From positions 62,001 to 126,000 of the forward strand of contig NZ_JACIJD010000006.1 in the NCBI RefSeq assembly GCF_014199205.1: a DNA stretch of 64,000 nucleotides, given 5' to 3'. Position 1 is the first letter of the stretch. Each line of letters opens with the position of its first letter. The notes under the pieces were generated by a model. That model had not been told where the DNA came from and did not search any database. It worked only from the letters and a program-made list of their open reading frames with translations. The translations under genes and the position numbers were made by a program. Shown here piece by piece: positions 1 through 64,000 of this stretch. This DNA is from Muricoccus pecuniae (lineage in GTDB: Bacteria > Pseudomonadota > Alphaproteobacteria > Acetobacterales > Acetobacteraceae).

Positions 1-143
1 TAAGGCATTGATTTAACGCATTCTCTTGCGGAGCTTAAACAAGAAAGCGTCCACCCAATTCACCGGAATCAGTAAGAGGTGAATGGAAAGGTCGTGCTTG
101 TACGTATGCGGTTAGCTTTTCGAAGGGCGCGCGGCCAACTCGA

Positions 144-386
144 CTATCGCCGGTAGGTGCTAGCTCCCGCATCAAGGGCACGCCGTACCTCTGACGCCCG
201 CAGCCCCATGTCACCCGCCTGACGGTCTGGAACCGCGTAGGTGCTCCAAAATCCTTGGAGCACCCCAGCGTCGAACCGGATTGTCGAGCCAATACGCCGT
301 AGTCTCGGCAGTGGTCCTACCATCACTAAGGCGAATAAAATTGGGTCGCGCAACGATAGTTCCGTTGCCGCCGTCTCAAGGCTCAC
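144..386 (-). CDS. HTH-like ORF coupled to, or frameshifted from, tniQ
   Basis: An 80-codon reading frame begins with a GTG that overlaps the tniQ stop as GTGA. Its product has the look of the helix-turn-helix repeats in TniQ/TnsD C-termini: an SLETAA segment, then IRFD and a W-x-x-Y stretch, then a second helical stretch with ASEVRRALDAG. A run of four G just before the tniQ stop means that one extra base, or a -1 slip, would fuse it in frame to TniQ. It may therefore be a separate translationally coupled protein, a programmed-frameshift extension, or the detached tail of a damaged tniQ. I cannot tell which. No clear gene is seen between here and the left edge. Confidence 0.4.
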   Translation of the reverse strand: MSLETAATELSLRDPILFALVMVGPLPRLRRIGSTIRFDAGVLQGFWSTYAVPDRQAGDMGLRASEVRRALDAGASTYRR

Positions 387-1909
387 CCCACCTCACACGA
401 CGCTGTTCCGCGAAGCAGATAATAAGCCTGCGTGGCATCAAAGACAAAGCGGCGAAGATCGTTTCGAGAGCGATCAACTGTGTAGCCACGAACCCGTCCC
501 TCAACCAACCCGCTAATGATGTCAGCGAAGGATAGTGGTGGCACCCGCCCATTGGAGCAATGCCGATAAAGCGCATCGAAGTCGAGCGCATGTGGTGGGC
601 GGATTGAGGTCGCCTGGGATGCGATTTCCCAGAACAATCCTTCGACTTCAGCCCGGTCGACCGCTTTCCAACGGGAGGCCAGCGGGTTGTAGTCGTACAC
701 GGTCAGGAAGCCGTAAGCTGCCAAGCCATCCACCTTGCTTCCTCGTACGCCACGTAGTCCGAGCATCCGGTTGGCCTCAGCGGCGCCAATAAGGCGGGGA
801 AGGAGTCTGGCCAGCGCTTCCACGTCGGACCGTCGCAACAGATAACCGGTGGCCCGGAGTTGCTCAATCCGCGGCAGCCCCCGCCACAAGGCGCTCCGCC
901 GCAAACGGCGCCATTGTCTCGTTGAAAGGGACAGCATCTTCTGGGCCTCGCTCGCGGTTACGAAATCCGCGAGGGTCTCAGCGACGCAGAGGAATGAAGG
1001 CAAGATTTGTGATGGAACCCCATCAACATTGAGGAGATGGTCGCGGTACGCGGCTCGCAGCCAAGGTCCGTAAGCGGCCTTGCCGCACTTGGCGATGAAC
1101 CGATGAAGGTAGCCGTACTGCCTCTGGAAGCCGCGTCGCTCTCCCCTCACTCGCCTCAACCTGATGGCGAGATCGCTGAAGCTTGCTGGCCAGCCGACCG
1201 CTACGCGCACCCCGGCGTCGAGCACCATCGGGTCCAGGCTCATGCTCTTGCCCCGTAGCCCGTGAGGGTTCCCCTGCGCGAGCACGATGTCCGTGCGGCC
1301 TAGGAAGCACAAAAGTTCCACCAAATCCTTCAGCGGCAGCGACCGGAACGGCTCTGGCAGCGGGGAGCCGTGATCGCGAATTCCGAGCCGGTCGTAGACG
1401 GCAGCCGCACCGAGGCAGCCATGACTGACCGGCCGGACATCGACCGTTCGCAAGTCCTGCCCACAAGCACAGGACGTGATCGACAGACGGCGCCACCGGA
1501 GGAACGTCTTGCAGCCCGGGCAGCGGTCAATCAAAGGCTTACCATGTCGTGGGCATAGACTTGGAATAAGCAGGTCCCAAACCCGACGGTGATAGGGCTC
1601 CTCTCTGAGGCAATCCGGGCAAAGCCGCATGTGTTGCTTGACCACCATGGCCGCCGGGACGCGTTCACCGAGAACCCAGGTCTGCCCGGACACCTCGAAG
1701 CCCATCCGTTCGAGCACCCCTGGGTCCAGGTCCAGGAGCCCGGCGGCAGCCGCAGGCGATGCACTTAGGGCCGCCCTGCCCTCCTCCGGTAGGTCAAGCC
1801 ACCAGAGCATCTGGGTAACCGTGCAAAGGTTCGCCTGAGCAAGCCTAGCAATCAGCCCAAGGGCGCTCTCATCGGCATGTGGTTGCACGAGCAAGGGCTG
1901 TGCCTTCAC
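383..1909 (-). CDS. tniQ: TniQ/TnsD-family transposon target-selection protein
   Basis: This is the last main gene of the Tn7-like operon. TniQ/TnsD proteins bind the target DNA, or a targeting complex, and recruit the TnsC-type ATPase. The start is taken as the GTG whose last bases overlap the tniB stop (GTGA). The first residues carry the family signature of a P-x-x-x-E-S-x-x-x-x-x-x-x-R-L stretch. A zinc-finger block follows near residues 95-145, with CPDC, a C-x-x-H pair, CPGC and a C-A-C, as expected. The C-terminal half holds repeated helix-turn-helix-like segments that probably read the target site. At about 508 residues it is longer than the short TniQ of type I-F CRISPR transposons and closer to a TnsD-like reader. 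Its 3' end may be frameshifted. Confidence 0.9.
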   Translation of the reverse strand: MKAQPLLVQPHADESALGLIARLAQANLCTVTQMLWWLDLPEEGRAALSASPAAAAGLLDLDPGVLERMGFEVSGQTWVLGERVPAAMVVKQHMRLCPDCLREEPYHRRVWDLLIPSLCPRHGKPLIDRCPGCKTFLRWRRLSITSCACGQDLRTVDVRPVSHGCLGAAAVYDRLGIRDHGSPLPEPFRSLPLKDLVELLCFLGRTDIVLAQGNPHGLRGKSMSLDPMVLDAGVRVAVGWPASFSDLAIRLRRVRGERRGFQRQYGYLHRFIAKCGKAAYGPWLRAAYRDHLLNVDGVPSQILPSFLCVAETLADFVTASEAQKMLSLSTRQWRRLRRSALWRGLPRIEQLRATGYLLRRSDVEALARLLPRLIGAAEANRMLGLRGVRGSKVDGLAAYGFLTVYDYNPLASRWKAVDRAEVEGLFWEIASQATSIRPPHALDFDALYRHCSNGRVPPLSFADIISGLVEGRVRGYTVDRSRNDLRRFVFDATQAYYLLRGTASCEVG

Positions 1910-2880
1910 GGCTTTACCCTCTTGCGAAGCCTGGTCACACGGGACGTGTCCGGCTCGGTAAGTGGCGGAAGCCGGGGCACCGAGAAGGCGTTGAACCACC
2001 CGGGATCGGGCTGAGCGAGGGCGGCGTGCGCCAGGGCCAGCAAATGGGTATCAATCCTGTCGGCACCACGCCGGGTGCCAAGCTCGATGGTTTTCAGAAA
2101 CAGCTTAAATAGCTGCCGGAAGATGCCTCCGGTCGCTCTCTCAAACCTCTCCAGAATGCCGTCGTCTAGGAGGTCCCCACGCTTCGGGAAGTCCGACGCC
2201 CGCTCGAAAGACTCGACGACCACGCGCAGTCGGCCCCAGCCGTCCGCCTCGGTCCAGACGAGCGGCGTCAGTACGGAGTCGCCGTACCGACGGTCCTCGA
2301 GTTGAACGTTCCCGAAAATCCTTCGAGCAGCTTCAGTGCCGTTGAAGACGACCGGGACCTTAGCTTCGTCAAGGATGTGAGCCTTGATAAAGTCGGCGAA
2401 CCAGTACGATGCACCGGCTGTCTCAGCCTTCTTATCGAAGACCTGCTGCACCTCCTCCATCAGGATAATCTTCGTGCGGCGCAGTTGAAGAAAATGCTGC
2501 ACCCGCGCAATCATCGTTCCCACGTCATGGCGATCTGACAAATCCTCGGTGCCGAGCGCCTTCAGAAAGGTTCCCAGCATGCGCTTGTTGGTGAACGGGG
2601 TGGGTACCTTCATCAGCACGGCGGGCCTTGCGCCGGTTTGGGGGTCCGGTAGTGCCCACGCTTGCCGCATGATTTCGGTGAACACCTGCGTCTTGCCGAC
2701 GCCAGGTGGGCCGGACAGCAATTGGCAGAGGGCGTCGCCGTTCGGCAGGTAGCCGTTATCGCGAAGGTCCTCGATGTTAAGGATCGCGGTTTTGAATTCG
2801 TCTGAGCGGAAGAAGACGCGTTTGAGGCGCGCGATCCGTCGCGCCTCTTCGGCACGACACTGCCCGCGGTCGTCAGTCAT
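1906..2880 (-). CDS. tniB: TniB/TnsC-family AAA+ transposition regulator
   Basis: An AAA+ ATPase that in Tn7-like and Tn5053-like elements links target selection by TniQ to the DDE transposase. Walker A (GPPGVGKT) is at about residues 57-64. The Walker B stretch (IILMEEV) has two glutamates in place of D-E. A long helical C-terminus follows. I chose the ATG of MTDDRG, which overlaps the end of the upstream transposase gene by 8 bases; an upstream in-frame start at 2904 is less likely because it would deepen the overlap. It is read in one operon with tnsB and tniQ. At 324 residues it is of the usual size for TniB. Confidence 0.92.
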   Translation of the reverse strand: MTDDRGQCRAEEARRIARLKRVFFRSDEFKTAILNIEDLRDNGYLPNGDALCQLLSGPPGVGKTQVFTEIMRQAWALPDPQTGARPAVLMKVPTPFTNKRMLGTFLKALGTEDLSDRHDVGTMIARVQHFLQLRRTKIILMEEVQQVFDKKAETAGASYWFADFIKAHILDEAKVPVVFNGTEAARRIFGNVQLEDRRYGDSVLTPLVWTEADGWGRLRVVVESFERASDFPKRGDLLDDGILERFERATGGIFRQLFKLFLKTIELGTRRGADRIDTHLLALAHAALAQPDPGWFNAFSVPRLPPLTEPDTSRVTRLRKRVKP

Positions 2881-4993
2881 CGAGCCCCTCCACCTCGATA
2901 CCACTTTTCCGAGCGCGGTCAGGCAGGCTCTCCTCCGGCTGCGACGCCAGGGTGGGCCTGTCCGCTGAAGGCTTCACCTCAAGCTTCTTCTCCTCTGAGG
3001 GCAGCCCATCGTCCTGCTGCGCCCCGCGGGCACCATCTTGGTCCGCATCCGGTTGCAGAAGGTCAACGACGGACCGGCCGTCCCCTTCGTACTCGAGTTC
3101 GACGGCGCGATGGACCTTCCACCAGGAACCCTTGGAGCCGAGACCGTTGAGGCGCGCCGCCTTCATGCGACCGCTGGCGTGCGGGTTACCCAGGATTTCG
3201 TCCATTGAGCGCTGAAGAGCATCGCGCGCCACGCAGAGATCCTTCACGGAGACATACTTGCGCATGCGCTCGAGAGCTAACCGGCGAATCAACCTGTGCT
3301 GTGCAAGCGTAAGCCCCCGGGTGTACTCGGGCTCTTGGGATTGGAGTTTCTCGTAGCGGCCGGTGGCCGGGTCGAGGACCCAAATGAACTCCAGGTCCGT
3401 CGGATCCATACGGATCTTGAGTGTCATCTTTCTCGGTGACCCGGGTCGGGTTCTGATGAGTTCAAGGATGCGGTGATCATGCCGATCGTTGTAGTGCAGC
3501 CCTAGTAGTTCAATTCCCTTGTTTGAGGGCACGCGCCAGAAGACATAGGCGAGCAGCGCGTCCAGGGAGGCAATATCGAGCGGGGCGCGGACTTCCCACT
3601 CCGCGGTATGCTCACGCCAAAGCCGGTCGGGTACATCGTTGATGCCCCTGTGGTGGCTTCGGTTATAGACCGTCACAACGTAGCGGTGTGCGAGCTCGTC
3701 GACATCTTCCAAAGTCGCACAAGCCATCCGCTCAGCCGCATAGTCGCCCCGGTCATCAGGGCTGTTGCCGGTCGCACCCGGGATCCGGCGAATGAAACCA
3801 GTTTCCAAGGTTCCGAACCAGCGCTCGATAACCGCCTTCCACTCGGGCGTGTCCGGTTTCGTCCAGAACAGGGTGAAACCAAGTTCCGCGGCGGCCTCTT
3901 TGAGGAAGTCGGCCTTGTTCTCGAAGGCGTTGTCGAGGACCACCATGACCGGAACGCCCCAGCATGGCCAATCGGCGCCGAGTTGCGGCCACTTTGACGA
4001 GACGTAGAGCTTAGGTGCGATCGCATTTCTGAGGCAGCCCGCGATCGTTAGGGATGATGGCGGCTCAAGGTGAACATGGAAGCCAACGATGCAGCGCGTG
4101 CAGCGGTCGACGGCAACGGTGATCCAAGGACGACCGAGGGGAGCGCCCGTCCGCCCATCAATGATGATCAAGTCGATGCGGTGCGCGTCGACCTCGTAGA
4201 CCTCACCGGGCCTAGCAGGAACGGGAGCCACCCCGCTGGCACCGAACGCGAGGTCGGCCGCCCGTTTGCCATGTCTCGCCTTGAGCACGGCATAAGGCGA
4301 GAGCTTCCTAACCCAGCGGCGGACGGTCTCTTGGCAGGGAGCTTGGTTGTCCGGAATGCCTCGCCGCCTGCACTCTCCAACGACAGCGTCATGGACTGTA
4401 GCCACGAAGTGCCGTTGGGGAGTCAAATAGCAAAATAAAATCTTGTCTCGGACAATATCAGCAACGACCGCTTCAAGCCGGGCCTTTTTATTTCCTCGGT
4501 TATGCTCCGCAAAGACAAGATAGCGAATATCTTTGCCTCCGGTGAGGGTCCAGATGAGTTTCCAGTAATAAGCGGTAGATTGTCCTGGCACAGGTTCGCG
4601 GAAGCCTTCTCCTTTCTCCTGAGCCTCTGCACGTCGCCTCAGATGAACAGCCTTGATGACATCCCGCGCTTTGTGCGGGCAACCCAGCCTGGTATTCTCT
4701 TGTAGCGCGGCAGCGTAATCCCGCCGCATCCACGCCTGTTGTTTGATCTGCTCGGGCATGGAGGAAAACTCCATACGCAAGAGATGGTGGCGGGAGACCG
4801 GAATCGCAGAATGCGGCGGAAAGGAAAGCTCGCCACTCGTCAACTTCAAGGTAAGATCGCGGTCCTCGTACCAGACCTCCGCGCCGTCGCTCTTCCTAGT
4901 GAACTTCTTGCGGCCAGGTTCGCGCCTAACGAATTCGTAACAGTCAGCGCCGATTTGGACACGATCCCCGAAGGAGAGGCGAAAACCCGTCAT
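2873..4993 (-). CDS. tnsB: TnsB/TniA-family DDE transposase
   Basis: The strand-transfer transposase of the element, with an RNase H-fold (rve) core. The three catalytic acids are all visible: D269 in YEVDAHR, D354 in VVLDNAF and E390 in AVIERWFG, with the usual 35-residue spacing between the second and third. DNA-binding N-terminal domains precede the core and a Mu-type C-terminal region follows, ending in an acidic tail that probably contacts TniB. The start ATG overlaps the stop of the TnsA-like gene (ATGA), so the two are translationally coupled. At 706 residues it matches TnsB/TniA. Nothing in it suggests inactivation. Confidence 0.95.
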   Translation of the reverse strand: MTGFRLSFGDRVQIGADCYEFVRREPGRKKFTRKSDGAEVWYEDRDLTLKLTSGELSFPPHSAIPVSRHHLLRMEFSSMPEQIKQQAWMRRDYAAALQENTRLGCPHKARDVIKAVHLRRRAEAQEKGEGFREPVPGQSTAYYWKLIWTLTGGKDIRYLVFAEHNRGNKKARLEAVVADIVRDKILFCYLTPQRHFVATVHDAVVGECRRRGIPDNQAPCQETVRRWVRKLSPYAVLKARHGKRAADLAFGASGVAPVPARPGEVYEVDAHRIDLIIIDGRTGAPLGRPWITVAVDRCTRCIVGFHVHLEPPSSLTIAGCLRNAIAPKLYVSSKWPQLGADWPCWGVPVMVVLDNAFENKADFLKEAAAELGFTLFWTKPDTPEWKAVIERWFGTLETGFIRRIPGATGNSPDDRGDYAAERMACATLEDVDELAHRYVVTVYNRSHHRGINDVPDRLWREHTAEWEVRAPLDIASLDALLAYVFWRVPSNKGIELLGLHYNDRHDHRILELIRTRPGSPRKMTLKIRMDPTDLEFIWVLDPATGRYEKLQSQEPEYTRGLTLAQHRLIRRLALERMRKYVSVKDLCVARDALQRSMDEILGNPHASGRMKAARLNGLGSKGSWWKVHRAVELEYEGDGRSVVDLLQPDADQDGARGAQQDDGLPSEEKKLEVKPSADRPTLASQPEESLPDRARKSGIEVEGLDD

Positions 4994-5655
4994 GCTTCGC
5001 CTCCCCGGCGTGTTACTGCCACCTCGGTCGCCGAGGTGATCGGGCCACAGCCCAAGCGCTCGAGCTCCCCTTGTGCCACGAGCCCTAACAAGCTTTCCCG
5101 GCCAACTCCCGAAGACCGTTCCAAATTATCGAGACGCGCCGGTCCACCTCGGAGCAGGTCGCTCACCTTGAGTTTGGCTGCGTCATCGAGCGCCAGATGA
5201 AGATTTCCAAGCAATAGCACCGCATCGCTGGCCCGCGGCTTCGAGCGGACAGCGGCGAACGGGATTTCTACCAGCGGCGCTTCTGAATAGTTGCAATGAG
5301 TTCTGGCAAGGTCAGCAACGCGCTTCTGGCGGTCCGAGCGTGGGAAGCCCAGGGGAGATAACTCCACCGTTGCTCGGAAGCCTTCCGCAGTCACTGCCAA
5401 GCTGGGAACGAAAGCCAGCCACTCCGGGCCGTCGGCCAGCATGATGAGTTCGGGATGTACGGCGAAGGACTTCACCTCCGGCGCTGTCTCAAGGAGCGCC
5501 ATGAGCCTGAATTCATCCATTGTCCAAAAGGGCAGTTGACCGCATTTGCGGCTCGAAAACAGGCCTCGCGGGTTGTCCCGCGGCTTCTCGGCGTAGGAAG
5601 GCGCACAGAGCCACCCTGGCCTCCGCTGCCTGTTGAATGCACCTGACGATGGCAT
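4990..5655 (-). CDS. TnsA-like protein with altered catalytic residues
   Basis: First gene of the transposition operon, in the tnsA position. TnsA is the restriction-endonuclease-like subunit that cuts the 5' strands at transposon ends. The N-terminal GLFSSRK stretch, the MDEFRLMALLE helix and the V-K-S-F-x-x-H-P-E turn follow the TnsA N-terminal pattern. E48 is retained. Where active TnsA has a P-D and then an E/Q-x-K, this protein shows FVPS (S85) and VELS (97-100). The metal-binding aspartate and the lysine therefore seem lost, which would predict loss of 5'-strand cutting and cointegrate products. The alignment is by eye. At 221 residues it is shorter than Tn7 TnsA (273). The upstream start is uncertain, but the GLFSSRK motif requires one near here. 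Confidence 0.7.
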   Translation of the reverse strand: MPSSGAFNRQRRPGWLCAPSYAEKPRDNPRGLFSSRKCGQLPFWTMDEFRLMALLETAPEVKSFAVHPELIMLADGPEWLAFVPSLAVTAEGFRATVELSPLGFPRSDRQKRVADLARTHCNYSEAPLVEIPFAAVRSKPRASDAVLLLGNLHLALDDAAKLKVSDLLRGGPARLDNLERSSGVGRESLLGLVAQGELERLGCGPITSATEVAVTRRGGEA

Positions 5656-5784
5656 AGGAATCCTGCTCCGCCCGCTTGTGGTGGAAATTGATTGCTTGAT
5701 GCTGGATAATGCTGCGAGGCTTCCGTGCGTCGAATTTCCCAGGCAACCCAGTCATCGGATCCGCAAGGGATCGCGGCAGCCCGA

Positions 5785-5822
5785 TTAAGTCAAATATTAT
5801 CTATGGGTGACTTTTGACAACA
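5785..5822. repeat. Candidate right end of the Tn7-like element
   Basis: Read toward the operon, this AT-rich stretch upstream of the TnsA-like gene starts TGTTGTCAAAAGTCACCC and then carries a second TTTGAC-type copy, giving two related GTCAAA/TTTGAC boxes about 20 bases apart. Tn7-like ends begin with TGT, carry short repeated TnsB sites, and lie beside tnsA. A 5-base duplication would be TAACA at 5823-5827. The matching left end would be outside the window, so this is a proposal. The same AT-rich bases may serve as the operon promoter. Confidence 0.3.
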
Positions 5823-5919
5823 TAACAAAGGATTATATAAGGAGTTTGAAGCATTGCTGATGCCCGCCTGAAGGTTTCTAAGGTCTTCCAGCGTGGTTCT
5901 CACCGTTTTAGATCACGGA

Positions 5920-7563
5920 TTAGTGATGAGTGCTGGGCCGGTCCCGGGCCGTGACCACACCATTCACGAGCTTTGCGAGGTGCCGTAAGGATCCACCGCG
6001 CCAAACGCTCGCCACGGCAGCGAACTCCACCACGTCCAGCGGCGACGCCCATCGAGGGTCGAGACCACGTTCGACTGCTGAAGCGACAAGAAGGCGGTGT
6101 GCCAATGCGCTGAGATGTTCCGCGCCAGGGTTCGGAAATCGCAGGATTCTGAACCGGTCCCGCAGCGGCGCCGGAACCCCATCCAGGTCGTTGGCCGTCG
6201 CCAGCCAGACCACATTCTCCATGTTGACCGGCGCCTCGAGGTAGGGGTCGCGCCAGCACCGCGCTGTCCGCTTTTCAAGCATCGCTAGTAAGGCGTCGGG
6301 CAGACTACCGTTGGTCCGCGAGGTTCCTGCCTTCTCGATTTCGTCCAGGATGACGACTGGACTGGCGTGCCGGTGATTCCTCATCATCCCGGTCGGCAGC
6401 GCCGGGCCGCCGGTATTCCACCGTCGTGCCGTCCCCGCGAGAGCGGCATCCGACACGCCACCGCAGCCGTAGACCTCCATCGGCAGATCCAAGAGTTCCG
6501 CAAGCCGCATGGCGAAGGTTGTCTTGCCGCAGCCAGGTGGTCCGACCAGCAGCACCGGCCTGAAGGCGACGTGTGACCGGCCGACGAGGTCCTGGAGGAT
6601 GGCGTCACAGACCTCCGCCGCGTGCGGGAACTCGTGCAGGAGAGCCTCCCGAAGACCCGCCGAGTCAGGCACTGGCTCCAGCGGAAGCGGCAGGTTCAGC
6701 AGATCTCTGAACTCCAGCAGCACTCGCTGGCCCGCCGGGGTCTGCGTGTTGCCGACCTCGGTGAACACCACGGCCGCGAGTGCGCCGGTTTCGGCATCTA
6801 CTTCGGCATGCGGCTCGCCGTCTTCCTCCGGCTCGTCCTCCACCGGCATGAAAGGACGGATCATGCTCGGCGCTCGCCTGCGACGGTGAGGATCGGCCTC
6901 TTGGTGGCCATCTTTTTGTAGCAGCGCTTCCCTGTTGGTCAGCATCTTGAGGAGCATCTGCTCGCCCGGGCCGTCGGGATCCAAAGCGGATGCCAGGAAC
7001 CCCGCGGCACCCTCGCGGGACCACCGCTCGGGCAACGTCGTTTGGCCGTTGGCCGCCAGCAGCCAAGCAATGGCGGCCGTGGCATAGCCAACGGCATCCT
7101 CCTTGCCGATGCCGGGCGAGTAGGCGAGCGCCACCGCATGGGCGGCGACCTTGTGAACCGATGCGTGCACGCCGGTCAGGGCAGCGTAGAGGTGGCACCG
7201 CACTCCCACCTCCATCGCCGCCAGCCTTGCCTGCGGGCTGTCGCGCTGAAGGTCCTCAAAAGCCTTGGCGGCGATGAGATAGTCCTGGGGCTCCGGGAGG
7301 TGAGTGAGCTCGCTCAGGGCGAAGAGCAGCGGGTGAGCGGGCGGGTCGTTGCCGTCCAAGCGGTCGAGCGCCTTCGCTGCGAACTGCGCCGCGTCGGAAC
7401 GGACGTCCTCCTTGAACAGCGCGCAGCCGCGAAGGAGGTCGTTCAGCATGGGCAGGTGGCGTCCCTCCGCCGCGGCCTTGGAGAGCGTGTCCAGCCGCTG
7501 CATGGGGCCAAGGGCGGCACGCACCACCGGGCGGCCAGGAGAGCTATCGTCGGCGTGGCTCAT
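5920..7563 (-). CDS. Lon-type AAA+ ATPase lacking a protease domain
   Basis: A 547-residue protein. About 270 residues of helical, alanine/leucine-rich sequence are followed by a short acidic linker and then an AAA+ core closest to that of Lon. Walker A (GPPGCGKTT) is at 341-349, with a GGVSD-x-x-LAG stretch like Lon pore-loop sequence. Walker B (VVILDEIEK) is near 401-409. Sensor 1 is in WLATANDLDGVPAPLRDRF with the arginine-finger region. It ends just after the small lid domain, so Lon's C-terminal Ser-Lys protease domain is absent. It may be an unfoldase or remodeller working with a separate effector. A GAGG ribosome site lies about 7 bases before the ATG. The gene stands alone, with a strong hairpin about 110 bases upstream. 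Confidence 0.85.
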   Translation of the reverse strand: MSHADDSSPGRPVVRAALGPMQRLDTLSKAAAEGRHLPMLNDLLRGCALFKEDVRSDAAQFAAKALDRLDGNDPPAHPLLFALSELTHLPEPQDYLIAAKAFEDLQRDSPQARLAAMEVGVRCHLYAALTGVHASVHKVAAHAVALAYSPGIGKEDAVGYATAAIAWLLAANGQTTLPERWSREGAAGFLASALDPDGPGEQMLLKMLTNREALLQKDGHQEADPHRRRRAPSMIRPFMPVEDEPEEDGEPHAEVDAETGALAAVVFTEVGNTQTPAGQRVLLEFRDLLNLPLPLEPVPDSAGLREALLHEFPHAAEVCDAILQDLVGRSHVAFRPVLLVGPPGCGKTTFAMRLAELLDLPMEVYGCGGVSDAALAGTARRWNTGGPALPTGMMRNHRHASPVVILDEIEKAGTSRTNGSLPDALLAMLEKRTARCWRDPYLEAPVNMENVVWLATANDLDGVPAPLRDRFRILRFPNPGAEHLSALAHRLLVASAVERGLDPRWASPLDVVEFAAVASVWRGGSLRHLAKLVNGVVTARDRPSTHH

Positions 7564-7674
7564 CGGCCCGCCTCGCGCGCCAGGCTGCTCGCCAGGCGCA
7601 TGGACGCGCCGCCGTCATCGCGGCGGCCACAGAGAGTGTTCATGAGGGTGCGACCCTGCGTTCGAGTGGATTTA

Positions 7675-7707
7675 CCCACCTCCCGCCCCAGGGGGGCGGG
7701 AGGTGGG
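7675..7707. promoter_or_regulatory. 15-bp perfect GC hairpin upstream of the Lon-like gene
   Basis: CCCACCTCCCGCCCC at 7675-7689 pairs perfectly with 7693-7707 across an AGG loop. On the minus strand it would sit in the leader or promoter region of the Lon-like ATPase. No T-tract follows on either strand, so it is not a typical intrinsic terminator. It could be an operator, an RNA leader structure or the end of an unseen transcript. Confidence 0.6.
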
Positions 7708-7734
7708 GGGAACGGAAGAGCCAGGCCTCTAGCT

Positions 7735-7754
7735 GTCAGCGGTGGTCCGCTGAC
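7735..7754. promoter_or_regulatory. Second inverted repeat in the divergent region
   Basis: GTCAGCGG and CCGCTGAC form a perfect 8-bp palindrome around TGGT. The size and symmetry fit a dimeric repressor operator, possibly for the neighbouring MbcA/ParS-like DNA-binding protein. It could also be a small RNA hairpin. Confidence 0.4.
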
Positions 7755-8190
7755 GGTCTCAGGCCTGCGCCATCCGCCCTGTCCGTATTCGCAGGGTCTC
7801 GGTGAGGACGATCGCCCGCAGCGCTCCGACGAGGGCTGTTGCAGCGGCTCTGGAAGCCGAGATGGCGGGGCGATCCGTCATAGAGGAGAACGTATGCAGA
7901 ACAGTGTAGGGTCGTCAACGACGAAATGCGATTCGCGAAGACCGCCGTTGAGGTGAGGAGGTGGGCAGGCTCACCGGAAAGTCCGGAACCTTCGCAGGCT
8001 CGTTGCAGGGCGCGAAATGTAAGCGATATGCCGGGTGACTTCAGCGCGATTTGTAGGGGAAATGGCCAAAACAGGACGGCTAGTCAGAGGCTTGCAGAAG
8101 CTGAATCGCGCGGGCGCGTGAAGGGAAAGAATCTAGCGATCACGGCCGCGCTGGCCGACAATGGCGCGTCGCCCGTCAGGGATCTGCACA

Positions 8191-8592
8191 ATGAGCTATG
8201 GCCCGCCACCGGACACGACTGAGTACGAGTCCGCGCTTGAGACGCGTGCCGGAGGCAACCTGTCTGTTGAGGACGTCGGGCATCTTCTGGGCATCACCCG
8301 TCAGGAGGTCGACGAGCGGCGCCGGGAGCGTTCTCTCCTGGCTATCCACCACGAGGATGGATGGGTCTATCCGCGCGCGCAGTTCGTCGGGTCGGCAACG
8401 GTCCCCTGCCTGGCGCTGGTTGTGGAGGGACTAGAGACGTGCGGCCCCTGGGTGACGCTCGAGTTCCTTGTCACACCTGACGATGCTCTGGGCGGCCTTT
8501 CACCGAAGGAGGCGCTGCTGCGAGGGGGCGAGATGCGTGATCGTGTCCAAAGCCTCGTGCGGGGCTGGAGCGAGGGGGAAGGTTTCGCTTGA
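8191..8592 (+). CDS. MbcA/ParS/Xre-like antitoxin-type protein
   Basis: About 133 residues. The N-terminal half (NLSVEDVGHLLGITRQEV) looks like a helix-turn-helix, and the C-terminal half resembles the toxin-binding domain of MbcA/ParS/Xre antitoxins: an L-x-x-P-D-D-A-L-G-G-L-S-P-K-E-A-L stretch followed by a G-x-x-x-x-V helix. I prefer the ATG preceded by AGGGA at 8 bases over the ATG 30 bases upstream. Such antitoxins usually pair with a RES-domain NAD-degrading toxin. I see no RES gene here, so it may be an orphan regulator or work with an unrecognised partner. A 45-residue ORF follows after 4 bases. Confidence 0.6.
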   Translation: MSYGPPPDTTEYESALETRAGGNLSVEDVGHLLGITRQEVDERRRERSLLAIHHEDGWVYPRAQFVGSATVPCLALVVEGLETCGPWVTLEFLVTPDDALGGLSPKEALLRGGEMRDRVQSLVRGWSEGEGFA

Positions 8593-8596
8593 GCGT

Positions 8597-8734
8597 ATGG
8601 ACGACCAATACGCGTCCATTCAAATCGGTGCACGCGCCGGTCGACAGCCCGGTGCTCGTGGGAAGCACTTGGCTGTAACCAGCCCTCCGAAACGAGTTTC
8701 AGACAGATTTCTAGTGGAGCACGATCGGCTCTAG
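8597..8734 (+). CDS. Small basic hypothetical protein
   Basis: A 45-residue frame starting 4 bases after the preceding stop, so possibly coupled to it. The product begins MDDQYASIQIG and includes RGKHLAVTSPPKR. The GKxLA[VI][ST] pattern recurs in the protein at 10741-11196 and in an ORF near 8120. No family is recognised and there is no strong ribosome site. It may be a non-gene. Confidence 0.3.
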   Translation: MDDQYASIQIGARAGRQPGARGKHLAVTSPPKRVSDRFLVEHDRL

Positions 8735-9088
8735 GCTTGAGTGGGCGGGCAGAGGGCTGGCGGCGGATGGCAAACGTGATGGCAAAAGCACTTCTTCTGA
8801 TGCAGGCGGCCGGTGGTGTAGCGAGTGACCTGCCCGACCACTACAGCGAGCGAAAGGAGCGGGCGAAAAAGGAAGCTGGAGCCGACTTTGCTGCGGTGTC
8901 TGGAGCCGGTGAGTAGAGTAGGCAGCACCGCTGCGGCCTATCGAATGTGGTCGCAGCGCTTGGAGTCTAGGATTTGATCGAAAGCGAGCGGTTCCCAGCT
9001 TGTATAAACCGTAATCGTTGCTCGCCAACGCTTGCCTGCGAAAGGTAACCCACCGGTTTTGTTTTCAAATGGCTTGGGGGGCTTGGGC
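8735..9088. other. Intergenic stretch, nothing recognised
   Basis: No reading frame with supporting codon use or ribosome site, no RNA gene and no clear repeat was seen on either strand. It probably contains the promoter of the next gene. Confidence 0.4.
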
Positions 9089-9835
9089 GTGTCATCGAAA
9101 ATTGAAGTAATACAAGAAATCCTTTCGCTTGTAATGAGCGCGGTTCACCTGAATGAGGCACGACAAAGCGCGATCTTTGAGCGACTAACGCATCAACGTG
9201 CGGGTGAGATGCTCCAGGATTGGCCTGAAGATTATCAGAAAATAGAACATATCCGGCGGCCACTCGCTTTGGCCGAAGCTCGGGTGCGGGATTTGGTTGG
9301 AGTGAGACACCCGACCGGTGACACTTTTGTCCCAAACGTAGCGAGTGATATAAAGATACCCTTTTCGCCGCTCTTGGAAGAGGGTGTGCGTGAGATGCTG
9401 ATAGAACGCACGCACCGGCGGCTAAATGCGTCGTGGAGCTATGTCGACGTGGTATCTTGGGAACGGCTCATCCGTCCTAAAGACACGCCATTCTTATTCC
9501 AGTTATGCTTACCGCTCGGGAAACCACACAAGCGTCATATGGTCATTGCGGAAGAACACAACAAAAGCGGCGTTCACTTCCACTATTCCAAGCTCGATGG
9601 AAAACGATCAGATGTTCTTTTTTCTTTTGGAGAAGATCCGCCTGATCCTCATCATCCAATCAAGTGGGAGCGACATGCCACTGGAAAAGCTAAATTTTGG
9701 CCCATCCCTGATGAATGGAACTTGAAGAAGCGGGTGAACATCAATCAAGTCTGTTGTGCCGCTCGAAACGATTTACCTTCCACAATGCGCTTCTTCAAGC
9801 CAAGTAAGGAGGCCCGATTTTTGCTGCCGATGTGA
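9089..9835 (+). CDS. Unrecognised AT-rich accessory protein
   Basis: About 248 residues from a GTG preceded at close range by a G-rich ribosome site. An ATG at 9032 is the alternative start. I recognise no family. The product is charged and soluble, rich in His, Trp and Pro in its second half (for example DPPDPHHPIKWERH), with no signal peptide or membrane segment. Codon choice is clearly more AT-rich than in neighbouring genes, which points to separate and recent acquisition. It has no close partner gene on the same strand. It sits between the antitoxin-like gene and several small ORFs, so a defence or anti-defence role is possible but unproven. Confidence 0.55.
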   Translation: MSSKIEVIQEILSLVMSAVHLNEARQSAIFERLTHQRAGEMLQDWPEDYQKIEHIRRPLALAEARVRDLVGVRHPTGDTFVPNVASDIKIPFSPLLEEGVREMLIERTHRRLNASWSYVDVVSWERLIRPKDTPFLFQLCLPLGKPHKRHMVIAEEHNKSGVHFHYSKLDGKRSDVLFSFGEDPPDPHHPIKWERHATGKAKFWPIPDEWNLKKRVNINQVCCAARNDLPSTMRFFKPSKEARFLLPM

Positions 9836-10398
9836 TTGACACGCTGCATGGCGGTCACGCTGGCCGAATGAGACTTTCTAAGTCGTATGTGTAGACGAAT
9901 TGAGTGTCTGCCACGGGCGCAAAAATTCAATTGAAGTCGTTGGTCAGCTTAGGCTGCTGTCCACCCCACCCAGCGGTGAGTTCCGCCATGCGGGCTACCA
10001 CGGCGTCCGCTCCTTTGCCGCCGCGCCTGCACGCAAAGCAAAAGCGCAAAGAGAACCAATCGGCATCTGTGTTATCGATAAGACGCAGTTTGGGACTGGA
10101 CTCTTCTCAAGATCACTACACGCAGATACGAACGACATCCGTATGAAAACGAGGTCGAATTGCCAAGTGGCAAGGTGGACGTGCTGTCTATCTGACTGAG
10201 GCGGTGAGGCCCTTATGAGCAAGTGGCCGGACATTTCCAAACCAACTCGCATTGGGATTGCTCGAGTGCTCGGTGCCATGTTGTCCGGGCGACAGGTGTA
10301 GCAGCAAGTGCCTGATAGCACTGCGTACAGTCGGGGTGCTTACCAGAGCCCCTGCCGATCACCCATCATGAAGTCGGGGCTGCACACGCTCCCACCGT
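9836..10398. other. Intergenic stretch with mixed composition
   Basis: No recognisable gene. Apart from a possible 28-residue micro-ORF at 10215, frames here are short and show no family features. The base composition shifts from AT-rich next to the 9089 gene to GC-rich near 10400, as expected at a junction of separately acquired segments. Confidence 0.4.
10215..10301 (+). CDS. Possible 28-residue micro-ORF
   Basis: The frame begins MSKWPDISKP after a good ribosome site (GGTGAGG, 5-6 bases before the ATG) and ends GAMLSGRQV. Its GIAR...MLSG wording loosely recalls the N-terminal half of the small protein encoded at 10399-10617 on the other strand. It is too short to assign. Confidence rests on the ribosome site alone. 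Confidence 0.22.
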   Translation: MSKWPDISKPTRIGIARVLGAMLSGRQV

Positions 10399-10617
10399 TC
10401 ACCGCCGCTTCTTCGACGTCCTCGGCCTCTTGGGCGTGCCGCCGGTCAGCGCTGACGTCCAGAAGTCAGCAACCTGCTTGTTGCCCTGACGGGCCGCGGC
10501 GGCCTGCTGGCCCTTGGCCTGGCCGCTCATAATGCCGCGGGCGATTCCAGCCCAGGCATTGGCGCCGCTCAGCATCATGCTCAGAAACGGGTTCTTCTTA
10601 CTCCACGGATCGGCCAT
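10399..10617 (-). CDS. Small basic hypothetical protein
   Basis: A 72-residue protein starting MADPWSKKNPFLSMML, with a strong AGGAG ribosome site 5 bases before the ATG, so it is very likely expressed. It has a weakly hydrophobic helical N-terminal half, an Ala/Gln-rich middle and a Lys/Arg tail ending SKKRR. This suggests binding to nucleic acid or an acidic partner. No enzyme motif is visible. It stands alone, opposite in strand to the next gene. I cannot name its family. Confidence 0.65.
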   Translation of the reverse strand: MADPWSKKNPFLSMMLSGANAWAGIARGIMSGQAKGQQAAAARQGNKQVADFWTSALTGGTPKRPRTSKKRR

Positions 10618-10740
10618 AAGGACTCCTAGTCTGCGCGTCCCCAGGACGGAGGACGAGGCCCTCCTTAAATCGATTGCGTGAGCAGGAGTTGCCCGACGTT
10701 ATACCCGCCGGACACCGAGTAGCCTCGTTGGCCTCGTACC

Positions 10741-11196
10741 ATGCTCGGCATCCTGGTCTACCTGCACTACCAGATCGCCATCCGCTCCTTCGCCCTCATC
10801 CACGAGGTGCGGAAGATGGTCAGCAACATCCTCCACGTCGAGGACGGCCAGCGCGGTGAGGCGGATAATGACAGGCACGTCTACGCCGCCATCGGCAACT
10901 TCACGACCTCGGCGGGCGCGAAGCTGGGCGCCATCGGTGCGCGGCCGAGGCAGGCGAACACCAACAACGGCGGCAAGGGTTCGGATGCCAAGGCCGAGAC
11001 GACGGATGCAGGCGTCCCAGATGATGGCAAGGGCAAGAACCTGGCTGTCTCGGAAAAGAACTTCGATGCGGCCAACGAGCGGGGTTCGATCCTGCCCACA
11101 GACCCCCAGCAATCTGGTGGGGAGCCTCCGGCTGGAGGTGGGGAGCCTCCGGCTGGGGGAGGATCCGCCGCAGGCGACAATCCTCCGAAATCATAG
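10741..11196 (+). CDS. Hypothetical protein with Gly/Pro repeat tail
   Basis: A 151-residue protein. The first ~20 residues (MLGILVYLHYQIAIRSFALI) are hydrophobic and could be a membrane anchor. The rest is polar and low-complexity, ending in two copies of GGEPPAG encoded by a 21-bp tandem repeat. A GKGKNLAVSEKNF stretch lies in the middle. No family is recognised. The ribosome site is weak, so the exact start is uncertain. A strong hairpin terminator follows 19 bases after the stop, shared with the convergent coiled-coil gene. Confidence 0.55.
   Translation: MLGILVYLHYQIAIRSFALIHEVRKMVSNILHVEDGQRGEADNDRHVYAAIGNFTTSAGAKLGAIGARPRQANTNNGGKGSDAKAETTDAGVPDDGKGKNLAVSEKNFDAANERGSILPTDPQQSGGEPPAGGGEPPAGGGSAAGDNPPKS
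11116..11157 (+). repeat. 21-bp tandem repeat, two copies
   Basis: GGTGGGGAGCCTCCGGCTGG plus one variable base occurs twice in direct succession inside the hypothetical gene, encoding GGEPPAG units. The copy number could vary by slippage without shifting the frame. Confidence 0.85.
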
Positions 11197-11214
11197 GGCC
11201 ACAACGCCAAATAA

Positions 11215-11243
11215 AAGGACGGGGGCCAGAAGCCCCCGTCCTT
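11215..11243. terminator. Bidirectional intrinsic terminator
   Basis: AAGGACGGGGGC pairs perfectly with GCCCCCGTCCTT across a five-base CAGAA loop. It sits between two convergent genes. On the minus strand the hairpin is followed by TTTATTT, a good termination tract; on the plus strand only a short CGTTT follows. It should end transcription of the coiled-coil gene and probably of the repeat-tailed gene. Confidence 0.8.
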
Positions 11244-11268
11244 CGTTTACCTGGGCAAGAGGAAGCTC

Positions 11269-11751
11269 TTAGTCCACCCGGTACTTCGCAGGCTCTTGGA
11301 CGTTGTGAGCACGAAGGGTGGCGTCGAAAGCCTCCTCGAAAGCTATTCGACCGATAGTTTTGATATCGCCATCCTTATAACGCTTCCCCGAATCCACCAT
11401 GGCGGAGCAATCGGGAGCCGCAGCCTTCATGGCATCAAGCTGGGCCCTGAATCCCGCCGTCGTCGCCTTCTGGACAAGAAGGTCCCACTTTGCGGTCTTC
11501 GCTTCAGCCTGGAGCGCCGCGACGCGGGCAAGCGCATCTTCGGCGATCTTCTTGTTGCTGAGGGCGATGTCCTCAGCCCGCTTGGCCCGGGCCTCCCACC
11601 CCTCGGCGATCCGGGCGTTGTAGGCGGCCACCTCCGCGTTGGACTCGGCGAGAGCGGCGTTCTGGTTCGCGATGGCCGCATTCTGGTACATCGCGGCCTG
11701 AAATATGTTCCTGCTGTTGTCGTGGTCGAACACGGCACCTGCTCCGCTCAT
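11269..11751 (-). CDS. Coiled-coil hypothetical protein
   Basis: About 160 residues from the ATG of MSGAGAVFDHDNSRN; a longer frame starts at 11859 but its extra 36 residues look untranslated. Residues ~20-110 are rich in Ala, Glu, Lys, Asn and Gln with heptad-like spacing (AALAESNAEVAAYNARIAEG), predicting a long coiled coil. A short C-terminal globular part contains two more charged helices. There is no signal peptide or catalytic motif. It is read divergently from the FtsH-like operon across a 545-base gap and could be an adaptor or scaffold, which is inference. Confidence 0.65.
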   Translation of the reverse strand: MSGAGAVFDHDNSRNIFQAAMYQNAAIANQNAALAESNAEVAAYNARIAEGWEARAKRAEDIALSNKKIAEDALARVAALQAEAKTAKWDLLVQKATTAGFRAQLDAMKAAAPDCSAMVDSGKRYKDGDIKTIGRIAFEEAFDATLRAHNVQEPAKYRVD

Positions 11752-11859
11752 CGCCCGGGATGGGCCACTGGCGGAACAATAGGCCAAACGTGTTTCAATT
11801 TCGATACTGCAAGAAGTTGCTCGTGGTCGTCGGTCGTTGACGGCGGGTAGCAGCCTCAT

Positions 11860-12296
11860 TCAGGTCCACTCGCTGACCGTGGCGACACGTGCGATGCAGG
11901 TCGCCGCAGGTTACCCCCGAATCGTCCATTACCGGCGCCCAGTATGCGCCCTCTGCGGATGCGGCGTGGCCACCGGGCAGGTGCATCCGCTCAGCGAGAA
12001 CAGCCCCGGCCCGATAATTATCTCTCCCCATCCACCACCTGTCGGAGAGCCCTCCTCCGCCAGCCCGCAACCGAAAAGGGGTGCCGCGGCAAGCCTCGGT
12101 TCCGAGTCGAGGCGGCCTTGAGGCAGTCCCGCCCCGATCAGACGTCATCTTGCAACAGCATCGATGTTCACCTAACGTTCCCGATGTCGAACCCTGGAGA
12201 TGCCGGTGACCCCGCATCGGACCCCCTCTGCGCGCCTGCGAATAGCGAGCGGCCCCGCCGCCCCGCCATCCCGCACTCACGCCCATAGGGTTCAGC
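11860..12296. other. Promoter region upstream of the FtsH-like operon
   Basis: No credible gene. Frames on both strands read low-complexity Pro/Arg/Ser peptides without ribosome sites. A plausible sigma70-type promoter at 12150-12178 is listed separately. An AGGG lies close before the ATG at 12297. Confidence 0.4.
12150..12178 (+). promoter_or_regulatory. Candidate promoter of the FtsH-like operon
   Basis: TTGCAA at 12150-12155 and TAACGT at 12173-12178 are separated by 17 bases, a plausible housekeeping promoter in an otherwise GC-rich stretch. It would give a leader of roughly 110 bases before the ATG. Confidence 0.3.
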
Positions 12297-14282
12297 ATGC
12301 CCGATCCCCATCAGAACTCCGACGAATCGGAGTTCGAGATCCACGTCAGACGGCTCGGTGACGATCCGGACTCCGATGACCCCTACCGCAGGGTAGACCC
12401 CGCGCAGGCCGCGTCCCTCATGGCGCTCCGGCGCGCTCTCGCCGCCCGTCAGATCGACGCGGCCAAGGTCCAGGGCGCGGTCGTCCTGGAAGTGCCGAGC
12501 GCCGACTGGGTAGAGCCCGTCAGCAGCGCCTGGCGCGACATGGTGGGCGCACCCAGCAGGCGGACGTCACGGAGCAGGCTGGGCGACATGGAGGTTCGCG
12601 AGGGCGAGTGGCTGGTCTTCGACGCCACCGGCTCTAACCGTCGTCACCAGCCCGCCTACGAGAACGAGCAGATCTCGGTCAGCCTGTGGCAGGGCCAGAA
12701 CCTTCTCGGCGTTTCCCAGGCACCCGACCGCCACCTGCCGCCCGACCTCCTCCATGCCGCCGATCTGCGCCTCGTTGTGGAGCCGCTGGACGCCGAGGGC
12801 CTCCGCCTGGTCGCCCAATCGGTGACGGACGGCCAGGCGACGGCCCTGCCTCCGGCAGAGGTCTGCGCCCTGATCTCGCCGGTGACCCTGCGGCTGGCGC
12901 GCCGCCTGGACCAATCGGCCGATGACTTCCTGGAGCGCGCCGCCCGGATCGCCACCGGCGGCAAGAAGGCGGCGGTCGGACCGGGCACGTCCCTCGACAG
13001 CCTTCCCGGGATGGACGAGGCCGTGGCCTGGGGGCGCGACCTGGCCCGCGATCTCCGGGAGTACGGCGCCGGTCGGCTGGCTTGGCGGGACGTCGACCGC
13101 GGCTGCTTGCTGGCTGGGCCACCCGGCACCGGCAAGACGACCTTCGCCAGGGCCCTGGCAGCCACCTGCGGCGTGCCGCTGGTCGCCGCCTCCTACGCGC
13201 GCTGGCAGTCGACGAAGGAAGGCCATCTCGGCGACCTACTCCGCGCCATGGCGGCCTCCTTCGACGAGGCCCGCAAGGCCGCGCCCTGCATCATGTTCAT
13301 CGACGAGATGGACAGCCTGCACACGCGGGCGACCACCGGCCAGCACGGCGACTGGTGGGCGGCCGTCATCGGCGGCCTGCTGGAGCACCTGGACGGCCTT
13401 GGCAACCGCGAAGGGGTCGTTGTGGTCGGTGCCACCAACCATCCCGACATCATGGACCCGGCCATCCTGCGGGCGGGCCGCCTGGATCGCACCATCACCA
13501 TCCCGCTGCCCGACCGGCAAGCGCTGGTCGCCATCTTCAGGGTTCATCTAGGGGACGATCTGGCAGGCGCTGACCTCTCGCAGGCGGCCCTGTTCGCGCA
13601 GGGCGGCACGGGGGCGGACTGCGAGAAATGGGCCCGCGGGGCCCGGCGACGGGCACGCGGTAGCGGACGCCCGATGCTGCTGGACGACCTGCTGGCGGAG
13701 ATCCGCGGCGGCGACGGAGCCCGTCCGGTTAGCGACCGGCAAATCCCGGCCGTCCACGAGGCCGGGCACGCGCTGGTGCAGGTGCTCGAGCAGCCGGGCA
13801 GCCTGCAATACGTCTCCGTCCGCGAGGACGCTCAGAGTGACGGGCACACTGCCGTCGCCACGCCGAGCGGGGAGCTCACCGAGGTCTGGCTCGGCACGCA
13901 TCTGCGGCGCTTGCTGGCCGGGCGCGCCGCCGAGGAGGTGGTGCTCGGCGAGGCGACGGGCGGCTCCGGAGGTCCTGTCCATAGCGACCTGGGCCGCGCG
14001 ACACGGCTGGCGCTCAACGCCGAGACGGCCATGGGCATGTCGGCGCGGCCGCTGCTCTGGCTCGGCCTCTGGGACGAGCGCGAGCTCGCCAGCCTGCTGC
14101 TGTCGCGGCCAGACCTAGCGCGGCGGGTCGACGAGCGCCTCAACGCCGCCTACGCGGAGGTTTGCGGCCTATTGCGGGAGCATCGGGCCGTCCTGGATAC
14201 CCTGGTCGCGGCGCTCCTCGACCGGGAGGTGCTGACCGGCGCCGAGGTCGAGGCGATCGTGGAAGCGGGGCGCCGAGCATGA
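12297..14282 (+). CDS. Soluble FtsH-like AAA+ zinc protease
   Basis: A 661-residue protein. An N-terminal domain of ~240 residues resembles nothing I know and lacks membrane segments, unlike true FtsH. The AAA+ module follows: Walker A GPPGTGKTT at 274-282, Walker B CIMFIDEMD, and a second region of homology with ATNHPDIMDPAILRAGRLDR, including both arginine fingers. An M41-type peptidase comes last, with HEAGH at 487-491 and a probable third zinc ligand D564 in SDLGRAT. All catalytic residues appear intact, so an ATP-driven cytosolic protease is expected. Its stop overlaps the start of the next gene (ATGA), and two further genes follow in the operon. The unusual N-terminus probably selects substrates. 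It is clearly an accessory paralogue rather than the housekeeping FtsH. Confidence 0.9.
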   Translation: MPDPHQNSDESEFEIHVRRLGDDPDSDDPYRRVDPAQAASLMALRRALAARQIDAAKVQGAVVLEVPSADWVEPVSSAWRDMVGAPSRRTSRSRLGDMEVREGEWLVFDATGSNRRHQPAYENEQISVSLWQGQNLLGVSQAPDRHLPPDLLHAADLRLVVEPLDAEGLRLVAQSVTDGQATALPPAEVCALISPVTLRLARRLDQSADDFLERAARIATGGKKAAVGPGTSLDSLPGMDEAVAWGRDLARDLREYGAGRLAWRDVDRGCLLAGPPGTGKTTFARALAATCGVPLVAASYARWQSTKEGHLGDLLRAMAASFDEARKAAPCIMFIDEMDSLHTRATTGQHGDWWAAVIGGLLEHLDGLGNREGVVVVGATNHPDIMDPAILRAGRLDRTITIPLPDRQALVAIFRVHLGDDLAGADLSQAALFAQGGTGADCEKWARGARRRARGSGRPMLLDDLLAEIRGGDGARPVSDRQIPAVHEAGHALVQVLEQPGSLQYVSVREDAQSDGHTAVATPSGELTEVWLGTHLRRLLAGRAAEEVVLGEATGGSGGPVHSDLGRATRLALNAETAMGMSARPLLWLGLWDERELASLLLSRPDLARRVDERLNAAYAEVCGLLREHRAVLDTLVAALLDREVLTGAEVEAIVEAGRRA

Positions 14283-14839
14283 GGAGCAAAGCCGACCTGC
14301 TGGCGCATCAGCGCGCGTACCTGGACGACATCTTCAGCCTCACCGAGGGCGAGGAGGAGGTGCGTCGCGGTTTCGAGGAGATGGCGGCCGACACGATCGA
14401 CGCACTCCTGGCGGCAGATACCCCGCCGATGGCACCTTTCTACATCAACCCGTCGAGCGCCTTCTGCTGGTCATGGACGAAGTGGCAGCACCACCTGGTT
14501 GCCCCCGAGCTCGTCGCGCGCTGGATGCAATGGAAGGCGGACTACCCGGCCTTGCAAGCGCGCAATCCCAGGCTGGATTTACACGACGCCCTGGGCTGGT
14601 GCTCGGAGACGCACGACGCTGCCAGTTGGCCCTACGGCTGGGAGCGCCGGATCTACGACTGGGTGGTCTCGGGCGACTTTGCCGCCCGTCCCTTCAGCGA
14701 CGGCATGCGGATTGTGACGCCGGAGTTCTACGCGCGCCTGCGCCGCCTCCAGACCACCGTCGATGGCTGGCTGGTCTGGTCCGAGGAGGCCGGACGTGTC
14801 GTCCATGTCCCCGGGAACGAATGGAGGCGCGGGGCATGA
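14279..14839 (+). CDS. Trp-rich hypothetical protein of the FtsH-like operon
   Basis: A 186-residue soluble protein, start ATG overlapping the protease stop (ATGA). It is notably rich in Trp and other aromatics, for example FCWSWTKWQHH, RWMQWK and WPYGWERRIYDWV, with charged helices at both ends. No family is recognised and no catalytic motif is evident. The tight coupling to the protease on one side and the P-loop protein on the other implies a shared function. A substrate adaptor or a sensor are possible roles, both inference. Its own stop overlaps the next start. Confidence 0.78.
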   Translation: MRSKADLLAHQRAYLDDIFSLTEGEEEVRRGFEEMAADTIDALLAADTPPMAPFYINPSSAFCWSWTKWQHHLVAPELVARWMQWKADYPALQARNPRLDLHDALGWCSETHDAASWPYGWERRIYDWVVSGDFAARPFSDGMRIVTPEFYARLRRLQTTVDGWLVWSEEAGRVVHVPGNEWRRGA

Positions 14840-15408
14840 TCCCTGATGAGCCCACCCGATGCGAAACGGAGAAGCCGATGATCCCAGCAATGCAGCCGAT
14901 ACCGGGAGCAGATGACCTGCTGACGCATCTGCGGTCCTTCTGCTTTCCATGGCGGGCTCTCACCATCGCCATCGACGGGCGGAACGGCGCGGGCAAGTCG
15001 TCGCTGGCGCGCTACCTCGCGTGGCAGCTTGGCATGCCGGTCCTGGAGACGGACCTCTGGCTCTCCTCAATGTCTCCCGTGACCCACCGGATCGGCGACC
15101 TCGGGGAGATGGTTCAGTCTCGGCATCGACAGGGTCGGCCGGTCATCATCGAGGGCATCATGATGCTGCGGACGCTGGAGCTCATCGGCGTGCAGCCAGA
15201 CTACTTCATCGTCGTCACCAACGAGGCGGAGGCCGAACCTGAGGACGATGACGAAGACAGGGGGGCGCCGCAGTGCCTGTCCGAGGAGGTCGACGCCTAC
15301 CTGAGAGAGCGCCAGCCCGCGAAGCGCGCCGACTTCCGTCTGACCTGGCGCGAGCCTGAGGTGCGGATGAGCGTCACGGACGGCACCGCGGACATCGATT
15401 TGAGGTAA
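14836..15408 (+). CDS. P-loop nucleoside-kinase-like protein
   Basis: About 190 residues. Walker A (IDGRNGAGKSS) follows a beta strand near residues 46-56, and ETDLWL and VIIEGIMML supply strand and acidic elements typical of uridine-kinase/NMP-kinase-like P-loop folds. An acidic linker (EPEDDDEDRG) lies near the C-terminal third. The start overlaps the upstream stop as ATGA; an internal ATG at 14878 is an alternative. The phosphorylated substrate is unknown: it could be a nucleoside, a nucleotide second messenger or a sugar, and zeta-type sugar kinases share the same fold. It is part of the FtsH-like operon. Confidence 0.75.
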   Translation: MIPDEPTRCETEKPMIPAMQPIPGADDLLTHLRSFCFPWRALTIAIDGRNGAGKSSLARYLAWQLGMPVLETDLWLSSMSPVTHRIGDLGEMVQSRHRQGRPVIIEGIMMLRTLELIGVQPDYFIVVTNEAEAEPEDDDEDRGAPQCLSEEVDAYLRERQPAKRADFRLTWREPEVRMSVTDGTADIDLR

Positions 15409-15431
15409 GGGTCGAGGGAGGGGCTACACTG

Positions 15432-15563
15432 ATGTCCACTCGGGATGTCCTCCTCGTCGCCCTTGGCGTCGGCCTTTTCCTGTGGTGCGGGCTGGTCGTC
15501 TACTCGACGGTGAGGAACGACAGGCTGCGCCAGAAAGAAGGGGCGCCAGAGAAGCGCCCGTGA
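15432..15563 (+). CDS. 43-residue single-helix membrane peptide
   Basis: The frame begins MSTRDVLLVALGVGLFLW and continues as one hydrophobic helix of about 20 residues, followed by a basic tail (TVRNDRLRQKEG). A GGGAGGGG ribosome site lies about 7 bases before the ATG. It follows the P-loop gene by 23 bases in the same direction, so it is probably the fourth gene of the FtsH-like operon. Small membrane peptides in defence operons often act at the membrane. It could also anchor or be degraded by the soluble protease; both are speculation. Confidence 0.6.
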   Translation: MSTRDVLLVALGVGLFLWCGLVVYSTVRNDRLRQKEGAPEKRP

Positions 15564-15775
15564 TCGCCCTCACAGGAGCGGTTCGCCGGTCGCATCATCA
15601 GGTAGCGCGGCCGGGACAATCTGCTCGCTGGTGTAGACCTGATCGACATGGGCTGGGTCCACACCCTCTCTGCGATGGTGTCGCCCGTCGGGTTCCAACC
15701 GCCCGACGACGCATCCTCCCGGAGCAGCGCTCGTCGCACCGCTTCTCCGGGCGGCATGGGCCCCACAATGCCCGG

Positions 15776-17881
15776 TCAGATCGCGTCAACGCTCCCCATC
15801 TGATGCTCGAGCGATTGCCGAACCAAGCCGATCACGTAGGGCAACTCGTCCATGGAGGCCAAGCCGACATCCACCTCGCCGTTCCCCCAGCGGCCCATGC
15901 CTGCGATGTTCTTGCAGAGCCCGCGGGGATCGTCGATCTCGTGGAACTTGAGGTTCAGCGTCAGACGTAGCCGCCTGGCCTGGGGGATGACGTCGACGAA
16001 ATTGGTTTCGGCCTTGAACGCGATGTAGACCTTGCGGACCTCCTCGGTCACGCAGGGGTCCAGGGCCAGCACCTGCGCACGGAATGCGTCGAACAGGACG
16101 CGCACAGGGCCGGTCGCCAACTGGGGATGATCGGCGAGGGTGTATCCACCCTGGGTCGCCGTAGGCCGGTATGCCTGCAAGATGGCCGGATCGAGCTTCG
16201 GAGCGGCCCAGACCGATGCTGCCAGGGTGCTCAGCCGCTCCGCCCGCTCCTGGATCGCCGCTTCATCCCAGGTGGACAGGGCGCCGAGCCCCTTGTTTAG
16301 CCGCAGAGGACTGCTGCCGAAGCCAACATCCTTCATGTCGCGATCCTTCATGTCACGCTTCTCGATGAAGGACTTGTCGCTGTACTGGGAATTGTAGCCG
16401 GTCAGCGTCAAATTGCCGAGCGTGTGCAGATAGGTCGAGTGGATCCGCTGCCAGTCAGCACCGAGGGCCGAGCGCCAAGCAGGGGACAGGTTCTCGTTCT
16501 GCGGCATGATGTGCTCGATGGTGTAGTCCTCCACCATCACGCGTTCCCTGCGGCCGTCATTCTCCAGGCGTCGCAGCCAGTAGCTCCGGCTACGGGCGTT
16601 GTAGAGGTCCTTGGTCTGTAGGGCCCGCTTGAACTCCTCGTCGAGTGGGAAGCGGCGGTAGGACGGCAGCCCGAGGAAGTGCGCCTGGATGCTCTCCAGG
16701 TAGCGGTTCTTCTTGAGGGCCTTGCCGAACCCCGCGAAGGTCTTGTTCAGCGAGTTCGTCGGGATGTCACAGACAGCGCGGCGGAAGACATAGCTCTCGA
16801 CCAGGCGCGCGGCCTGCACGAACTCGTCCTTGGACAAAGTGCCGGAGGCGTAATCGTGGTAGAGTTCGAGCAGGAACGGGAGGGCGACCTCGACGCGCAG
16901 TTCCCGGATGTCATGGAAGACGTCCTTGAGCGAGCGGTCGTTCTCGGCTCCCAGCGCCATCTTGCAGTAGTACCCGGCGTAGGCGCGGATATCCCTGACA
17001 AGCTCATCCATGTCGCTCCCGCGGCCGAGCGCGTAGTCCTTGAATACCTCGTAGACCGCCTCGACGTTCGGGATCTCACCCTTCTTGAGGGTCAGGTAGT
17101 GGCGCATGAAGGTGTCGAAGTAGAGCGAGTAGGCCTCTTGGCCGAAGTCGAGCTCCATCGGACGCCAGTACTGCTCGTAGAGCCTGGTCTGAAGCGTGGG
17201 TTCCAGGCCCATGAGGATGAAGTTGCGGATCAGGTCGGCTTGGCTGAGCTTGCGGCCGGTCGAGTTCAGGCTCTCGAAGATTAGCTGTGGGTTGTCCTGA
17301 TCGCGGTTGAGCGAGATGTCCACCACCATGAGCTTGGCGATGCCCTGGCAGACCGTGACCAGGTTGTCCTTCTCCCCCTTCAGCCATTCCTGGAACAGGG
17401 CGAAGTTGGCGTGGATCCGCAGGGAGTGGTCCTTGGGCTGCGGGTCTCCGTCCACCAAGGACGTCAGGGAGGCCTTGTCAGTCTGGGAGAGGACGAGCTT
17501 GTAGCGGCGGTCTCCGTCCTCGAGGGGGTTGAGGAGGAAGTAGTTCCGCAGCTTTTTGGCCGAGAAGCCATCGAGCGGCTCCGTGTCTCCCAACGCCCTG
17601 GCCAGGGCCTCGAGCAGGAGGGTCACCGTTGTCAGCCGTTGCTGGCCGTCAATGACGAGAAGAGGTGGCTGGTTGACGACCTGGTACAGCCCCTTCTCGA
17701 CATAGACAACCGAGCCGACGAAATGGGCGCCGATGCCGGGATTGCGGCCCGCGCTGAGGATATCCTGCCATAGCTGGCGGCACTCGCGCTCGGTCCAGCT
17801 ATAAGTCCGCTGGTAGATGGGGATGACGAACTGGGGCGATCTCTTGAGGAAGTCCAGCAGCTTCGCTTCGGTGGCCTTCAT
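15776..17881 (-). CDS. GmrSD-type DUF262/DUF1524 restriction nuclease
   Basis: A 701-residue fused type IV-like nuclease. The DUF262 (GmrS-like) NTPase domain has IPIYQRTYSW near residue 20 and DGQQRLTT at 78-85. The DUF1524 (GmrD-like) HNH-type domain has IEHIMPQ near 453 followed by HTLGNLTLTGYNS. A C-terminal region of about 110 residues fits DUF5655. Family members cut modified, for example glucosylated, phage DNA. The gene is read alone, convergent with the FtsH-like operon, and is followed by about 200 bases with no gene. All visible key motifs are intact. Confidence 0.9.
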   Translation of the reverse strand: MKATEAKLLDFLKRSPQFVIPIYQRTYSWTERECRQLWQDILSAGRNPGIGAHFVGSVVYVEKGLYQVVNQPPLLVIDGQQRLTTVTLLLEALARALGDTEPLDGFSAKKLRNYFLLNPLEDGDRRYKLVLSQTDKASLTSLVDGDPQPKDHSLRIHANFALFQEWLKGEKDNLVTVCQGIAKLMVVDISLNRDQDNPQLIFESLNSTGRKLSQADLIRNFILMGLEPTLQTRLYEQYWRPMELDFGQEAYSLYFDTFMRHYLTLKKGEIPNVEAVYEVFKDYALGRGSDMDELVRDIRAYAGYYCKMALGAENDRSLKDVFHDIRELRVEVALPFLLELYHDYASGTLSKDEFVQAARLVESYVFRRAVCDIPTNSLNKTFAGFGKALKKNRYLESIQAHFLGLPSYRRFPLDEEFKRALQTKDLYNARSRSYWLRRLENDGRRERVMVEDYTIEHIMPQNENLSPAWRSALGADWQRIHSTYLHTLGNLTLTGYNSQYSDKSFIEKRDMKDRDMKDVGFGSSPLRLNKGLGALSTWDEAAIQERAERLSTLAASVWAAPKLDPAILQAYRPTATQGGYTLADHPQLATGPVRVLFDAFRAQVLALDPCVTEEVRKVYIAFKAETNFVDVIPQARRLRLTLNLKFHEIDDPRGLCKNIAGMGRWGNGEVDVGLASMDELPYVIGLVRQSLEHQMGSVDAI

Positions 17882-18130
17882 GGCGGTTCCTCTCTGCTTG
17901 AGGCTCCTCTATTCCCCGAGATGCTGAGTGTCGATATCGCGGCTCGTCGCGCGTCTCAGCAACGCCATCACTAACTGCGCAACTCCCCTGCGGACACCTG
18001 CTTGGCCTCTGGAAGGGCCATGGCTAGGGCTCTCCCGGTTGCTGCTCCCGCTGACAGAGTCGAACCTCGATCAGGCTGTTTATCGGGCGGGGTGAGTGGG
18101 GTTCCGTGCTGTCAGCCCGAGACGGCATCC

Positions 18131-18518
18131 CTCGACATCACCTACGTCCGCGCGCACCGCTCGGCCCACGGCGAAAAAGGGAGCCAGGACGTAGGCCATC
18201 GGCTCGTCGCGCGGGGGCCAGACCACCTAGATCCACGTTCTCACGGAGGTCCTTGGCCGCCCCGCGGTCATCCATCTGACCCCTGGCAACGCCAGCGACG
18301 TGACGGCAGCACCCGACGTGCTCGCCGCCACTCCCGGCCGCCTCCGCCGCCTCGTAGCGGACCGGGGCTACGCCGCCGACGGGTTGCAGCGTGACCTGCG
18401 CGCCCTGGGTACGAAGCGGGTCATCCCAGGCCGTTGCTGCCGCAAACGTTGCATCCGCCGCGGCATGAGGCGCTACCGCGACCGTTGGCGCATCGAGGCC
18501 GCCGTCGTCGCGTCCTGA
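18131..18518 (+). pseudogene. IS5-family transposase remnant (C-terminal part)
   Basis: The DDE-core wording of IS5/IS427-type transposases is visible across two frames: TYVRAHRSAHGEK, then after a frameshift IGSSRGGQTT, an in-frame TAG where K is expected, IHVLTEVLGRPAVIHLTPGN, and finally DRGYAADGL and YRDRWRIEAA. It stops before the normal C-terminus. It is inactive. Confidence 0.8.
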
Positions 18519-18533
18519 TGCTGATCGAGCCCG

Positions 18534-18705
18534 GACCCTGGTTCCGGAGGACCTCTGGGCGGCGATCAACACGTTGCTGCTACGTAAGCGGCACAAGCCG
18601 AAGGGCGGTCTTCCGCGGTTGTCGGACCGGGCGGCGATGACAGACATTCCACATCAAGCGGCGACGTCGGACCTCTCTCTACACCAGCTTACCCCGGGGA
18701 TGTAG
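18534..18705 (+). pseudogene. IS5-family transposase N-terminal fragment
   Basis: A second, different piece directly after the first: LVPEDLWAAINTLL and HKPKGGLPRLSDRAAMT match the start of an IS5-type transposase (E-D-L-W...P-L-L...R-x-x-L-T-G-I). The match is lost soon afterwards. The abutting of a C-terminal piece with an N-terminal piece suggests nested or recombined insertions. Confidence 0.65.
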
Positions 18706-18785
18706 AAGCTGTAATCATTCCGCTTGCTTGTCCCATGCTGCCCCGTCTCCAGTTTGTGGCTTGCGTACTTGATATAGAGAGAAGC

Positions 18786-20612
18786 GTGAGAACTGACGGT
18801 TCTACCCTGCTGAGCACCCTGAGACGGCCCACGCTCCGCGGGCGTCTTGCCCTCCTCGTTCTCGCGGTGGTCCTCCCCCTCGTGGCCCTGAACCTGGCCC
18901 TCGTCTACATCGGGTATCGCAACGGTCGTCAGCAGGCGGGACAGGAGGCGCTGAACGTTGCGCGTGGACTGGCCCTGGCTCTTGAGGGTGAACTGCGCGG
19001 CCGCACCCTGGCGCTTGAGGTGCTCGCCGCCTCACGCGCTCTCGCGAGCGACGATCTCGACACCTTCCGATCCCAGGCGGAGAACCTGGTCGCGCGTCAG
19101 GCACCCGGCGCCAATATCCTGCTGCTCCAGGAGGACGGCCAACAACTCATGAACACCGCCGCACCGCGCGGCGCGCCGCTGCCTTCGCGGGCCTACATGG
19201 TCAACCACCAGCGCGTCCTCGCCACGGGGCAGTCGTCTACGTCGGATGTCTATTTCGGTGTCGTTGTCCGCCGCCCGGTCGTGGCCATTGACGTCCTGGT
19301 GCCAAGGAAGGAGGGCGCGCCCCCCCTTGTACTGACCTTGAATCCCCCTCTCGACGCGTTCGACGCACTGATCAGGCGGCAGCAGCCCGATGCCGGTTGG
19401 ATCGTCGCGATCTTCGACCGCACCGGGCTCCGCGTGGCACGCGCCCCCGACCCGGACCGCTTCGTCGGTCAACCAATCACCGCCGACCTCATGGAGCACT
19501 GGGTCTCCGGTGCTCCCGACGGCCGTCTCGACGCCGTCAGCGCGGACGGCACCCGGGTGCTCACCGCGTTCGCACGCCTACCCGAGCCCTACGGCTGGGG
19601 CGTTGCCGCTGCCGTGCCCGAGGCAACGCTCACGCGCCCAGCCCTCCTGACGGCAGTCACCCTCTTGGCGATAGAACTCTCCGTGCTCGCGCTCGGCATT
19701 TTCCTCGCCCGCAGGATCGCGCGCGGCGTTTTGCGCCCGATCACTGACCTCCTGCGGCTCGCCGCCTCACCCGATGAGGCGGCCTTGCCAACGTCCAGCC
19801 GTGTACGAGGGGGGTTGCCTGAGGCAGACCGACTCGCCGAGGCGCTGATGACGGCGGCCCGCCACCGCCGGACGGCCACGGCCTCGCTCCTGGACAGCGA
19901 GCGGCGCTTGCGGCTCGTCGTGGCGGAACTGAACCATCGCGCCAAGAACGCCCTCGCCACGGTGCAGTCGCTTGCCATGCAGACGGCCCGCGGGACTGCG
20001 GGGAGCAGTCCTGATGAGTTCGTCAAAGCGTTCACAGGGCGCCTGCAATCCCTTGCCCGCGCGCACGACCTCCTGACAACCGTGGCCTGGGAGGGGGCGG
20101 CGCTTGACGCAGTGGTGCGCTCCGGGCTCGCACCCTGGCTCGGCCAGACTGGGGCCGACCAGGGGCTGCGCTTCGAGCTCAAGGTTTCGGCCAGCAGCCC
20201 TATGCCTCAGATACCGCCAGGCCAAGTACAGGCGCTGGTGATGGGGCTGCACGAACTGGCGGTAAACGCCATCAAGCACGGCGCCCTCTCCGTACCTGAA
20301 GGGCATGTCGAGGTATCCTGCACAGCCGACCCGGCCAGTCGTACAGCAACCGTGGCATGGCGTGAGGTGGGCGGACCGCCCGTGCTGGGTGTTCCGGTCC
20401 GGCGCGGCTTTGGATTACGGCTCCTGGAGCGCGCCCTGGCGCATGATCTCGGGGCCAGCGCCAAGATCGTCGTGGAGTTCGAACGGGAGGGACTGCGGGC
20501 CACAATAACCTTTACGCCACGTCCACTGTCCCCGATGGAGGCCACCTTCCAAGACGATGTGGTCAAGCATTCTCCAGGCTTGCCAGAGGCCGCGCGCCTC
20601 AGTGCTCCGTGA
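18786..20612 (+). CDS. HWE-family sensor histidine kinase
   Basis: About 608 residues from a GTG preceded by GAGAGAAG; an in-frame ATG at 18735 has no ribosome site. A first transmembrane helix lies near residues 15-40, then an extracytoplasmic double-CACHE-like sensor, a second helix near 300-325 and a HAMP-like linker. The HWE/HisKA_2 phosphoacceptor motif ELNHRAKNALATVQSLAMQT begins near 381, with the His near 384. The ATPase domain shows HELAVNAIKHGA (N box) and GFGLRLLERAL. No response regulator is adjacent, so it is an orphan. Decayed IS5-type transposases lie on both sides, hinting that it was moved in or stranded by insertion events. Confidence 0.9.
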   Translation: MRTDGSTLLSTLRRPTLRGRLALLVLAVVLPLVALNLALVYIGYRNGRQQAGQEALNVARGLALALEGELRGRTLALEVLAASRALASDDLDTFRSQAENLVARQAPGANILLLQEDGQQLMNTAAPRGAPLPSRAYMVNHQRVLATGQSSTSDVYFGVVVRRPVVAIDVLVPRKEGAPPLVLTLNPPLDAFDALIRRQQPDAGWIVAIFDRTGLRVARAPDPDRFVGQPITADLMEHWVSGAPDGRLDAVSADGTRVLTAFARLPEPYGWGVAAAVPEATLTRPALLTAVTLLAIELSVLALGIFLARRIARGVLRPITDLLRLAASPDEAALPTSSRVRGGLPEADRLAEALMTAARHRRTATASLLDSERRLRLVVAELNHRAKNALATVQSLAMQTARGTAGSSPDEFVKAFTGRLQSLARAHDLLTTVAWEGAALDAVVRSGLAPWLGQTGADQGLRFELKVSASSPMPQIPPGQVQALVMGLHELAVNAIKHGALSVPEGHVEVSCTADPASRTATVAWREVGGPPVLGVPVRRGFGLRLLERALAHDLGASAKIVVEFEREGLRATITFTPRPLSPMEATFQDDVVKHSPGLPEAARLSAP

Positions 20613-20806
20613 GATCCTGATGTTCGCTTCCGCCAGTGCTGTCATCGGGCATGACACATCAGCCGGTGCCGAGTTCATGCGCAAGCCGTTCAGGAGCGCC
20701 GTCCCCGACCCCAAGCAAGCTTGGTCGGTTCCCAGCCCCCTCCGAGATGGTTGAGGAGAGGTGAGCGGCGGGGGTTCTGCGCGTGCGGGGGGTGCCTGAC
20801 GTCCAT

Positions 20807-21415
20807 CGAGGTAGCCCCTCTTGGACCCCTGCCGCCCGCGCGCAGCTTGCGTGCGGCTTCCGGTCCCATGCACCGTGCAACGGACATCCGTGGACCTGGC
20901 CGATGCGGCTGGTGATCGATGCCATCCTCCAAGGCTCCGGACGGGTTGTGCCTGGGCCCACCTGCCACGCGAGTTCCCACCCTCCGGGACGTGCTTCGCT
21001 GGGTCCTGCGCCTCTCGCGCTCGGGCACCTTCGAGCGGCTGGCGCACGCGCTCACCATGGCCGACCGCGAGCGCCTGGGCCGGGAGGCATCCCCGACAGC
21101 GGTCGTGCTGGATGCTCCGTCGGCCCGCTCGGGCGGCGTCGGCGTGAAGGAGATGCGCGGCTACGACACCGGGAAGAAGGTGACGAGGCGCAAGCGCCGT
21201 GCCCTGGTAGACACTGATGGCAGGCTCCTGATGGCCGCCGCCTCACCGGTCTCCCTGCACGAAAGCCGGGGTGTTGGGTGGTGGAGCGGCCCTTCGCTTG
21301 GTTCGGCCGATGAGGACGCCTCGCCCGCGACCACGACGCCATCCTGAGCTCCGCCGTCGGCTTCTTTACCCTCGCCGCCACCATGGTCCTCGTCAGGCGT
21401 CTGGCGTGGCCGTTA
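20807..21415 (+). pseudogene. IS5-family transposase remnant
   Basis: Fragments of one transposase occur in several frames: MRLVIDAIL, LRTGCAWAHLPREFPP after a one-base shift, LSRSGTFERLAHAL, VVLDAPSARSGGVGVKE, KVTRRKRRALVDTDGRLL, and lastly VVERPFAWFGR, a stop, and SAVGFFTLAATMVLVRRL. About 60 residues are missing between the last two blocks. This is an inactive copy with frameshifts, a deletion and a nonsense codon. Confidence 0.8.
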
Positions 21416-21427
21416 TCACGCGGGCTC

Positions 21428-21964
21428 CTAGTGGCGTCGCTGGCGCCGCCACTCCCATGGGGGCACCCGCTCGGCTTCCGGTAGCGCCCAGAGCCCTCGC
21501 TTCGCACGCCGCGCACTTTCCTCTCGAACCACCATGGACGGATCCTGCGAGTACTGCCGGTAGACCCAGGCCGCCCCACGCTCCACGAGCTCCGCGTTCG
21601 CATTCCGGCCGTCCACCCAGACGACGCCGACGGTGCGCCCATACCGGTCGACGTCGACGACATCGACACGGGCGGCGCGCCGGAAGGTCAGGTCGGCAAG
21701 CGCCTGCCTCGCGCGAGTCCCGAACGGCTGCCTGCTTTCGGGGGCGTCGATCTCGGCCAGCCGGATCCGGCGCTGCACGTTGCCTGGGGTGAGAAGCGTG
21801 AGCGTGTCGCCGTCATGAATAGCAACCACTTCGCCCCGCAGGGCCGTGCTTCCAGCTTGCGGCTCGGACAGCGGCGCGCAGGCAAGGACAGGAAGGAGGG
21901 CGATGGTCGCTAGGCAGACGCGGATTCTGAGCCAGAAGGCCGAGGGCTGGGAGGTGAATTCCAT
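21428..21964 (-). CDS. Thermonuclease-like (SNase) lipoprotein
   Basis: A 178-residue protein from the ATG of MEFTSQPSAF; the open frame runs back to 22135 but the extra part is unlikely. A hydrophobic signal ends in a lipobox-like VLAC near residue 27, predicting an outer- or inner-membrane lipoprotein. The nuclease fold follows: IHDGDTLTLL, RIRLAEIDAPESRQPFG, DRYGRTVGVVWV and the helix with REESARRAKRGLW. Family members cleave DNA and RNA with calcium. Catalytic Asp, Arg and Glu positions seem present. It abuts the decayed IS and is divergent from hsdM. Confidence 0.85.
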   Translation of the reverse strand: MEFTSQPSAFWLRIRVCLATIALLPVLACAPLSEPQAGSTALRGEVVAIHDGDTLTLLTPGNVQRRIRLAEIDAPESRQPFGTRARQALADLTFRRAARVDVVDVDRYGRTVGVVWVDGRNANAELVERGAAWVYRQYSQDPSMVVREESARRAKRGLWALPEAERVPPWEWRRQRRH

Positions 21965-22280
21965 GCTGATCTTGTAGCCAGCCCCGTTCGCTTGCGGAAC
22001 ACAGCGGGGTGTCGGCTCTGGCCAGCCGCCTGACACCCGCCAATGACCGGCGCGACAAAAAGACCACAGCGACGGGAGCAGTGCGGCCCAAAGCAAACAT
22101 GTTGACGGGCCGCGGAGGAGATGCGGTTTCATCATGGATCAAGAAGCTTTCGATCCGGGAATCGGTATGTAATCCTTGAGGAAGTAGCCCGCACTCCCCT
22201 GAGGCATTCATGTCCACGATGTATCCTACCCAGCGCCGAATGGCAGCCACGGCCCAACTCGTGCTCGAAGGCCGACCGGC
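21965..22280. other. Intergenic region between SNase gene and hsdM
   Basis: The minus-strand open frame of the SNase gene continues through it but without signal-like or family sequence. It should hold the divergent promoters of the nuclease gene and the hsd operon. No RNA gene or repeat was recognised. Confidence 0.4.
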
Positions 22281-24116
22281 GTGAGCGACACCTCCCTCTC
22301 GAACCTGATCTGGCAGGTCGCCGACCTCCTCCGGGGCGATTACCGTCCGGCCGAGTACGGCAAGGTCATCCTGCCGTTCACCGTGCTCCGGCGCCTGGAT
22401 TGCGTCCTCGCGCCGACTAAGGCGGCCGCGCTGGCCGAGAAGACTGCTAAGGAGGGGATGGGGCTGAACCCCGACCCCTTCCTCCAGCAGATCACCAAGG
22501 TGCCCTTCTGGAACACCTCACCGCTGGACCTGCCGAAGCTGCTCGGCGATCAGGATAACATCGCGGCCAACCTGACCGCCTACGTACAGGCGTTCGCGGC
22601 GCCGGTCCGGGACATCTTTGACCGCTACCGGTTCACCGAGCAGCTTGACCGGCTCCGGAAGGCCGGTCTGCTCTACCAAGTCATTGAGCGCTTCGCTGGG
22701 TTCGATCTGAGCCCGACGGCCGTGAAGCCGCACCAGATGGGCCTCGTCTTCGAGGAGCTCATCCGCAAGTTCGCCGACGCCGCGAACGACACGGCGGGCG
22801 AGCAGTTCACACCGCGGGACGCAATCGCCCTGATGACAGCCATCCTGTTCGCCGAGGACCACGACGTGCTGACCCCGGGCAACCGGGTGGTCCGCACCAT
22901 CTACGACCCGACGGCTGGGACTGGAGGCATGCTGTCCGGCGCCGAGGAGTACCTGCTCGGCTTCAATCCGCAAGCGACCCTGACGATGTACGGCCAGGAG
23001 CTCAACGACGAGAGCTATGCCATCTGCAAGGCGGACATGCTCATCAAGGGGCAGGACGTCAGGAACATCATCTGCGGCAACACGCTGTCCGACGACGGCC
23101 ACGCGGGCCGCAAGTTCGACTACATGCTGTCCAATCCCCCTTTCGGCGTTGAGTGGAAGAAGGTCGAGAAGGCCGTCCGCCGCGAGTACGAGGAGCAGGG
23201 GTTCAACGGCCGGTTCGGACCCGGGCTGCCGCGGGTTTCTGACGGCTCGATGCTGTTTCTGCTCCATCTCCTGAGCAAGATGCGCCCGGCGAAGGACGGA
23301 GGCAGCCGGATTGGCATCGTCCTGAACGGCTCTCCGCTGTTCACCGGCGGCGCTGGCTCCGGCGAGAGCGAGATTCGGCGCTACGTGCTCGAGAATGACC
23401 TCCTCGAAGCCATCATCGCTTTGCCGACTGATATGTTTTTCAACACAGGGATTGCGACCTACATTTGGGTGCTCTCAAACCGCAAGCCGGAGCACCGCAA
23501 GGGCAAAGTTCAGCTAATCAATGGCTCCGACCAATGGCGGAGGATGCGTAAGAGTCAGGGCAGTAAGCGCCGGGAAATGAGCGACGAACACGTCGCACTT
23601 GTCACCAACTTGTTTCAGGACGCCGCCGAAGCCCGACTGGCTACCCTCACCGACGCGGAGGGCAAGATAATGTCTATGGTCGTTCAGGACGGCCAGGAAC
23701 CTCCTCCGGCGCCGAAGGGTGGCAGCGTCAGGCTTGCTCCCATCTCGCAAGTGTTCCGCAATGAGGATTTTGGCTACCGCACGATCGTGGTTGAACGCCC
23801 GCTGCTCGACGCAGACGACAAACCGATGTTGGGCTTGAAGGGAAAAGCCAAGGGGCGTCCTGTACCCGACCCAGCCCGCCGGGACAGCGAAAGCGTGCCC
23901 CTTACTGAGGAGGTCGATGCCTATTTTGCAAAAGAGGTCATACCTCACGCGCCAGACGCCTGGATAGATCATGAGAGAACCAAGGTCGGATACGAGATCC
24001 CATTCAATAGGCACTTCTACGTATATGAGCCACCGCGTCCACTGGTTACGATCGACACGGAGTTAGAACAGGTGACCGATCGAATCTTGGCGATGATTGG
24101 GGGGCTTAAATCGTGA
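22281..24116 (+). CDS. hsdM: Type I restriction system methyltransferase HsdM
   Basis: A 611-residue N6-adenine methyltransferase with an N-terminal HsdM helical domain. The SAM-binding motif I DPTAGTGGM begins near residue 209 and the catalytic NPPFG near residue 285. The start is a GTG. It forms M2S with HsdS to methylate the recognition site and pairs with HsdR for restriction. Its stop overlaps the hsdS start (GTGA). Base composition drops clearly after about 23,400, in the C-terminal ~240 codons, and stays low through hsdS, suggesting that this part was exchanged together with hsdS. Confidence 0.95.
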   Translation: MSDTSLSNLIWQVADLLRGDYRPAEYGKVILPFTVLRRLDCVLAPTKAAALAEKTAKEGMGLNPDPFLQQITKVPFWNTSPLDLPKLLGDQDNIAANLTAYVQAFAAPVRDIFDRYRFTEQLDRLRKAGLLYQVIERFAGFDLSPTAVKPHQMGLVFEELIRKFADAANDTAGEQFTPRDAIALMTAILFAEDHDVLTPGNRVVRTIYDPTAGTGGMLSGAEEYLLGFNPQATLTMYGQELNDESYAICKADMLIKGQDVRNIICGNTLSDDGHAGRKFDYMLSNPPFGVEWKKVEKAVRREYEEQGFNGRFGPGLPRVSDGSMLFLLHLLSKMRPAKDGGSRIGIVLNGSPLFTGGAGSGESEIRRYVLENDLLEAIIALPTDMFFNTGIATYIWVLSNRKPEHRKGKVQLINGSDQWRRMRKSQGSKRREMSDEHVALVTNLFQDAAEARLATLTDAEGKIMSMVVQDGQEPPPAPKGGSVRLAPISQVFRNEDFGYRTIVVERPLLDADDKPMLGLKGKAKGRPVPDPARRDSESVPLTEEVDAYFAKEVIPHAPDAWIDHERTKVGYEIPFNRHFYVYEPPRPLVTIDTELEQVTDRILAMIGGLKS

Positions 24117-25426
24117 GCCTTCCTGTCTACTCGGCTTACAAGGACAGCGGTTCAACGCTGTTGGGCGCAGTGCCTGCTCATTGGCCAGTCGTGCAGTTCA
24201 AGCGTGTAGCACGACTAGCCTATGGTGCTGCGCTCCCTACAGAGTCCAGGAACGATGCTGGGAGCCTGCTTGCGTATGGATCGAACGGGCCAGTGGGATG
24301 CCACGATGTTGCCAACACGAAAGCGCCTGTGATTATTGTTGGACGCAAAGGATCCTATGGCGCGCTGAATTGGAGCGACGCGCCGGTCTTCGCGATAGAC
24401 ACGGCCTACTTTGTAGATCAGTCTATGGCAGACTGCGATTTGCGTTGGCTATATTGGGCATATTATGTCGCTAATTTTGCGGCATTCTCACAGGATACTG
24501 GCGTTCCAGGCCTAGCTCGCGAGCTAGTTCATGACATGCACTTCGTTAGGCCACCTTCCGCTGAACAACTCGCCATCGCCGCCTTTCTCGACCGAGAGAC
24601 GGCCAAGATTGACGATTTGATTACTCAACAGGAGCGCCTGATCGCGCTCTTGGAGGAAAAGAAGCAGGCGACCATCTCACATGCGGTCACCAAGGGATTG
24701 GACCCGAGTGTGCCGATGAAAGACAGCGGCATTGAGTGGCTTGGTGAGATCCCCGCGCATTGGCATATAACGCGGATCAAGTACGTCACCCGCACACTGG
24801 AGCAGGGCTGGAGCCCTCAATGTGACGGGTATCCGGTAGATAGCTCAGAAGCGTGGGGGGTCCTGAAGGTTGGCTGTGTGAATGGGGGCAGGTTTAATCC
24901 AAACGAGAACAAGACACTGCCGCTCGACCTGGAACCCATTCCAAATCTCGGCCTTCGGGCGGGTGATGTACTCGTTTCGCGGGCGAACACCCGGGAGCTT
25001 GTCGGGAGTGCAGCAGTTGTCTTGGTAGATCATCCCCGCCTGATGCTGTGTGACAAACTTTATAGGCTCAGGATGAACCAAGTCCGCTGCTTGCCCGAAT
25101 TCCTGGCACGATTCTTAGGATCAAACGCCGCGAGGGAACAGATAGGACTAGCAGCGGGTGGGGCGAGCTCATCTATGCTAAACATCTCCCAAGATGCGAT
25201 CATGGATTTACCGTTGCCGCTACCTTCTCTTCGTGAGCAAAAGGATATCCTCGGCTCGCTCGACCGCCACTGTCGCGACAATGAATTACTGACTGCCGAA
25301 GTTGAGCACGGGATGGCGCTACTGAAGGAGCGCCGCGCCGCTCTCATTTCGGCCGCCGTGACCGGCAAGATCGACGTCCGTGGCTTCGTTAACGCTGACC
25401 TTGCGATGCAAGAGGCCGCAGAATGA
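24113..25426 (+). CDS. hsdS: Type I restriction specificity subunit HsdS
   Basis: A 437-residue DNA-recognition subunit. Two target-recognition domains are each introduced by a P-A-H-W segment (LLGAVPAHW near residue 18 and WLGEIPAHW near residue 210) and followed by coiled-coil spacers (FLDRETAKIDDLITQQERL and a second at the C-terminus). The two domains read the two halves of a bipartite site, which cannot be deduced from sequence alone. It is overlapped at both ends by hsdM and hsdR. Codon use is much more AT-rich than in hsdR, as often seen for frequently exchanged specificity genes. Confidence 0.95.
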   Translation: MSLPVYSAYKDSGSTLLGAVPAHWPVVQFKRVARLAYGAALPTESRNDAGSLLAYGSNGPVGCHDVANTKAPVIIVGRKGSYGALNWSDAPVFAIDTAYFVDQSMADCDLRWLYWAYYVANFAAFSQDTGVPGLARELVHDMHFVRPPSAEQLAIAAFLDRETAKIDDLITQQERLIALLEEKKQATISHAVTKGLDPSVPMKDSGIEWLGEIPAHWHITRIKYVTRTLEQGWSPQCDGYPVDSSEAWGVLKVGCVNGGRFNPNENKTLPLDLEPIPNLGLRAGDVLVSRANTRELVGSAAVVLVDHPRLMLCDKLYRLRMNQVRCLPEFLARFLGSNAAREQIGLAAGGASSSMLNISQDAIMDLPLPLPSLREQKDILGSLDRHCRDNELLTAEVEHGMALLKERRAALISAAVTGKIDVRGFVNADLAMQEAAE

Positions 25427-28400
25427 GCATCCACAAGGAACTCGCCTTCGAGGACGGCATCTGCGCCCATCTCGACGGCCATGACTGGTTATACGAAGCC
25501 AAGTCCGCCGACCGGTACGACCGCGCCCGGGCCCTGTTCCCGGAAGACCTCGCGGCCTGGGTGCAGGAGACGCAGCCGGACGCCTGGGCGACCCTGACGA
25601 AGGCGCACGGTGCCTCCGCCACCACCATGCTCGCCGACCGCCTGCGTGACGCCCTGAACAAGCGGGGTACGCTGGTGGTGCTGCGGGACGGCCTGGACGT
25701 TCTGGGTCTCAAGACCTCGCTCGCCCTGTGCCAGTTCCGCCCGGCGCTGGCGATGAACGAGGCCCTGCAAGCCCGCTACGCCGCGAACCGGCTCCGGGTC
25801 GTCCGTCAGGTCCGCTACTCCCTGCACGGCCAGGACTGCATCGACCTGGTGCTGTTCCTGAACGGCATCCCGGTCGCCACTGTCGAGCTCAAGTCGGACT
25901 ATACCCAGTCCGTCGCCGACGCCGTCGACCAGTACCGCTACGATCGGCCGCCGCGGTCCCTGGTCGGCAACAAGGACGAGCCGCTCCTGTCCTTCCCGGG
26001 CGGCGCGGTCGTCCACTTCGCGGTCAGCAATTCAAACGTGCGCATGTGCACGAAGCTCGTGGGCGCAGACAGCGTGTTCCTGCCCTTCGACCAGGGCGAC
26101 AACTTCGGCGCGGGCAACCCTCCAAATAAGTTCGGCGCGCCGACGGCTTACCTGTGGGAGCAGGTCTGGCAGCGGGATAGCTGGCTGGAGATCCTCGGGC
26201 GCTACGTCGTCGCCGAGAAGAACGAGAAGAAGCAACTCAAGAGTTGGCTGTTCCCGCGCTTTCACCAACTCAAGGCTACCCGCAGGCTGGTCGCCTCCGT
26301 CCGGCAGGAAGGCGCGGGCGGCCGTTACCTGATCGAGCACTCGGCCGGGTCAGGCAAGACCAACTCCATCGCGTGGACCGCGCACTTCCTCGCCGACCTG
26401 CACAACGACAAGAACGAGAAGGTGTTCGACACCGTGCTCGTCGTGTCGGACCGCACCGTCCTGGACAAGATGCTCCGGGAGACGATCGAGGGCTTCGAGC
26501 GCACCCTGGGCGTCGTCGCCTCGGTGACGGGCGAGGGCGGCAGCAAGAGCAGCGAGCTCGCCAAGGCCCTGGGCGCGGGCAAGAAGATCGTGATCTGCAC
26601 CGTCCAGACCTTCCCCTGGGCCCTCGACGAGGTTCGCAAGCTGGCCAAGACCAAGGGCAAGCGATTCGCCGTCGTCGCCGACGAGGCTCACTCCTCGCAG
26701 TCCGGCAAGGCGGCTGCCGAGCTTAAGACGGTCCTGACGGCCGAGGAGCAGGCGGACGTCGTGGACGGCGCCGAGGTCAGCGTTGAGGACCTCCTGGCGG
26801 CCAAGATGGCGGCGCGGGCCGACGCGGACACCAGCATCACCTTCGTCGCCTTCACGGCAACCCCCAAGGCCAAGACCATCGAGCTCTTCGGCCGCCGCCC
26901 GGATCCGAGCCGTCCCGCGGCCAAGGACAACCTGCCCGAGGCCTTCGACGTCTACTCCATGCGCCAGGCCATCGAGGAAGGCTTCATCCTCGACGTCCTG
27001 CGCAACTACACCGCCTACAAGATGGCCTTCCGCCTGACCCATGAGGGCCGGGACATGGACGAGAAGGAGGTCGATGCCAGCGAGGCCCGCAAGGGCATCA
27101 TGGGCTGGGTACGGCTGCACCCGACCAACATCGCCGCCCGCGTGCAGATCGTGGTCGAGCACTTCCGGCAGAACGTCGCCCACCTCCTTGGTGGTGAGGC
27201 CAAGGCAATGGTCGTGACCGCCAGCCGGAAGGAGGCCGTCCGCTGGACCAAGCAGATGGAGGCCTACATCAAGAAGCAGGGCTACGGCATCGGCCTGCTC
27301 GCCGCCTTCTCCGGCGAGGTGACCGACACGGAGACGCCCAACGGCCCCTTCACCGAGACGAACATGAACCCCGGGCTGCTCGGGCGCGACATCAAGGACG
27401 CCTTCAAGACGACGCAGTACTCCATCCTGCTCGTTGCCAACAAGTTCCAGACCGGCTTCGACCAGCCCCTGCTGAGCGCCATGTATGTCGACCGGAAGCT
27501 GGGCGGCATCCAGGCCGTCCAGACCCTGTCGCGGCTGAACCGGGCGCTGCCCGCCAAGGGCAAGGACACCACCTATGTGGTGGACTTCGTGAACGAGCCC
27601 GAGGACATCCTGGCCGCCTTCCGCCAGTACTACCGGACGGCCCAGTTGGCGGACGTCAGCAACCCCAACGTCGTGCTCGACCTACGGAACAAGCTGGATT
27701 CCCTGGCCTACTACGATGAGCACGAGGTCGACCGCGTCGCGCGCGCCGTCTCCAAGAAGAACCCCACGCAGGCGGACCTCGACGCGGCGATCGGGCCGGT
27801 CAGCAACCGGCTCCTGACCAAGTTCAAGCAGGCACGGCAGACCACCAAGGACGAGCCCGAGGGCAGCAAGGCCCACACGGACGCCAAGGGCGAGATGGAT
27901 GCCTTGCTGCTGTTCAAGCAGGATCTGGGCACCTACGTCCGCGTCTACGAGTTCCTCGGGCAGATGTTCGACTACGGGAACACCTACTACGAGAAGCTGC
28001 ACCTCTTCGCCCGCATGCTCTTCCCGCTGCTGAACTACGGGCGCGAGCGCGAGGGCATCGACCTGTCGGCTCTCCGCCTGAGCCACCACAAGATGCGGGA
28101 CCTGGGGCAGCAGAGGCTCGCCGTCGGCGGGGGCGAGCAGGTGCCACTTACTCCGATCATCGATGCCGGGTCGGGCTCAGTCCAGGACCGCCACAAGAAG
28201 CGGCTGTCCGACATCGTCCAGGCCATCAATGACCTGTTCGAGGGCGACATCACCGAGGGCGACGCGGTCTCCTACGTGGAGACCATGAAGGCCAAGTTGA
28301 TGGAGTCGCCCATCCTGCTGGAGCAGGCGGCAGCGAACGGCAAGGAGCAGTTCAGCAACTCGCCGAACCTGCACGAGGAGCTCATCAAGGCAATCATCGG

Positions 28401-28548
28401 CGCCATGGAGGCCAACCAGAACATGAGCAGGCAGGCGCTGAACTCGGAGGCCATCCAGGCAAGGATGATGTCCGTGCTACTGGGACCGGCGGGCCTGTGG
28501 GAGGGGCTGCGCGGGGTGGCGGAGAGCAGCGCTGTGGCGGCTCAGTAA
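25423..28548 (+). CDS. hsdR: Type I restriction endonuclease HsdR
   Basis: A 1041-residue motor and nuclease subunit. The N-terminal PD-(D/E)xK nuclease shows ATVELKSD near residues 148-155. The SF2 translocase has Walker A SAGSGKT at 307-313, DEAH at 420-423 and FTATPK in motif III. The helical C-terminus binds HsdM/HsdS. Its ATG overlaps the hsdS stop (ATGA). All motifs look intact, so the system should restrict. It is the last gene before the tRNA-Arg that bounds the accessory region. Confidence 0.95.
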   Translation: MSIHKELAFEDGICAHLDGHDWLYEAKSADRYDRARALFPEDLAAWVQETQPDAWATLTKAHGASATTMLADRLRDALNKRGTLVVLRDGLDVLGLKTSLALCQFRPALAMNEALQARYAANRLRVVRQVRYSLHGQDCIDLVLFLNGIPVATVELKSDYTQSVADAVDQYRYDRPPRSLVGNKDEPLLSFPGGAVVHFAVSNSNVRMCTKLVGADSVFLPFDQGDNFGAGNPPNKFGAPTAYLWEQVWQRDSWLEILGRYVVAEKNEKKQLKSWLFPRFHQLKATRRLVASVRQEGAGGRYLIEHSAGSGKTNSIAWTAHFLADLHNDKNEKVFDTVLVVSDRTVLDKMLRETIEGFERTLGVVASVTGEGGSKSSELAKALGAGKKIVICTVQTFPWALDEVRKLAKTKGKRFAVVADEAHSSQSGKAAAELKTVLTAEEQADVVDGAEVSVEDLLAAKMAARADADTSITFVAFTATPKAKTIELFGRRPDPSRPAAKDNLPEAFDVYSMRQAIEEGFILDVLRNYTAYKMAFRLTHEGRDMDEKEVDASEARKGIMGWVRLHPTNIAARVQIVVEHFRQNVAHLLGGEAKAMVVTASRKEAVRWTKQMEAYIKKQGYGIGLLAAFSGEVTDTETPNGPFTETNMNPGLLGRDIKDAFKTTQYSILLVANKFQTGFDQPLLSAMYVDRKLGGIQAVQTLSRLNRALPAKGKDTTYVVDFVNEPEDILAAFRQYYRTAQLADVSNPNVVLDLRNKLDSLAYYDEHEVDRVARAVSKKNPTQADLDAAIGPVSNRLLTKFKQARQTTKDEPEGSKAHTDAKGEMDALLLFKQDLGTYVRVYEFLGQMFDYGNTYYEKLHLFARMLFPLLNYGREREGIDLSALRLSHHKMRDLGQQRLAVGGGEQVPLTPIIDAGSGSVQDRHKKRLSDIVQAINDLFEGDITEGDAVSYVETMKAKLMESPILLEQAAANGKEQFSNSPNLHEELIKAIIGAMEANQNMSRQALNSEAIQARMMSVLLGPAGLWEGLRGVAESSAVAAQ

Positions 28549-28896
28549 ACTCGCTGTGAACTTTGCCTGCCGAGATCGGCATAAGCCGCTGCGGTCTGCT
28601 GCCGCTGAGCCCTGCGGTCTCGAAGATGGCTCCTAATCGCCTCGTCGAGTCGGATCGGCTCGTCTAGCCAAGTACCTTTGGTTATCAAGGAAAACAGATA
28701 CTGCAAACGCCTTCTACGAAGGCGTTTCAGAACACGCGAATCCTTGGAGTCCTTACAAGCTGGCTCGGGCGACCGCCCGGTCGAGCCCAGATGTACCTCG
28801 CACCCGTGACCATTCCCGTTTTTTGGGTTGGCGATTCTCGGGAAATGGGTCGATTCCCGTTTTATCTGCCAACTCATAAACCGCAGCGGGAAGGGA
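28549..28896. other. Junction between hsdR and tRNA-Arg
   Basis: No integrase or other credible gene is seen. A 120-codon minus-strand frame runs across it into the tRNA and is not believed. It holds a perfect hairpin at 28705-28727 and two copies of GATTCCCGTTTT-like sequence near 28813 and 28852. This is where an island inserted at the tRNA 3' end would have its attachment site. Confidence 0.45.
28705..28727. terminator. 10-bp perfect hairpin after hsdR
   Basis: AAACGCCTTC and GAAGGCGTTT are perfectly complementary around a TAC loop. It lies 157 bases after the hsdR stop. The T-run is short, so its use as an intrinsic terminator for the hsd operon is probable but not certain. Confidence 0.5.
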
Positions 28897-28973
28897 TGGC
28901 GCACCCTGAGGGACTTGAACCCCCAACCAACCGGGTAGAAGCCGGTTGCTCTATCCAGTTGAGCTAAGGGTGC
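28897..28973 (-). tRNA. tRNA-Arg (anticodon UCU)
   Basis: The acceptor arms GCACCCT and AGGGTGC pair perfectly. The D arm is GCTC/GAGC, the anticodon stem ACCGG/CCGGT encloses CTTCTAC with anticodon TCT, and the T arm carries TTCAAGT. The CCA end is encoded (28897-28899). Its 3' end faces the accessory region, the usual arrangement for islands that insert into a tRNA 3' end. Confidence 0.95.
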
Positions 28974-28986
28974 CCGTTTCGCCGCC

Positions 28987-29298
28987 TCAATGCGTCCAGT
29001 TGGTCAGGCGGTCCGTGCGGAAGTTGTCGGCGTAGCTCTTCGGCCGCATGGCCGGGCGCTGCCGCCGCGCCTCGACCTCGTAGCTGATGCCCTCGGCCTT
29101 CGCATAGGCCTCGGCCTCCTCCAGCGTGTCGAAGCGCAGCCGGACCTGCCGGTTGGTGTCGCCCGAGCCGTACCAGCCCATCAGGGGATCGACGCGCTTC
29201 GGCTCGCTCAGCGAGTGTTCCAGCACCCATTCGTCCGTGCGGGCCAGGCCGGACTGCGTAGCGTTCTTCGTCGGCGAGTAGATGCGGGCGATGCTCAT
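28987..29298 (-). CDS. NDUFS4-like complex I accessory subunit
   Basis: A 103-residue protein of the 'ETC complex I subunit conserved region' family, homologous to mitochondrial NDUFS4 (18 kDa) and found in alphaproteobacteria. It shows ARIYSPTKNATQSG at the start, WVLE and DPLMGWYGSGDTNRQV in the middle, and RPKSYADNF near the end, all family hallmarks. It should sit at the peripheral arm of NADH:quinone oxidoreductase near the N module. It lies between two tRNA genes as a single gene. Confidence 0.93.
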   Translation of the reverse strand: MSIARIYSPTKNATQSGLARTDEWVLEHSLSEPKRVDPLMGWYGSGDTNRQVRLRFDTLEEAEAYAKAEGISYEVEARRQRPAMRPKSYADNFRTDRLTNWTH

Positions 29299-29328
29299 GC
29301 GGCGCTCCAGACGGAAGGTCTCGTCGAA

Positions 29329-29402
29329 TCGGGGCGGCGGGATTCGAACCCACGGCCTCCTGTACCCAAAACAGGCGCGCTACCAGGCTGCGCCACACCC
29401 CG
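29329..29402 (-). tRNA. tRNA-Pro (anticodon UGG)
   Basis: The acceptor CGGGGTG pairs with CGCCCCG (one mismatch/wobble). The D arm is GCGC/GCGC, the anticodon stem CCTGT/ACAGG encloses TTTGGGT with anticodon TGG, and the T arm is GTGGG TTCGAAT CCCGC. CCA is not encoded. Confidence 0.95.
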
Positions 29403-29470
29403 CGAGACCGGGGGGAACCTATGGGCAGCGGGCCCCGGGCGCAATGGCCCCGGGGGGGCCTGGCGCGATT

Positions 29471-30745
29471 TCACGCGGCCGGAATGGCCTCCGAGCCGCC
29501 CATGAAGGGCCGCAGCACGGAGGGGATGCCGATCGAGCCGTCCTCCCGCTGATGCGTCTCCATCACGGCGATCAGCGCCCGCCCCACCGCGACGCCCGAG
29601 CCGTTCAGCGTGTGGAGGAAGAGATTGCCCTTGCCCTCCCGCGGCCTGACGCGCGCGTTCATCCGGCGGGCCTGGAAGTCCCGGCAGTTGGAGCAGGAGG
29701 AGATCTCCCGCCACGCCCCCTGCCCCGGCAGCCAGACCTCGAGGTCGTAGGTCTTGGCCGCGCCGAAGCCCGTATCCCCGGCGCAGAGGACGATCCGGCG
29801 CCAGGTCAGGCCGAGTTCGGTCAGCACGCGCTCCGCGCAGCGCGTCATCCGCTCGTGCTCCTCGGCCGAGGCGTCGGGGGTGGTGACGGAGACCATCTCC
29901 ACCTTGGCGAACTGGTGCTGCCGGATCATGCCGCGCGTGTCCCGCCCGGCGGAGCCGGCCTCGGAGCGGAAGCAGGGCGAGAGGGAGGCGAGGCGAAGGG
30001 GAAGCGCGGCTTCGGGCAGGATCTCGTCCCGCACCGTGTTTGTCAGTGGCACCTCGGCGGTCGGGATCAGCCAGCGGCCGTCGGTGGTGCGGAACAGGTC
30101 CTCGGCGAATTTCGGCAACTGGCCCGTGCCGTACATGGTGGCGTCGTTAACCAGCAGGGGCACGGCCGTCTCGGTATAGCCGTGCTCGTCCAGGTGGAGG
30201 TTGAGCATCCACTGGCCGATGGCGCGCTCCAGCCGCGCGAGCGGCCCGCGGAGCACGGCGAAGCGGCTGCCCGCGAGCTTCGCGGCCGTGGCGAAGTCCA
30301 TGCCGCCCAAGGCCTCGCCCAGCTCGAAATGCTGCTTCGGCGCGAAGGGGAGAGCCGGGATCTCGCCATGCTGGTGGAGCACGACATTCGCCGACTCGTC
30401 CGCCCCCTCCGGCACATCGGCGTCCAGCAGGTTCGGCAGGGCCTCCAGGATGCGGGCCTGGGCCTCCTCGGCGCGCTTCGCCTCGGCGTCCAGCCCCTCC
30501 ATCCGGGCGCGCAGCCCGGTCGCCTCGGCCTCGAGCGCGGTGGTGTCGGCGCCCTGCCGCTTGCCCTGGCCGATCTCCTTGGCGAGCGCGTTGCGCCGGG
30601 CCTGAGCCTCCTGCGCCGTGGTCTGGGCGGCGCGGCGGGAGGCGTCGAGGCTCAGCAGCTCGGCCGAGACGGGGGCGAGGCCGCGGCGGGCGAGCGCGGC
30701 GTCGAACGCCGCCGGATCGGCGCGGACGGCGCGGATATCGTGCAT
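29471..30745 (-). CDS. serS: Seryl-tRNA synthetase
   Basis: A 424-residue class II synthetase that charges tRNA-Ser. The N-terminal ~100 residues form the long antiparallel coiled coil ([20 protein letters not shown]). The catalytic part shows motif 2 ([22 protein letters not shown] region) and motif 3 ([15 protein letters not shown]). Length is normal. It is the last gene of the minus-strand run that begins with dgt/argS; tatC lies only 10 bases upstream. Confidence 0.97.
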
Positions 30746-30755
30746 GGGGCCTGTC

Positions 30756-31544
30756 TCAGGTGGTCGGGGGCTTGGGCTTGGGCGTCATCCAAACCGCGGC
30801 GAGGATGGAGAGCTCGTAGAGCGCGATCAGCGGCACAGCGAGGCCGACCTGGCTGATGACATCGGGCGGCGTCATGATCGCGGCCGCGACGAACATCCCC
30901 ACGATCGCGTAGCGGCGCCCGGCGCGGAGCTGCTCCACGCTCACGATCCCGACCCGCGCCAGGAGAGTGAGCAGCACCGGCAGCTGGAAGGCGATGCCGA
31001 AGGCCAGGATCATGTGCATGACGAGGGAGAGGTACTCGGACACCTTCGCCTCGAGCTGAACGGGAATCCCGCCGCCCCCCGTCGGGGTCTCGAAGGAGAT
31101 GAAGAAGCGCCAGGCCAGCGGGAAGATGAAGTAGTAGGCGAGCGACGCCCCCGCGACGAAGAGCACGGGCGAGGCGACGAGGAAGGGCGTGATGACCTTC
31201 TTCTCGGACCGGTAGAGGCCGGGGGCGATGAACAGCCAGAGCTGCGTCGCCCACATGGGGAAGCTGAAGAAGACGGCGCCGAAGAAGGCGACCTTCAGAT
31301 AGGTGAAGAAGGCCTCGTAGAGGGCGGTGAAGATCATCCGCCGCTCGCCCCCGCCCTGCTCCACCAGGATCTCCGCCAGCGGGCGGGCGAGGAAGCCGTA
31401 GATCGAGGTGGAGAAGTAGTAGCAGAGCGCGAAGGCGATGCCGAAGGCGCCGATCGACCAGAGAAGCCGCGTGCGCAGCTCGAGCAGGTGGTCGATCAAC
31501 GGCATGGGCTTGTCGTCGATCGTGTCGTCCGGTTCGCGAGGCAC
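30756..31544 (-). CDS. tatC: Twin-arginine translocase subunit TatC
   Basis: A 262-residue polytopic inner-membrane protein that forms the signal-peptide receptor of the Tat pathway. The N-terminal [17 protein letters not shown] is the TatC signature, and six hydrophobic helices follow. The conserved periplasmic/cytoplasmic [14 protein letters not shown]-like block and the [14 protein letters not shown] helix are present. It follows tatB directly. Length is typical. Confidence 0.97.
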
Positions 31545-31565
31545 TGTGCTTGCGGCTTCTTCTGG

Positions 31566-32132
31566 TCAGGCGGTGTGGGTGGCGGGGCGCGGGGGCGGCT
31601 CCGCCGGGGAAGCCGGCGCCGGGACGGCCGGGTCGGGCAGGAGCGTCGGCGGCACGGGCTGCGCGGCGGCGCCCTCCACCGGCGGGCCGGGCGGTGTGGC
31701 GTCCGGCGTGTCGGCCGCCGCCGCGGCAGCGGTCACCTCGGGCGGCGGGGTGGTCGCGTCCGCGGGCGGGGCACCATCGGGCAGGGCCGCCTCGGTGCCC
31801 GCGGCCGGGGCGGCGTCGGAGGTCGGGGGCGGCGGGGCGCGGAAGGGGTCGTCGCGGAAGGTGCGGGTGATCGAGCCGTCCTCGTCCACGGCCTTCTCGA
31901 TCGTGGACTTCAGGTCGAAGTTGCGGATGTCGCGGATCTGGTCGCGCACGTCCTCCAGCTTCGCCTCGCGCACCACCTCGTCCAGGTGGCCCTGGAACTC
32001 GCCGGCCATGCGGCGCAGCTTCTGGATTCCGCGGGCGATACCGCGCACGGCGTCGGGAAGGTCCTTCGGACCGATCACCACCACCGCCACGACGGCGATC
32101 AGCGCGATCTCGGACCAGGCGAGGTCGAACAT
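31566..32132 (-). CDS. tatB: Twin-arginine translocase subunit TatB
   Basis: A 188-residue single-span protein. The short N-terminus plus helix (FDLAWSEIALIAVVAVVVIGPKDLP) and the amphipathic helix with a glycine hinge identify TatB, and the E after W-S is the usual polar residue. A long Pro/Ala-rich tail follows. TatB works with TatC to bind twin-arginine precursors. No tatA gene lies in the 139 bases between it and scpB, although tatA is often beside tatB in related genomes. Confidence 0.93.
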   Translation of the reverse strand: MFDLAWSEIALIAVVAVVVIGPKDLPDAVRGIARGIQKLRRMAGEFQGHLDEVVREAKLEDVRDQIRDIRNFDLKSTIEKAVDEDGSITRTFRDDPFRAPPPPTSDAAPAAGTEAALPDGAPPADATTPPPEVTAAAAAADTPDATPPGPPVEGAAAQPVPPTLLPDPAVPAPASPAEPPPRPATHTA

Positions 32133-32271
32133 GTCTCTCCGATCACCCGGGGCGGGCCGCTGGCCCGGGAAGGGCCGGCCCTGGCGGGGTCGTCTCCGTT
32201 AGCAGAACTCGCCCGCACGACAAATGGGGCCCCCGGAAGATGGGGCCGCGCGGCGCGGGATGGAAGCCGCC

Positions 32272-32958
32272 TCAACCCGCGGCCGTTCCGTCCGGCGTGC
32301 CCGGACCCGGCAGCGGCCCGGGGGAGGGCTCGGGCAGGGGCAGGCCGGGCTCGGGCATCAGCTCCTCCCGCCGGGGCAGGTCGCGCAGCGAGGCCAGGCC
32401 GAACTGCTCCAGGAACTTCGGCGTGGTCGCCCATAGGGTCGGGCGGCCCGGCGCCTCCTTCTTCCCGCGCGGCGCGACGAGGCCGTTCTCCAGCAGGAGC
32501 TCCAGCGTGGTCTGGGACAGGGCGGTGCCGCGGATCTCCTCGATCTCCGCGCGGGTGACGGGCTGGTGCCAGGCGATGATGGCCAGCGCCTCCATCGCCA
32601 CGCGGGGCAGCCGGCGCGGTACCTCCACCACCCGGGTGAGCACGGGGGCGAGGTCCTCGGCCGTGCGGAAGGCGTAGCCGCCCGCGACGTTCACCAGCGT
32701 CACCCCCCTGCCCTCATAGGCCGTGGCGAGCGCCGTGAGGGTGGCCGCCGCGCCCGTCCCCGGCGGCAGGAGGGGCGCGAGGCGGGCGGCGGTGACGGGG
32801 GTGGCGGAGGCGAAGACCAGCGCCTCGGCGATCCTGATCGCTTCGGGGGAGGTGGAGTCGGCGGCCGGTGACGCCCCCTCCTGCACGGTCGCGGGAGGGG
32901 GGCCGCCCTCCTCCGCCGTGTCGGCCGGGACGGGCCCGGCCTCGGTGTCAGGCAGCAT
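32272..32958 (-). CDS. scpB: Segregation and condensation protein ScpB
   Basis: A 228-residue winged-helix kleisin-interacting subunit of the SMC-ScpAB condensin. Recognisable parts are the EALVFASATPVTAARLAPLL start of the first winged helix and ALAIIAWHQPVTRAEIEEIRG in the middle, with VAPRGKKEAPGRPTLWATTP near the end. It overlaps the scpA stop by 11 bases. N- and C-terminal tails are Pro/Gly-rich and probably disordered. Confidence 0.95.
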   Translation of the reverse strand: MLPDTEAGPVPADTAEEGGPPPATVQEGASPAADSTSPEAIRIAEALVFASATPVTAARLAPLLPPGTGAAATLTALATAYEGRGVTLVNVAGGYAFRTAEDLAPVLTRVVEVPRRLPRVAMEALAIIAWHQPVTRAEIEEIRGTALSQTTLELLLENGLVAPRGKKEAPGRPTLWATTPKFLEQFGLASLRDLPRREELMPEPGLPLPEPSPGPLPGPGTPDGTAAG

Positions 32959-33739
32959 CGGCGTCGCGGCTCCCGCGGTTCGGCGCCTCGTCCCGGCCGG
33001 CGCCGGGCGGGCGGAGCAGGATGGGGGCGAAAGGCGCGTCCTGCCGCAGCTCCGCCACCCCGGTCTTGGCCAGCTCCAGCCCGGCGATCAGCGTGCTGGC
33101 CAGGGCGGCGCGGCGCTCCGTCGGGTCCATCTCGGCCTCCGGGAGATAGGCCGCCAGCTCCGTCCAGCCGGGGACGTGCCCGACGAGGCCCCGCAGTCGG
33201 GAGAGCGCGTCCTGCACGGTCCAGAGGCGGCGCGGCTTGGGCTGGTAGGGCCGGCGGGCGGCGGCGCGGCGGAGGATATCCGAATAGGCGCGCAGCAGGC
33301 CCGGGAGGTCCGCGGCGAGGGCCGAGCGGTCCTCCAGCACGAGGTTCTCCGGTGCCCCGCGCGCCAGCACGTCCCGGCCGAGATAGGGCCGGGCGCCGAG
33401 CCAGGCGGCGGCCTCGCGCATCCGCTCCAGCTCGCGCAGCCGGTCCGCCAGGGCCTCGGCCAGCGACTCCGCATCCTCCCCCGCCTCGGGGTCGTCGGGC
33501 AGGAGGAGGCGGGACTTCAGCCAGGCGAGCCAGGCGGCCATCACCAGCCAGTCCGCCGCCAGCTCCAGCCGCACGCGCCGCGCGCCCTCGATGACGGCGA
33601 GGTACTGGTCCACGAGGGAGAGGATGGAGATCCGGGCGATGTCCACCTTCTGCGCCCGGGCGAGGTCCAGCAGGAGGTCGAGCGGCCCCTCGAACCCCTC
33701 CAGCGTGACGACGAGGGCGGGTTCGGCCCGCCCGCTCAC
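32948..33739 (-). CDS. scpA: Segregation and condensation protein ScpA
   Basis: A 263-residue kleisin that bridges the SMC heads. The family start is clear: LEGFEGPLDLLLDLARAQKVDI, then ISILSLVDQYLAVI and LVMAAWLAWLKSRLLLP. The C-terminal winged helix (RRAALASTLIAGLELAKTG) contacts SMC. It is coupled to scpB by overlap and lies in the long minus-strand operon. Confidence 0.96.
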   Translation of the reverse strand: MSGRAEPALVVTLEGFEGPLDLLLDLARAQKVDIARISILSLVDQYLAVIEGARRVRLELAADWLVMAAWLAWLKSRLLLPDDPEAGEDAESLAEALADRLRELERMREAAAWLGARPYLGRDVLARGAPENLVLEDRSALAADLPGLLRAYSDILRRAAARRPYQPKPRRLWTVQDALSRLRGLVGHVPGWTELAAYLPEAEMDPTERRAALASTLIAGLELAKTGVAELRQDAPFAPILLRPPGAGRDEAPNRGSRDADAA

Positions 33740-33758
33740 GCCGCGTGACCCCTCGGGG

Positions 33759-34448
33759 TCATGCCGCGTGGCCCGTGAGGTTGAGGATCATCCGCGCCGT
33801 CGGCAGCACCACGCCGCCGACGAGGCTCCGCAGGGGGTCGAAGCCGGGCAGGAGCATCGGCAGGAGGAAGATCAGCCCGAGCACGATGAACAGCCCGGCC
33901 CTCTCCAGCCGCAGGAAGGGGATGCCGAGGGCGGGCGGCAGCAGCCCGCCGAGAATCCGCCCGCCATCCAGCGGCGGGATCGGCAGGAGGTTGAAGGCGG
34001 CGAGGACGAGGTTGCCGATCAGCGAGAGGATCAGGAAGCCCGAGAGCCAGTCCATCAGATTGTCCCCGCCCGGCCCCTGCAGGGGGTGCAGCAGCAGGGC
34101 CGCGGCGAAGGCGAGCACCACGTTCATCGCCGGCCCGGCCGCGGCCACCAGCACCATGCCGAAGCGCGGGTTGCGGAGCGCGAGCACGTTCACCGGCACC
34201 GGCTTCGCCCAGCCGAACATCACGTCCACCCGGCCGGAGACGAGAAGCTGCGACACCAGCAGGAAGCCCGGCACCACCAGCGTGCCGATCGGGTCCACAT
34301 GGCGCAGCGGGTTGAGGGAGAGCCTCCCCATCCGCGCCGCCGTGTCGTCCCCGAGCGCGCGGGCGGCGTAGCCGTGCGCCGCCTCGTGCAGGGTGATCGC
34401 GAGGATCGCGGCGAGGGCGGCCGCGAGGAAATCCGGGAGCCAGTCCAT
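33759..34448 (-). CDS. Site-2 protease family (M50) membrane metalloprotease
   Basis: A 229-residue integral membrane protein with the zinc motif HEAAH near residues 22-26 inside the first helix and NLLPIPPLDGGRI supplying the second zinc-site aspartate. The arrangement of four to six hydrophobic helices fits the short Rip/YwhC-type M50B proteases with no PDZ domain. Substrates are unknown. It lies between nagZ (7 bases) and scpA, as in many alphaproteobacteria. Confidence 0.92.
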   Translation of the reverse strand: MDWLPDFLAAALAAILAITLHEAAHGYAARALGDDTAARMGRLSLNPLRHVDPIGTLVVPGFLLVSQLLVSGRVDVMFGWAKPVPVNVLALRNPRFGMVLVAAAGPAMNVVLAFAAALLLHPLQGPGGDNLMDWLSGFLILSLIGNLVLAAFNLLPIPPLDGGRILGGLLPPALGIPFLRLERAGLFIVLGLIFLLPMLLPGFDPLRSLVGGVVLPTARMILNLTGHAA

Positions 34449-34455
34449 CCGCCGG

Positions 34456-35469
34456 TCAGGCGTCCGTCAGCGCGTGCGGGGCGGAGGGGGCCGGGCGGGC
34501 GGCCGCCGCGGCGCGGGCCGGCGGGCGGGCGGCAAGGGCGGCGGCCCGCGCCGCGCGCATCCGCTCCTCCGCGCGCGGCGTGAGCGCGGGGCAGTCCCGA
34601 AGCAGGGCGGCGGTGTCGGCGAGGACGCCGTTGCAGTGGAGGACGAGGTCACAGCCCGCCTCCAGCGAGGCCGCGGCCAGGTCAGCGCCGAAGCCGCTCA
34701 GCGCCCCCATGACGAGGTCGTCCGAGACGAGCACGCCGTCGAAGCCGATCGCGCCCCGGATCACCCGCCCGATCAGCGAGGGGGAGAGGGTGGCGGGAAG
34801 GTCGGGGTCGAAGGCGGCATAGGTCACATGGGCCGTCATGGCCCAGAGATGGCGCCCGCCATCCCGCGCGCAGACGGCGCGGAATGGCGCGATGTCGGCC
34901 TCCAGGGTTTCGGCATCGGCCTCCACCCGGGGCAGGTCCACATGGCTGTCGGCCGTCGCGCGGCCATGGCCGGGGATGTGCTTGACCACGGGGGTGCAGC
35001 CGGCGGCCATCAGCCCCTCGATCCAGGCCTCGCCCAGCCGTGCGATCTCGGCGGGATCGGCGGAGAAGGCGCGGTCCCCGATCACGTCATGCGCGCCGGG
35101 CACGCGCAGGTCGAGGCAGGGGGCGCAGACCACGTCCAGCCCCATCGCCGCGCAATGGGCGCCGAGCAGCGCGGCATTCGCCGCCGCGCGCGCCTCCGGC
35201 CCGCCCTCGAAGACCGCCGGCGGCGGGAAGGAGGGCCAGTAGGGCGGCCGTAGCCGGGCAACCCGCCCGCCCTCCTGGTCCACCAGGATCGGCGCCTCCT
35301 GTCCCAGGATTTCCCGGATCGATGAGGTGAGGTTCGAGAGCTGGGCGGGGTTGTCCACGTTCCGGCGGAAGAGGATCACCCCGGCGGGCGGCGTCGCGCG
35401 CAGCAGCGCCGCCTCCTCCCCCGTGAGCGAGAGGCCGGACAGGCCGGTGATGGCCGCGCGGGCCCTCAT
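34456..35469 (-). CDS. nagZ: Beta-N-acetylhexosaminidase NagZ
   Basis: A 337-residue GH3 enzyme of peptidoglycan recycling that removes GlcNAc from anhydro-muropeptides in the cytoplasm. The catalytic loop KHIPGHGRATADSHVDLP with its Asp-His pair is present, as are PAGVILFRRN near the start and LVSDDLVMGAL containing the nucleophile region. The start is the ATG of MRARAAITG, which overlaps the SPOR gene stop (ATGA). The open frame continues further upstream but that part is the SPOR gene in another frame. The C-terminus has an Ala/Arg/Pro-rich tail. Confidence 0.95.
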   Translation of the reverse strand: MRARAAITGLSGLSLTGEEAALLRATPPAGVILFRRNVDNPAQLSNLTSSIREILGQEAPILVDQEGGRVARLRPPYWPSFPPPAVFEGGPEARAAANAALLGAHCAAMGLDVVCAPCLDLRVPGAHDVIGDRAFSADPAEIARLGEAWIEGLMAAGCTPVVKHIPGHGRATADSHVDLPRVEADAETLEADIAPFRAVCARDGGRHLWAMTAHVTYAAFDPDLPATLSPSLIGRVIRGAIGFDGVLVSDDLVMGALSGFGADLAAASLEAGCDLVLHCNGVLADTAALLRDCPALTPRAEERMRAARAAALAARPPARAAAAARPAPSAPHALTDA

Positions 35470-36341
35470 CCGCCGATCACGGCGCAGGGCGCTCCCTTCG
35501 ACTTGGCCGAGGCGCAGAGCGCCTCCGCCGCCTTGGCATCCGGCAGCCCGCTCGTGCGGATGCGCCAGAGCGGCGGCAGGTCGCCGCGATCGACGCGGCT
35601 GATCTGGGGCTGGCGCCCGGCCAGCTCCGGGATGCGACCCTGCAGCCGCAGCCACTCGCCCTGCGCCGCCTCCTCCGAGGTGACGGCGCCGAGCTGGACC
35701 ACGAAGCGCCCGCCCCGGGGCTGAACAGCCGCCGGCGCATTGGCCGGCATGGGCGGCGGCGCGATGGAGGGCACGGGGGCCTGCGGGGCCGGCTGCGGCG
35801 CGGCCGCGGCCGCCTGCTGCTGCGCGCCCTGGGGGGACGCGGCCCCCTGGGTGGCCGCGGGCTGCGCGGGCGCAGGGGCGGGCTGCGCCGCCAGGGGCGC
35901 GGCGGAAGCGCCGGCGGGAGGCGGTGTGGCGATGCTCGGGTTGACGAGCACCGGGCGGGCGGCGGCCTCCGCGGCGGCCGCCTGCTGGGCGCGGGCCGCG
36001 GCCTGCCGCAGCGCGGCCAGGTCCGGCCGCTCGGACTCGGGCGTCAGCCGTGCCTGGCCGGCCGCCGCGGCCGGGCCGCGGCGCGCACTGTCGAAGATCC
36101 GCTCGTCCTGGTTCGCCACGCGCAAGCCGCCGGGATCCTCCGGCTTCACGCGGATCGGCCGCGAATCGGCCTCGATCGTCGGCACGCTGCGGTTGACGGC
36201 ACGCGTGATCCCCCAGACCACGCCGCCCCCGGCCGCCGCGATGCCGAGGACGGCCCCGGAGAGGGCCAGCATCCGCCAGGGCACCTGAAAACCGGCCCGC
36301 TGCGGGCGGACCCGGTAGCTCGGAACAGTGAAATCGCTCAC
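35466..36341 (-). CDS. SPOR-domain membrane protein
   Basis: About 291 residues from a GTG that overlaps the argS stop (GTGAG). A short cytoplasmic N-terminus, one transmembrane helix (MLALSGAVLGIAAAGGGVVWG), a long Ala/Pro/Gln-rich periplasmic linker and a C-terminal SPOR domain (GGRFVVQLGAVTSEEAAQGEW to the end) that binds denuded peptidoglycan. Such proteins work in cell division or envelope upkeep. It lies between argS and nagZ, a conserved alphaproteobacterial arrangement. Confidence 0.93.
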   Translation of the reverse strand: MSDFTVPSYRVRPQRAGFQVPWRMLALSGAVLGIAAAGGGVVWGITRAVNRSVPTIEADSRPIRVKPEDPGGLRVANQDERIFDSARRGPAAAAGQARLTPESERPDLAALRQAAARAQQAAAAEAAARPVLVNPSIATPPPAGASAAPLAAQPAPAPAQPAATQGAASPQGAQQQAAAAAPQPAPQAPVPSIAPPPMPANAPAAVQPRGGRFVVQLGAVTSEEAAQGEWLRLQGRIPELAGRQPQISRVDRGDLPPLWRIRTSGLPDAKAAEALCASAKSKGAPCAVIGG

Positions 36342-38107
36342 CGCATCTCCTCGACGGGTGTCACCCCCATGACCGCGAGACCCGAGCGGATGACGGCTGC
36401 CGTCGCCGCGACGAGGGCGAGCCTCGCGCGGGTGGCTTCCGGTTCCCCTTCCCGGATGAATCGCAACGTGGCGTCGTCGCGCCCCCGGTTCCATAGTAGG
36501 TGAAAATCCGCGGCCAAGTCATGGAGAAAGAAGGCGATCCGGTGCGGCTCCCGAGCCAGGGCCGCGCCCTCCACCGTGCGGGGCCAGGCGGTGAGGCGGC
36601 GGATGAGGGCCATCTCGGCGGGATCGGCCAGGGCGTCGAGCGGCGCGCCGGCCAAGTCCTCCGCCGCCGGGTCGCCGGCGCCGCGGAGCACGCTGCGGCA
36701 GCGGGCATGGGCATACTGCACGTAGAAGACGGGATTGTCGCGGCTCTGCTGCACCACCGCGTCGAGGTCGAACTCCATCTGCGCGTCGGCCTTGCGCGTC
36801 AGCATGGTGAAGCGCACGGCGTCGCGCCCGACCTCGTCGATGAGGTCGCGCAGGGTGACATAGGTGCCGGCGCGCTTGGACATGCGCACGGGCTGCCCGC
36901 CCTTCACCACCTTCACGATCTGCGCCAGCACCACGTCGAAGGAAACCGGCCTTTCCGCCGACAGCGCGGCCACCGCGGCCTTCATGCGCGGCACGTAGCC
37001 GCCATGGTCCGCCCCCCAGACCTGCACCAGCTCGTCGAAGCCGCGCGCGATCTTGTCGGCGTGGTTGCCGATGTCGTTCGCGAAATAGGTGTTGGTGCCG
37101 TCGCTCTTGCGGAGCGGGCGGTCCACGTCGTCCCCGAACTCGGTGGAGCGGAACAGCGTCTGCTCGCGCGGCTCCCAGTCGTCGGGCAGCTTGCCCTTGG
37201 GCGGCTCCAGCACACCCTCGTAGACGAGGCCGCGCGCGGCGAGCGCGGCGATCGCCTTGTCCGCCTCGCCGCTGCGGACCAGCGCCGCCTCGCTGATGAA
37301 CACGTCGTGGCGCACGCCGAGCGCGGCGAGGTCGTCGCGGATCTCGCTCATCATCGCCTCGACGGTGAACTCGCGCACCGTGTCGAGCCAGAGGGAGGGA
37401 TCGGCCGGCACCGCGCCCGGCGCGAGGGCGTCGCCGTGCTCCCTCTTCAGCGCCTCGCCCACGGGGACGAGGTAGTCGCCGCGATACTGCAGCCCGCCCG
37501 GGATGGAGGCCGCGAACTCCTCCTCCGTCACCATCGTGCCGAGGGCCTGGAGGTAGCGCCAGTAGGCCGCCCAGGCGAGCGCCTGCACCTGCGCGCCGGC
37601 ATCGTTGATGTAGTACTCCTTCGTGACCGCCCAGCCCGCCTTCGTCAGCAGGTTGGCCAGCGCGTCGCCCACCACCGCGCCGCGGCAGTGGCCGACATGC
37701 ATCGGGCCCGTCGGGTTGGCCGAGACATACTCCACATCCGCCTTGCGCCCGCCGCCGGTGGTGCCGTCCCCATAGGCTTCCCCGGCGCGCAGCATCACCG
37801 GGAGCTGGGCGCGCAGCAGCGACTCCTCCAGCCGCAGGTTGACGAAGCCCGGCCCGGCCGGCGCCGCCGCGGCGATGCCCTCCCGTGCGGCCAGGCGCTC
37901 GGCCAGGCTCGCCGCCACCTTCTGCGGCGGCATCCGCGCGGGCTTGGCGACGACGAGGGCGGCGTTGGTCGCCATGTCCCCGTGCGAGGCGTCGCGCGGC
38001 GGCTCCACCAGCACGCGGGCCAGCAGCTCCTCGGGCAGGTCCGGCAGCAGCGCGCGGAGCTCGGTCACGACCGCGTCGCGGATCGTGCGGAAGATGTCGT
38101 CTGTCAT
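36338..38107 (-). CDS. argS: Arginyl-tRNA synthetase
   Basis: A 589-residue class I synthetase that charges tRNA-Arg. The HIGH-type motif is in NPTGPMHVGHCRGAV, and MSKRAG takes the KMSKS place. The N-terminal Add-1 domain and C-terminal DALR anticodon-binding helices (QYAHARCRSVLR onward) are present. It starts 7 bases after the dgt stop. Length is normal. Confidence 0.97.
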   Translation of the reverse strand: MTDDIFRTIRDAVVTELRALLPDLPEELLARVLVEPPRDASHGDMATNAALVVAKPARMPPQKVAASLAERLAAREGIAAAAPAGPGFVNLRLEESLLRAQLPVMLRAGEAYGDGTTGGGRKADVEYVSANPTGPMHVGHCRGAVVGDALANLLTKAGWAVTKEYYINDAGAQVQALAWAAYWRYLQALGTMVTEEEFAASIPGGLQYRGDYLVPVGEALKREHGDALAPGAVPADPSLWLDTVREFTVEAMMSEIRDDLAALGVRHDVFISEAALVRSGEADKAIAALAARGLVYEGVLEPPKGKLPDDWEPREQTLFRSTEFGDDVDRPLRKSDGTNTYFANDIGNHADKIARGFDELVQVWGADHGGYVPRMKAAVAALSAERPVSFDVVLAQIVKVVKGGQPVRMSKRAGTYVTLRDLIDEVGRDAVRFTMLTRKADAQMEFDLDAVVQQSRDNPVFYVQYAHARCRSVLRGAGDPAAEDLAGAPLDALADPAEMALIRRLTAWPRTVEGAALAREPHRIAFFLHDLAADFHLLWNRGRDDATLRFIREGEPEATRARLALVAATAAVIRSGLAVMGVTPVEEMR

Positions 38108-38114
38108 GTCGTGG

Positions 38115-39308
38115 TCAGCCGGGTATGTTGGGGTCCGTCAGGCGACGGTGCTCTTCGAGCGCGAACTTGTCGGTCATGCCCGCCAGCCAGTCGCAGACGG
38201 TGCGCGCGGCGGCGGGCGATCCCGCCTCCCCCGCGCGCTTCGCCCAGGCGGGCGGCAGCATGTCGGGCTGGCCGTGCAGCAGGGAGAACATCACCTGCAG
38301 CGCGCGCTTGGACTTCAGCGCCGTGCGGTTCACGCGCCAGTGCCGGTACATCCGCCCGAACAGGAACTCGCGCGTCTCCTGGTTCAGCGCGCGCATCCGG
38401 TCGGAGAAGAAGACGACGGGCTGAGGGGCGCTGCGGATGTCCCCCACACTCCTCGGCCTGAGCACGGTGATGCGGCGGCGCGCCTCGTCCACGACATCGG
38501 TGATCATGAGGTTGATCACGCGGCGGATGATCTCGCTCGCCATGCGGTCGGGCGGGGCGTCGGCGGGGATGACGGCCATCGCCTGGTCCCGCGCGGCGGC
38601 GACGAGCGGCAGGCGGCAGGCCTCCTCCAGGGTGAAGAGGCCGGCGCGCAGCCCATCGTCGAGGTCGTGGTTGTTGTAGGCGATGTCGTCCGCGATCGCC
38701 GCCGCCTGGGCCTCGGCGCTCGCATGGCAGTGCAGCTCGAGATCGTGGCGGGCGGAGTACTCGGCGATGTAGGGCGGCGGGCGGCGCAGCGGGCCGTTGT
38801 GCTTGGCCAGCCCCTCCAGCGTCTCCCAGGTGAGGTTCAGCCCGTCGAAGCCGGCGTAGCGGTGCTCCAGCAAGGTCACGGCCTTCAGCGACTGGGCGTT
38901 GTGGTCGTAGCCGCCCCAGGCGCGCATCACCCCGTTCAGCGCCTCCTCCCCCGCATGGCCGAAGGGGGGATGGCCGAGGTCGTGGGCCAGGGCCAGGGCC
39001 TCGGCAAGGTCCTCGTCCAGGTGCAGCTGCCGGGCGAGGGAGCGGGCGATCTGCGCCACCTCGATCGAGTGGGTCAGCCGCGTCCGGAAGGCGTCGCCCT
39101 CGTGGAAGACGAAGACCTGCGTCTTGTACTGGAGCCGCCGGAAAGCGGTGGAGTGGATGATCCGGTCCCGGTCCCGCTGGTAGGGGGAGCGCCCGCCGCC
39201 GGAATCCTCGGGGTAGAGCCGCCCGCGCGACTCCCCGGGCTGCACCGCCCAGGGTGCCAGCTCATGCGGGCCGCGCGCGGGGGCGGCGGGGGGGTCTTGG
39301 GCGTCCAT
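38115..39308 (-). CDS. dgt: dGTP triphosphohydrolase-like protein
   Basis: About 397 residues (an alternative start lies 7 codons upstream). An HD-domain dNTPase of the Dgt type-2 family, cutting dNTPs to deoxynucleoside and triphosphate and so trimming nucleotide pools. The metal site reads R-L-T-H-S-I-E-V then ALAHDLGHPPFGHAGE, with YNNHDLDDG further on. The N-terminal SRGRLYPE and DRIIHSTAFRRLQYKTQV blocks are typical. It probably heads the minus-strand operon with argS. Confidence 0.93.
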   Translation of the reverse strand: MDAQDPPAAPARGPHELAPWAVQPGESRGRLYPEDSGGGRSPYQRDRDRIIHSTAFRRLQYKTQVFVFHEGDAFRTRLTHSIEVAQIARSLARQLHLDEDLAEALALAHDLGHPPFGHAGEEALNGVMRAWGGYDHNAQSLKAVTLLEHRYAGFDGLNLTWETLEGLAKHNGPLRRPPPYIAEYSARHDLELHCHASAEAQAAAIADDIAYNNHDLDDGLRAGLFTLEEACRLPLVAAARDQAMAVIPADAPPDRMASEIIRRVINLMITDVVDEARRRITVLRPRSVGDIRSAPQPVVFFSDRMRALNQETREFLFGRMYRHWRVNRTALKSKRALQVMFSLLHGQPDMLPPAWAKRAGEAGSPAAARTVCDWLAGMTDKFALEEHRRLTDPNIPG

Positions 39309-39445
39309 GGCGTCGGCGGGCCGTAGCACCCGGCCCGCGCGGGCGGCAAGGCTGAGGCGCGGCCCGGCCCGCCGCGGGCGCGTTGGAGAAGCGGGCCCGA
39401 CCCCCTATCTTGGCGGGGAAGCCCAATTTTCGCCGAGGTCTCCCC

Positions 39446-39787
39446 ATGCCGGATGGCAGCCCCGCCCCTGCCCCCTTCTCCGTCACCCCGGCCGCCCTGG
39501 CCCAGGTGGCCGAGATCGCGGTCTCCCAGGGCCGCCCTGGCGCCGGGCTGCGCCTGGCCGTGGAGGCCGGGGGCTGCGCCGGCTTCCAGTACAAGTTCGA
39601 CCTGGCCGACGGGCCCGAGGCGGACGACCTCGTGGTGGAGGGCCGGGTCTTCATCGACCCCGTCTCGCTCGACCTCCTGCGCGGCGCCGAGCTGGACTGG
39701 GCGGACGAGCTGATCGGGGCGCATTTCGCGGTCCGCAACCCCGTCGCGGCCTCGGGCTGCGGCTGCGGCGTCTCCTTCTCGGTCTGA
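39446..39787 (+). CDS. erpA: A-type iron-sulfur carrier (ErpA/IscA family)
   Basis: A 113-residue HesB/IscA-fold protein. The start ATG follows GAGG; the frame upstream is not coding-like. The three cluster-binding cysteines are visible: C in GGCAGFQYKFD and the C-x-C of SGCGCGVSFSV. It delivers Fe-S clusters to apoproteins. Whether it is the ErpA or IscA subtype is not certain. It is followed after 8 bases by the xth gene and is divergent from dgt. Confidence 0.9.
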   Translation: MPDGSPAPAPFSVTPAALAQVAEIAVSQGRPGAGLRLAVEAGGCAGFQYKFDLADGPEADDLVVEGRVFIDPVSLDLLRGAELDWADELIGAHFAVRNPVAASGCGCGVSFSV

Positions 39788-39795
39788 GCCGCCCC

Positions 39796-40566
39796 TTGCG
39801 CCTCTGCACCTTCAACGTGAACTCGATCCGCAAGCGGGAGCCGCATCTGCGGCGCCTGCTGGAGCGGCACGCGCCCGACATCGTCTTCCTGCAGGAGCTG
39901 AAGTGCCGGACGGAGGAGTTCCCCGGCCTGCTGCTCTCCGAGCTCGGCTACCGCTTCCACGCCGTCGGCCAGCCCGGCGGGCGGAACGGCGTCGCGGTGG
40001 TCTCCCGCATCCCCTTCGAGGTGGTGGACGAGGTCCTGCCCGGCGGGGAGGAGGACACCCATGCCCGCTTCGTGGAGGTGCGCGCGGCCGGGATGCACCT
40101 CGCCGGCATCTACCTGCCCAACGGCAATTCGGGCGGCGCCGAGGGCTACGCCTACAAGCTCGCCTGGATGGAGCGGCTGCGGCGGCGGGTCGCCGAGCGG
40201 CTGGACTCCCTCACCCCCTATGCCGTGCTGGGCGACTTCAATGTCTGCCCGACCGACCGCGACTTCTTCCCCAACAGCATGCCGGCGACCGACGCGCTCG
40301 TCCGGCCGGAGACGCGCGCGGCCTTTCGCGCGATCACCCATCTCGGCATGACGGACGCGCTGCGCGCCCTCCATCCCGAGGACGCGCCCTGGACCTACTG
40401 GGACTACGGCCCCGCCTTCGAGGGCAACCGGGGCCTGCGGATCGACCACGCCCTGCTGAGCGCCGAGTTGGCCGAGCGGCTTACCGGCGCGACGGTGGAT
40501 TTCGCCGCGCGGTCGGAGGAGAGCCCTTCCGACCACGCGCCGGTGCTGTTCGACCTCGCGGACTAG
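39796..40566 (+). CDS. xth: Exodeoxyribonuclease III
   Basis: A 256-residue AP endonuclease/3'-5' exonuclease of base-excision repair. A TTG start gives MRLCTFNVNSIRKRE, in line with the usual family N-terminus; no ATG is suitably placed. Active-site blocks are FLQELKC (metal Glu), GDFNVCPTDRD, DYGPAFEGNRGLRIDH and SDHAPVLFDL (catalytic Asp-His). Length is normal for the shorter Xth subfamily. Confidence 0.95.
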   Translation: MRLCTFNVNSIRKREPHLRRLLERHAPDIVFLQELKCRTEEFPGLLLSELGYRFHAVGQPGGRNGVAVVSRIPFEVVDEVLPGGEEDTHARFVEVRAAGMHLAGIYLPNGNSGGAEGYAYKLAWMERLRRRVAERLDSLTPYAVLGDFNVCPTDRDFFPNSMPATDALVRPETRAAFRAITHLGMTDALRALHPEDAPWTYWDYGPAFEGNRGLRIDHALLSAELAERLTGATVDFAARSEESPSDHAPVLFDLAD

Positions 40567-40589
40567 AGCGGCTTCCGTTCGCTCCGGCT

Positions 40590-40672
40590 CACCTCAACTC
40601 CTCTAGTGTATTGTTTGGGGAGCCAATTCACCCGTCCCGGTGGTTCCACCAGAACGGGATCGGCTCCAGGCG
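40590..40672. repeat. Possible repetitive extragenic palindrome
   Basis: Between two convergent genes lies a noncoding stretch in which GAGCC...CCCGT...CCGGTGG is mirrored by CCACCAG...ACGGG...GGCTC around a short TTC loop, giving a long imperfect hairpin. It is less GC-rich than its flanks. It looks like a dispersed palindromic element or MITE, but could simply be a shared terminator. Confidence 0.35.
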
Positions 40673-40682
40673 CGCCGGGCCT

Positions 40683-41558
40683 TCACCGGCACATCATCAC
40701 CGGCATGTCGGAATTTTCCAGCACGTGCCGCGTCACGCCGCCGAGGATGAGCTGGCGGATACGGGAGTGGCTGTAGGCGCCCATGCAGAGGAGGTCGGAG
40801 CCGAAGTCGCGCGCGGCGCCGAGCAGCCCGGCCCCGACCTCCCGCGTGACGGGCGAGAACTCCGTCGCCTCCGCCTTAATGCTGTGCCAGCGGAGATAGG
40901 AGAGGATCCCCCGCACATCCGGCCCGCGCCGCTGGTAGTCCTTGCTGTAGAGGATCTGCACGGCTTCCGCCCGGTGCAGCCAGGGCAGGGCGGCGGCGAT
41001 GGCGGCCGCGCTCTCGGCCGTGCCGTTCCAGGCGCAGCAGACGCGGGTGCCGATGGTCGTCGGGGGCAGGCGGGGCGCGATGAGCACCGGGCGGCCGCTG
41101 TCGAAGAGAACGGCGTGCAGCGCATCGGAGGAGGAGACGTCCTCCCTCGAATCCGGGTGCGGCACGATGGCCATGTCGTAGAGCCGGGACTGCTGGGCGA
41201 CGAGGTCCTCCTCCCGCCCCGCGACGGATTCGAAGGAGAGGGTGGCGGCGTCCGCCTTCTCCGCGGCCTCGGCGGAGCTGGCGAGGACCACGTCCTTGCC
41301 GTCCACGAAGCGGTCGAACAGCGCCTGCACTCGGCTCGCGCGGTCGCCCGACTCGCGCTCGGTCGCGGCCATCATCTCCTCGATCATCGCGCCCGAGAGG
41401 CCCTCGCCGGCAAGCGGCGCGACGTCCCGCGCGTCCACGCGCACGTGCAGGCAGTGGACATGGCTGTGCCAGATGCGCGCCGTCATCACGGCGGTCTGCA
41501 ACGCGGCCTCGCCCGCGGCGGTGCCGGTCAGGGGAAGGAGGATGCGGCGGTATGCCAT
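40683..41558 (-). CDS. Universal stress protein, two UspA domains
   Basis: A 291-residue tandem-Usp protein from the ATG of MAYRRILLPL. The first domain begins RRILLPLTG; the second begins RVCCAWNGTAESAAAIAAA and ends with GAYSHSRIRQLILGGVTRHVLENSDMPVMM, containing the G-x2-G-x9-G-S/T-like ATP-binding wording. Such proteins are induced in stress and often bind ATP or AMP. It is a single gene, convergent with xth. Confidence 0.93.
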   Translation of the reverse strand: MAYRRILLPLTGTAAGEAALQTAVMTARIWHSHVHCLHVRVDARDVAPLAGEGLSGAMIEEMMAATERESGDRASRVQALFDRFVDGKDVVLASSAEAAEKADAATLSFESVAGREEDLVAQQSRLYDMAIVPHPDSREDVSSSDALHAVLFDSGRPVLIAPRLPPTTIGTRVCCAWNGTAESAAAIAAALPWLHRAEAVQILYSKDYQRRGPDVRGILSYLRWHSIKAEATEFSPVTREVGAGLLGAARDFGSDLLCMGAYSHSRIRQLILGGVTRHVLENSDMPVMMCR

Positions 41559-41646
41559 GGCGGCGTTGCTCCCGTCGTGTTCCGGCGGGCGGGCGACGCG
41601 GCCCCCTCCCTCCGGGCCCCGCCGAATCAGGCGGGACGGTTCCGAT

Positions 41647-43203
41647 CTAGCACGATTGAGCTTGGGTCGCCGCAAGGGCCGTCGCCAGGGGGTCCCCCGA
41701 GGCATCGATGCGGTTCCACGACACGGCACCATGCGGCCAGGACGCCGCCCTCTCCAGCACCGCCACTGTCGCGTCCGAAGCATCCCCGCGCCGGGCCGCC
41801 ACGCGCGCGCGCAGCAGGTCGAGCGGCGCCTCCAGCCACAGCCCGGTGAAGGGCAGGCCGGCCTCCTGCGCCACCGCCTCGATGCCGGCACGCCTGGCGG
41901 GATCGAGGAAGGCGGCGTCGGCGATGACGGAGTGGCCGCCGCGAAGCGCCAGGGCGGCATCCTCGAAGAGCGCGCGGTGCACCGCGTCGCTCGACGCCTC
42001 CGTATAGGCTTCCGGCGGGAGCGGGGTCTCCGGCGGCACGCCGGCCAGGCGCTTGCGGATCTCGTCCGTCCGCAGGTGCAGCGCCCCGGGCAGCGCGCCG
42101 AAGAGCGGGGCGAGGGCGCGGGAGAGCACGGTCTTGCCCGTTCCCTGAAGCCCGCCGACCGCGATCAGCCGCGGCGGCGGCGGGCGGAGCGCCGCCTCCG
42201 CATCCCCGAGGAAGCCAGCCGCCCCCTCCCCCTGCCCGTCCATGCGCGCGAGGCAGTGGGCCCGGATCATCGCGCGGGTGGAAAGCCAGAGCGGCAGCCC
42301 GGCGACGAGCCCGGCATCGCCCCCCACCCCGATCGCGCGGGAGAGCACGCGGCAGGCGGCCGCGCGCCCGCAGCGGCGCAGGAGGTCCGCCAGGAGAAAG
42401 GCGAGGTCGTAGCCCGTGTCGATCGTGGCGAGCTCCTCGTCGAATTCCAGCGCGTCGAAGGGCGTCGGGCGGCCGTCCAGCAGCAGGAGGTTGCCCAGGT
42501 GCAGGTCTCCGTGGCAGCGCCGGACGCGCCCTTCCGCCACCCGCGCGCGGAGCACGGGCGCGAGGCGGCGCAGCCAGGCCTCCGCCGCGCGGCGCCAGGC
42601 GATCACCCGCCCGCGGTCGAGGCCAGAGACGAGCGCGGCGCGCGCATTGCCGCGGAGGACCTTGCGGAAGGCCTCCACCGGATCGGGCGGCGCGGCCGCG
42701 GGCGGGTAGGTGCCGCGCAGCGCGACCGCGACGTCGCCCAGCGCGTCCCCCATCCCGGCGTCGATCCCGCCCCGCGCCGCGACGGCGTCGAGGAAGGCGC
42801 CGGGCGCCACGGGCGCCATCTCCACCGCCCATTCCACCGCCGCAGGGTCGTCCGCGGGCACGAGCCGGTCCGCCGGATCCGGGATGCCGTGCACGGCCCG
42901 ATAGAGGGTGGGGGCGGCGGGCGCGTTCAGCGCCAGCTCCCGCTCGGCGTAGCGGCGGCGCGCTTCGGGGGCAGTGAAGTCGAGGAAGCCGAGATTCACC
43001 GCCTTGCGCATCTTCAGCGCCCGGTCCGGCCCGACGAAGACGGCGGAGATATGCGTCTCCACCGGCCGCGTGCCGCCCGTCAGCCGCGAGAGCAGCGCCG
43101 CCGCCCCGGCCTGGCCAGGCGGGATGCTCAAGCGCGGGCCGTCACGGGAAGAGGCGCCCGGTGGTCCACCCCTCCCCGGCCCGCTCGAAGACGAGGCGGT
43201 CAT
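41647..43203 (-). CDS. Phosphotransferase and P-loop kinase fusion protein
   Basis: Up to 518 residues. The first part is an aminoglycoside-phosphotransferase-like (APH) domain with the Brenner-type motif CHGDLHLGNLLLL and FDALEFDEELATIDTGYD. The second is a P-loop kinase domain with GGLQGTGKT and DAAFLDPARR. This two-domain protein is widespread in proteobacteria and its substrate is unknown. The ATG at 43203 overlaps pdxH by 62 bases; a TTG at 43131, just after the pdxH stop, is the alternative and would lose 24 low-complexity residues. It probably forms an operon with pdxH. Confidence 0.88.
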   Translation of the reverse strand: MTASSSSGPGRGGPPGASSRDGPRLSIPPGQAGAAALLSRLTGGTRPVETHISAVFVGPDRALKMRKAVNLGFLDFTAPEARRRYAERELALNAPAAPTLYRAVHGIPDPADRLVPADDPAAVEWAVEMAPVAPGAFLDAVAARGGIDAGMGDALGDVAVALRGTYPPAAAPPDPVEAFRKVLRGNARAALVSGLDRGRVIAWRRAAEAWLRRLAPVLRARVAEGRVRRCHGDLHLGNLLLLDGRPTPFDALEFDEELATIDTGYDLAFLLADLLRRCGRAAACRVLSRAIGVGGDAGLVAGLPLWLSTRAMIRAHCLARMDGQGEGAAGFLGDAEAALRPPPPRLIAVGGLQGTGKTVLSRALAPLFGALPGALHLRTDEIRKRLAGVPPETPLPPEAYTEASSDAVHRALFEDAALALRGGHSVIADAAFLDPARRAGIEAVAQEAGLPFTGLWLEAPLDLLRARVAARRGDASDATVAVLERAASWPHGAVSWNRIDASGDPLATALAATQAQSC

Positions 43204-43774
43204 GCATGCGGTAGGGCATGTCCTGCCAGAACTCGACCATGCGGGGCAGCAGTCGGAAGCCGCCCCAGTGGGGCGGTCGGGGCACGTCCTCGCCGGGGTA
43301 GCGGGCCTCGGTCTCGGCCACGCGCCGCTCGAACTCGGCGCGGGAGGCGAGCGGGCGGGACTGGTCGGAGGAGACGGCCGAGATGCGCGAGCCGCGGGAG
43401 CGGGAGGCGAAGTAGGCGTCGGATTCCCCGGCCGTCACCCGCTCGACCTCCCCCTCGATGCGGATCTGGCGGCGCATGGACTTCCAGTGGAAGCACAGCG
43501 CCGCGCGCGGGTTGGCCAGAAGCTCCCCGCCCTTGCGGCTGTGCTCGTTCGTGTAGAAGACGAAGCCCCTGTCGTCCCGTCCCTTCAGCAGCACCATGCG
43601 GGCCGAGGGCCAGCCATCGGGCGAGCAGGTGGCGAGGCACATGGCGTTCGGATCGTTGGGCTCCCGCGCCGCGGCCTCGGCGAACCAGGCCTCGAAGAGG
43701 CCGTAGGGCTCGTCGGTGTCGGGGATGCCGGCGGCATAGGCCTCGCCGGCGGGGACCTCGGTGGTCAGGCTCAT
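43142..43774 (-). CDS. pdxH: Pyridoxamine 5'-phosphate oxidase
   Basis: A 210-residue FMN enzyme making pyridoxal phosphate from PNP/PMP. The start is the ATG of MSLTTEVPAG. Visible family blocks are PNAMCLATCSPDGWPSARMVLLKG, GFVFYTNEHSRKG, LCFHWKSMRRQIRIEG, and the C-terminal WGGFRLLP with RMHDRLVFER. Length is normal. It is divergent from fabI with about 90 bases between the starts. Confidence 0.97.
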   Translation of the reverse strand: MSLTTEVPAGEAYAAGIPDTDEPYGLFEAWFAEAAAREPNDPNAMCLATCSPDGWPSARMVLLKGRDDRGFVFYTNEHSRKGGELLANPRAALCFHWKSMRRQIRIEGEVERVTAGESDAYFASRSRGSRISAVSSDQSRPLASRAEFERRVAETEARYPGEDVPRPPHWGGFRLLPRMVEFWQDMPYRMHDRLVFERAGEGWTTGRLFP

Positions 43775-43862
43775 CTGCGTGCGGCCCCTTGTTCGGTTCC
43801 GCCCGGTGTGCCACCCCTCCGACCCCATCGCAACAGCCCCTCGCCCTGCCGGAGGACGCACC

Positions 43863-44717
43863 ATGGATGACGCCAAGACCGTGGCCGATGCCCCCCTCCT
43901 GCCCGCCCGGGGCGAGCTGATGCGCGGGCGCCGCGGCATCGTGATGGGCGTGGCCAATGACCGCTCCATCGCCTGGGCCATCGCCCAGGCCGTGGCCGCC
44001 CAGGGGGCGGAGCTGGCCTTCACCTATCAGGGCGAGGCGCTGGAGAAGCGCGTCCGCCCGCTGGCGGCGGGCGTCGGCTCGGACCTGCTCGTCCCCTGCG
44101 ACGTGTCGGACGAGGCCGCGATCGACGCCGCCTTCGCCAAGGTCGCCGAGCGCTGGGACGGGATCGACTTCCTCGTCCACGCCATCGGCTTCGCCGACAA
44201 GCAATACCTGCGCGGCCGCTACCTCGACACGCCGAAGGAGGCCTTCCTCCAGGCGCTCGACATCTCCTGCTTCTCCTTCGTCTCCGTCTCCCGCCGGGCC
44301 GCGGCGATGATGAAGCCGGGCGGGTCGCTGCTCACCCTCTCCTATCTCGGCGCGGAGCGCTGGACGCCGCACTACAACGTCATGGGCGTGGCCAAGGCGG
44401 CGCTGGAGGCGAGCGTGCGCTACATGGCCGCCGATCTCGGCGATTCCGGCATCCGCGTGAACGCCATCTCCGCCGGGCCGATCAAGACGCTGGCCGCCAG
44501 CGGCATCGGGGACTTCCGCTACATCCTGAAGTGGAACCAGTACAACTCGCCCATGCGCCGCAATGTCGGGCTGGAGGAGGTGGGCGGCGCCGGCCTCTAC
44601 CTCCTCTCGCCCCTCTCGGGCGGGGTGACGGGCGAGGTGCACCACGTCGATTGCGGCTACCACATCGTCGGGATGAAGCATCCGGACGCGCCTGATATCA
44701 CGATCGAGAAGAGCTGA
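43863..44717 (+). CDS. fabI: Enoyl-[acyl-carrier-protein] reductase FabI
   Basis: A 284-residue short-chain dehydrogenase for the last step of fatty-acid elongation, NADH-dependent. The start is the ATG after GGAGG. It shows [19 protein letters not shown] as the FabI-type nucleotide site, and the catalytic Y-x6-K in YNVMGVAK, followed by [18 protein letters not shown]. Length is slightly above usual because of an N-terminal extension of ~20 residues. aroC follows after 16 bases. Confidence 0.97.
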
Positions 44718-44733
44718 GCGCCCCCTCCCCGCG

Positions 44734-45840
44734 ATGTCGCACAACAGCTTCGGCCACCTCTTCCGCGTCACCACCTGGGGCGAGAGCCACGGGCCGGCGA
44801 TCGGCGGCGTGGTCGATGGCTGCCCGCCCGGCCTCTCGCTGACGGAGGCGGACATCCAGCCCTGGCTGGACCGCCGCCGCCCCGGCGGGTCGAAATTCGT
44901 CACCCAGCGCCAGGAGCCGGACGAGGTCCGCATCCTCTCCGGCACCTTCGAGGGGCTGACGACGGGCACCCCGATCTCGCTGGTCATCGAGAACAAGGAC
45001 CAGCGCTCCCGCGACTATGGCGAGATCGCCGACAGCTTCCGTCCGGGCCATGCGGACCTCGCCTACCACCTGAAATACGGGGTGCGGGATTACCGCGGCG
45101 GCGGGCGGTCATCCGCGCGGGAGACGGCGATACGCGTGGCCGCCGGCGCCGTCGCGCGCAAGGTGCTGGGCGCGGGCGTGACCATCCGCGGGGCGCTCGT
45201 CGCCATGGGCGGCGATGCGGTTGACCGCGGGAGCTGGGATTGGAAGGCGGTGGAGGAGAACCCCTTCTTCTGCCCCGACCGCGCCGCGGCGGCGCGCTGG
45301 GAGGAACGGCTCCTCGCGCTGCGCAAGGCCGGCTCCAGCGTCGGCGCGGTGGTGGAGGTGGTGGCGGAGGGCCTCCCGCCCGGCCTCGGCGCTCCGATCT
45401 ACGGCAAGCTGGACGCCGAGATCGCGGCCGCCTTCATGTCCATCAATGCCGTGAAGGGTGTGGAGATCGGCGAGGGCTTCGCCGCTGCCGCCCTGACCGG
45501 CGAGGACAATGCCGACGAGATGCGCATGGCGGCCGACGGCACGGTGGAGTTCATGGCCAACCATGCGGGCGGGGTTCTCGGCGGCATCTCCACCGGGCAG
45601 CCGCTGGTCGCACGTTTCGCCGTGAAACCGACCTCCTCCATCCTCGTTGCGCGGAGGACGGTGGATCGGCACGGGCAGGACCGCGATCTCGTCACCAAGG
45701 GCCGGCACGACCCCTGCGTCGGCATCCGCGCCGTCCCGGTCGGTGAGGCGATGATGGCCTGCGTTCTGGCCGACGCATTGCTGCGCCACCGGGCCCAGGT
45801 GCCGGACGCGCCCTTGACCACCCGGCTCCCGAGAAACTGA
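44734..45840 (+). CDS. aroC: Chorismate synthase
   Basis: A 368-residue FMN-dependent enzyme, the last step of the shikimate pathway. The three family signatures are clear: [18 protein letters not shown] near the start, [16 protein letters not shown] in the middle and the late block [17 protein letters not shown]. Length is normal. It is probably co-transcribed with fabI. A small hairpin at 45857-45873 follows the stop and may end transcription. Confidence 0.98.
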
Positions 45841-45906
45841 ACAGACCGTTCTTTATCCGAGTGCGGGACTCGGGTATTGCAGGAGGGCACCAGAGGTGAC
45901 CCCCCC

Positions 45907-47166
45907 ATGCCTCCTCTCGACACCGCGGACAGCTTCGCAGCCGGCGCCAGGGCGATCGAGGGGGGAAGCAAACCGGCGCGATCCTCCGGAGGCGCCGGTT
46001 CCGGGCACCCCCTGACGGGCTTCATCAACCTCGCCGGGCCCAGCCGCTGGCAGGCCCGGATGGACGAGCTGGCCCGTCGCGCCTCGGCCCCGTCGCTCAC
46101 CGGCCGCGCCCTCTCCGAGCGCCACGCGCTGGAGATGACCCTTCACCGCCTCCTGGGCGCCGAGGCGCCGGAAAACCCCGGGCGCGCCGAGGGCGAGTTG
46201 CTGCGCCTCGCCCGCGATGCGGCACGGCTGGCCGAATCCCTTCCCGTCCCGGCCCGGCGGCGCCTCCGCTCCCTGCTCCATGCCAGTCTGGCGGGGGAGG
46301 CGAATCTCGTCCCGCTCTTCCACCTCCTCCGCGTGGCGGCGCTGCACCGGGCGCGCGGATTCGAGGTGCGCTTCACCGGCCTCATGGACGGCACCCCGCA
46401 CGACCTCGTCATTGCGCGGGAGGGTATGGAGGCGGAGATCGCCTGCGAGACCGTCTCGGCCGAGGAGGGGCGCCCCGTGCCCCGCGGTGACTGGTGCGCC
46501 TTCGTCGATGGCGTGAACCCGGACCTCCAGACCTGGCTCGCGGCCCATCCCGGCCGCTACGTCCTGAAGATGACCCTGCCGGAAGGCCTCAAGCGCGACG
46601 CGCTGGACGGCGCGGCGCTGCAGCGGCGCATCATGGAGATGCTCCGCGACCGCCGGCGGCAGGACGCCGCGGCCGATGCCGTGCTGAAGCTCGACCCCCT
46701 GATCCTCGCTGGGGCCCAGGCGGCGGTCCCGGCCACCGCGCTGCGGGCACTGTTCGGCCCCGAGGCGCACCTCGCCGTGACCCAGGGCAACGGCAACATC
46801 CTCGTCCTCGCGGCCCGGGCGGGGCAGGCCTGCGACATCGCCCAGGCCGTGTGCCGGCGCATGGTGGCCGCCTCCTCCCGCCTCGGGGGCGAGCGGGCGG
46901 GCATCCTGGCCGTCTTCCTCGATGATATCGGGCGGCAGGAATGGCGCGGGCTGCGCGACCGGATGGAGTTGGAGGGATCGGTACGCCGCTTCCTCACCAC
47001 GGCCGAGGCGCGGGCGGTCTCCACGGTGTCCTGCGCCTCCCGCATGGAGCTGTTCGGGATGGCGCCGCCGGACGGCGTGCCCGCCGGGGAGTTGCGCTTC
47101 CGCAACCCCGCCCGTTCCTCCTCCCGGGACGCGGCTCTTCTCCCGGCACTCGTCTCCACGAGCTGA
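45907..47166 (+). CDS. Conserved-looking hypothetical protein
   Basis: A 419-residue soluble protein from the ATG of MPPLDTADSF; a TTG ten codons upstream is possible. Codon use is fully native. The N-terminal ~130 residues are helical and Arg/Ala-rich. The middle has VRFTGLMDGTPHDLVIAREGMEAEIACET, which reads like a nuclease-type fold with acidic residues (E-I-A-C-E), and VLKMTLPEGLK. The C-terminus has beta-rich stretches such as AGILAVFLDDIGRQEWRGL. No family name is certain. A structure-based search for a PD-(D/E)xK-like fold would be informative. Confidence 0.8.
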   Translation: MPPLDTADSFAAGARAIEGGSKPARSSGGAGSGHPLTGFINLAGPSRWQARMDELARRASAPSLTGRALSERHALEMTLHRLLGAEAPENPGRAEGELLRLARDAARLAESLPVPARRRLRSLLHASLAGEANLVPLFHLLRVAALHRARGFEVRFTGLMDGTPHDLVIAREGMEAEIACETVSAEEGRPVPRGDWCAFVDGVNPDLQTWLAAHPGRYVLKMTLPEGLKRDALDGAALQRRIMEMLRDRRRQDAAADAVLKLDPLILAGAQAAVPATALRALFGPEAHLAVTQGNGNILVLAARAGQACDIAQAVCRRMVAASSRLGGERAGILAVFLDDIGRQEWRGLRDRMELEGSVRRFLTTAEARAVSTVSCASRMELFGMAPPDGVPAGELRFRNPARSSSRDAALLPALVSTS

Positions 47167-47276
47167 GGATTCGCTCACGAACGAATGAACGGGGTTAACG
47201 GCCGGTGAAGGCCGGAAACCCTGGATCAACAAAGCCGTTTCCAGGCATGCTGCACTGCGAAAACTAAAGGGGTGCC

Positions 47277-47429
47277 ATGACCGACGCGGAGATGGAGAAG
47301 GCCCTCGCCGAACTCGACCGGTTGCTGAACGACCCGGACGTGCGGATGGATCCGGCACGCGTCTGGGCGCTTGCGGGAAGCCTGTCCCGGGCAAGCGCGG
47401 CAACCGGCACGGAGGCGATGGGCCGCTAA
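47277..47429 (+). CDS. Small acidic hypothetical protein
   Basis: A 50-residue frame (MTDAEMEKALAELDRLLND...) with a good AAAGGGG ribosome site 6 bases before the ATG and native codon use. It is predicted to be one or two helices. It recalls the helical start of release-factor-like proteins but is too short to assign. It ends 4 bases before the end of the convergent tlyA. Confidence 0.65.
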   Translation: MTDAEMEKALAELDRLLNDPDVRMDPARVWALAGSLSRASAATGTEAMGR

Positions 47430-47433
47430 AGGA

Positions 47434-48186
47434 CTAGGATTTGCGGGCCCCGATGAGGAACTCCTTGTTCCCCTCGGGGCCGGTGATCGGGCTCTCGGTA
47501 ATGCCGAGGACGTTCCAGCCCGGCAGTTCGGACCACCAGTTCTTCACCCGGGCGCAGACGGCGCGATGGACATTCGGGTCCCGCACCACGCCCCCCTTCC
47601 CCACCATGCCCGGCCCCGCCTCGAACTGGGGCTTGATGAGCGCGACCGCGAAGGCGCCCGGCGCGGCGAGGGAGAGCGCGGCCGGCAGGACGGTCGCGAG
47701 CCCGATGAAGGACGCGTCGCAGACGACAGCGCCGAGCGGTTCAGGAACCGTCGTGGCGTCGAGGTAGCGGGCGTTCACCCGCTCCATCACCACCACGCGG
47801 GGATCGTTGCGCAGGTTCCAGGCGAGCTGGCCATGGCCGACATCGACCGCATAGACCCGCGCGGCGCCATGATGCAGCAGCACATGGGTGAAGCCGCCCG
47901 TCGAGGCGCCGACATCGAGGCAGACCCGGCCGGATGGATCGAGCCCGAAGGCCGCCAGCCCGTGCGCGAGCTTCAGCCCGCCCCGGCTGACCCAGGGATG
48001 GTCCTGGCCCCGGACCTCCAGCGCGTCCCCCTCCCGCAACTCCTGGCCGGGCTTGTCGATCCGCCGCTCGCCGCTGAACACCTTGCCCGCCAGGATCAGG
48101 GCCTGGGCGCGGGTTCGGCTCTCGGCGAGACCGCGCTCGACGAGCGCGGCATCGGCGCGCTGCTTGGCCGGCTTCGTCTGGGGCAA
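47434..48186 (-). CDS. tlyA: TlyA-family rRNA 2'-O-methyltransferase
   Basis: A 250-residue protein with an N-terminal S4 RNA-binding domain (RADAALVERGLAESRTRAQALI) and an FtsJ-like methyltransferase domain with SAM motif CLDVGASTGGFTHVLL and the catalytic K in WVSRGGLKL. Members methylate 16S/23S rRNA and some are haemolysins in name only. It is the last gene of the xseB-ispA-dxs-tlyA block, 90 bases after dxs. Confidence 0.95.
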   Translation of the reverse strand: MPQTKPAKQRADAALVERGLAESRTRAQALILAGKVFSGERRIDKPGQELREGDALEVRGQDHPWVSRGGLKLAHGLAAFGLDPSGRVCLDVGASTGGFTHVLLHHGAARVYAVDVGHGQLAWNLRNDPRVVVMERVNARYLDATTVPEPLGAVVCDASFIGLATVLPAALSLAAPGAFAVALIKPQFEAGPGMVGKGGVVRDPNVHRAVCARVKNWWSELPGWNVLGITESPITGPEGNKEFLIGARKS

Positions 48187-48275
48187 GGCGGTCCTCCCGG
48201 TGGATGCCGGGAGGGTAGCAGCCCGGCGGCCCGGAGCCGACCCTCCGTGCCCCCGGCACGACGCCTCGGCTGCCC

Positions 48276-50219
48276 TTAGGCTCTCGCCGGCCGGGCGTCG
48301 CTCTCGTGCCCGAGCGCGTCCCGGGCGGCCTGGGCGATCTGGGGCGCGTTGAGGCCGGCGAGGTCGTACTGCTTCCTCGGCGATTCGTGGTCGATATAGG
48401 TGTCGGGCAGGGTCAGGGGCCGGAAGCGCAGCCCGCCATCCAGCAGCCCCTGGTGAAGGAGGTGGTGGGCGACGAGGGATCCGAAGCCGCCCGTCGAGCC
48501 CTCCTCGACCGTCAGCAGCACGGCGTGGTTGCGGGCGAGGCGCTCGATGAGGGCCGTGTCCAGCGGCTTGGCGAAGCGCGCATCGGCCACGGTGCAGGAG
48601 AGCCCCTGGGCGGCAAGCTCGTCGGCGGCGCGCAGCGCCTCGCCCAGGCGGGTGCCGTAGGAGAGGATGGCGATCGTGCCTCCCTCACGCAGCACGCGCC
48701 CGCGCCCGATCGGCAGCACCGTGCCACGGGCGGGGAGGTCGAGCCCCTGTCCCTCGCCGCGGGGGTAGCGGAAGGCGATGGGCCCGGCGTCATGGGCGGC
48801 CGCCGTGGCCACCATATGGGTCAGCTCGACCTCGTCCGCCGCCGCCATGAGGGTCATGTTCGGGATGCAGCCGAGATAGGCGATGTCATAGGCCCCGGCA
48901 TGCGTCGCGCCGTCCGCCCCGACGAGCCCCGCGCGGTCCATGGCGAAGCGCACGGGCAGGTTCTGCAGCGCGACGTCGTGCACCACCTGATCGTAGGCGC
49001 GCTGGAGGAAGGTCGAGTAGATGGCCACGAAGGGGCGCAGCCCCTCGCAAGCCATGCCGGCGGCGAAGGTGACCGCGTGCTGCTCGGCGATGCCGACATC
49101 GAAGCTGCGGCGCGGGAAGCGCTTCTCGAAGGCGTCGAGCCCGGTGCCGCCCGGCATGGCGGCGGTCACCGCCACGACGCGCGGGTCGGCCTCGGCCTCG
49201 GCGATCAGCGCCTGAGCGAAGACCTTCGTGAAGGAGGGCGGCCCCGGGGGGGCCTTCGCCTGCTCGCCGGTGACGACGTTGAACTTGACCACGCCGTGAT
49301 ACTTGTCGGCCGAGGCCTCGGCGGGCGCGTAGCCCTTGCCCTTCTGGGTGACGACATGGAGCAGGATGGGCCCGCTCTCCTCGGCGTCGCGCAGGTTGCG
49401 CAGCACGGGGAGCAGGTGGTCGAGGTCGTGCCCGTCGATCGGGCCGACATAGTAGAAGCCCATCTCCTCGAAGAGCGTGCCGCCGGTCAGCATGCCGCGG
49501 GCGTACTCGTCCGCGCGCTTGGCGGCCTCGGCCAGCGGGCGCGGGAAGCGGCGGGCCACGCGCGACATCACCTCCCGGATGGAGAGGAAGGGGCGCGAGG
49601 AGATGAGGCGCGACAGATAGGCCGACATGGCGCCCACGGGGCGCGCGATCGACATGTCGTTGTCGTTGAGCACGACGACCAGGCGCGACTTGATGGCGCC
49701 CGCGTTGTTCATCGCCTCATAGGCCATGCCCGCCGACATGGCCCCGTCGCCGATCACCGCGATCACCGCCTGCTCGGGCCCCTGGCCCAGCCCCTGTGGC
49801 GCCAGCAGGTCGCGCGCCACCGCCATGCCGAGCCCGGCCGAGATGGAGGTGGAGGAGTGCGCGGCGCCGAAGGGGTCGTACTCGCTCTCCGAGCGGCGCG
49901 TGAAGCCCGACAGCCCGCCGCCCTGGCGCAGCGTGCGGATGCGGTCGCGCCGGCCCGTGAGGATCTTGTGCGGATAGGCCTGGTGCCCGACGTCCCAGAT
50001 CAGCCGGTCGCGCGGTGTCTCGAACACGGCGTGCAGCGCGACCGTCAGCTCCACCACGCCGAGCGAGGCGCCCAGATGGCCGCCGGTGGTGGAGACCGCA
50101 TGCACCGTCTCGGCCCGGACCTCCTCGGCCAGGGCCTTCAGCTGCTCGGGCGAGAAGTTCCGCAGGTCGGACGGGATACGCACGCGGTCCAGCAACGGCG
50201 TCGGGGGGGGCGGGGACAT
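48276..50219 (-). CDS. dxs: 1-deoxy-D-xylulose-5-phosphate synthase
   Basis: A 647-residue thiamine-diphosphate enzyme for the first step of the MEP isoprenoid pathway. The start is the ATG of [11 protein letters not shown], preceded by AGGAAGAG; a longer frame upstream is not the gene. The ThDP site is visible in [20 protein letters not shown] followed by LNDN, with [14 protein letters not shown] at the N-terminus and [14 protein letters not shown] and [13 protein letters not shown] in the pyrimidine domain. Length is normal. It lies 32 bases after ispA. Confidence 0.98.
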
Positions 50220-50251
50220 GGGCTCTTCCTCGAACCGTTCTTGTCTCAATC

Positions 50252-51178
50252 TCAGTTCCGGCGGCGGATCACGTGATCCGCCAGGGCGCGCAGGAGGCCG
50301 GCGCGCTCGTCGAAGCCGTCCAGGTGGCGCTTGGCCTGCTCGACCAGCCGCTCCGCCTGTATCCGCGCGCGCTCGGGGCCGAGCAGGCCGAGCAGCGTCG
50401 CCTTGCCCGCCCCGGCATCCTTGCCCGTCGCCTTGCCGGCCTCCTCGGCGGTCGCCGTGAGGTCGAGCAGGTCGTCGGCGATCTGGAAGGCGGCGCCGAT
50501 CTCGCGGCCGTAGAAGGTCAGGCAGTTGCGCGGCCCGGCCGCCGCCCTGCCGAGGATCGCCCCGGCCTCGGCGGAGAACTCGATCAGCTTGCCCGTCTTG
50601 AGCATCTGCAGCCGGCCGATCGCGGCCTCGTCCAGCGGGGCGGTGGCCTTCTCGGCCATCATGTCCAGCATCTGCCCGCCCACCATCCCGCGCGCGCCGG
50701 AGGCCAGGGCGAGCTGGAGGCACAACTCCGCGCGCACGGCCGGGTCGGAATGGGTCTCGGGCGCGGCGAGGGTGGCGAAGGCATGGGTCTGCAACGCGTC
50801 GCCCACCAGGATGGCCGTCGCCTCGTCCCAGGCGCGGTGCACCGTGGGCTTGCCCCGGCGGAGGTCGTCATTGTCCATGGCCGGCAGGTCGTCATGCACG
50901 AGCGAGTAGCCGTGCAGCATCTCCACCGCCGCCGCGGCGCGAAGGGCGGAGTGGCGGGCCACGCCGAACTGCCGCGCGCCCTCGAGCACGAGGAAGGCGC
51001 GCAGCTTCTTGCCGCCGCCCATGGTGGCGTAGCGCATGGCCGCGAAGAGGGAGCGCTCCTCGCCCTCCTCCTTCGGCAGCAGGGCGTCGAGCATCTCGTC
51101 CACCTCGGAGGCGGCCTCGGCCATCGCGGCCTTCAGCCCCTCCATCGCATCGGCCTCCATCGCCGGGGCGCCGCTCAT
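50252..51178 (-). CDS. ispA: Geranyl/farnesyl diphosphate synthase
   Basis: A 308-residue short-chain polyprenyl synthase. The first Asp-rich motif is in [17 protein letters not shown] and the second in FQIADDLLD, with [13 protein letters not shown] near the start. It condenses IPP with DMAPP/GPP. It sits between xseB (10 bases) and dxs, the usual exonuclease VII-IspA-Dxs order. Confidence 0.97.
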
Positions 51179-51188
51179 TCCACGTCCC

Positions 51189-51425
51189 TCATTCCACGTC
51201 CCTCAGGGCCGGGCCGGCCGCGCCGGGCACCAGCGCCTGCACCCGCGCCTCCGCCTCGTTCAGCTTGCGCTCGCAATGCGCGCGGAGCGCGGTGCCGCGG
51301 GCGTAGGAGTCCATCGCCTCCTCGAGGCGAGCCTGGCCGCCCTCGAGCCGCCGGACGATCGTCTCCAGCTCGGCCATGGCCTCCTCGAAGGACAGGTTCT
51401 CCACATCGGGCAAGGGGTCGGGCAT
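51189..51425 (-). CDS. xseB: Exodeoxyribonuclease VII small subunit
   Basis: A 78-residue helical protein with the family wording LSFEEAMAELETIVRRLEGGQARLEEAMDSY. It forms a complex with the large subunit XseA, which is not in this window. It lies 16 bases after the HDAC-like gene and 10 bases before ispA. Confidence 0.95.
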   Translation of the reverse strand: MPDPLPDVENLSFEEAMAELETIVRRLEGGQARLEEAMDSYARGTALRAHCERKLNEAEARVQALVPGAAGPALRDVE

Positions 51426-51441
51426 GAGGGCTCCGGCAGGG

Positions 51442-52365
51442 TCAGGCGCGGATCAGGGCGCGCGTGTGGGCGGCCGCCGATCGGGCAAGGGCGCCGAGGT
51501 CGTAGCCGCCTTCCAGCATCGACACCACCCGCCCGGAGCAAACGGTGTTCGCGAGGTCGCAGATCGCCTCGGTGAGGCGGGCGAAATCCTCCTCCACCAG
51601 CCGCAGCCCGGCCAGCGGGTCGATGCGATGGGCGTCGAAGCCCGCGGAGACGATGATGAGGCCGGGCGAGAAGGCCTGGACCGCGGGGAGGATGTCCCGC
51701 TCCCACACCCGGAGGAAGGTCGCCCCGTCCGTGCCGGCCGCGAGCGGCACGTTCAGGATGTTGCCCACCCCCGTCTCCGAGGCCTCCCCCGTTCCGGGAT
51801 AGAGCGGCGACTGGTGGGAGGAGGCGAGCATGAGGCTCGGCTCGTTCAGGAAGGCGGCCTGGGTGCCGTTGCCGTGATGCACGTCGAAGTCGAGCACCGC
51901 CACGCGCTCGACCCCGTGCGCCGCCTGGGCGTGCCGGGCCGCGATGGCGGCGTTGGCGAAGAGGCAGAAGCCCATCGGGGAGTCGGGCTCGGCGTGGTGC
52001 CCGGGCGGGCGAACGGCGCAGAAGGCGCGGGGGAACTCGCCCGACATCACGCAGTCCACCGCTTCCACCCCCGCGCCCGCGGCGCGCAGCGCGGCCTCGG
52101 CGGAATGGGCGTTCATGGAGGTGTCGGCGTCCAGATGAACCCTCGCTCCCTCCGCCGGGCGGGTGGAGAGGATGCGGTCCACATGGCGCTCGGGATGCAC
52201 CCGCAGGAGCTGCTCGCGGGTCGCTTCCGGCGCCTGGGCCCGGACGAGGGAGGAGAATTCCTGCGCCTCCAGCGCGCGGATCACCGCCCGCAGCCGGTCC
52301 GGGCATTCGGGGTGGTGCGGCCCGTTGTCGTGGCGGAGGCAGGCGGGATGGGTGAGGAGCAGCAT
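51442..52365 (-). CDS. Histone deacetylase-family hydrolase
   Basis: A 307-residue zinc deacetylase of the class II HDAC/acetylpolyamine amidohydrolase family. RPPGHHAEPDSPMGFCLFAN supplies the catalytic His pair, LDFDVHHGNGTQ and SAGFDAHRIDPLAG the zinc ligands. The bacterial substrate may be an acetylpolyamine, acetoin-like compound or acetyl-lysine protein. The start ATG overlaps the TusA-like stop (TGATG). It is widely found beside xseB/ispA in alphaproteobacteria. Confidence 0.95.
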   Translation of the reverse strand: MLLLTHPACLRHDNGPHHPECPDRLRAVIRALEAQEFSSLVRAQAPEATREQLLRVHPERHVDRILSTRPAEGARVHLDADTSMNAHSAEAALRAAGAGVEAVDCVMSGEFPRAFCAVRPPGHHAEPDSPMGFCLFANAAIAARHAQAAHGVERVAVLDFDVHHGNGTQAAFLNEPSLMLASSHQSPLYPGTGEASETGVGNILNVPLAAGTDGATFLRVWERDILPAVQAFSPGLIIVSAGFDAHRIDPLAGLRLVEEDFARLTEAICDLANTVCSGRVVSMLEGGYDLGALARSAAAHTRALIRA

Positions 52366-52640
52366 CAGCCCCCTCCCTTCCCCGCCGCCTCGTCGCGCTT
52401 GCGGAGCGTGAAGCGATAGACCCCAGCGCTCTCGCTGAAGGAGACGAGGGCGTGGCCGGTCTCCCGGCAGAAGGCCTGGAAATCCACCACGCTCGCCGCA
52501 TCGGTCGCGAGCACCGTCAGACGCGCCCCCGCGGGCATCCCGCGCAGGGCCTTGTTGGCCTTCAGCACGGGCAGCGGGCAGGTCAGCCCCTGCACGTCGA
52601 GCAGGGTTTCCTTCTTGGGGGCGTTGGACGGCGCGGCCAT
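52365..52640 (-). CDS. TusA-family sulfur carrier protein
   Basis: A 91-residue SirA/TusA-fold protein. The key CPxP box is in VQGLTCPLPVLKANKAL, with the active Cys near residue 21. The family carries persulfide sulfur for tRNA thiolation, molybdenum cofactor and other uses. It overlaps the HDAC-like start by one base pair set (TGATG), so the two are coupled. It is divergent from the ROK kinase gene. Confidence 0.92.
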   Translation of the reverse strand: MAAPSNAPKKETLLDVQGLTCPLPVLKANKALRGMPAGARLTVLATDAASVVDFQAFCRETGHALVSFSESAGVYRFTLRKRDEAAGKGGG

Positions 52641-52748
52641 AGACCGGCCAATGCACCACCCCGCGCCGCCCGAGTCCAGGGCCACCGACGCGGCTGTGAT
52701 CGCGCTCCGGGCTGGACGCTCCCGGGCTGCGGCGGCATTGGTGGGCCC

Positions 52749-53645
52749 ATGACGATCAGGCTCGGCGTGGATCTCGGCGGCACGAAGACGGAGGTCGCCG
52801 CCCTGGACGGCGAGGGGCGCGTGCTGCTGCGCCGCCGGCGGCCGACCCCGGCGGGCTATCCGGCCATCATCGGGGCGATCGCGGAGCTCGTCGGGGAGGC
52901 GGAGGCCGGGCTGGTCGCGCGGGGGACGGTCGGCCTGGGCATCCCGGGCAGCATCAACCCGCGGACCGGCCTCGTTCGCAACGCCAACACCCAGGCGCTG
53001 AACGGGCAGCCGCTGGAGAGGGATCTCGCCGCGGCGCTCGGGCGCGAGGTGCGGGTGATGAATGACGCCAACTGCCTCGCGATGAGCGAGGCGGCCGATG
53101 GCGCCGGGGCGGGATACCCCGTGGTCTTCGCCGCCATCCTCGGCACGGGCGTGGGCGGCGGATGGGTCGTGGACGGGCGGCCGCTCGACGGGCTCAACCG
53201 CGTGGCCGGCGAGTGGGGCCACACCCCCCTGCCCTGGATGCGGCCGGAGGAGTTCCCGGGCCCCCGCTGCTGGTGCGGGCTGCACGGCTGCCTGGAGACC
53301 TTCCTCTGCGGCCCGGCGCTCGCCGCCGATACGGACGGGCCCGGCCATCGCGACGCGAGCGCGGTGGAGGCTCGGGCCCGCGCCGGCGATCCCGCGGCCG
53401 CCGCCGGCCTCGCCCGGCACGCGGACCGGCTGGCGCGGGCGTTGGCGGTGGTGGTGAACCTGGTCGATCCCGAAGTGATCGTGCTCGGCGGCGGCGTCTC
53501 CAACTTCGCGCATCTCTACCGCGACCTGCCCGGCCTCATGGCCCCTTTCATCTTCGGCGACGCCAAGGCGGTGAACATCCTCCCCGCCAGGCACGGGGAC
53601 AGCTCGGGGGTGTTCGGCGCCGCCCGGCTCTGGGACCGGGACTGA
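52749..53645 (+). CDS. ROK-family sugar kinase
   Basis: A 298-residue kinase. The phosphate-1 loop GVDLGGTKTEVAALD lies at the start, the ATP/sugar loop ILGTGVGGGWVVDG in the middle, and the ROK zinc motif C-W-C-G-x-H-G-C-L-E near residue 180. It is closest in look to fructokinase or N-acetylglucosamine kinase; a NagK role would fit the NagZ recycling step elsewhere in the window, but substrate specificity is unproven. It is followed by dinB after 56 bases. Confidence 0.93.
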   Translation: MTIRLGVDLGGTKTEVAALDGEGRVLLRRRRPTPAGYPAIIGAIAELVGEAEAGLVARGTVGLGIPGSINPRTGLVRNANTQALNGQPLERDLAAALGREVRVMNDANCLAMSEAADGAGAGYPVVFAAILGTGVGGGWVVDGRPLDGLNRVAGEWGHTPLPWMRPEEFPGPRCWCGLHGCLETFLCGPALAADTDGPGHRDASAVEARARAGDPAAAAGLARHADRLARALAVVVNLVDPEVIVLGGGVSNFAHLYRDLPGLMAPFIFGDAKAVNILPARHGDSSGVFGAARLWDRD

Positions 53646-53701
53646 GCCGCGGCCGAGCGGCGACTCCGCGCCCGCCGCGCAGGGCTGTGCTAGAAGGGCG
53701 G

Positions 53702-55021
53702 ATGCCCTCCCTCTGCCGGGACTGCTTCCACCGCACCGAGGCCGCGCCCCGCCGCTGCGCCGCCTGCGGCTCGGCGCGCGTCGCCTCGCATCCCGAGCTC
53801 TTCAACCTCGCCATCGCCCATGTCGATTGCGACGCCTTCTTTGCCAGCGTCGAGAAGCGGGACCGGCCCGAGCTGGCCGGGCGGCCCGTGATCGTCGGCG
53901 GCGGGCAGCGCGGCGTCGTCTCGGCCGCCTGCTACGTCGCGCGGACGCGCGGGGTGAAGTCCGCCATGCCGATGTTCAAGGCGCTGCAGGCCTGCCCCGA
54001 TGCCGTGGTGATCCGGCCGGACTTCGCGAAGTACACCGCCGCCTCCCGCGCCGTGCGGAGGCTGATGGAGGAGCTGACCCCCCTGGTCCAGGCCATGTCG
54101 ATCGACGAGGCCGTGCTGGACCTCTCCGGCACGGAGGCGCTGCACGGCGCCCCGCCCGCAATCACCCTCGCCCGCTTCGCGCGGCGGGTGGAGAAGGAGG
54201 TCGGGGTAACCGTCTCGATCGGCCTCGCGCCCAACCGGCTGCTGGCGAAGATCGCGGTGGAGCGGGACAAGCCGCGCGGCCTGGCCTGCATCGGCGCGGC
54301 CGAGGCCGCCACGCTCCTCGCCGGGGAGCCCGTCACGATCCTGCCGGGCGTGGGACCGGCCTTCGCCGCCAGGTTGGCGGGCATGGGCTTCTCCACCCTC
54401 GGCCAGCTGCAATCCCTGGAGCCGCGCGAGGCGATGCGGCGCTTCGGCGAGGACGGCCCGCTGCTCGTCGCCCGCGCGCGGGGGGAGGACTCGCGCCCCG
54501 TCCGCCCGGAGCGCGACACCAAGTCGGTCTCGGCCGAGACCACCTTCGACCGCGACCTCTCCCGGCCCGCGGAGATGGAGCCGATCCTCTGGCGCCTCTG
54601 CGAGAAGCTCGCCCGGCGGCTCGCCGAGAAGGGGCTGGCCGCCGGGGGCGTGGTGCTGAAGCTCAAGACGGGCCGCTTCGCGCTGCGCACGCGCCACGCC
54701 CGCTTGGCCGGGCCGAGCATCGTGCCCGAGACGCTCTACAGGGCCGTGCTGCCGCTCCTCGCGCGCGAGGCCGACGGAACGGCGTTCCGCCTCATCGGGA
54801 TCGGCGCCCAGCCGCTGGTCGAGGGTGGGACCGCGGATCTGGGCGACCTGGCGGACCCGGAGGCGCCGCGCCGCGCCGCCCGCTGGGCCGCGATGGAATC
54901 GCTGCGGGCGCGCTTCGGGGATGGCGCGGTGCGCGCAGGTCGCGGGCTTGTGCTGACGGGCAGGCCGGAGAGCCAGCAGCCGGTCCATGCCAGGGGAAAA
55001 GAAACGGGTTCAAGCGTCTAG
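53702..55021 (+). CDS. dinB: DNA polymerase IV with N-terminal zinc ribbon
   Basis: A 439-residue Y-family translesion polymerase. An N-terminal C4 zinc-ribbon (CRDCF...CAACGS, residues 5-22) precedes the catalytic part: IAHVDCDAFFASVEKRD with the first metal Asp, SIDEAVLDLS with the D-E pair, and the helix-hairpin-helix ILPGVGPAFAARLAGMG. The C-terminal little-finger domain is present. The zinc ribbon is a known alphaproteobacterial variant of DinB. It carries out error-prone bypass of damage. There is no obvious LexA box in the short upstream gap. Confidence 0.95.
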   Translation: MPSLCRDCFHRTEAAPRRCAACGSARVASHPELFNLAIAHVDCDAFFASVEKRDRPELAGRPVIVGGGQRGVVSAACYVARTRGVKSAMPMFKALQACPDAVVIRPDFAKYTAASRAVRRLMEELTPLVQAMSIDEAVLDLSGTEALHGAPPAITLARFARRVEKEVGVTVSIGLAPNRLLAKIAVERDKPRGLACIGAAEAATLLAGEPVTILPGVGPAFAARLAGMGFSTLGQLQSLEPREAMRRFGEDGPLLVARARGEDSRPVRPERDTKSVSAETTFDRDLSRPAEMEPILWRLCEKLARRLAEKGLAAGGVVLKLKTGRFALRTRHARLAGPSIVPETLYRAVLPLLAREADGTAFRLIGIGAQPLVEGGTADLGDLADPEAPRRAARWAAMESLRARFGDGAVRAGRGLVLTGRPESQQPVHARGKETGSSV

Positions 55022-55148
55022 CGCCCGTTCTTCTTTTTGTGCCCGGCACGGCCCGGGGCTTCCAGCCGGGGCAAAGGAAGTGGCGGCGGCAACAACCGCC
55101 GGGCCCGGGGATTGAGGGAAGCAGGCCCGCCCAGAAGCCGGAGAGACC

Positions 55149-55949
55149 ATGAACGACAGCCCCTCCCTCGCCCAGGCGAATGCCGCGCAGCTCGCCTCGC
55201 CCTCCTACCGGCTGGCCGCGCTCGACCCGGACTTCCTCATGGGCTCCTCCATGCGCGGGGTGCGCTTCCTCCTCGAATTCGCCAAGGCGGACGAGGTCCT
55301 GCGCAACTGGCGCGTCCGCTCCACGATCGTCGTCTTCGGCAGCGCGCGGGTGCGGGAGGACGGGCCGGGCCGGCAGCCCTTCTGGTACGCCGAGGCGCGG
55401 CGTTTCGGGCGGCTCGCCTCCGAGCGGGGCGGCGCCTTTCTCGACGGGGAGGGCTTCCGGGACAACGTCATCGCCACCGGGGGCGGCCCGGGCATCATGG
55501 AGGCCGCCAACCGCGGCGCGGGCGAGGCGAAGGCGCCCTCGATCGGCTTCAACATCATGCTGCCCTTCGAGCAGGAGCCGAACGCCTACTCCACGCCGGA
55601 GCTGACCTTCCGCTTCCACTACTTCGCCATGCGCAAGATGCACCTGGCGATGCGGGCGAACGCGCTGGTGGTCTTCCCCGGCGGCTTCGGGACGTTCGAC
55701 GAGCTCTTCGAGATCCTCACCCTGCGGCAGACGGGGAAGGCGCCGCAGGTGCCCATCGTGCTGGTCGATGGGGACTACTGGCGGTCGGTCGTGAACCTCG
55801 ATGCCCTGCTCGCGGCCGGGATGATCTCGCCCCGCGACCTCGATCTCTTCCGCATGGCCGAGGACGCCGAGAGCGCCTGGAAGTGCCTCGTCGACCAGGG
55901 ACTGCGCGAGGTCTCCGCGCCCTCCGTGCCGAAGTCCAAGGACATCTGA
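55149..55949 (+). CDS. LOG-family (TIGR00730) phosphoribohydrolase-like protein
   Basis: A 266-residue Rossmann-fold protein long misnamed lysine decarboxylase. GGGPGIMEAANRG and PGGFGTFDELFEIL are the two LOG motifs that form the nucleotide pocket. Family members release the base from nucleotide 5'-monophosphates, including cytokinins. The N-terminus is longer than in plant LOG proteins, like the bacterial type. It starts 127 bases after dinB. Confidence 0.93.
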   Translation: MNDSPSLAQANAAQLASPSYRLAALDPDFLMGSSMRGVRFLLEFAKADEVLRNWRVRSTIVVFGSARVREDGPGRQPFWYAEARRFGRLASERGGAFLDGEGFRDNVIATGGGPGIMEAANRGAGEAKAPSIGFNIMLPFEQEPNAYSTPELTFRFHYFAMRKMHLAMRANALVVFPGGFGTFDELFEILTLRQTGKAPQVPIVLVDGDYWRSVVNLDALLAAGMISPRDLDLFRMAEDAESAWKCLVDQGLREVSAPSVPKSKDI

Positions 55950-55961
55950 GGGGAGGAGGCC

Positions 55962-56537
55962 TCAGGCCAGCGAGAGGCGCGCCACCACGGAGGCGATGAA
56001 CAGCCCGATCATCATGTCGAGCACGACGAAAATCACCGCGCGCGCCCCGCTGATGCGCAGCGCGGACTTCGCCACGAACCACTCCAGCCAGAGGGCGTAG
56101 CCGAAGGCCACCAGCGTGAGCGCCCCGCCGAAGCCCGTGGGCAGGAGGGGGTTGAGCAGGGTGGCGCCGAGGAGGGCGGCGTACTGGGCGAGATTCGTCC
56201 AGTTCCAGGCCGCGATGAAGAGGGGCCAGAGCGGCCCGCGCCCGGAGGCGTCCACCAGCGCGGCCGAGGCCAGGGGAAACACCGTCCAGCCCAGGCTGTA
56301 GCCGATCAGCTCGACGGGAAGTCCGGCGGAGAAGGCGCTCCCGTCCCCGAGGGCGCGGATCAGGAGAAAGGGGAGCAGGCAGAACACCGCCGCCCAGAAG
56401 GAGCGCGCCGTGCCCTCCATCGAGAGAAGGGTGAAGCGCAGCCCCTCCTCCCGCCCGCGGGCGAGCAGCCAGGCCGCGCGGAAGCCGGCGCGGATCTGCT
56501 CCTCGGTGGTGACCCCCGGCGCGCTCAGCCCAGGCAC
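55962..56537 (-). CDS. Integral membrane protein of unknown function
   Basis: A 191-residue protein from a GTG that overlaps the dapE 3' end by 13 bases. There is a short cytoplasmic N-terminus with charged helix, then five hydrophobic segments (for example FWAAVFCLLPFLLI and LTLVAFGYALWLEWFVA). No transporter signature is visible; the layout is similar to small Yip1-like or DUF membrane proteins seen beside dapE in Acetobacteraceae. It is convergent with the LOG gene. Confidence 0.8.
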   Translation of the reverse strand: MPGLSAPGVTTEEQIRAGFRAAWLLARGREEGLRFTLLSMEGTARSFWAAVFCLLPFLLIRALGDGSAFSAGLPVELIGYSLGWTVFPLASAALVDASGRGPLWPLFIAAWNWTNLAQYAALLGATLLNPLLPTGFGGALTLVAFGYALWLEWFVAKSALRISGARAVIFVVLDMMIGLFIASVVARLSLA

Positions 56538-57652
56538 TCCCGGATCACGGCGCCGTACAGGGCGGCGAGCTGCCGCAGCTCCTCGACGGGCGTGCGCTCG
56601 TCGGTCTGGTGCATGGTAGTGCCCACCGCGCCCAGCTCGGCCACAGGGCAGAGCCGGGTGATGAAGCGCGCGTCCGAGGTGCCGCCCCCCGTGTCGAGCG
56701 CGCCCTCCTCGCCCGTGCCCGCGCGCACGGCGCGGCGCAGCGCCTCCACGAAGGGGCCCGGCTCCGTCAGGAAAGCATCGCCCGAGAGGGAGAAGGAGAC
56801 CTCGTGGCGCGGCGCCTCCGCCTCCAGGATGCCGCGGATCCAGGCCTCAAGGCTCGACGGCGAGTGGCTGGGATTGAAGCGGATGTTCAGCCGGGCGAAG
56901 GCGCGGGCGGGGACGATGTTGTTCGTGGGATTGCCCACATCCACCGTGGTGACCTGCAGCGTGCTCGGCTGGAACCACTCCGTGCCCTCGTCGAGCGGCC
57001 TCTCCGTCAGCCGGTGCAGCACGCGGCCGAGGCGGTGGATCGGGTTGTCGGCGCGGTCGGGATAGGCAACGTGACCCTGGGTGCCGTGGATGGTGAACTC
57101 GGCCGAAAGGCTGCCGCGCCGGCCGATCTTGATCGTGTCGCCCAGCCGCGCCTTGCTCGTCGGCTCGCCGACGAGGCACATGTCGGGGACGACCCCCCTC
57201 TCCTCCATCCAGTCGAGCACGCGCGTGGTGCCGTCCGTCGCCACCCCCTCCTCGTCCCCGGTGATGAGGAAGGAGAGCGTGCCGCGATCGGCGGTGCCGT
57301 CGGCCACCGCATCGGCGGCCGCCGCGACGAAGGCAGCGACGCCGCCCTTCATGTCCACCGCGCCCCGCCCGTAGAGGACGCCGTCCTCTACCTCGGCGGC
57401 GAAGGGAGGGTGCGTCCAGCCCTCACCCGGCGGCACGACGTCCGTATGGCCGGCAAAGCACAGATGCGGGCCGTTGCCGCCGGAACGCCGGATGGCGAAG
57501 AGGTTCTCCACCTCCCCGAAGCGCAGCCGCGTGCACTCGAAGCCGAGCGGGGCGAGCGCGCCCTCCAGCACGGCCATGGCCCCCTCGTCGGCGGGGGTGA
57601 CGGAGGCGCAGCGGATCAGCGCCTGCGCGATGGGGAGGGGATCGATGGGCAT
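56525..57652 (-). CDS. dapE: Succinyl-diaminopimelate desuccinylase
   Basis: A 375-residue M20 zinc hydrolase of lysine/diaminopimelate synthesis. Metal-site blocks are CFAGHTDVVPPG, YGRGAVDMKGGVAAF and ITGDEEG, with the late H in GAVGTTMHQTDE. The start overlaps the dapD stop (TGATG), so dapD-dapE are translationally coupled. Length is normal. Confidence 0.97.
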   Translation of the reverse strand: MPIDPLPIAQALIRCASVTPADEGAMAVLEGALAPLGFECTRLRFGEVENLFAIRRSGGNGPHLCFAGHTDVVPPGEGWTHPPFAAEVEDGVLYGRGAVDMKGGVAAFVAAAADAVADGTADRGTLSFLITGDEEGVATDGTTRVLDWMEERGVVPDMCLVGEPTSKARLGDTIKIGRRGSLSAEFTIHGTQGHVAYPDRADNPIHRLGRVLHRLTERPLDEGTEWFQPSTLQVTTVDVGNPTNNIVPARAFARLNIRFNPSHSPSSLEAWIRGILEAEAPRHEVSFSLSGDAFLTEPGPFVEALRRAVRAGTGEEGALDTGGGTSDARFITRLCPVAELGAVGTTMHQTDERTPVEELRQLAALYGAVIRECLG

Positions 57653-58503
57653 CAGTCCCGCAGCAGCTCGTTGATCGAGGTCTTCTCCCGCGTGCGCGCG
57701 TCCACGCGCTTGACGATCACCGCGCAGTAGAGCGAGGGCCCGGGCGTGCCGTCCGCCAGCGGCCTGCCAGGCAGGCTGCCGGGGACCAGCACGGAATAGG
57801 GCGGCACATGGCCCTGGAAGACCTCGCCCGTCGCGCGGTCGACGATCTTGGTGGAGGCGCCGAGGAAGACGCCCATGGAGAGCACGCTCCCCTCGCCCAC
57901 GATCACGCCCTCCGCCACCTCCGAGCGGGCGCCGATGAAGCAGTTGTCGCCGATCACCACCGGGTTCGCCTGCAGCGGTTCCAGCACGCCGCCGATCCCG
58001 GCGCCGCCCGAGATGTGGCAGTTCTTCCCGATCTGCGCGCAGGAGCCGACGGTGGCCCAGGTGTCCACCATCGTGCCGCTGTCCACATAGGCACCGAGAT
58101 TGACGAAGCTCGGCATCAGGATCACGCCCGGCGCGATATAGGCCGAGCGGCGCACGACGGCGCCCGGCACGGCGCGGAAGCCGGCCTCCTTGAAGCGGTT
58201 CTCGCCCCAGCCGGCGAACTTCAGCGGCACCTTGTCATAGGCGGTCCCGGGGGTGCCGGCGGCGGTGTCCATCACCGCGCTGTCCTCCAGGCGGAAGGAG
58301 AGCAGCACCGCCTGCTTCAGCCACTGATTGACGCGCCAGCCGCCCTGCCCGTCCGGCTCCGCCACGCGCGCGCGGCCGGAATCGAGTGCCTCCAGCGCCG
58401 TCTCGACGGCGTCGCGGTCCTCGCCACGGGTGGCCGGGGTCACCTCGGCGTGGCGCTCCCAGAGCGCCTCGATTTGGGGCTGGAGAGAGGCGATGTCCAT
58501 CAT
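57652..58503 (-). CDS. dapD: Tetrahydrodipicolinate N-succinyltransferase
   Basis: A 283-residue trimeric left-handed beta-helix enzyme. An N-terminal helical domain ([20 protein letters not shown]) is followed by hexapeptide repeats such as [26 protein letters not shown] and [25 protein letters not shown]. It precedes DapE in the succinylase branch. A long upstream frame to 59067 is not part of it. Confidence 0.97.
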
Positions 58504-58682
58504 GGGCGTCCTGGGTCCGGGCGTCGGTCGGCAGGCGGACCCCATCGCGCGCGCCGGGCGGGCTGTCAACGCGCCCGCGGGCGGCGCCGGATTCAGGGTT
58601 CCTTCACCCCGGCCGCGCAACCTGCCCTTCTCCCGGCAAGACGGCGCCCGAAACGGGGCGGCCCGCCGGGGATCTGGAGGCG

Positions 58683-59837
58683 ATGATGGAAGCCATGACG
58701 GCGACCTCGCCCCGCCGCATGGACGATGCCGCGCGGGTCGGATTGGCGGAGCGGGCGGATACCCCGCCGGAAATGCTGTTCTTCCTCGCGAACGACCCCT
58801 CGATCGGCGTCCGGGCGGCCATCGCCGCCAACGCCGCCGCCCCGCCGCTGGCGGACCGCCTTCTCGCCGGGGACGCCGAGCCGGGCGTGCGCCGGGTCCT
58901 CGCCCGCAAGCTGGCCTCCCTCGCCCCCCTGCTGGACCCCGGGAGCACCGACCGCCAGCGCAGGACAAGTTGGGAGGCGATGCGCCTCCTGATCGAGGAC
59001 GAGGCGGTCGCCGTGCGCAGCGCCGTGACGGAACTCGTCGCCGAGCAGGACGGCATCCCCCGCCCACTCATCCTGCATCTCGCGCGCGACGTGGCGATGG
59101 CCGTCGCCGAGCCCGTGCTGCGCGGCTCCCCCGTGCTGGAGGAGGAGGACCTCCTGGATCTGATCGCCGACCCGCCGGTGCCGGACACGCTCGGCGCGAT
59201 CGCCCGCCGGCCCAACCTGCCCGAGCGCCCGGCGGACGCGATCGTCGCACGGGACGACTCGGCCGCGATCACGGCGCTGCTCGGCAACGCGACCGCCCGG
59301 CTGCGCGAGGCGACGCTGCTCGTCATCGCCAGGCGCTGCGGCGAGCACCAGCCCTGGCAGAACGCCCTCGTCCGCCGCCCCGCCTTGCCCGCCGCCGTGG
59401 TGGAGGGCCTTCGCGGCCTCCTCGCGGAGGAGGCGCTGCGCGTGCTGGCGGCCCGTCGCGACCTGGACGGGAACGCGCTGGCCACGCTCCGCCCGGCCGC
59501 GCCCGCCCAGGAGCCGGAGGCGGAGGGTGGCGGCGTGGACGAGGCCAGCTTCGTCGCCGCCGCGCGCAGGGGCTCGCTCGCCGACTGCGGCCGGATCCTC
59601 GCCGCCCTCAGCGGGCTGCCTGCCGGGGTGGTTACCCGGGCCCTCGCCACGCGGGGAGCGCCGGTCCTCGTCGCGCTCTGCTGGAAGGCCGGGCTCTCCG
59701 GCCGTGCCGCGACCTTCGCCCAGCTCCGCCTGACGGGCAGCGCGCCGGACGAGCTGCTGGTCCTGCCGGGCGGGGAATGGGTGCTCTCCGCGAAGGAGAT
59801 GCGGAGCCTCGTGGACGAGCTTCTCGTCAGGGCTTGA
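58683..59837 (+). CDS. DUF2336-domain protein
   Basis: A 384-residue protein, ATG preceded by GGAGG. It is built of helical HEAT-like repeats: [36 protein letters not shown] fits the first DUF2336 unit, repeated in degenerate form down the chain. The family is almost limited to Alphaproteobacteria and its role is unknown, with links to regulation proposed. It ends 11 bases inside the convergent argB gene. Confidence 0.85.
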
Positions 59838-60711
59838 TGAGCGTGCCCGGCCCGCCGGTGGTGAACAGCTCGGCCAGCACCGCGTGTGGCACGCGGCCGT
59901 CCAGGATCACCGCCCCCTGCACGCCCTTCTCGATGGCGTAGATGCAGGTCTCGACCTTGGGGATCATGCCGCCCGAGATCCAGCCGTCCGCGATGCCGGC
60001 GCGCACTTCCGTTACCGTCATCTCGGGGATATGCACCCCATCGGGGCCGCGCACGCCGGAGACGTCGGTCAGCATCAGCAGCCGCGCGGCGCCGAGCGCG
60101 CCGGCGATGGCGCCGGCCACGGTATCGGCGTTGATGTTGTAGGTCTGGCCTTCATCGCCGACGCCGACCGGCGCCACGACGGGCACGATGTCGGCGCCGA
60201 TCAGCAGCTCCAGCACCTTCGTGTCCACGCGCTCGGGCTCGCCCACGAAGCCGAGGTCGAGGACGCGCTCCTCGTTCGTCTCGGGGTCGCGCATCACGCG
60301 CTCGGCCTTGCGGGCGCGGATGAGGTTGCCATCCTTGCCCGAGATGCCGACGGCGATGACGCCCGCGCGGGTGATGGCCTCGGCCACCTGCTTGTTGACG
60401 GTGCCGGCCAGGACCATCTCGACCACGTCCACCGTCTGGTCGTCCGTCACGCGCAGCCCGTTGACGAAGGTGGACTGCACGTTCAGCCGCTTGAGCATGG
60501 CGTTGATCTGCGGCCCGCCGCCATGGACCACCACGGGGCTGACGCCGACCTGCTCCAGCAGGGCGATGTCGCGCCCGAACTGGAGCGCGCCTTCCTCCTC
60601 GCCCATGGCGTGGCCGCCATACTTCACCACCACGATCTGGTCGTCGTAGCGCTTGAGATAGGGCAGCGCGCCGGCGAGGATCGCCATCCTGTCCTGCTCG
60701 TCGGTGTTCAT
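59827..60711 (-). CDS. argB: Acetylglutamate kinase
   Basis: A 294-residue amino-acid kinase for the second step of arginine synthesis. [12 protein letters not shown] holds the phosphate-site Lys, [16 protein letters not shown] the substrate loop, [25 protein letters not shown] the conserved core and [14 protein letters not shown] the C-terminal block. The start is the ATG of MNTDEQDRM; the frame upstream belongs to other genes. Length is normal, of the arginine-sensitive hexameric type judging by the N-terminal helix. Confidence 0.97.
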
Positions 60712-60812
60712 CGGCTCATTCCCGGGATGGCGGCCCGGATGGCGGACCGGCGGCGGTGGTAAGGGGCAGGCCCCGGCACGGTCAACCCGCCGAGACCGGC
60801 CCTTTCCACGGA

Positions 60813-61499
60813 TCAGCCCGCCGCCGCGATATCCGCGAGCGCCGCGCGCAGCTCCGGGATGCCCGTTCCCTTGGACGAGGAGGTCGTGAGGACGACGGGA
60901 TGGGCCGCCACGCGCTTGCGCACGAGCTCCGCCATCTCCTCCTGCCGCTTGATGAGCCTGGAGGCGGGCTTCGTGTCGTCGGACTTGGTGAGCACGATCT
61001 GGAAGGGCACGGCGGCCTCCCCCAGCAGGTCCATGGCGGCGCGGTCGCCGTCCTTCGTCTCGATCCGGGCGTCCATCAGCAGCATCACGCGGCGCAGCGT
61101 CGGGCGGCCGCGGAGATAGTCGAACATCAGCCCCTGCCAGTCCGCCTTCACCGCCTTGCTCGCCTGGGCGAAGCCGTAGCCCGGCATGTCCACGATGGTG
61201 AGGGGCGCCCCGGTCCCCTCGCCCGCGGCGAAGAAGTTGAGCTGCCGCGTGCGCCCCGGCGTGTGGGAGACGCGCGCCAGGCCGTGATGCCCGGCCATGG
61301 CGTTGATGAGCGAGGACTTGCCCACGTTGGAGCGCCCGCAGAAGGCCACCTCCGGCGCTTCGGCCGGGGGCAGCGCGTCGATCTTCTGGGCGGCGAAGAA
61401 GAAGCGGACGGGGCGGGCGAAGAGGAGCCGCCCCGCCTCGATCCGCGCCGCCTCCTCGTCCCCAGGGCCCTGCGGGGGCCGGTCCTCGGCCCCGCTCAC
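60813..61499 (-). CDS. engB: Ribosome biogenesis GTPase EngB/YihA
   Basis: A 228-residue P-loop GTPase. G1 is GRSNVGKSS, the switch region [10 protein letters not shown]3 DMPGYG and G4 TKSD. It acts in 50S subunit assembly. The start is a GTG overlapping the yidC stop (GTGA). It belongs to the conserved rpmH-rnpA-yidD-yidC-engB order. Confidence 0.96.
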
Positions 61500-63256
61500 G
61501 TCCTGGCCGCGAGCTTTTCGAGGCGCCGCGTCTCCCGGTCATGGCGGCTGATGTAGTACTGCTGCGCCACCGAGAGCAGGTTGTTCCAGGACCAGTAGAT
61601 CACGAGCCCGGCGGGGAAGCTCGCCAGCATGAAGGTGAAGATGATCGGCATGAAGCTGAACAGCTTCGCCTGGATCGGGTCCGGCGGCGTGGGGTTCAGC
61701 TTGAACTGGATCCACATCGTGATGCCCATGATGATCGCCCAGGCCGGCATGTGCAGGAACAGGGGCGGATCCCAGGGAATCAGGCCGAAGAGGTTGAACA
61801 GGTTCGTGGGATCGGGCGCCGAGAGGTCCCGGATCCAACCGTAGAAGGGCGCGTGGCGCATCTCGATGGTGACGAAGAGCACCTTGTAGAGCGCGAAGAA
61901 GACGGGGATCTGGAGCAGGATGGGCAGGCAGCCCGCGGCCGGGTTGATCTGCTCGGCCTTGTAGAGCGCCATCATCTCCTGCTGCAGCTTCGCCGGGTCG
62001 TCCGGGAAGCGCTCCTTCAGCTCCTGCATCTTCGGGCCCAGCACCTTCATGCGGGCCATCGACTTGTAGGACTTGTTGGCCAGCGGGAAGAACAGGGCCT
62101 TCAGCGCGACGGTGAAGATCAGGATGGCGACGCCGAAGTTGCCCACCAGCTTGTAGAGCCAGTCCAGCGCGTAGAAGAACGGCTTGGTCAGGAAGTAGAA
62201 CCAGCCGAAGTCGATCGCCTTGTCGAAGTCGGTGATGCCGAGCCTCGTGGCGTAGTCGTCCAGCAGGTGCACCTCCTTCGCCCCGGCGAAGAGGCGGGTG
62301 GCGAAGCCGGCGGTGGCGCCCGGCGCGGCCGAGACGGGCGCGACGGGGGCGAAATCGACCTGCCAGCGGTCCTGGCCGCCCTCGCTCGTGTGGCGGAAGG
62401 CCGCGCGGTCGCGGGCGGACTGGTCCACGGGGGCGAGCGCCGTCAGCCAGTACTTGTCGGTGAAGCCGGCCCAGCCGCCCGAGCCCTCCTGCTCCAGCGC
62501 GGGGCCGCCATTGCGGCGGCCGGCCTCGGTCTTGGCGTCGGCGTACTTCGTCTCGCGCAGGCGGCCGTCCAGCACGCCCACGAAGCCCTCGTGAAGGATG
62601 TAGTAGCCGGCCACCTGGGGCGTGTGCTCGCGCCGCACGCGGGCCCAGGGCAGGACCTGCACGGCCTCCGTACCCGTATTCACCACGCGCTGGTCGGCGG
62701 TGACCATGAAGTTCCCGTCGAGGGAGAGGGAGATCTCGAAGCGCTGGCCCGCGCCGTTGTCCCAGCGGAGCGTCACGGGGGTGGAGGGGGTCAGCGCGCC
62801 GCCCTCGGCGGTCCACTCCGTGTTCGGGCCGGGCACGGGGGTGCGGCCGTCAGCGGCCGTCCAGCCCCACTGGGCGTAGTAGGGCGCGCTGTCCTCGCGC
62901 GGGGCCAGGACGCGCACGTTCGGGCTGCCGGGCTGGATCGTCTCGCGGTAGTCGCGGAGCACGAGGTCGTCGATGCGGGCGCCGCGCAGGTTCACGCTGC
63001 CCTGAACGCGCGGGCTCTCGACCCGCAGCCGGGGCGCGGGGGTGGTGGGGGCGCCGTCATTCGGGCCGGTGCTCGCGACCCCTGCCGGGTTCAGCGCCGT
63101 GTTCGCCTGCGGCAGGGGCACGCCGCTCGTCTGGCTCTGCTGGGCCTGCTGCGCGGCCTGGCGCTGCGCCTCGCGCGCGGGGCGGTTCCAGAGGTCGAAC
63201 AGCAGGAGGATGCCGATCGAGATCGCGATCGCGGCGAGAAGTCGCTTGTTGTCCAT
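61496..63256 (-). CDS. yidC: Membrane protein insertase YidC
   Basis: A 586-residue inner-membrane insertase/chaperone. There is an N-terminal anchor ([19 protein letters not shown]), a large periplasmic domain of ~300 residues and five C-terminal helices containing the core block, with [28 protein letters not shown] and [23 protein letters not shown]. It works alone or with SecYEG. Length fits the Gram-negative type. Confidence 0.97.
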
Positions 63257-63268
63257 CAGGTCCGGCGT

Positions 63269-63502
63269 TCAGGTCTTCTTCGCAGCGGGCACGGGATCGT
63301 AGCCGCCCGGGTTCCAGGGATTGCAGCGGAGGATGCGGCGGGCCGTGAGCGCGGTGCCGTGCAGCGCCCCATGGGCGCCAAGGGCCTCGATCGCATAGGC
63401 GCTGCAATGGGGATGGAAACGGCAATGCGCCCCGATGAAGGGGCGCAGCGTGAACTGGTAGGCGCGGACGCCCAGCTTCAGGGCCTCGGCGGCGGGGGTC
63501 AC
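63269..63502 (-). CDS. yidD: Membrane protein insertion efficiency factor YidD
   Basis: A 77-residue protein with the family sequence YQFTLRPFIGAHCRFHPHCS...ILRCNPWNPGGYDPVP and its conserved cysteines. It is an amphipathic inner-membrane-associated protein that helps YidC. It overlaps the rnpA stop by 4 bases and precedes yidC by 12. Confidence 0.96.
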   Translation of the reverse strand: MTPAAEALKLGVRAYQFTLRPFIGAHCRFHPHCSAYAIEALGAHGALHGTALTARRILRCNPWNPGGYDPVPAAKKT

Positions 63503-63834
63503 GGCGCGACGCCTGTCTGCTTCAGCGCACCGCGCAGATCGCCCTGGAGCTGGGTGAAGGGGCGGCTGCGGGTCTCGTCCCGCCCGATCAGCACGAGGTC
63601 CCAGCCCTCGGGCGGGGTGTCGCCCAGCACCAGCCGGGCGGCCTCGCGGAGGCGGCGCTTGGTGCGGTTCCGCACCACGGCGTTGCCCACCTTCTTTGTC
63701 ACGGTGAAGCCCAGGCGCATGGGCCCGCCCGTGCCCTCAAGGGCCTGGATCACCAGCCCCGGCCGGGCGGCCCGCTTGCCGCGCTGGGCGGCGCGGAGGA
63801 AGTCGCGCCGCTTCTTCATCCGGGGCAGCTTCAT
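63499..63834 (-). CDS. rnpA: Ribonuclease P protein component
   Basis: A 111-residue basic protein subunit of RNase P. GFTVTKKVGNAVVRNRTKRRLREAARLV is the RNR signature, and the N-terminus has RMKKRRDFLRAAQRG. It pairs with the RNA subunit (not in the window) to mature tRNA 5' ends. It follows rpmH after 50 bases. Confidence 0.97.
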   Translation of the reverse strand: MKLPRMKKRRDFLRAAQRGKRAARPGLVIQALEGTGGPMRLGFTVTKKVGNAVVRNRTKRRLREAARLVLGDTPPEGWDLVLIGRDETRSRPFTQLQGDLRGALKQTGVAP

Positions 63835-63884
63835 GGTGCGAACCGCGTCACGGGGCGCAATAGTCCTGCGCCCCTGGGGCTGCC

Positions 63885-64000
63885 CTAGGCCGAGAGCTTC
63901 TTGCGGCCCTTGGCGCGGCGGTTGGCGAGCACGTTGCGGCCCCCGACCGTCTCCATGCGGGCGCGGAAACCGTGCCGGCGCTTCCGGACGAGCTTGGAGG
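63885..64000 (-). CDS. rpmH: Ribosomal protein L34, 3' part
   Basis: The frame reads [32 protein letters not shown] before a TAG stop, the unmistakable C-terminus of L34. The first residues lie beyond the window edge. L34 sits in the large subunit, and rpmH-rnpA is a near-universal pair close to the replication origin region in many bacteria. Confidence 0.95.

Follow-up and report, generated by a model that had tools for sequence, protein, structure and literature searches.

The window examined here, a stretch of 64,000 nucleotides from Muricoccus pecuniae, contains an island that spans from just after recQ to tRNA-Arg/serS. Four same-strand open reading frames, designated P1 to P4, were present on this island where an earlier sequence-only reading of the DNA had placed them (Table 1). 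A Lon-like AAA protein, in which no protease domain was detected, is also encoded there. Searches for transposon end repeats and for a tRNA-derived attachment repeat of the island found neither. The sequence-only reading had described the surroundings as rich in defence genes, with GmrSD and type I restriction as neighbours, and this was substantiated by the Pfam GmrSD domains of the protein adjoining the operon and by the PADLOC assignment of the type I restriction-modification (R-M) genes. Promoter and terminator scans of the operon returned nothing useful.

Table 1. Features of the window, with positions counted from its first nucleotide.
Feature	Positions	Strand	Basis
Tn7/Tn5053-like transposition genes	383..5655	-	
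TniQ	383-1999	-	5e-14
TnsC/TniB	1906-2904	-	TniB 2e-10
Integrase-core protein (TnsB-like)	2873-4993	-	weak rve
221-aa gene in transposition cluster	4990-5655	-	
72-aa gene; lies upstream of P1 in every close relative and occurs elsewhere without P1	10399..10617	-	
P1, soluble pseudo-AAA / AAA+ / M41 metalloprotease (predicted), 661 aa	12297..14282	+	Pfam
P1 residues 35-228, predicted AAA+-like fold, no Walker A	12399..12980	+	AlphaFold2, Foldseek, VIA, hhalign
Walker A GPPGTGKT of the P1 active AAA+ domain, residues 274-281	13116..13139	+	alignment with own FtsH and family alignment
HEAGH zinc/catalytic motif, P1 residues 487-491	13755..13769	+	family alignment and own FtsH
Third zinc ligand D564 of P1	13986-13988	+	matches own FtsH in alignment
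ATGA, P1 stop overlapping P2 start	14279..14282	+	conserved overlap
P2, Trp-rich, 186 aa	14279..14839	+	comparison with relative, pN/pS
P3, P-loop NTPase of small-molecule-kinase type, 176 aa (longer from 14836 possible)	14878..15408	+	weak Pfam; conserved start
P4, 43-aa single-pass membrane peptide	15432..15563	+	hydropathy 2.50; homologue
GmrSD-family type IV restriction protein, adjoining the operon	15776..17881	-	GmrSD_N 2e-34, GmrSD_C 2e-25; PADLOC Orf5 1e-186
Type I R-M	22281..28548	+	PADLOC
Type I R-M methylase	22281-24116	+	PADLOC
Type I R-M specificity	24113-25426	+	PADLOC
Type I R-M restriction	25423-28548	+	PADLOC
tRNA-Arg (serS at 29471); probable boundary between island and chromosome	28897..28973	-	

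P1 scored above the curated cut-offs for both Pfam AAA (5.3e-30, 105 bits; cut-off 21.2) and Pfam Peptidase_M41 (3.6e-18, 66.6 bits; cut-off 29.9). A membrane-like segment is absent from the protein, whose top 19-residue hydropathy was 1.29 compared to 2.46 for the genome's own FtsH and 2.50 for P4, so that its description as a cytosolic AAA+/M41 protease stands. Walker A (G274-T281), Walker B (D336-E337), the sensor N381 and the arginines R392/R395 coincided with those of the genome's own FtsH when the two were aligned. HEAGH and D564 aligned as well, in agreement with the earlier statement that all protease and ATPase residues are intact. HEAGH was kept in every full-length P1 relative aligned, and comparison with Pseudoroseomonas deserti gave a pN/pS of 0.32, indicating purifying selection. 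Judging from these catalytic parts, P1 is very likely an ATP-driven unfoldase-protease. The Phe-Val-Gly pore loop 1 of FtsH is not conserved in P1, where the aligned region reads WQSTKEGHLGD, and substrate handling may therefore differ. Identity of P1 with housekeeping FtsH was considered and rejected; the canonical FtsH is encoded by a different gene, on another contig, and P1 is thus not a housekeeping family present in all relatives at one locus.

The N-terminal domain of P1, which the sequence-only reading had called unrecognised, appears AAA+-like. An AlphaFold2 model built from 14 natural relatives reached a pLDDT of 80.7 and exceeded 90 across most of residues 35-80 and 130-220. The best structural matches of the model in the PDB were all AAA+ domains (Foldseek E 3e-4 to 5e-3), and VIA gave Z up to 9.1 over 174 residues; TM-scores for these matches were modest (0.3-0.5), and a Z near 8 is not decisive by itself. 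Comparison of the domain with the active AAA+ domain of P1 by hhalign yielded a collinear match of 149 columns at E 7e-4, with a probability of only 26%, while the control, the P-loop protein P3, gave E 0.47. The domain lacks a Walker A motif. Its profile had no match among PDB sequences, so the AAA+ assignment is based on the fold and the hhalign comparison. No viral relatives of the domain were found, and phage FtsH-like matches cover P1 only from about residue 227 on. We predict that the N-terminal domain is a degenerate AAA+ domain, in which case P1 would be read as pseudo-AAA, active AAA+ and M41.

Two ATGA overlaps had been claimed for the operon. That between P1 and P2 is real and conserved. 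The P2/P3 overlap exists in the DNA but is probably not used, P3 very probably starting instead at 14878 behind its own Shine-Dalgarno sequence; the ATG at this position is preceded by a conserved GGAGA-N6 in three lineages, and the overlapping ATG is out of the P3 frame in P. deserti. P2 is Trp-rich, as proposed: Trp accounts for 12 of its 186 residues, and 11 of the 12 are unchanged in its relative. The relative in locus L005 is 82% identical, and a pN/pS of 0.19 against P. deserti indicates strong purifying selection. P2 fell into none of the families of Pfam, NCBIfam, PADLOC or PHROGs, and a search for relatives in plasmids, viral contigs and 385 genomes of the class gave only a 38-residue stretch (E 4e-4) that contains a stop. 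The AlphaFold2 model of P2, made from two sequences, was too poor to use (pLDDT 49).

In P3, described earlier as kinase-like, weak Pfam matches to Cytidylate_kin/AAA_33 surround the P-loop, but no full-length match to a kinase family was obtained, the cytidylate/shikimate kinase-like matches being limited to the P-loop region and below cut-offs. P3 is under purifying selection (pN/pS 0.32 against P. deserti). In the Roseomonas mucosa loci it is frameshifted at a G run (G6 to G7), so P3 is not indispensable; it may be dispensable or decaying. Of 200 genomes of the family, only 4 contained P3 relatives of at least 70% identity, each time beside P1. P3 was not found in viral contigs, and a lone relative occurs in an Azospirillum plasmid with P1 not nearby. 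The membrane peptide P4 is real as well. In R. mucosa and P. deserti its homologue (51% over 35 aa) precedes P1, compared to a downstream position in the window, and within the genus P4 is confined to the three genomes that have P1-P2.

P1 relatives were found in 7 of the 15 genomes of the genus. The N-domain profile detected them in 5 of 372 genomes sampled across the class, a lower bound in that few candidates per genome were scored. The window genome carries a second, diverged P1 copy on another contig, and P1-like proteins are frequent on alphaproteobacterial plasmids. P1 would be an accessory, cytosolic, ATP-dependent protease on mobile islands. All four genes were found again in R. mucosa and P. 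deserti, and the set therefore does co-occur elsewhere. It is not a fixed unit: P2 is exchanged in Belnapia, P4 moves or is absent, P3 can be frameshifted, and P1 relatives below about 50% identity are without P2-P4, their P1 being coupled to other genes.

In Belnapia (L020), P1 and P3 flank two MbcA/ParS/Xre-type genes that stand in place of P2, and an MbcA/ParS/Xre-domain protein is coupled to P1. The P2 clade and this locus are sister branches of the P1 tree (support 100/100), which points to partner exchange within one closely related operon. P2 was also considered as a diverged Xre antitoxin; this was rejected, as it has no similarity to MbcA/ParS/Xre proteins. The 4-nucleotide ATGA overlap at the P1 stop is found in L005 and L063, and with other partner genes in L020, L012-L014, L045 and L070; GTGA replaces it in L066, L068, L069 and L047 (for distant relatives, gene starts were read off open reading frames rather than annotation). 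The coupled genes encode DEDDh exonucleases in L012-L014 and L045 (Bradyrhizobium group, Rhodovastum) and a family of 73-78-aa proteins in L066 and L068-L070 (other Roseomonas-group loci). The P1 copies of Azospirillum and Nitrospirillum and the window genome's own C43 copy have no coupled partner. Since the translational coupling is conserved, the partner may have to be present in constant stoichiometry with P1, which would suit an adaptor or a labile substrate.

This coupling speaks against the idea that P1 is an accessory enzyme of general protein quality control or adaptation to stress, comparable to the FtsH2 that Pseudomonas aeruginosa clone C acquired horizontally, and that only residence on the island links P1 to its neighbours. 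Bacteria are known to have gained additional FtsH copies by horizontal transfer (PMC10850787), and distant P1 relatives have no partner in common with the window. FtsH2 is membrane-bound, however, and P1 differs in architecture; moreover, P3 is kept in all four close loci. We regard general quality control as unlikely.

AbiEi-type genes follow P1 in the sister loci L066-L068, and AbiEii genes are present there too. In four sister genomes, 3 of 6 AbiEii genes were located 2.0-2.3 kb from a P1 relative; the expectation is about 0.002 per gene, a simple proportion that does not allow for the density of defence genes on accessory islands. AbiEii was not found in the window genome. The AbiE link belongs to a sister clade that has a partner other than P2, an observation that counts against a defence switch. 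In L065, a DUF499 defence-type protein lies beside P1. Many distant P1 relatives adjoin metallophosphoesterase, DUF6634 and exonuclease genes on plasmids; this setting, too, tells against a defence switch, being that of mobile elements rather than clearly defensive.

The strongest rival to a role in defence is service to the host element, whereby P1 would degrade element regulators (repressors, transposition or conjugation proteins) and the partner would be that regulator or its adaptor. The degradation of lambda CII by FtsH offers a model. P1 relatives reside on plasmids of many rhizobia and roseobacters, one lies beside phage terminase/portal genes in Rhodovastum and another beside TnsA/Mu-type transposition genes in Bosea, TniQ/TnsC genes are present on the window island, and neighbours of distant relatives match phage metallophosphoesterase and polymerase exonuclease families. 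We are nonetheless doubtful of element service. The mobile elements vary by locus and no element gene is constant, neighbours such as AbiE, DUF499, GmrSD and R-M recur in the Roseomonas group, and the R. mucosa region examined contains no Tn7-like genes.

Our best guess is that the operon has a defence role exerted through regulated proteolysis, a reading drawn only from the position of the operon. In the form that we tentatively favour, though we think it somewhat likelier to be wrong than right, the operon would be a proteolytic defence switch in which P1 forms a hexamer, its inactive ring is a platform and the coupled partner sets what is destroyed. The first, inactive ring would replace the membrane domain of FtsH for docking and gating and, by analogy with p97 and Pex1/Pex6, might organise assembly of the complex and take up substrates or adaptors. 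The partner, here P2, would be made in step with P1 and be its adaptor or labile substrate. Upon phage infection or a similar stress the partner would decide what P1 destroys, and it is in this sense that the operon could act as a switch. P3 and P4 may be accessory sensor or output parts.

A broader proposal, which is possible but which we hold with little confidence, is that P1 founds a family of soluble double-ring AAA+ metalloproteases, each with an inactive AAA+ ring, an active AAA+ ring and an M41 chamber. In defence islands this family would provide a shared core for sensing or execution, the coupled partner being swapped to change trigger or output. The partners that would be swappable are the Trp-rich P2, the MbcA/ParS/Xre-type protein, the DEDDh nuclease and the 78-aa protein that occurs with AbiE. 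Alternatively, the attack could be direct, with the pseudo-AAA ring or the partner recognising a phage or plasmid protein and feeding it to P1, giving protein restriction without cell death. The unfoldase-protease is intact by sequence, exchangeable partners could set specificity and the operon lies on a defence island, but no recognition domain of a known type was found in P2-P4, and nuclease-like and antitoxin-like partners suit regulation better than recognition. Direct attack seems to us improbable.

A soluble M41 branch with a dead AAA+ ring in place of the anchor would show a second way to build and control an FtsH-type machine. With its exchangeable coupled partners and its AbiE, GmrSD and restriction neighbours, the P1 operon is a concrete candidate proteolytic defence module that can be put to the test. 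Should it have no defensive role, P1 would still offer mechanistic studies an M41 protease that is free of the membrane and can be purified.

The gene set corresponded to no named system in PADLOC, NCBIfam or PHROGs, in line with the earlier remark that no named defence system has this composition. Compared with PADLOC-DB 2.0.0, P2 and P4 corresponded to no system component and P3 gave only P-loop noise (E at least 0.001). The open-licence literature yielded nothing relevant on soluble FtsH, M41 in phage defence or DUF6634. IetAS, like P1, brings together an AAA+ ATPase and a protease and is found on defence islands. Its protease IetS is a protein of its own, of the subtilisin-type serine class; P2-P4 and GmrSD had no subtilase match at Pfam E<=1, and none of the genes beside P1 was recognised as coding for a protease. 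P1 itself was rejected as IetA because its 82.5 bits, against 120.7 bits for the genome's own housekeeping FtsH, represent a generic AAA signal; its NCBIfam IteA score was 84 (cut-off 510). AbiE, a type IV toxin-antitoxin system of abortive infection, adjoins P1 relatives in three sister loci and is absent from the window genome. MbcA/ParS/Xre antitoxins, which P2 does not resemble, fill the P1-coupled slot in Belnapia, and in Bosea and Lichenicoccus they are encoded close to P1; a RES toxin was not seen next to these antitoxin-type genes.

Cdc48/p97 and Pex1/Pex6 have two AAA+-like domains in series, as P1 would (its second such fold being a prediction), but no protease domain. The first ring of Pex1/Pex6 is inactive. 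At the sequence level, no similarity was detected between the first domain of P1 and PDB entries. To our knowledge, bacterial M41 proteases are known as membrane-anchored FtsH, and we found no earlier description of a soluble pseudo-AAA/AAA+/M41 protease architecture. P1 is like FtsH (NCBIfam TIGR01241) in having the AAA+ motor and M41 in one chain, with the same catalytic residues in the same order. It shares about 28% identity with the genome's own FtsH, scores 185 bits with TIGR01241 (cut-off 600), and is without the transmembrane segments, periplasmic domain and FVG pore loop of FtsH. Where FtsH would have its membrane anchor, P1 has a pseudo-AAA+ N-domain that, in the predicted fold, resembles an inactivated duplicate of the P1 motor domain.

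Relatives of the soluble pseudo-AAA/AAA+/M41 protease P1 recurred beside abortive infection genes in three Roseomonas-group loci (L066-L068), in which P1 was followed by AbiEi-type genes and AbiEii. A 78-aa gene overlapped P1 ahead of the AbiE genes in two of the three, and P1 and the AbiE genes possibly form a composite protease/AbiE module at these loci. A different gene set recurred upstream of the P1 relative in rhizobial genomes or plasmids (L012, L014, L016 and L049), in the order 190-aa protein (a PHROG 4652 match in L012), metallophosphoesterase, DUF6634 (some loci) and P1 relative, with a DEDDh exonuclease gene after the latter in some of the four.

Pseudoroseomonas deserti (L005) and an R. 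mucosa-type genome (L063) share 99.6% identity over a 14.4-kb stretch surrounding the operon, which suggests recent transfer or very close strains. In P3, the kinase-like P-loop NTPase of the operon, R. mucosa-type loci (L004, L063 and L064) carry a homopolymer run of 7 G versus 6. In two strains this throws P3 out of frame at about residue 142, and it may reflect decay or phase variation.

The 72-aa gene upstream of P1 also occurs elsewhere in the genus without P1, and a YedK/SRAP-like gene adjoins it in Belnapia and R. mucosa.

Features of the window outside the P1 operon
Feature	Position	Strand	Remarks
72-aa gene	10399-10617	-	kept upstream of P1 in 4 loci
547-aa Lon-like AAA protein	5920-7563	-	Lon protease match (1.2e-22) in the AAA domain, residues 337-498
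TniQ, TnsC/TniB, integrase-core transposase and 221-aa gene	383-5655	-	overlapping genes

No Lon protease domain was reported for the 547-aa protein, whose gene is directly adjoined by the Tn7-like genes. Together with the 221-aa gene, which occupies the TnsA position and had no family match, the TniQ, TnsC/TniB and transposase genes make up a Tn7/Tn5053-like element adjoining recQ. The ends of this element were sought and not found.
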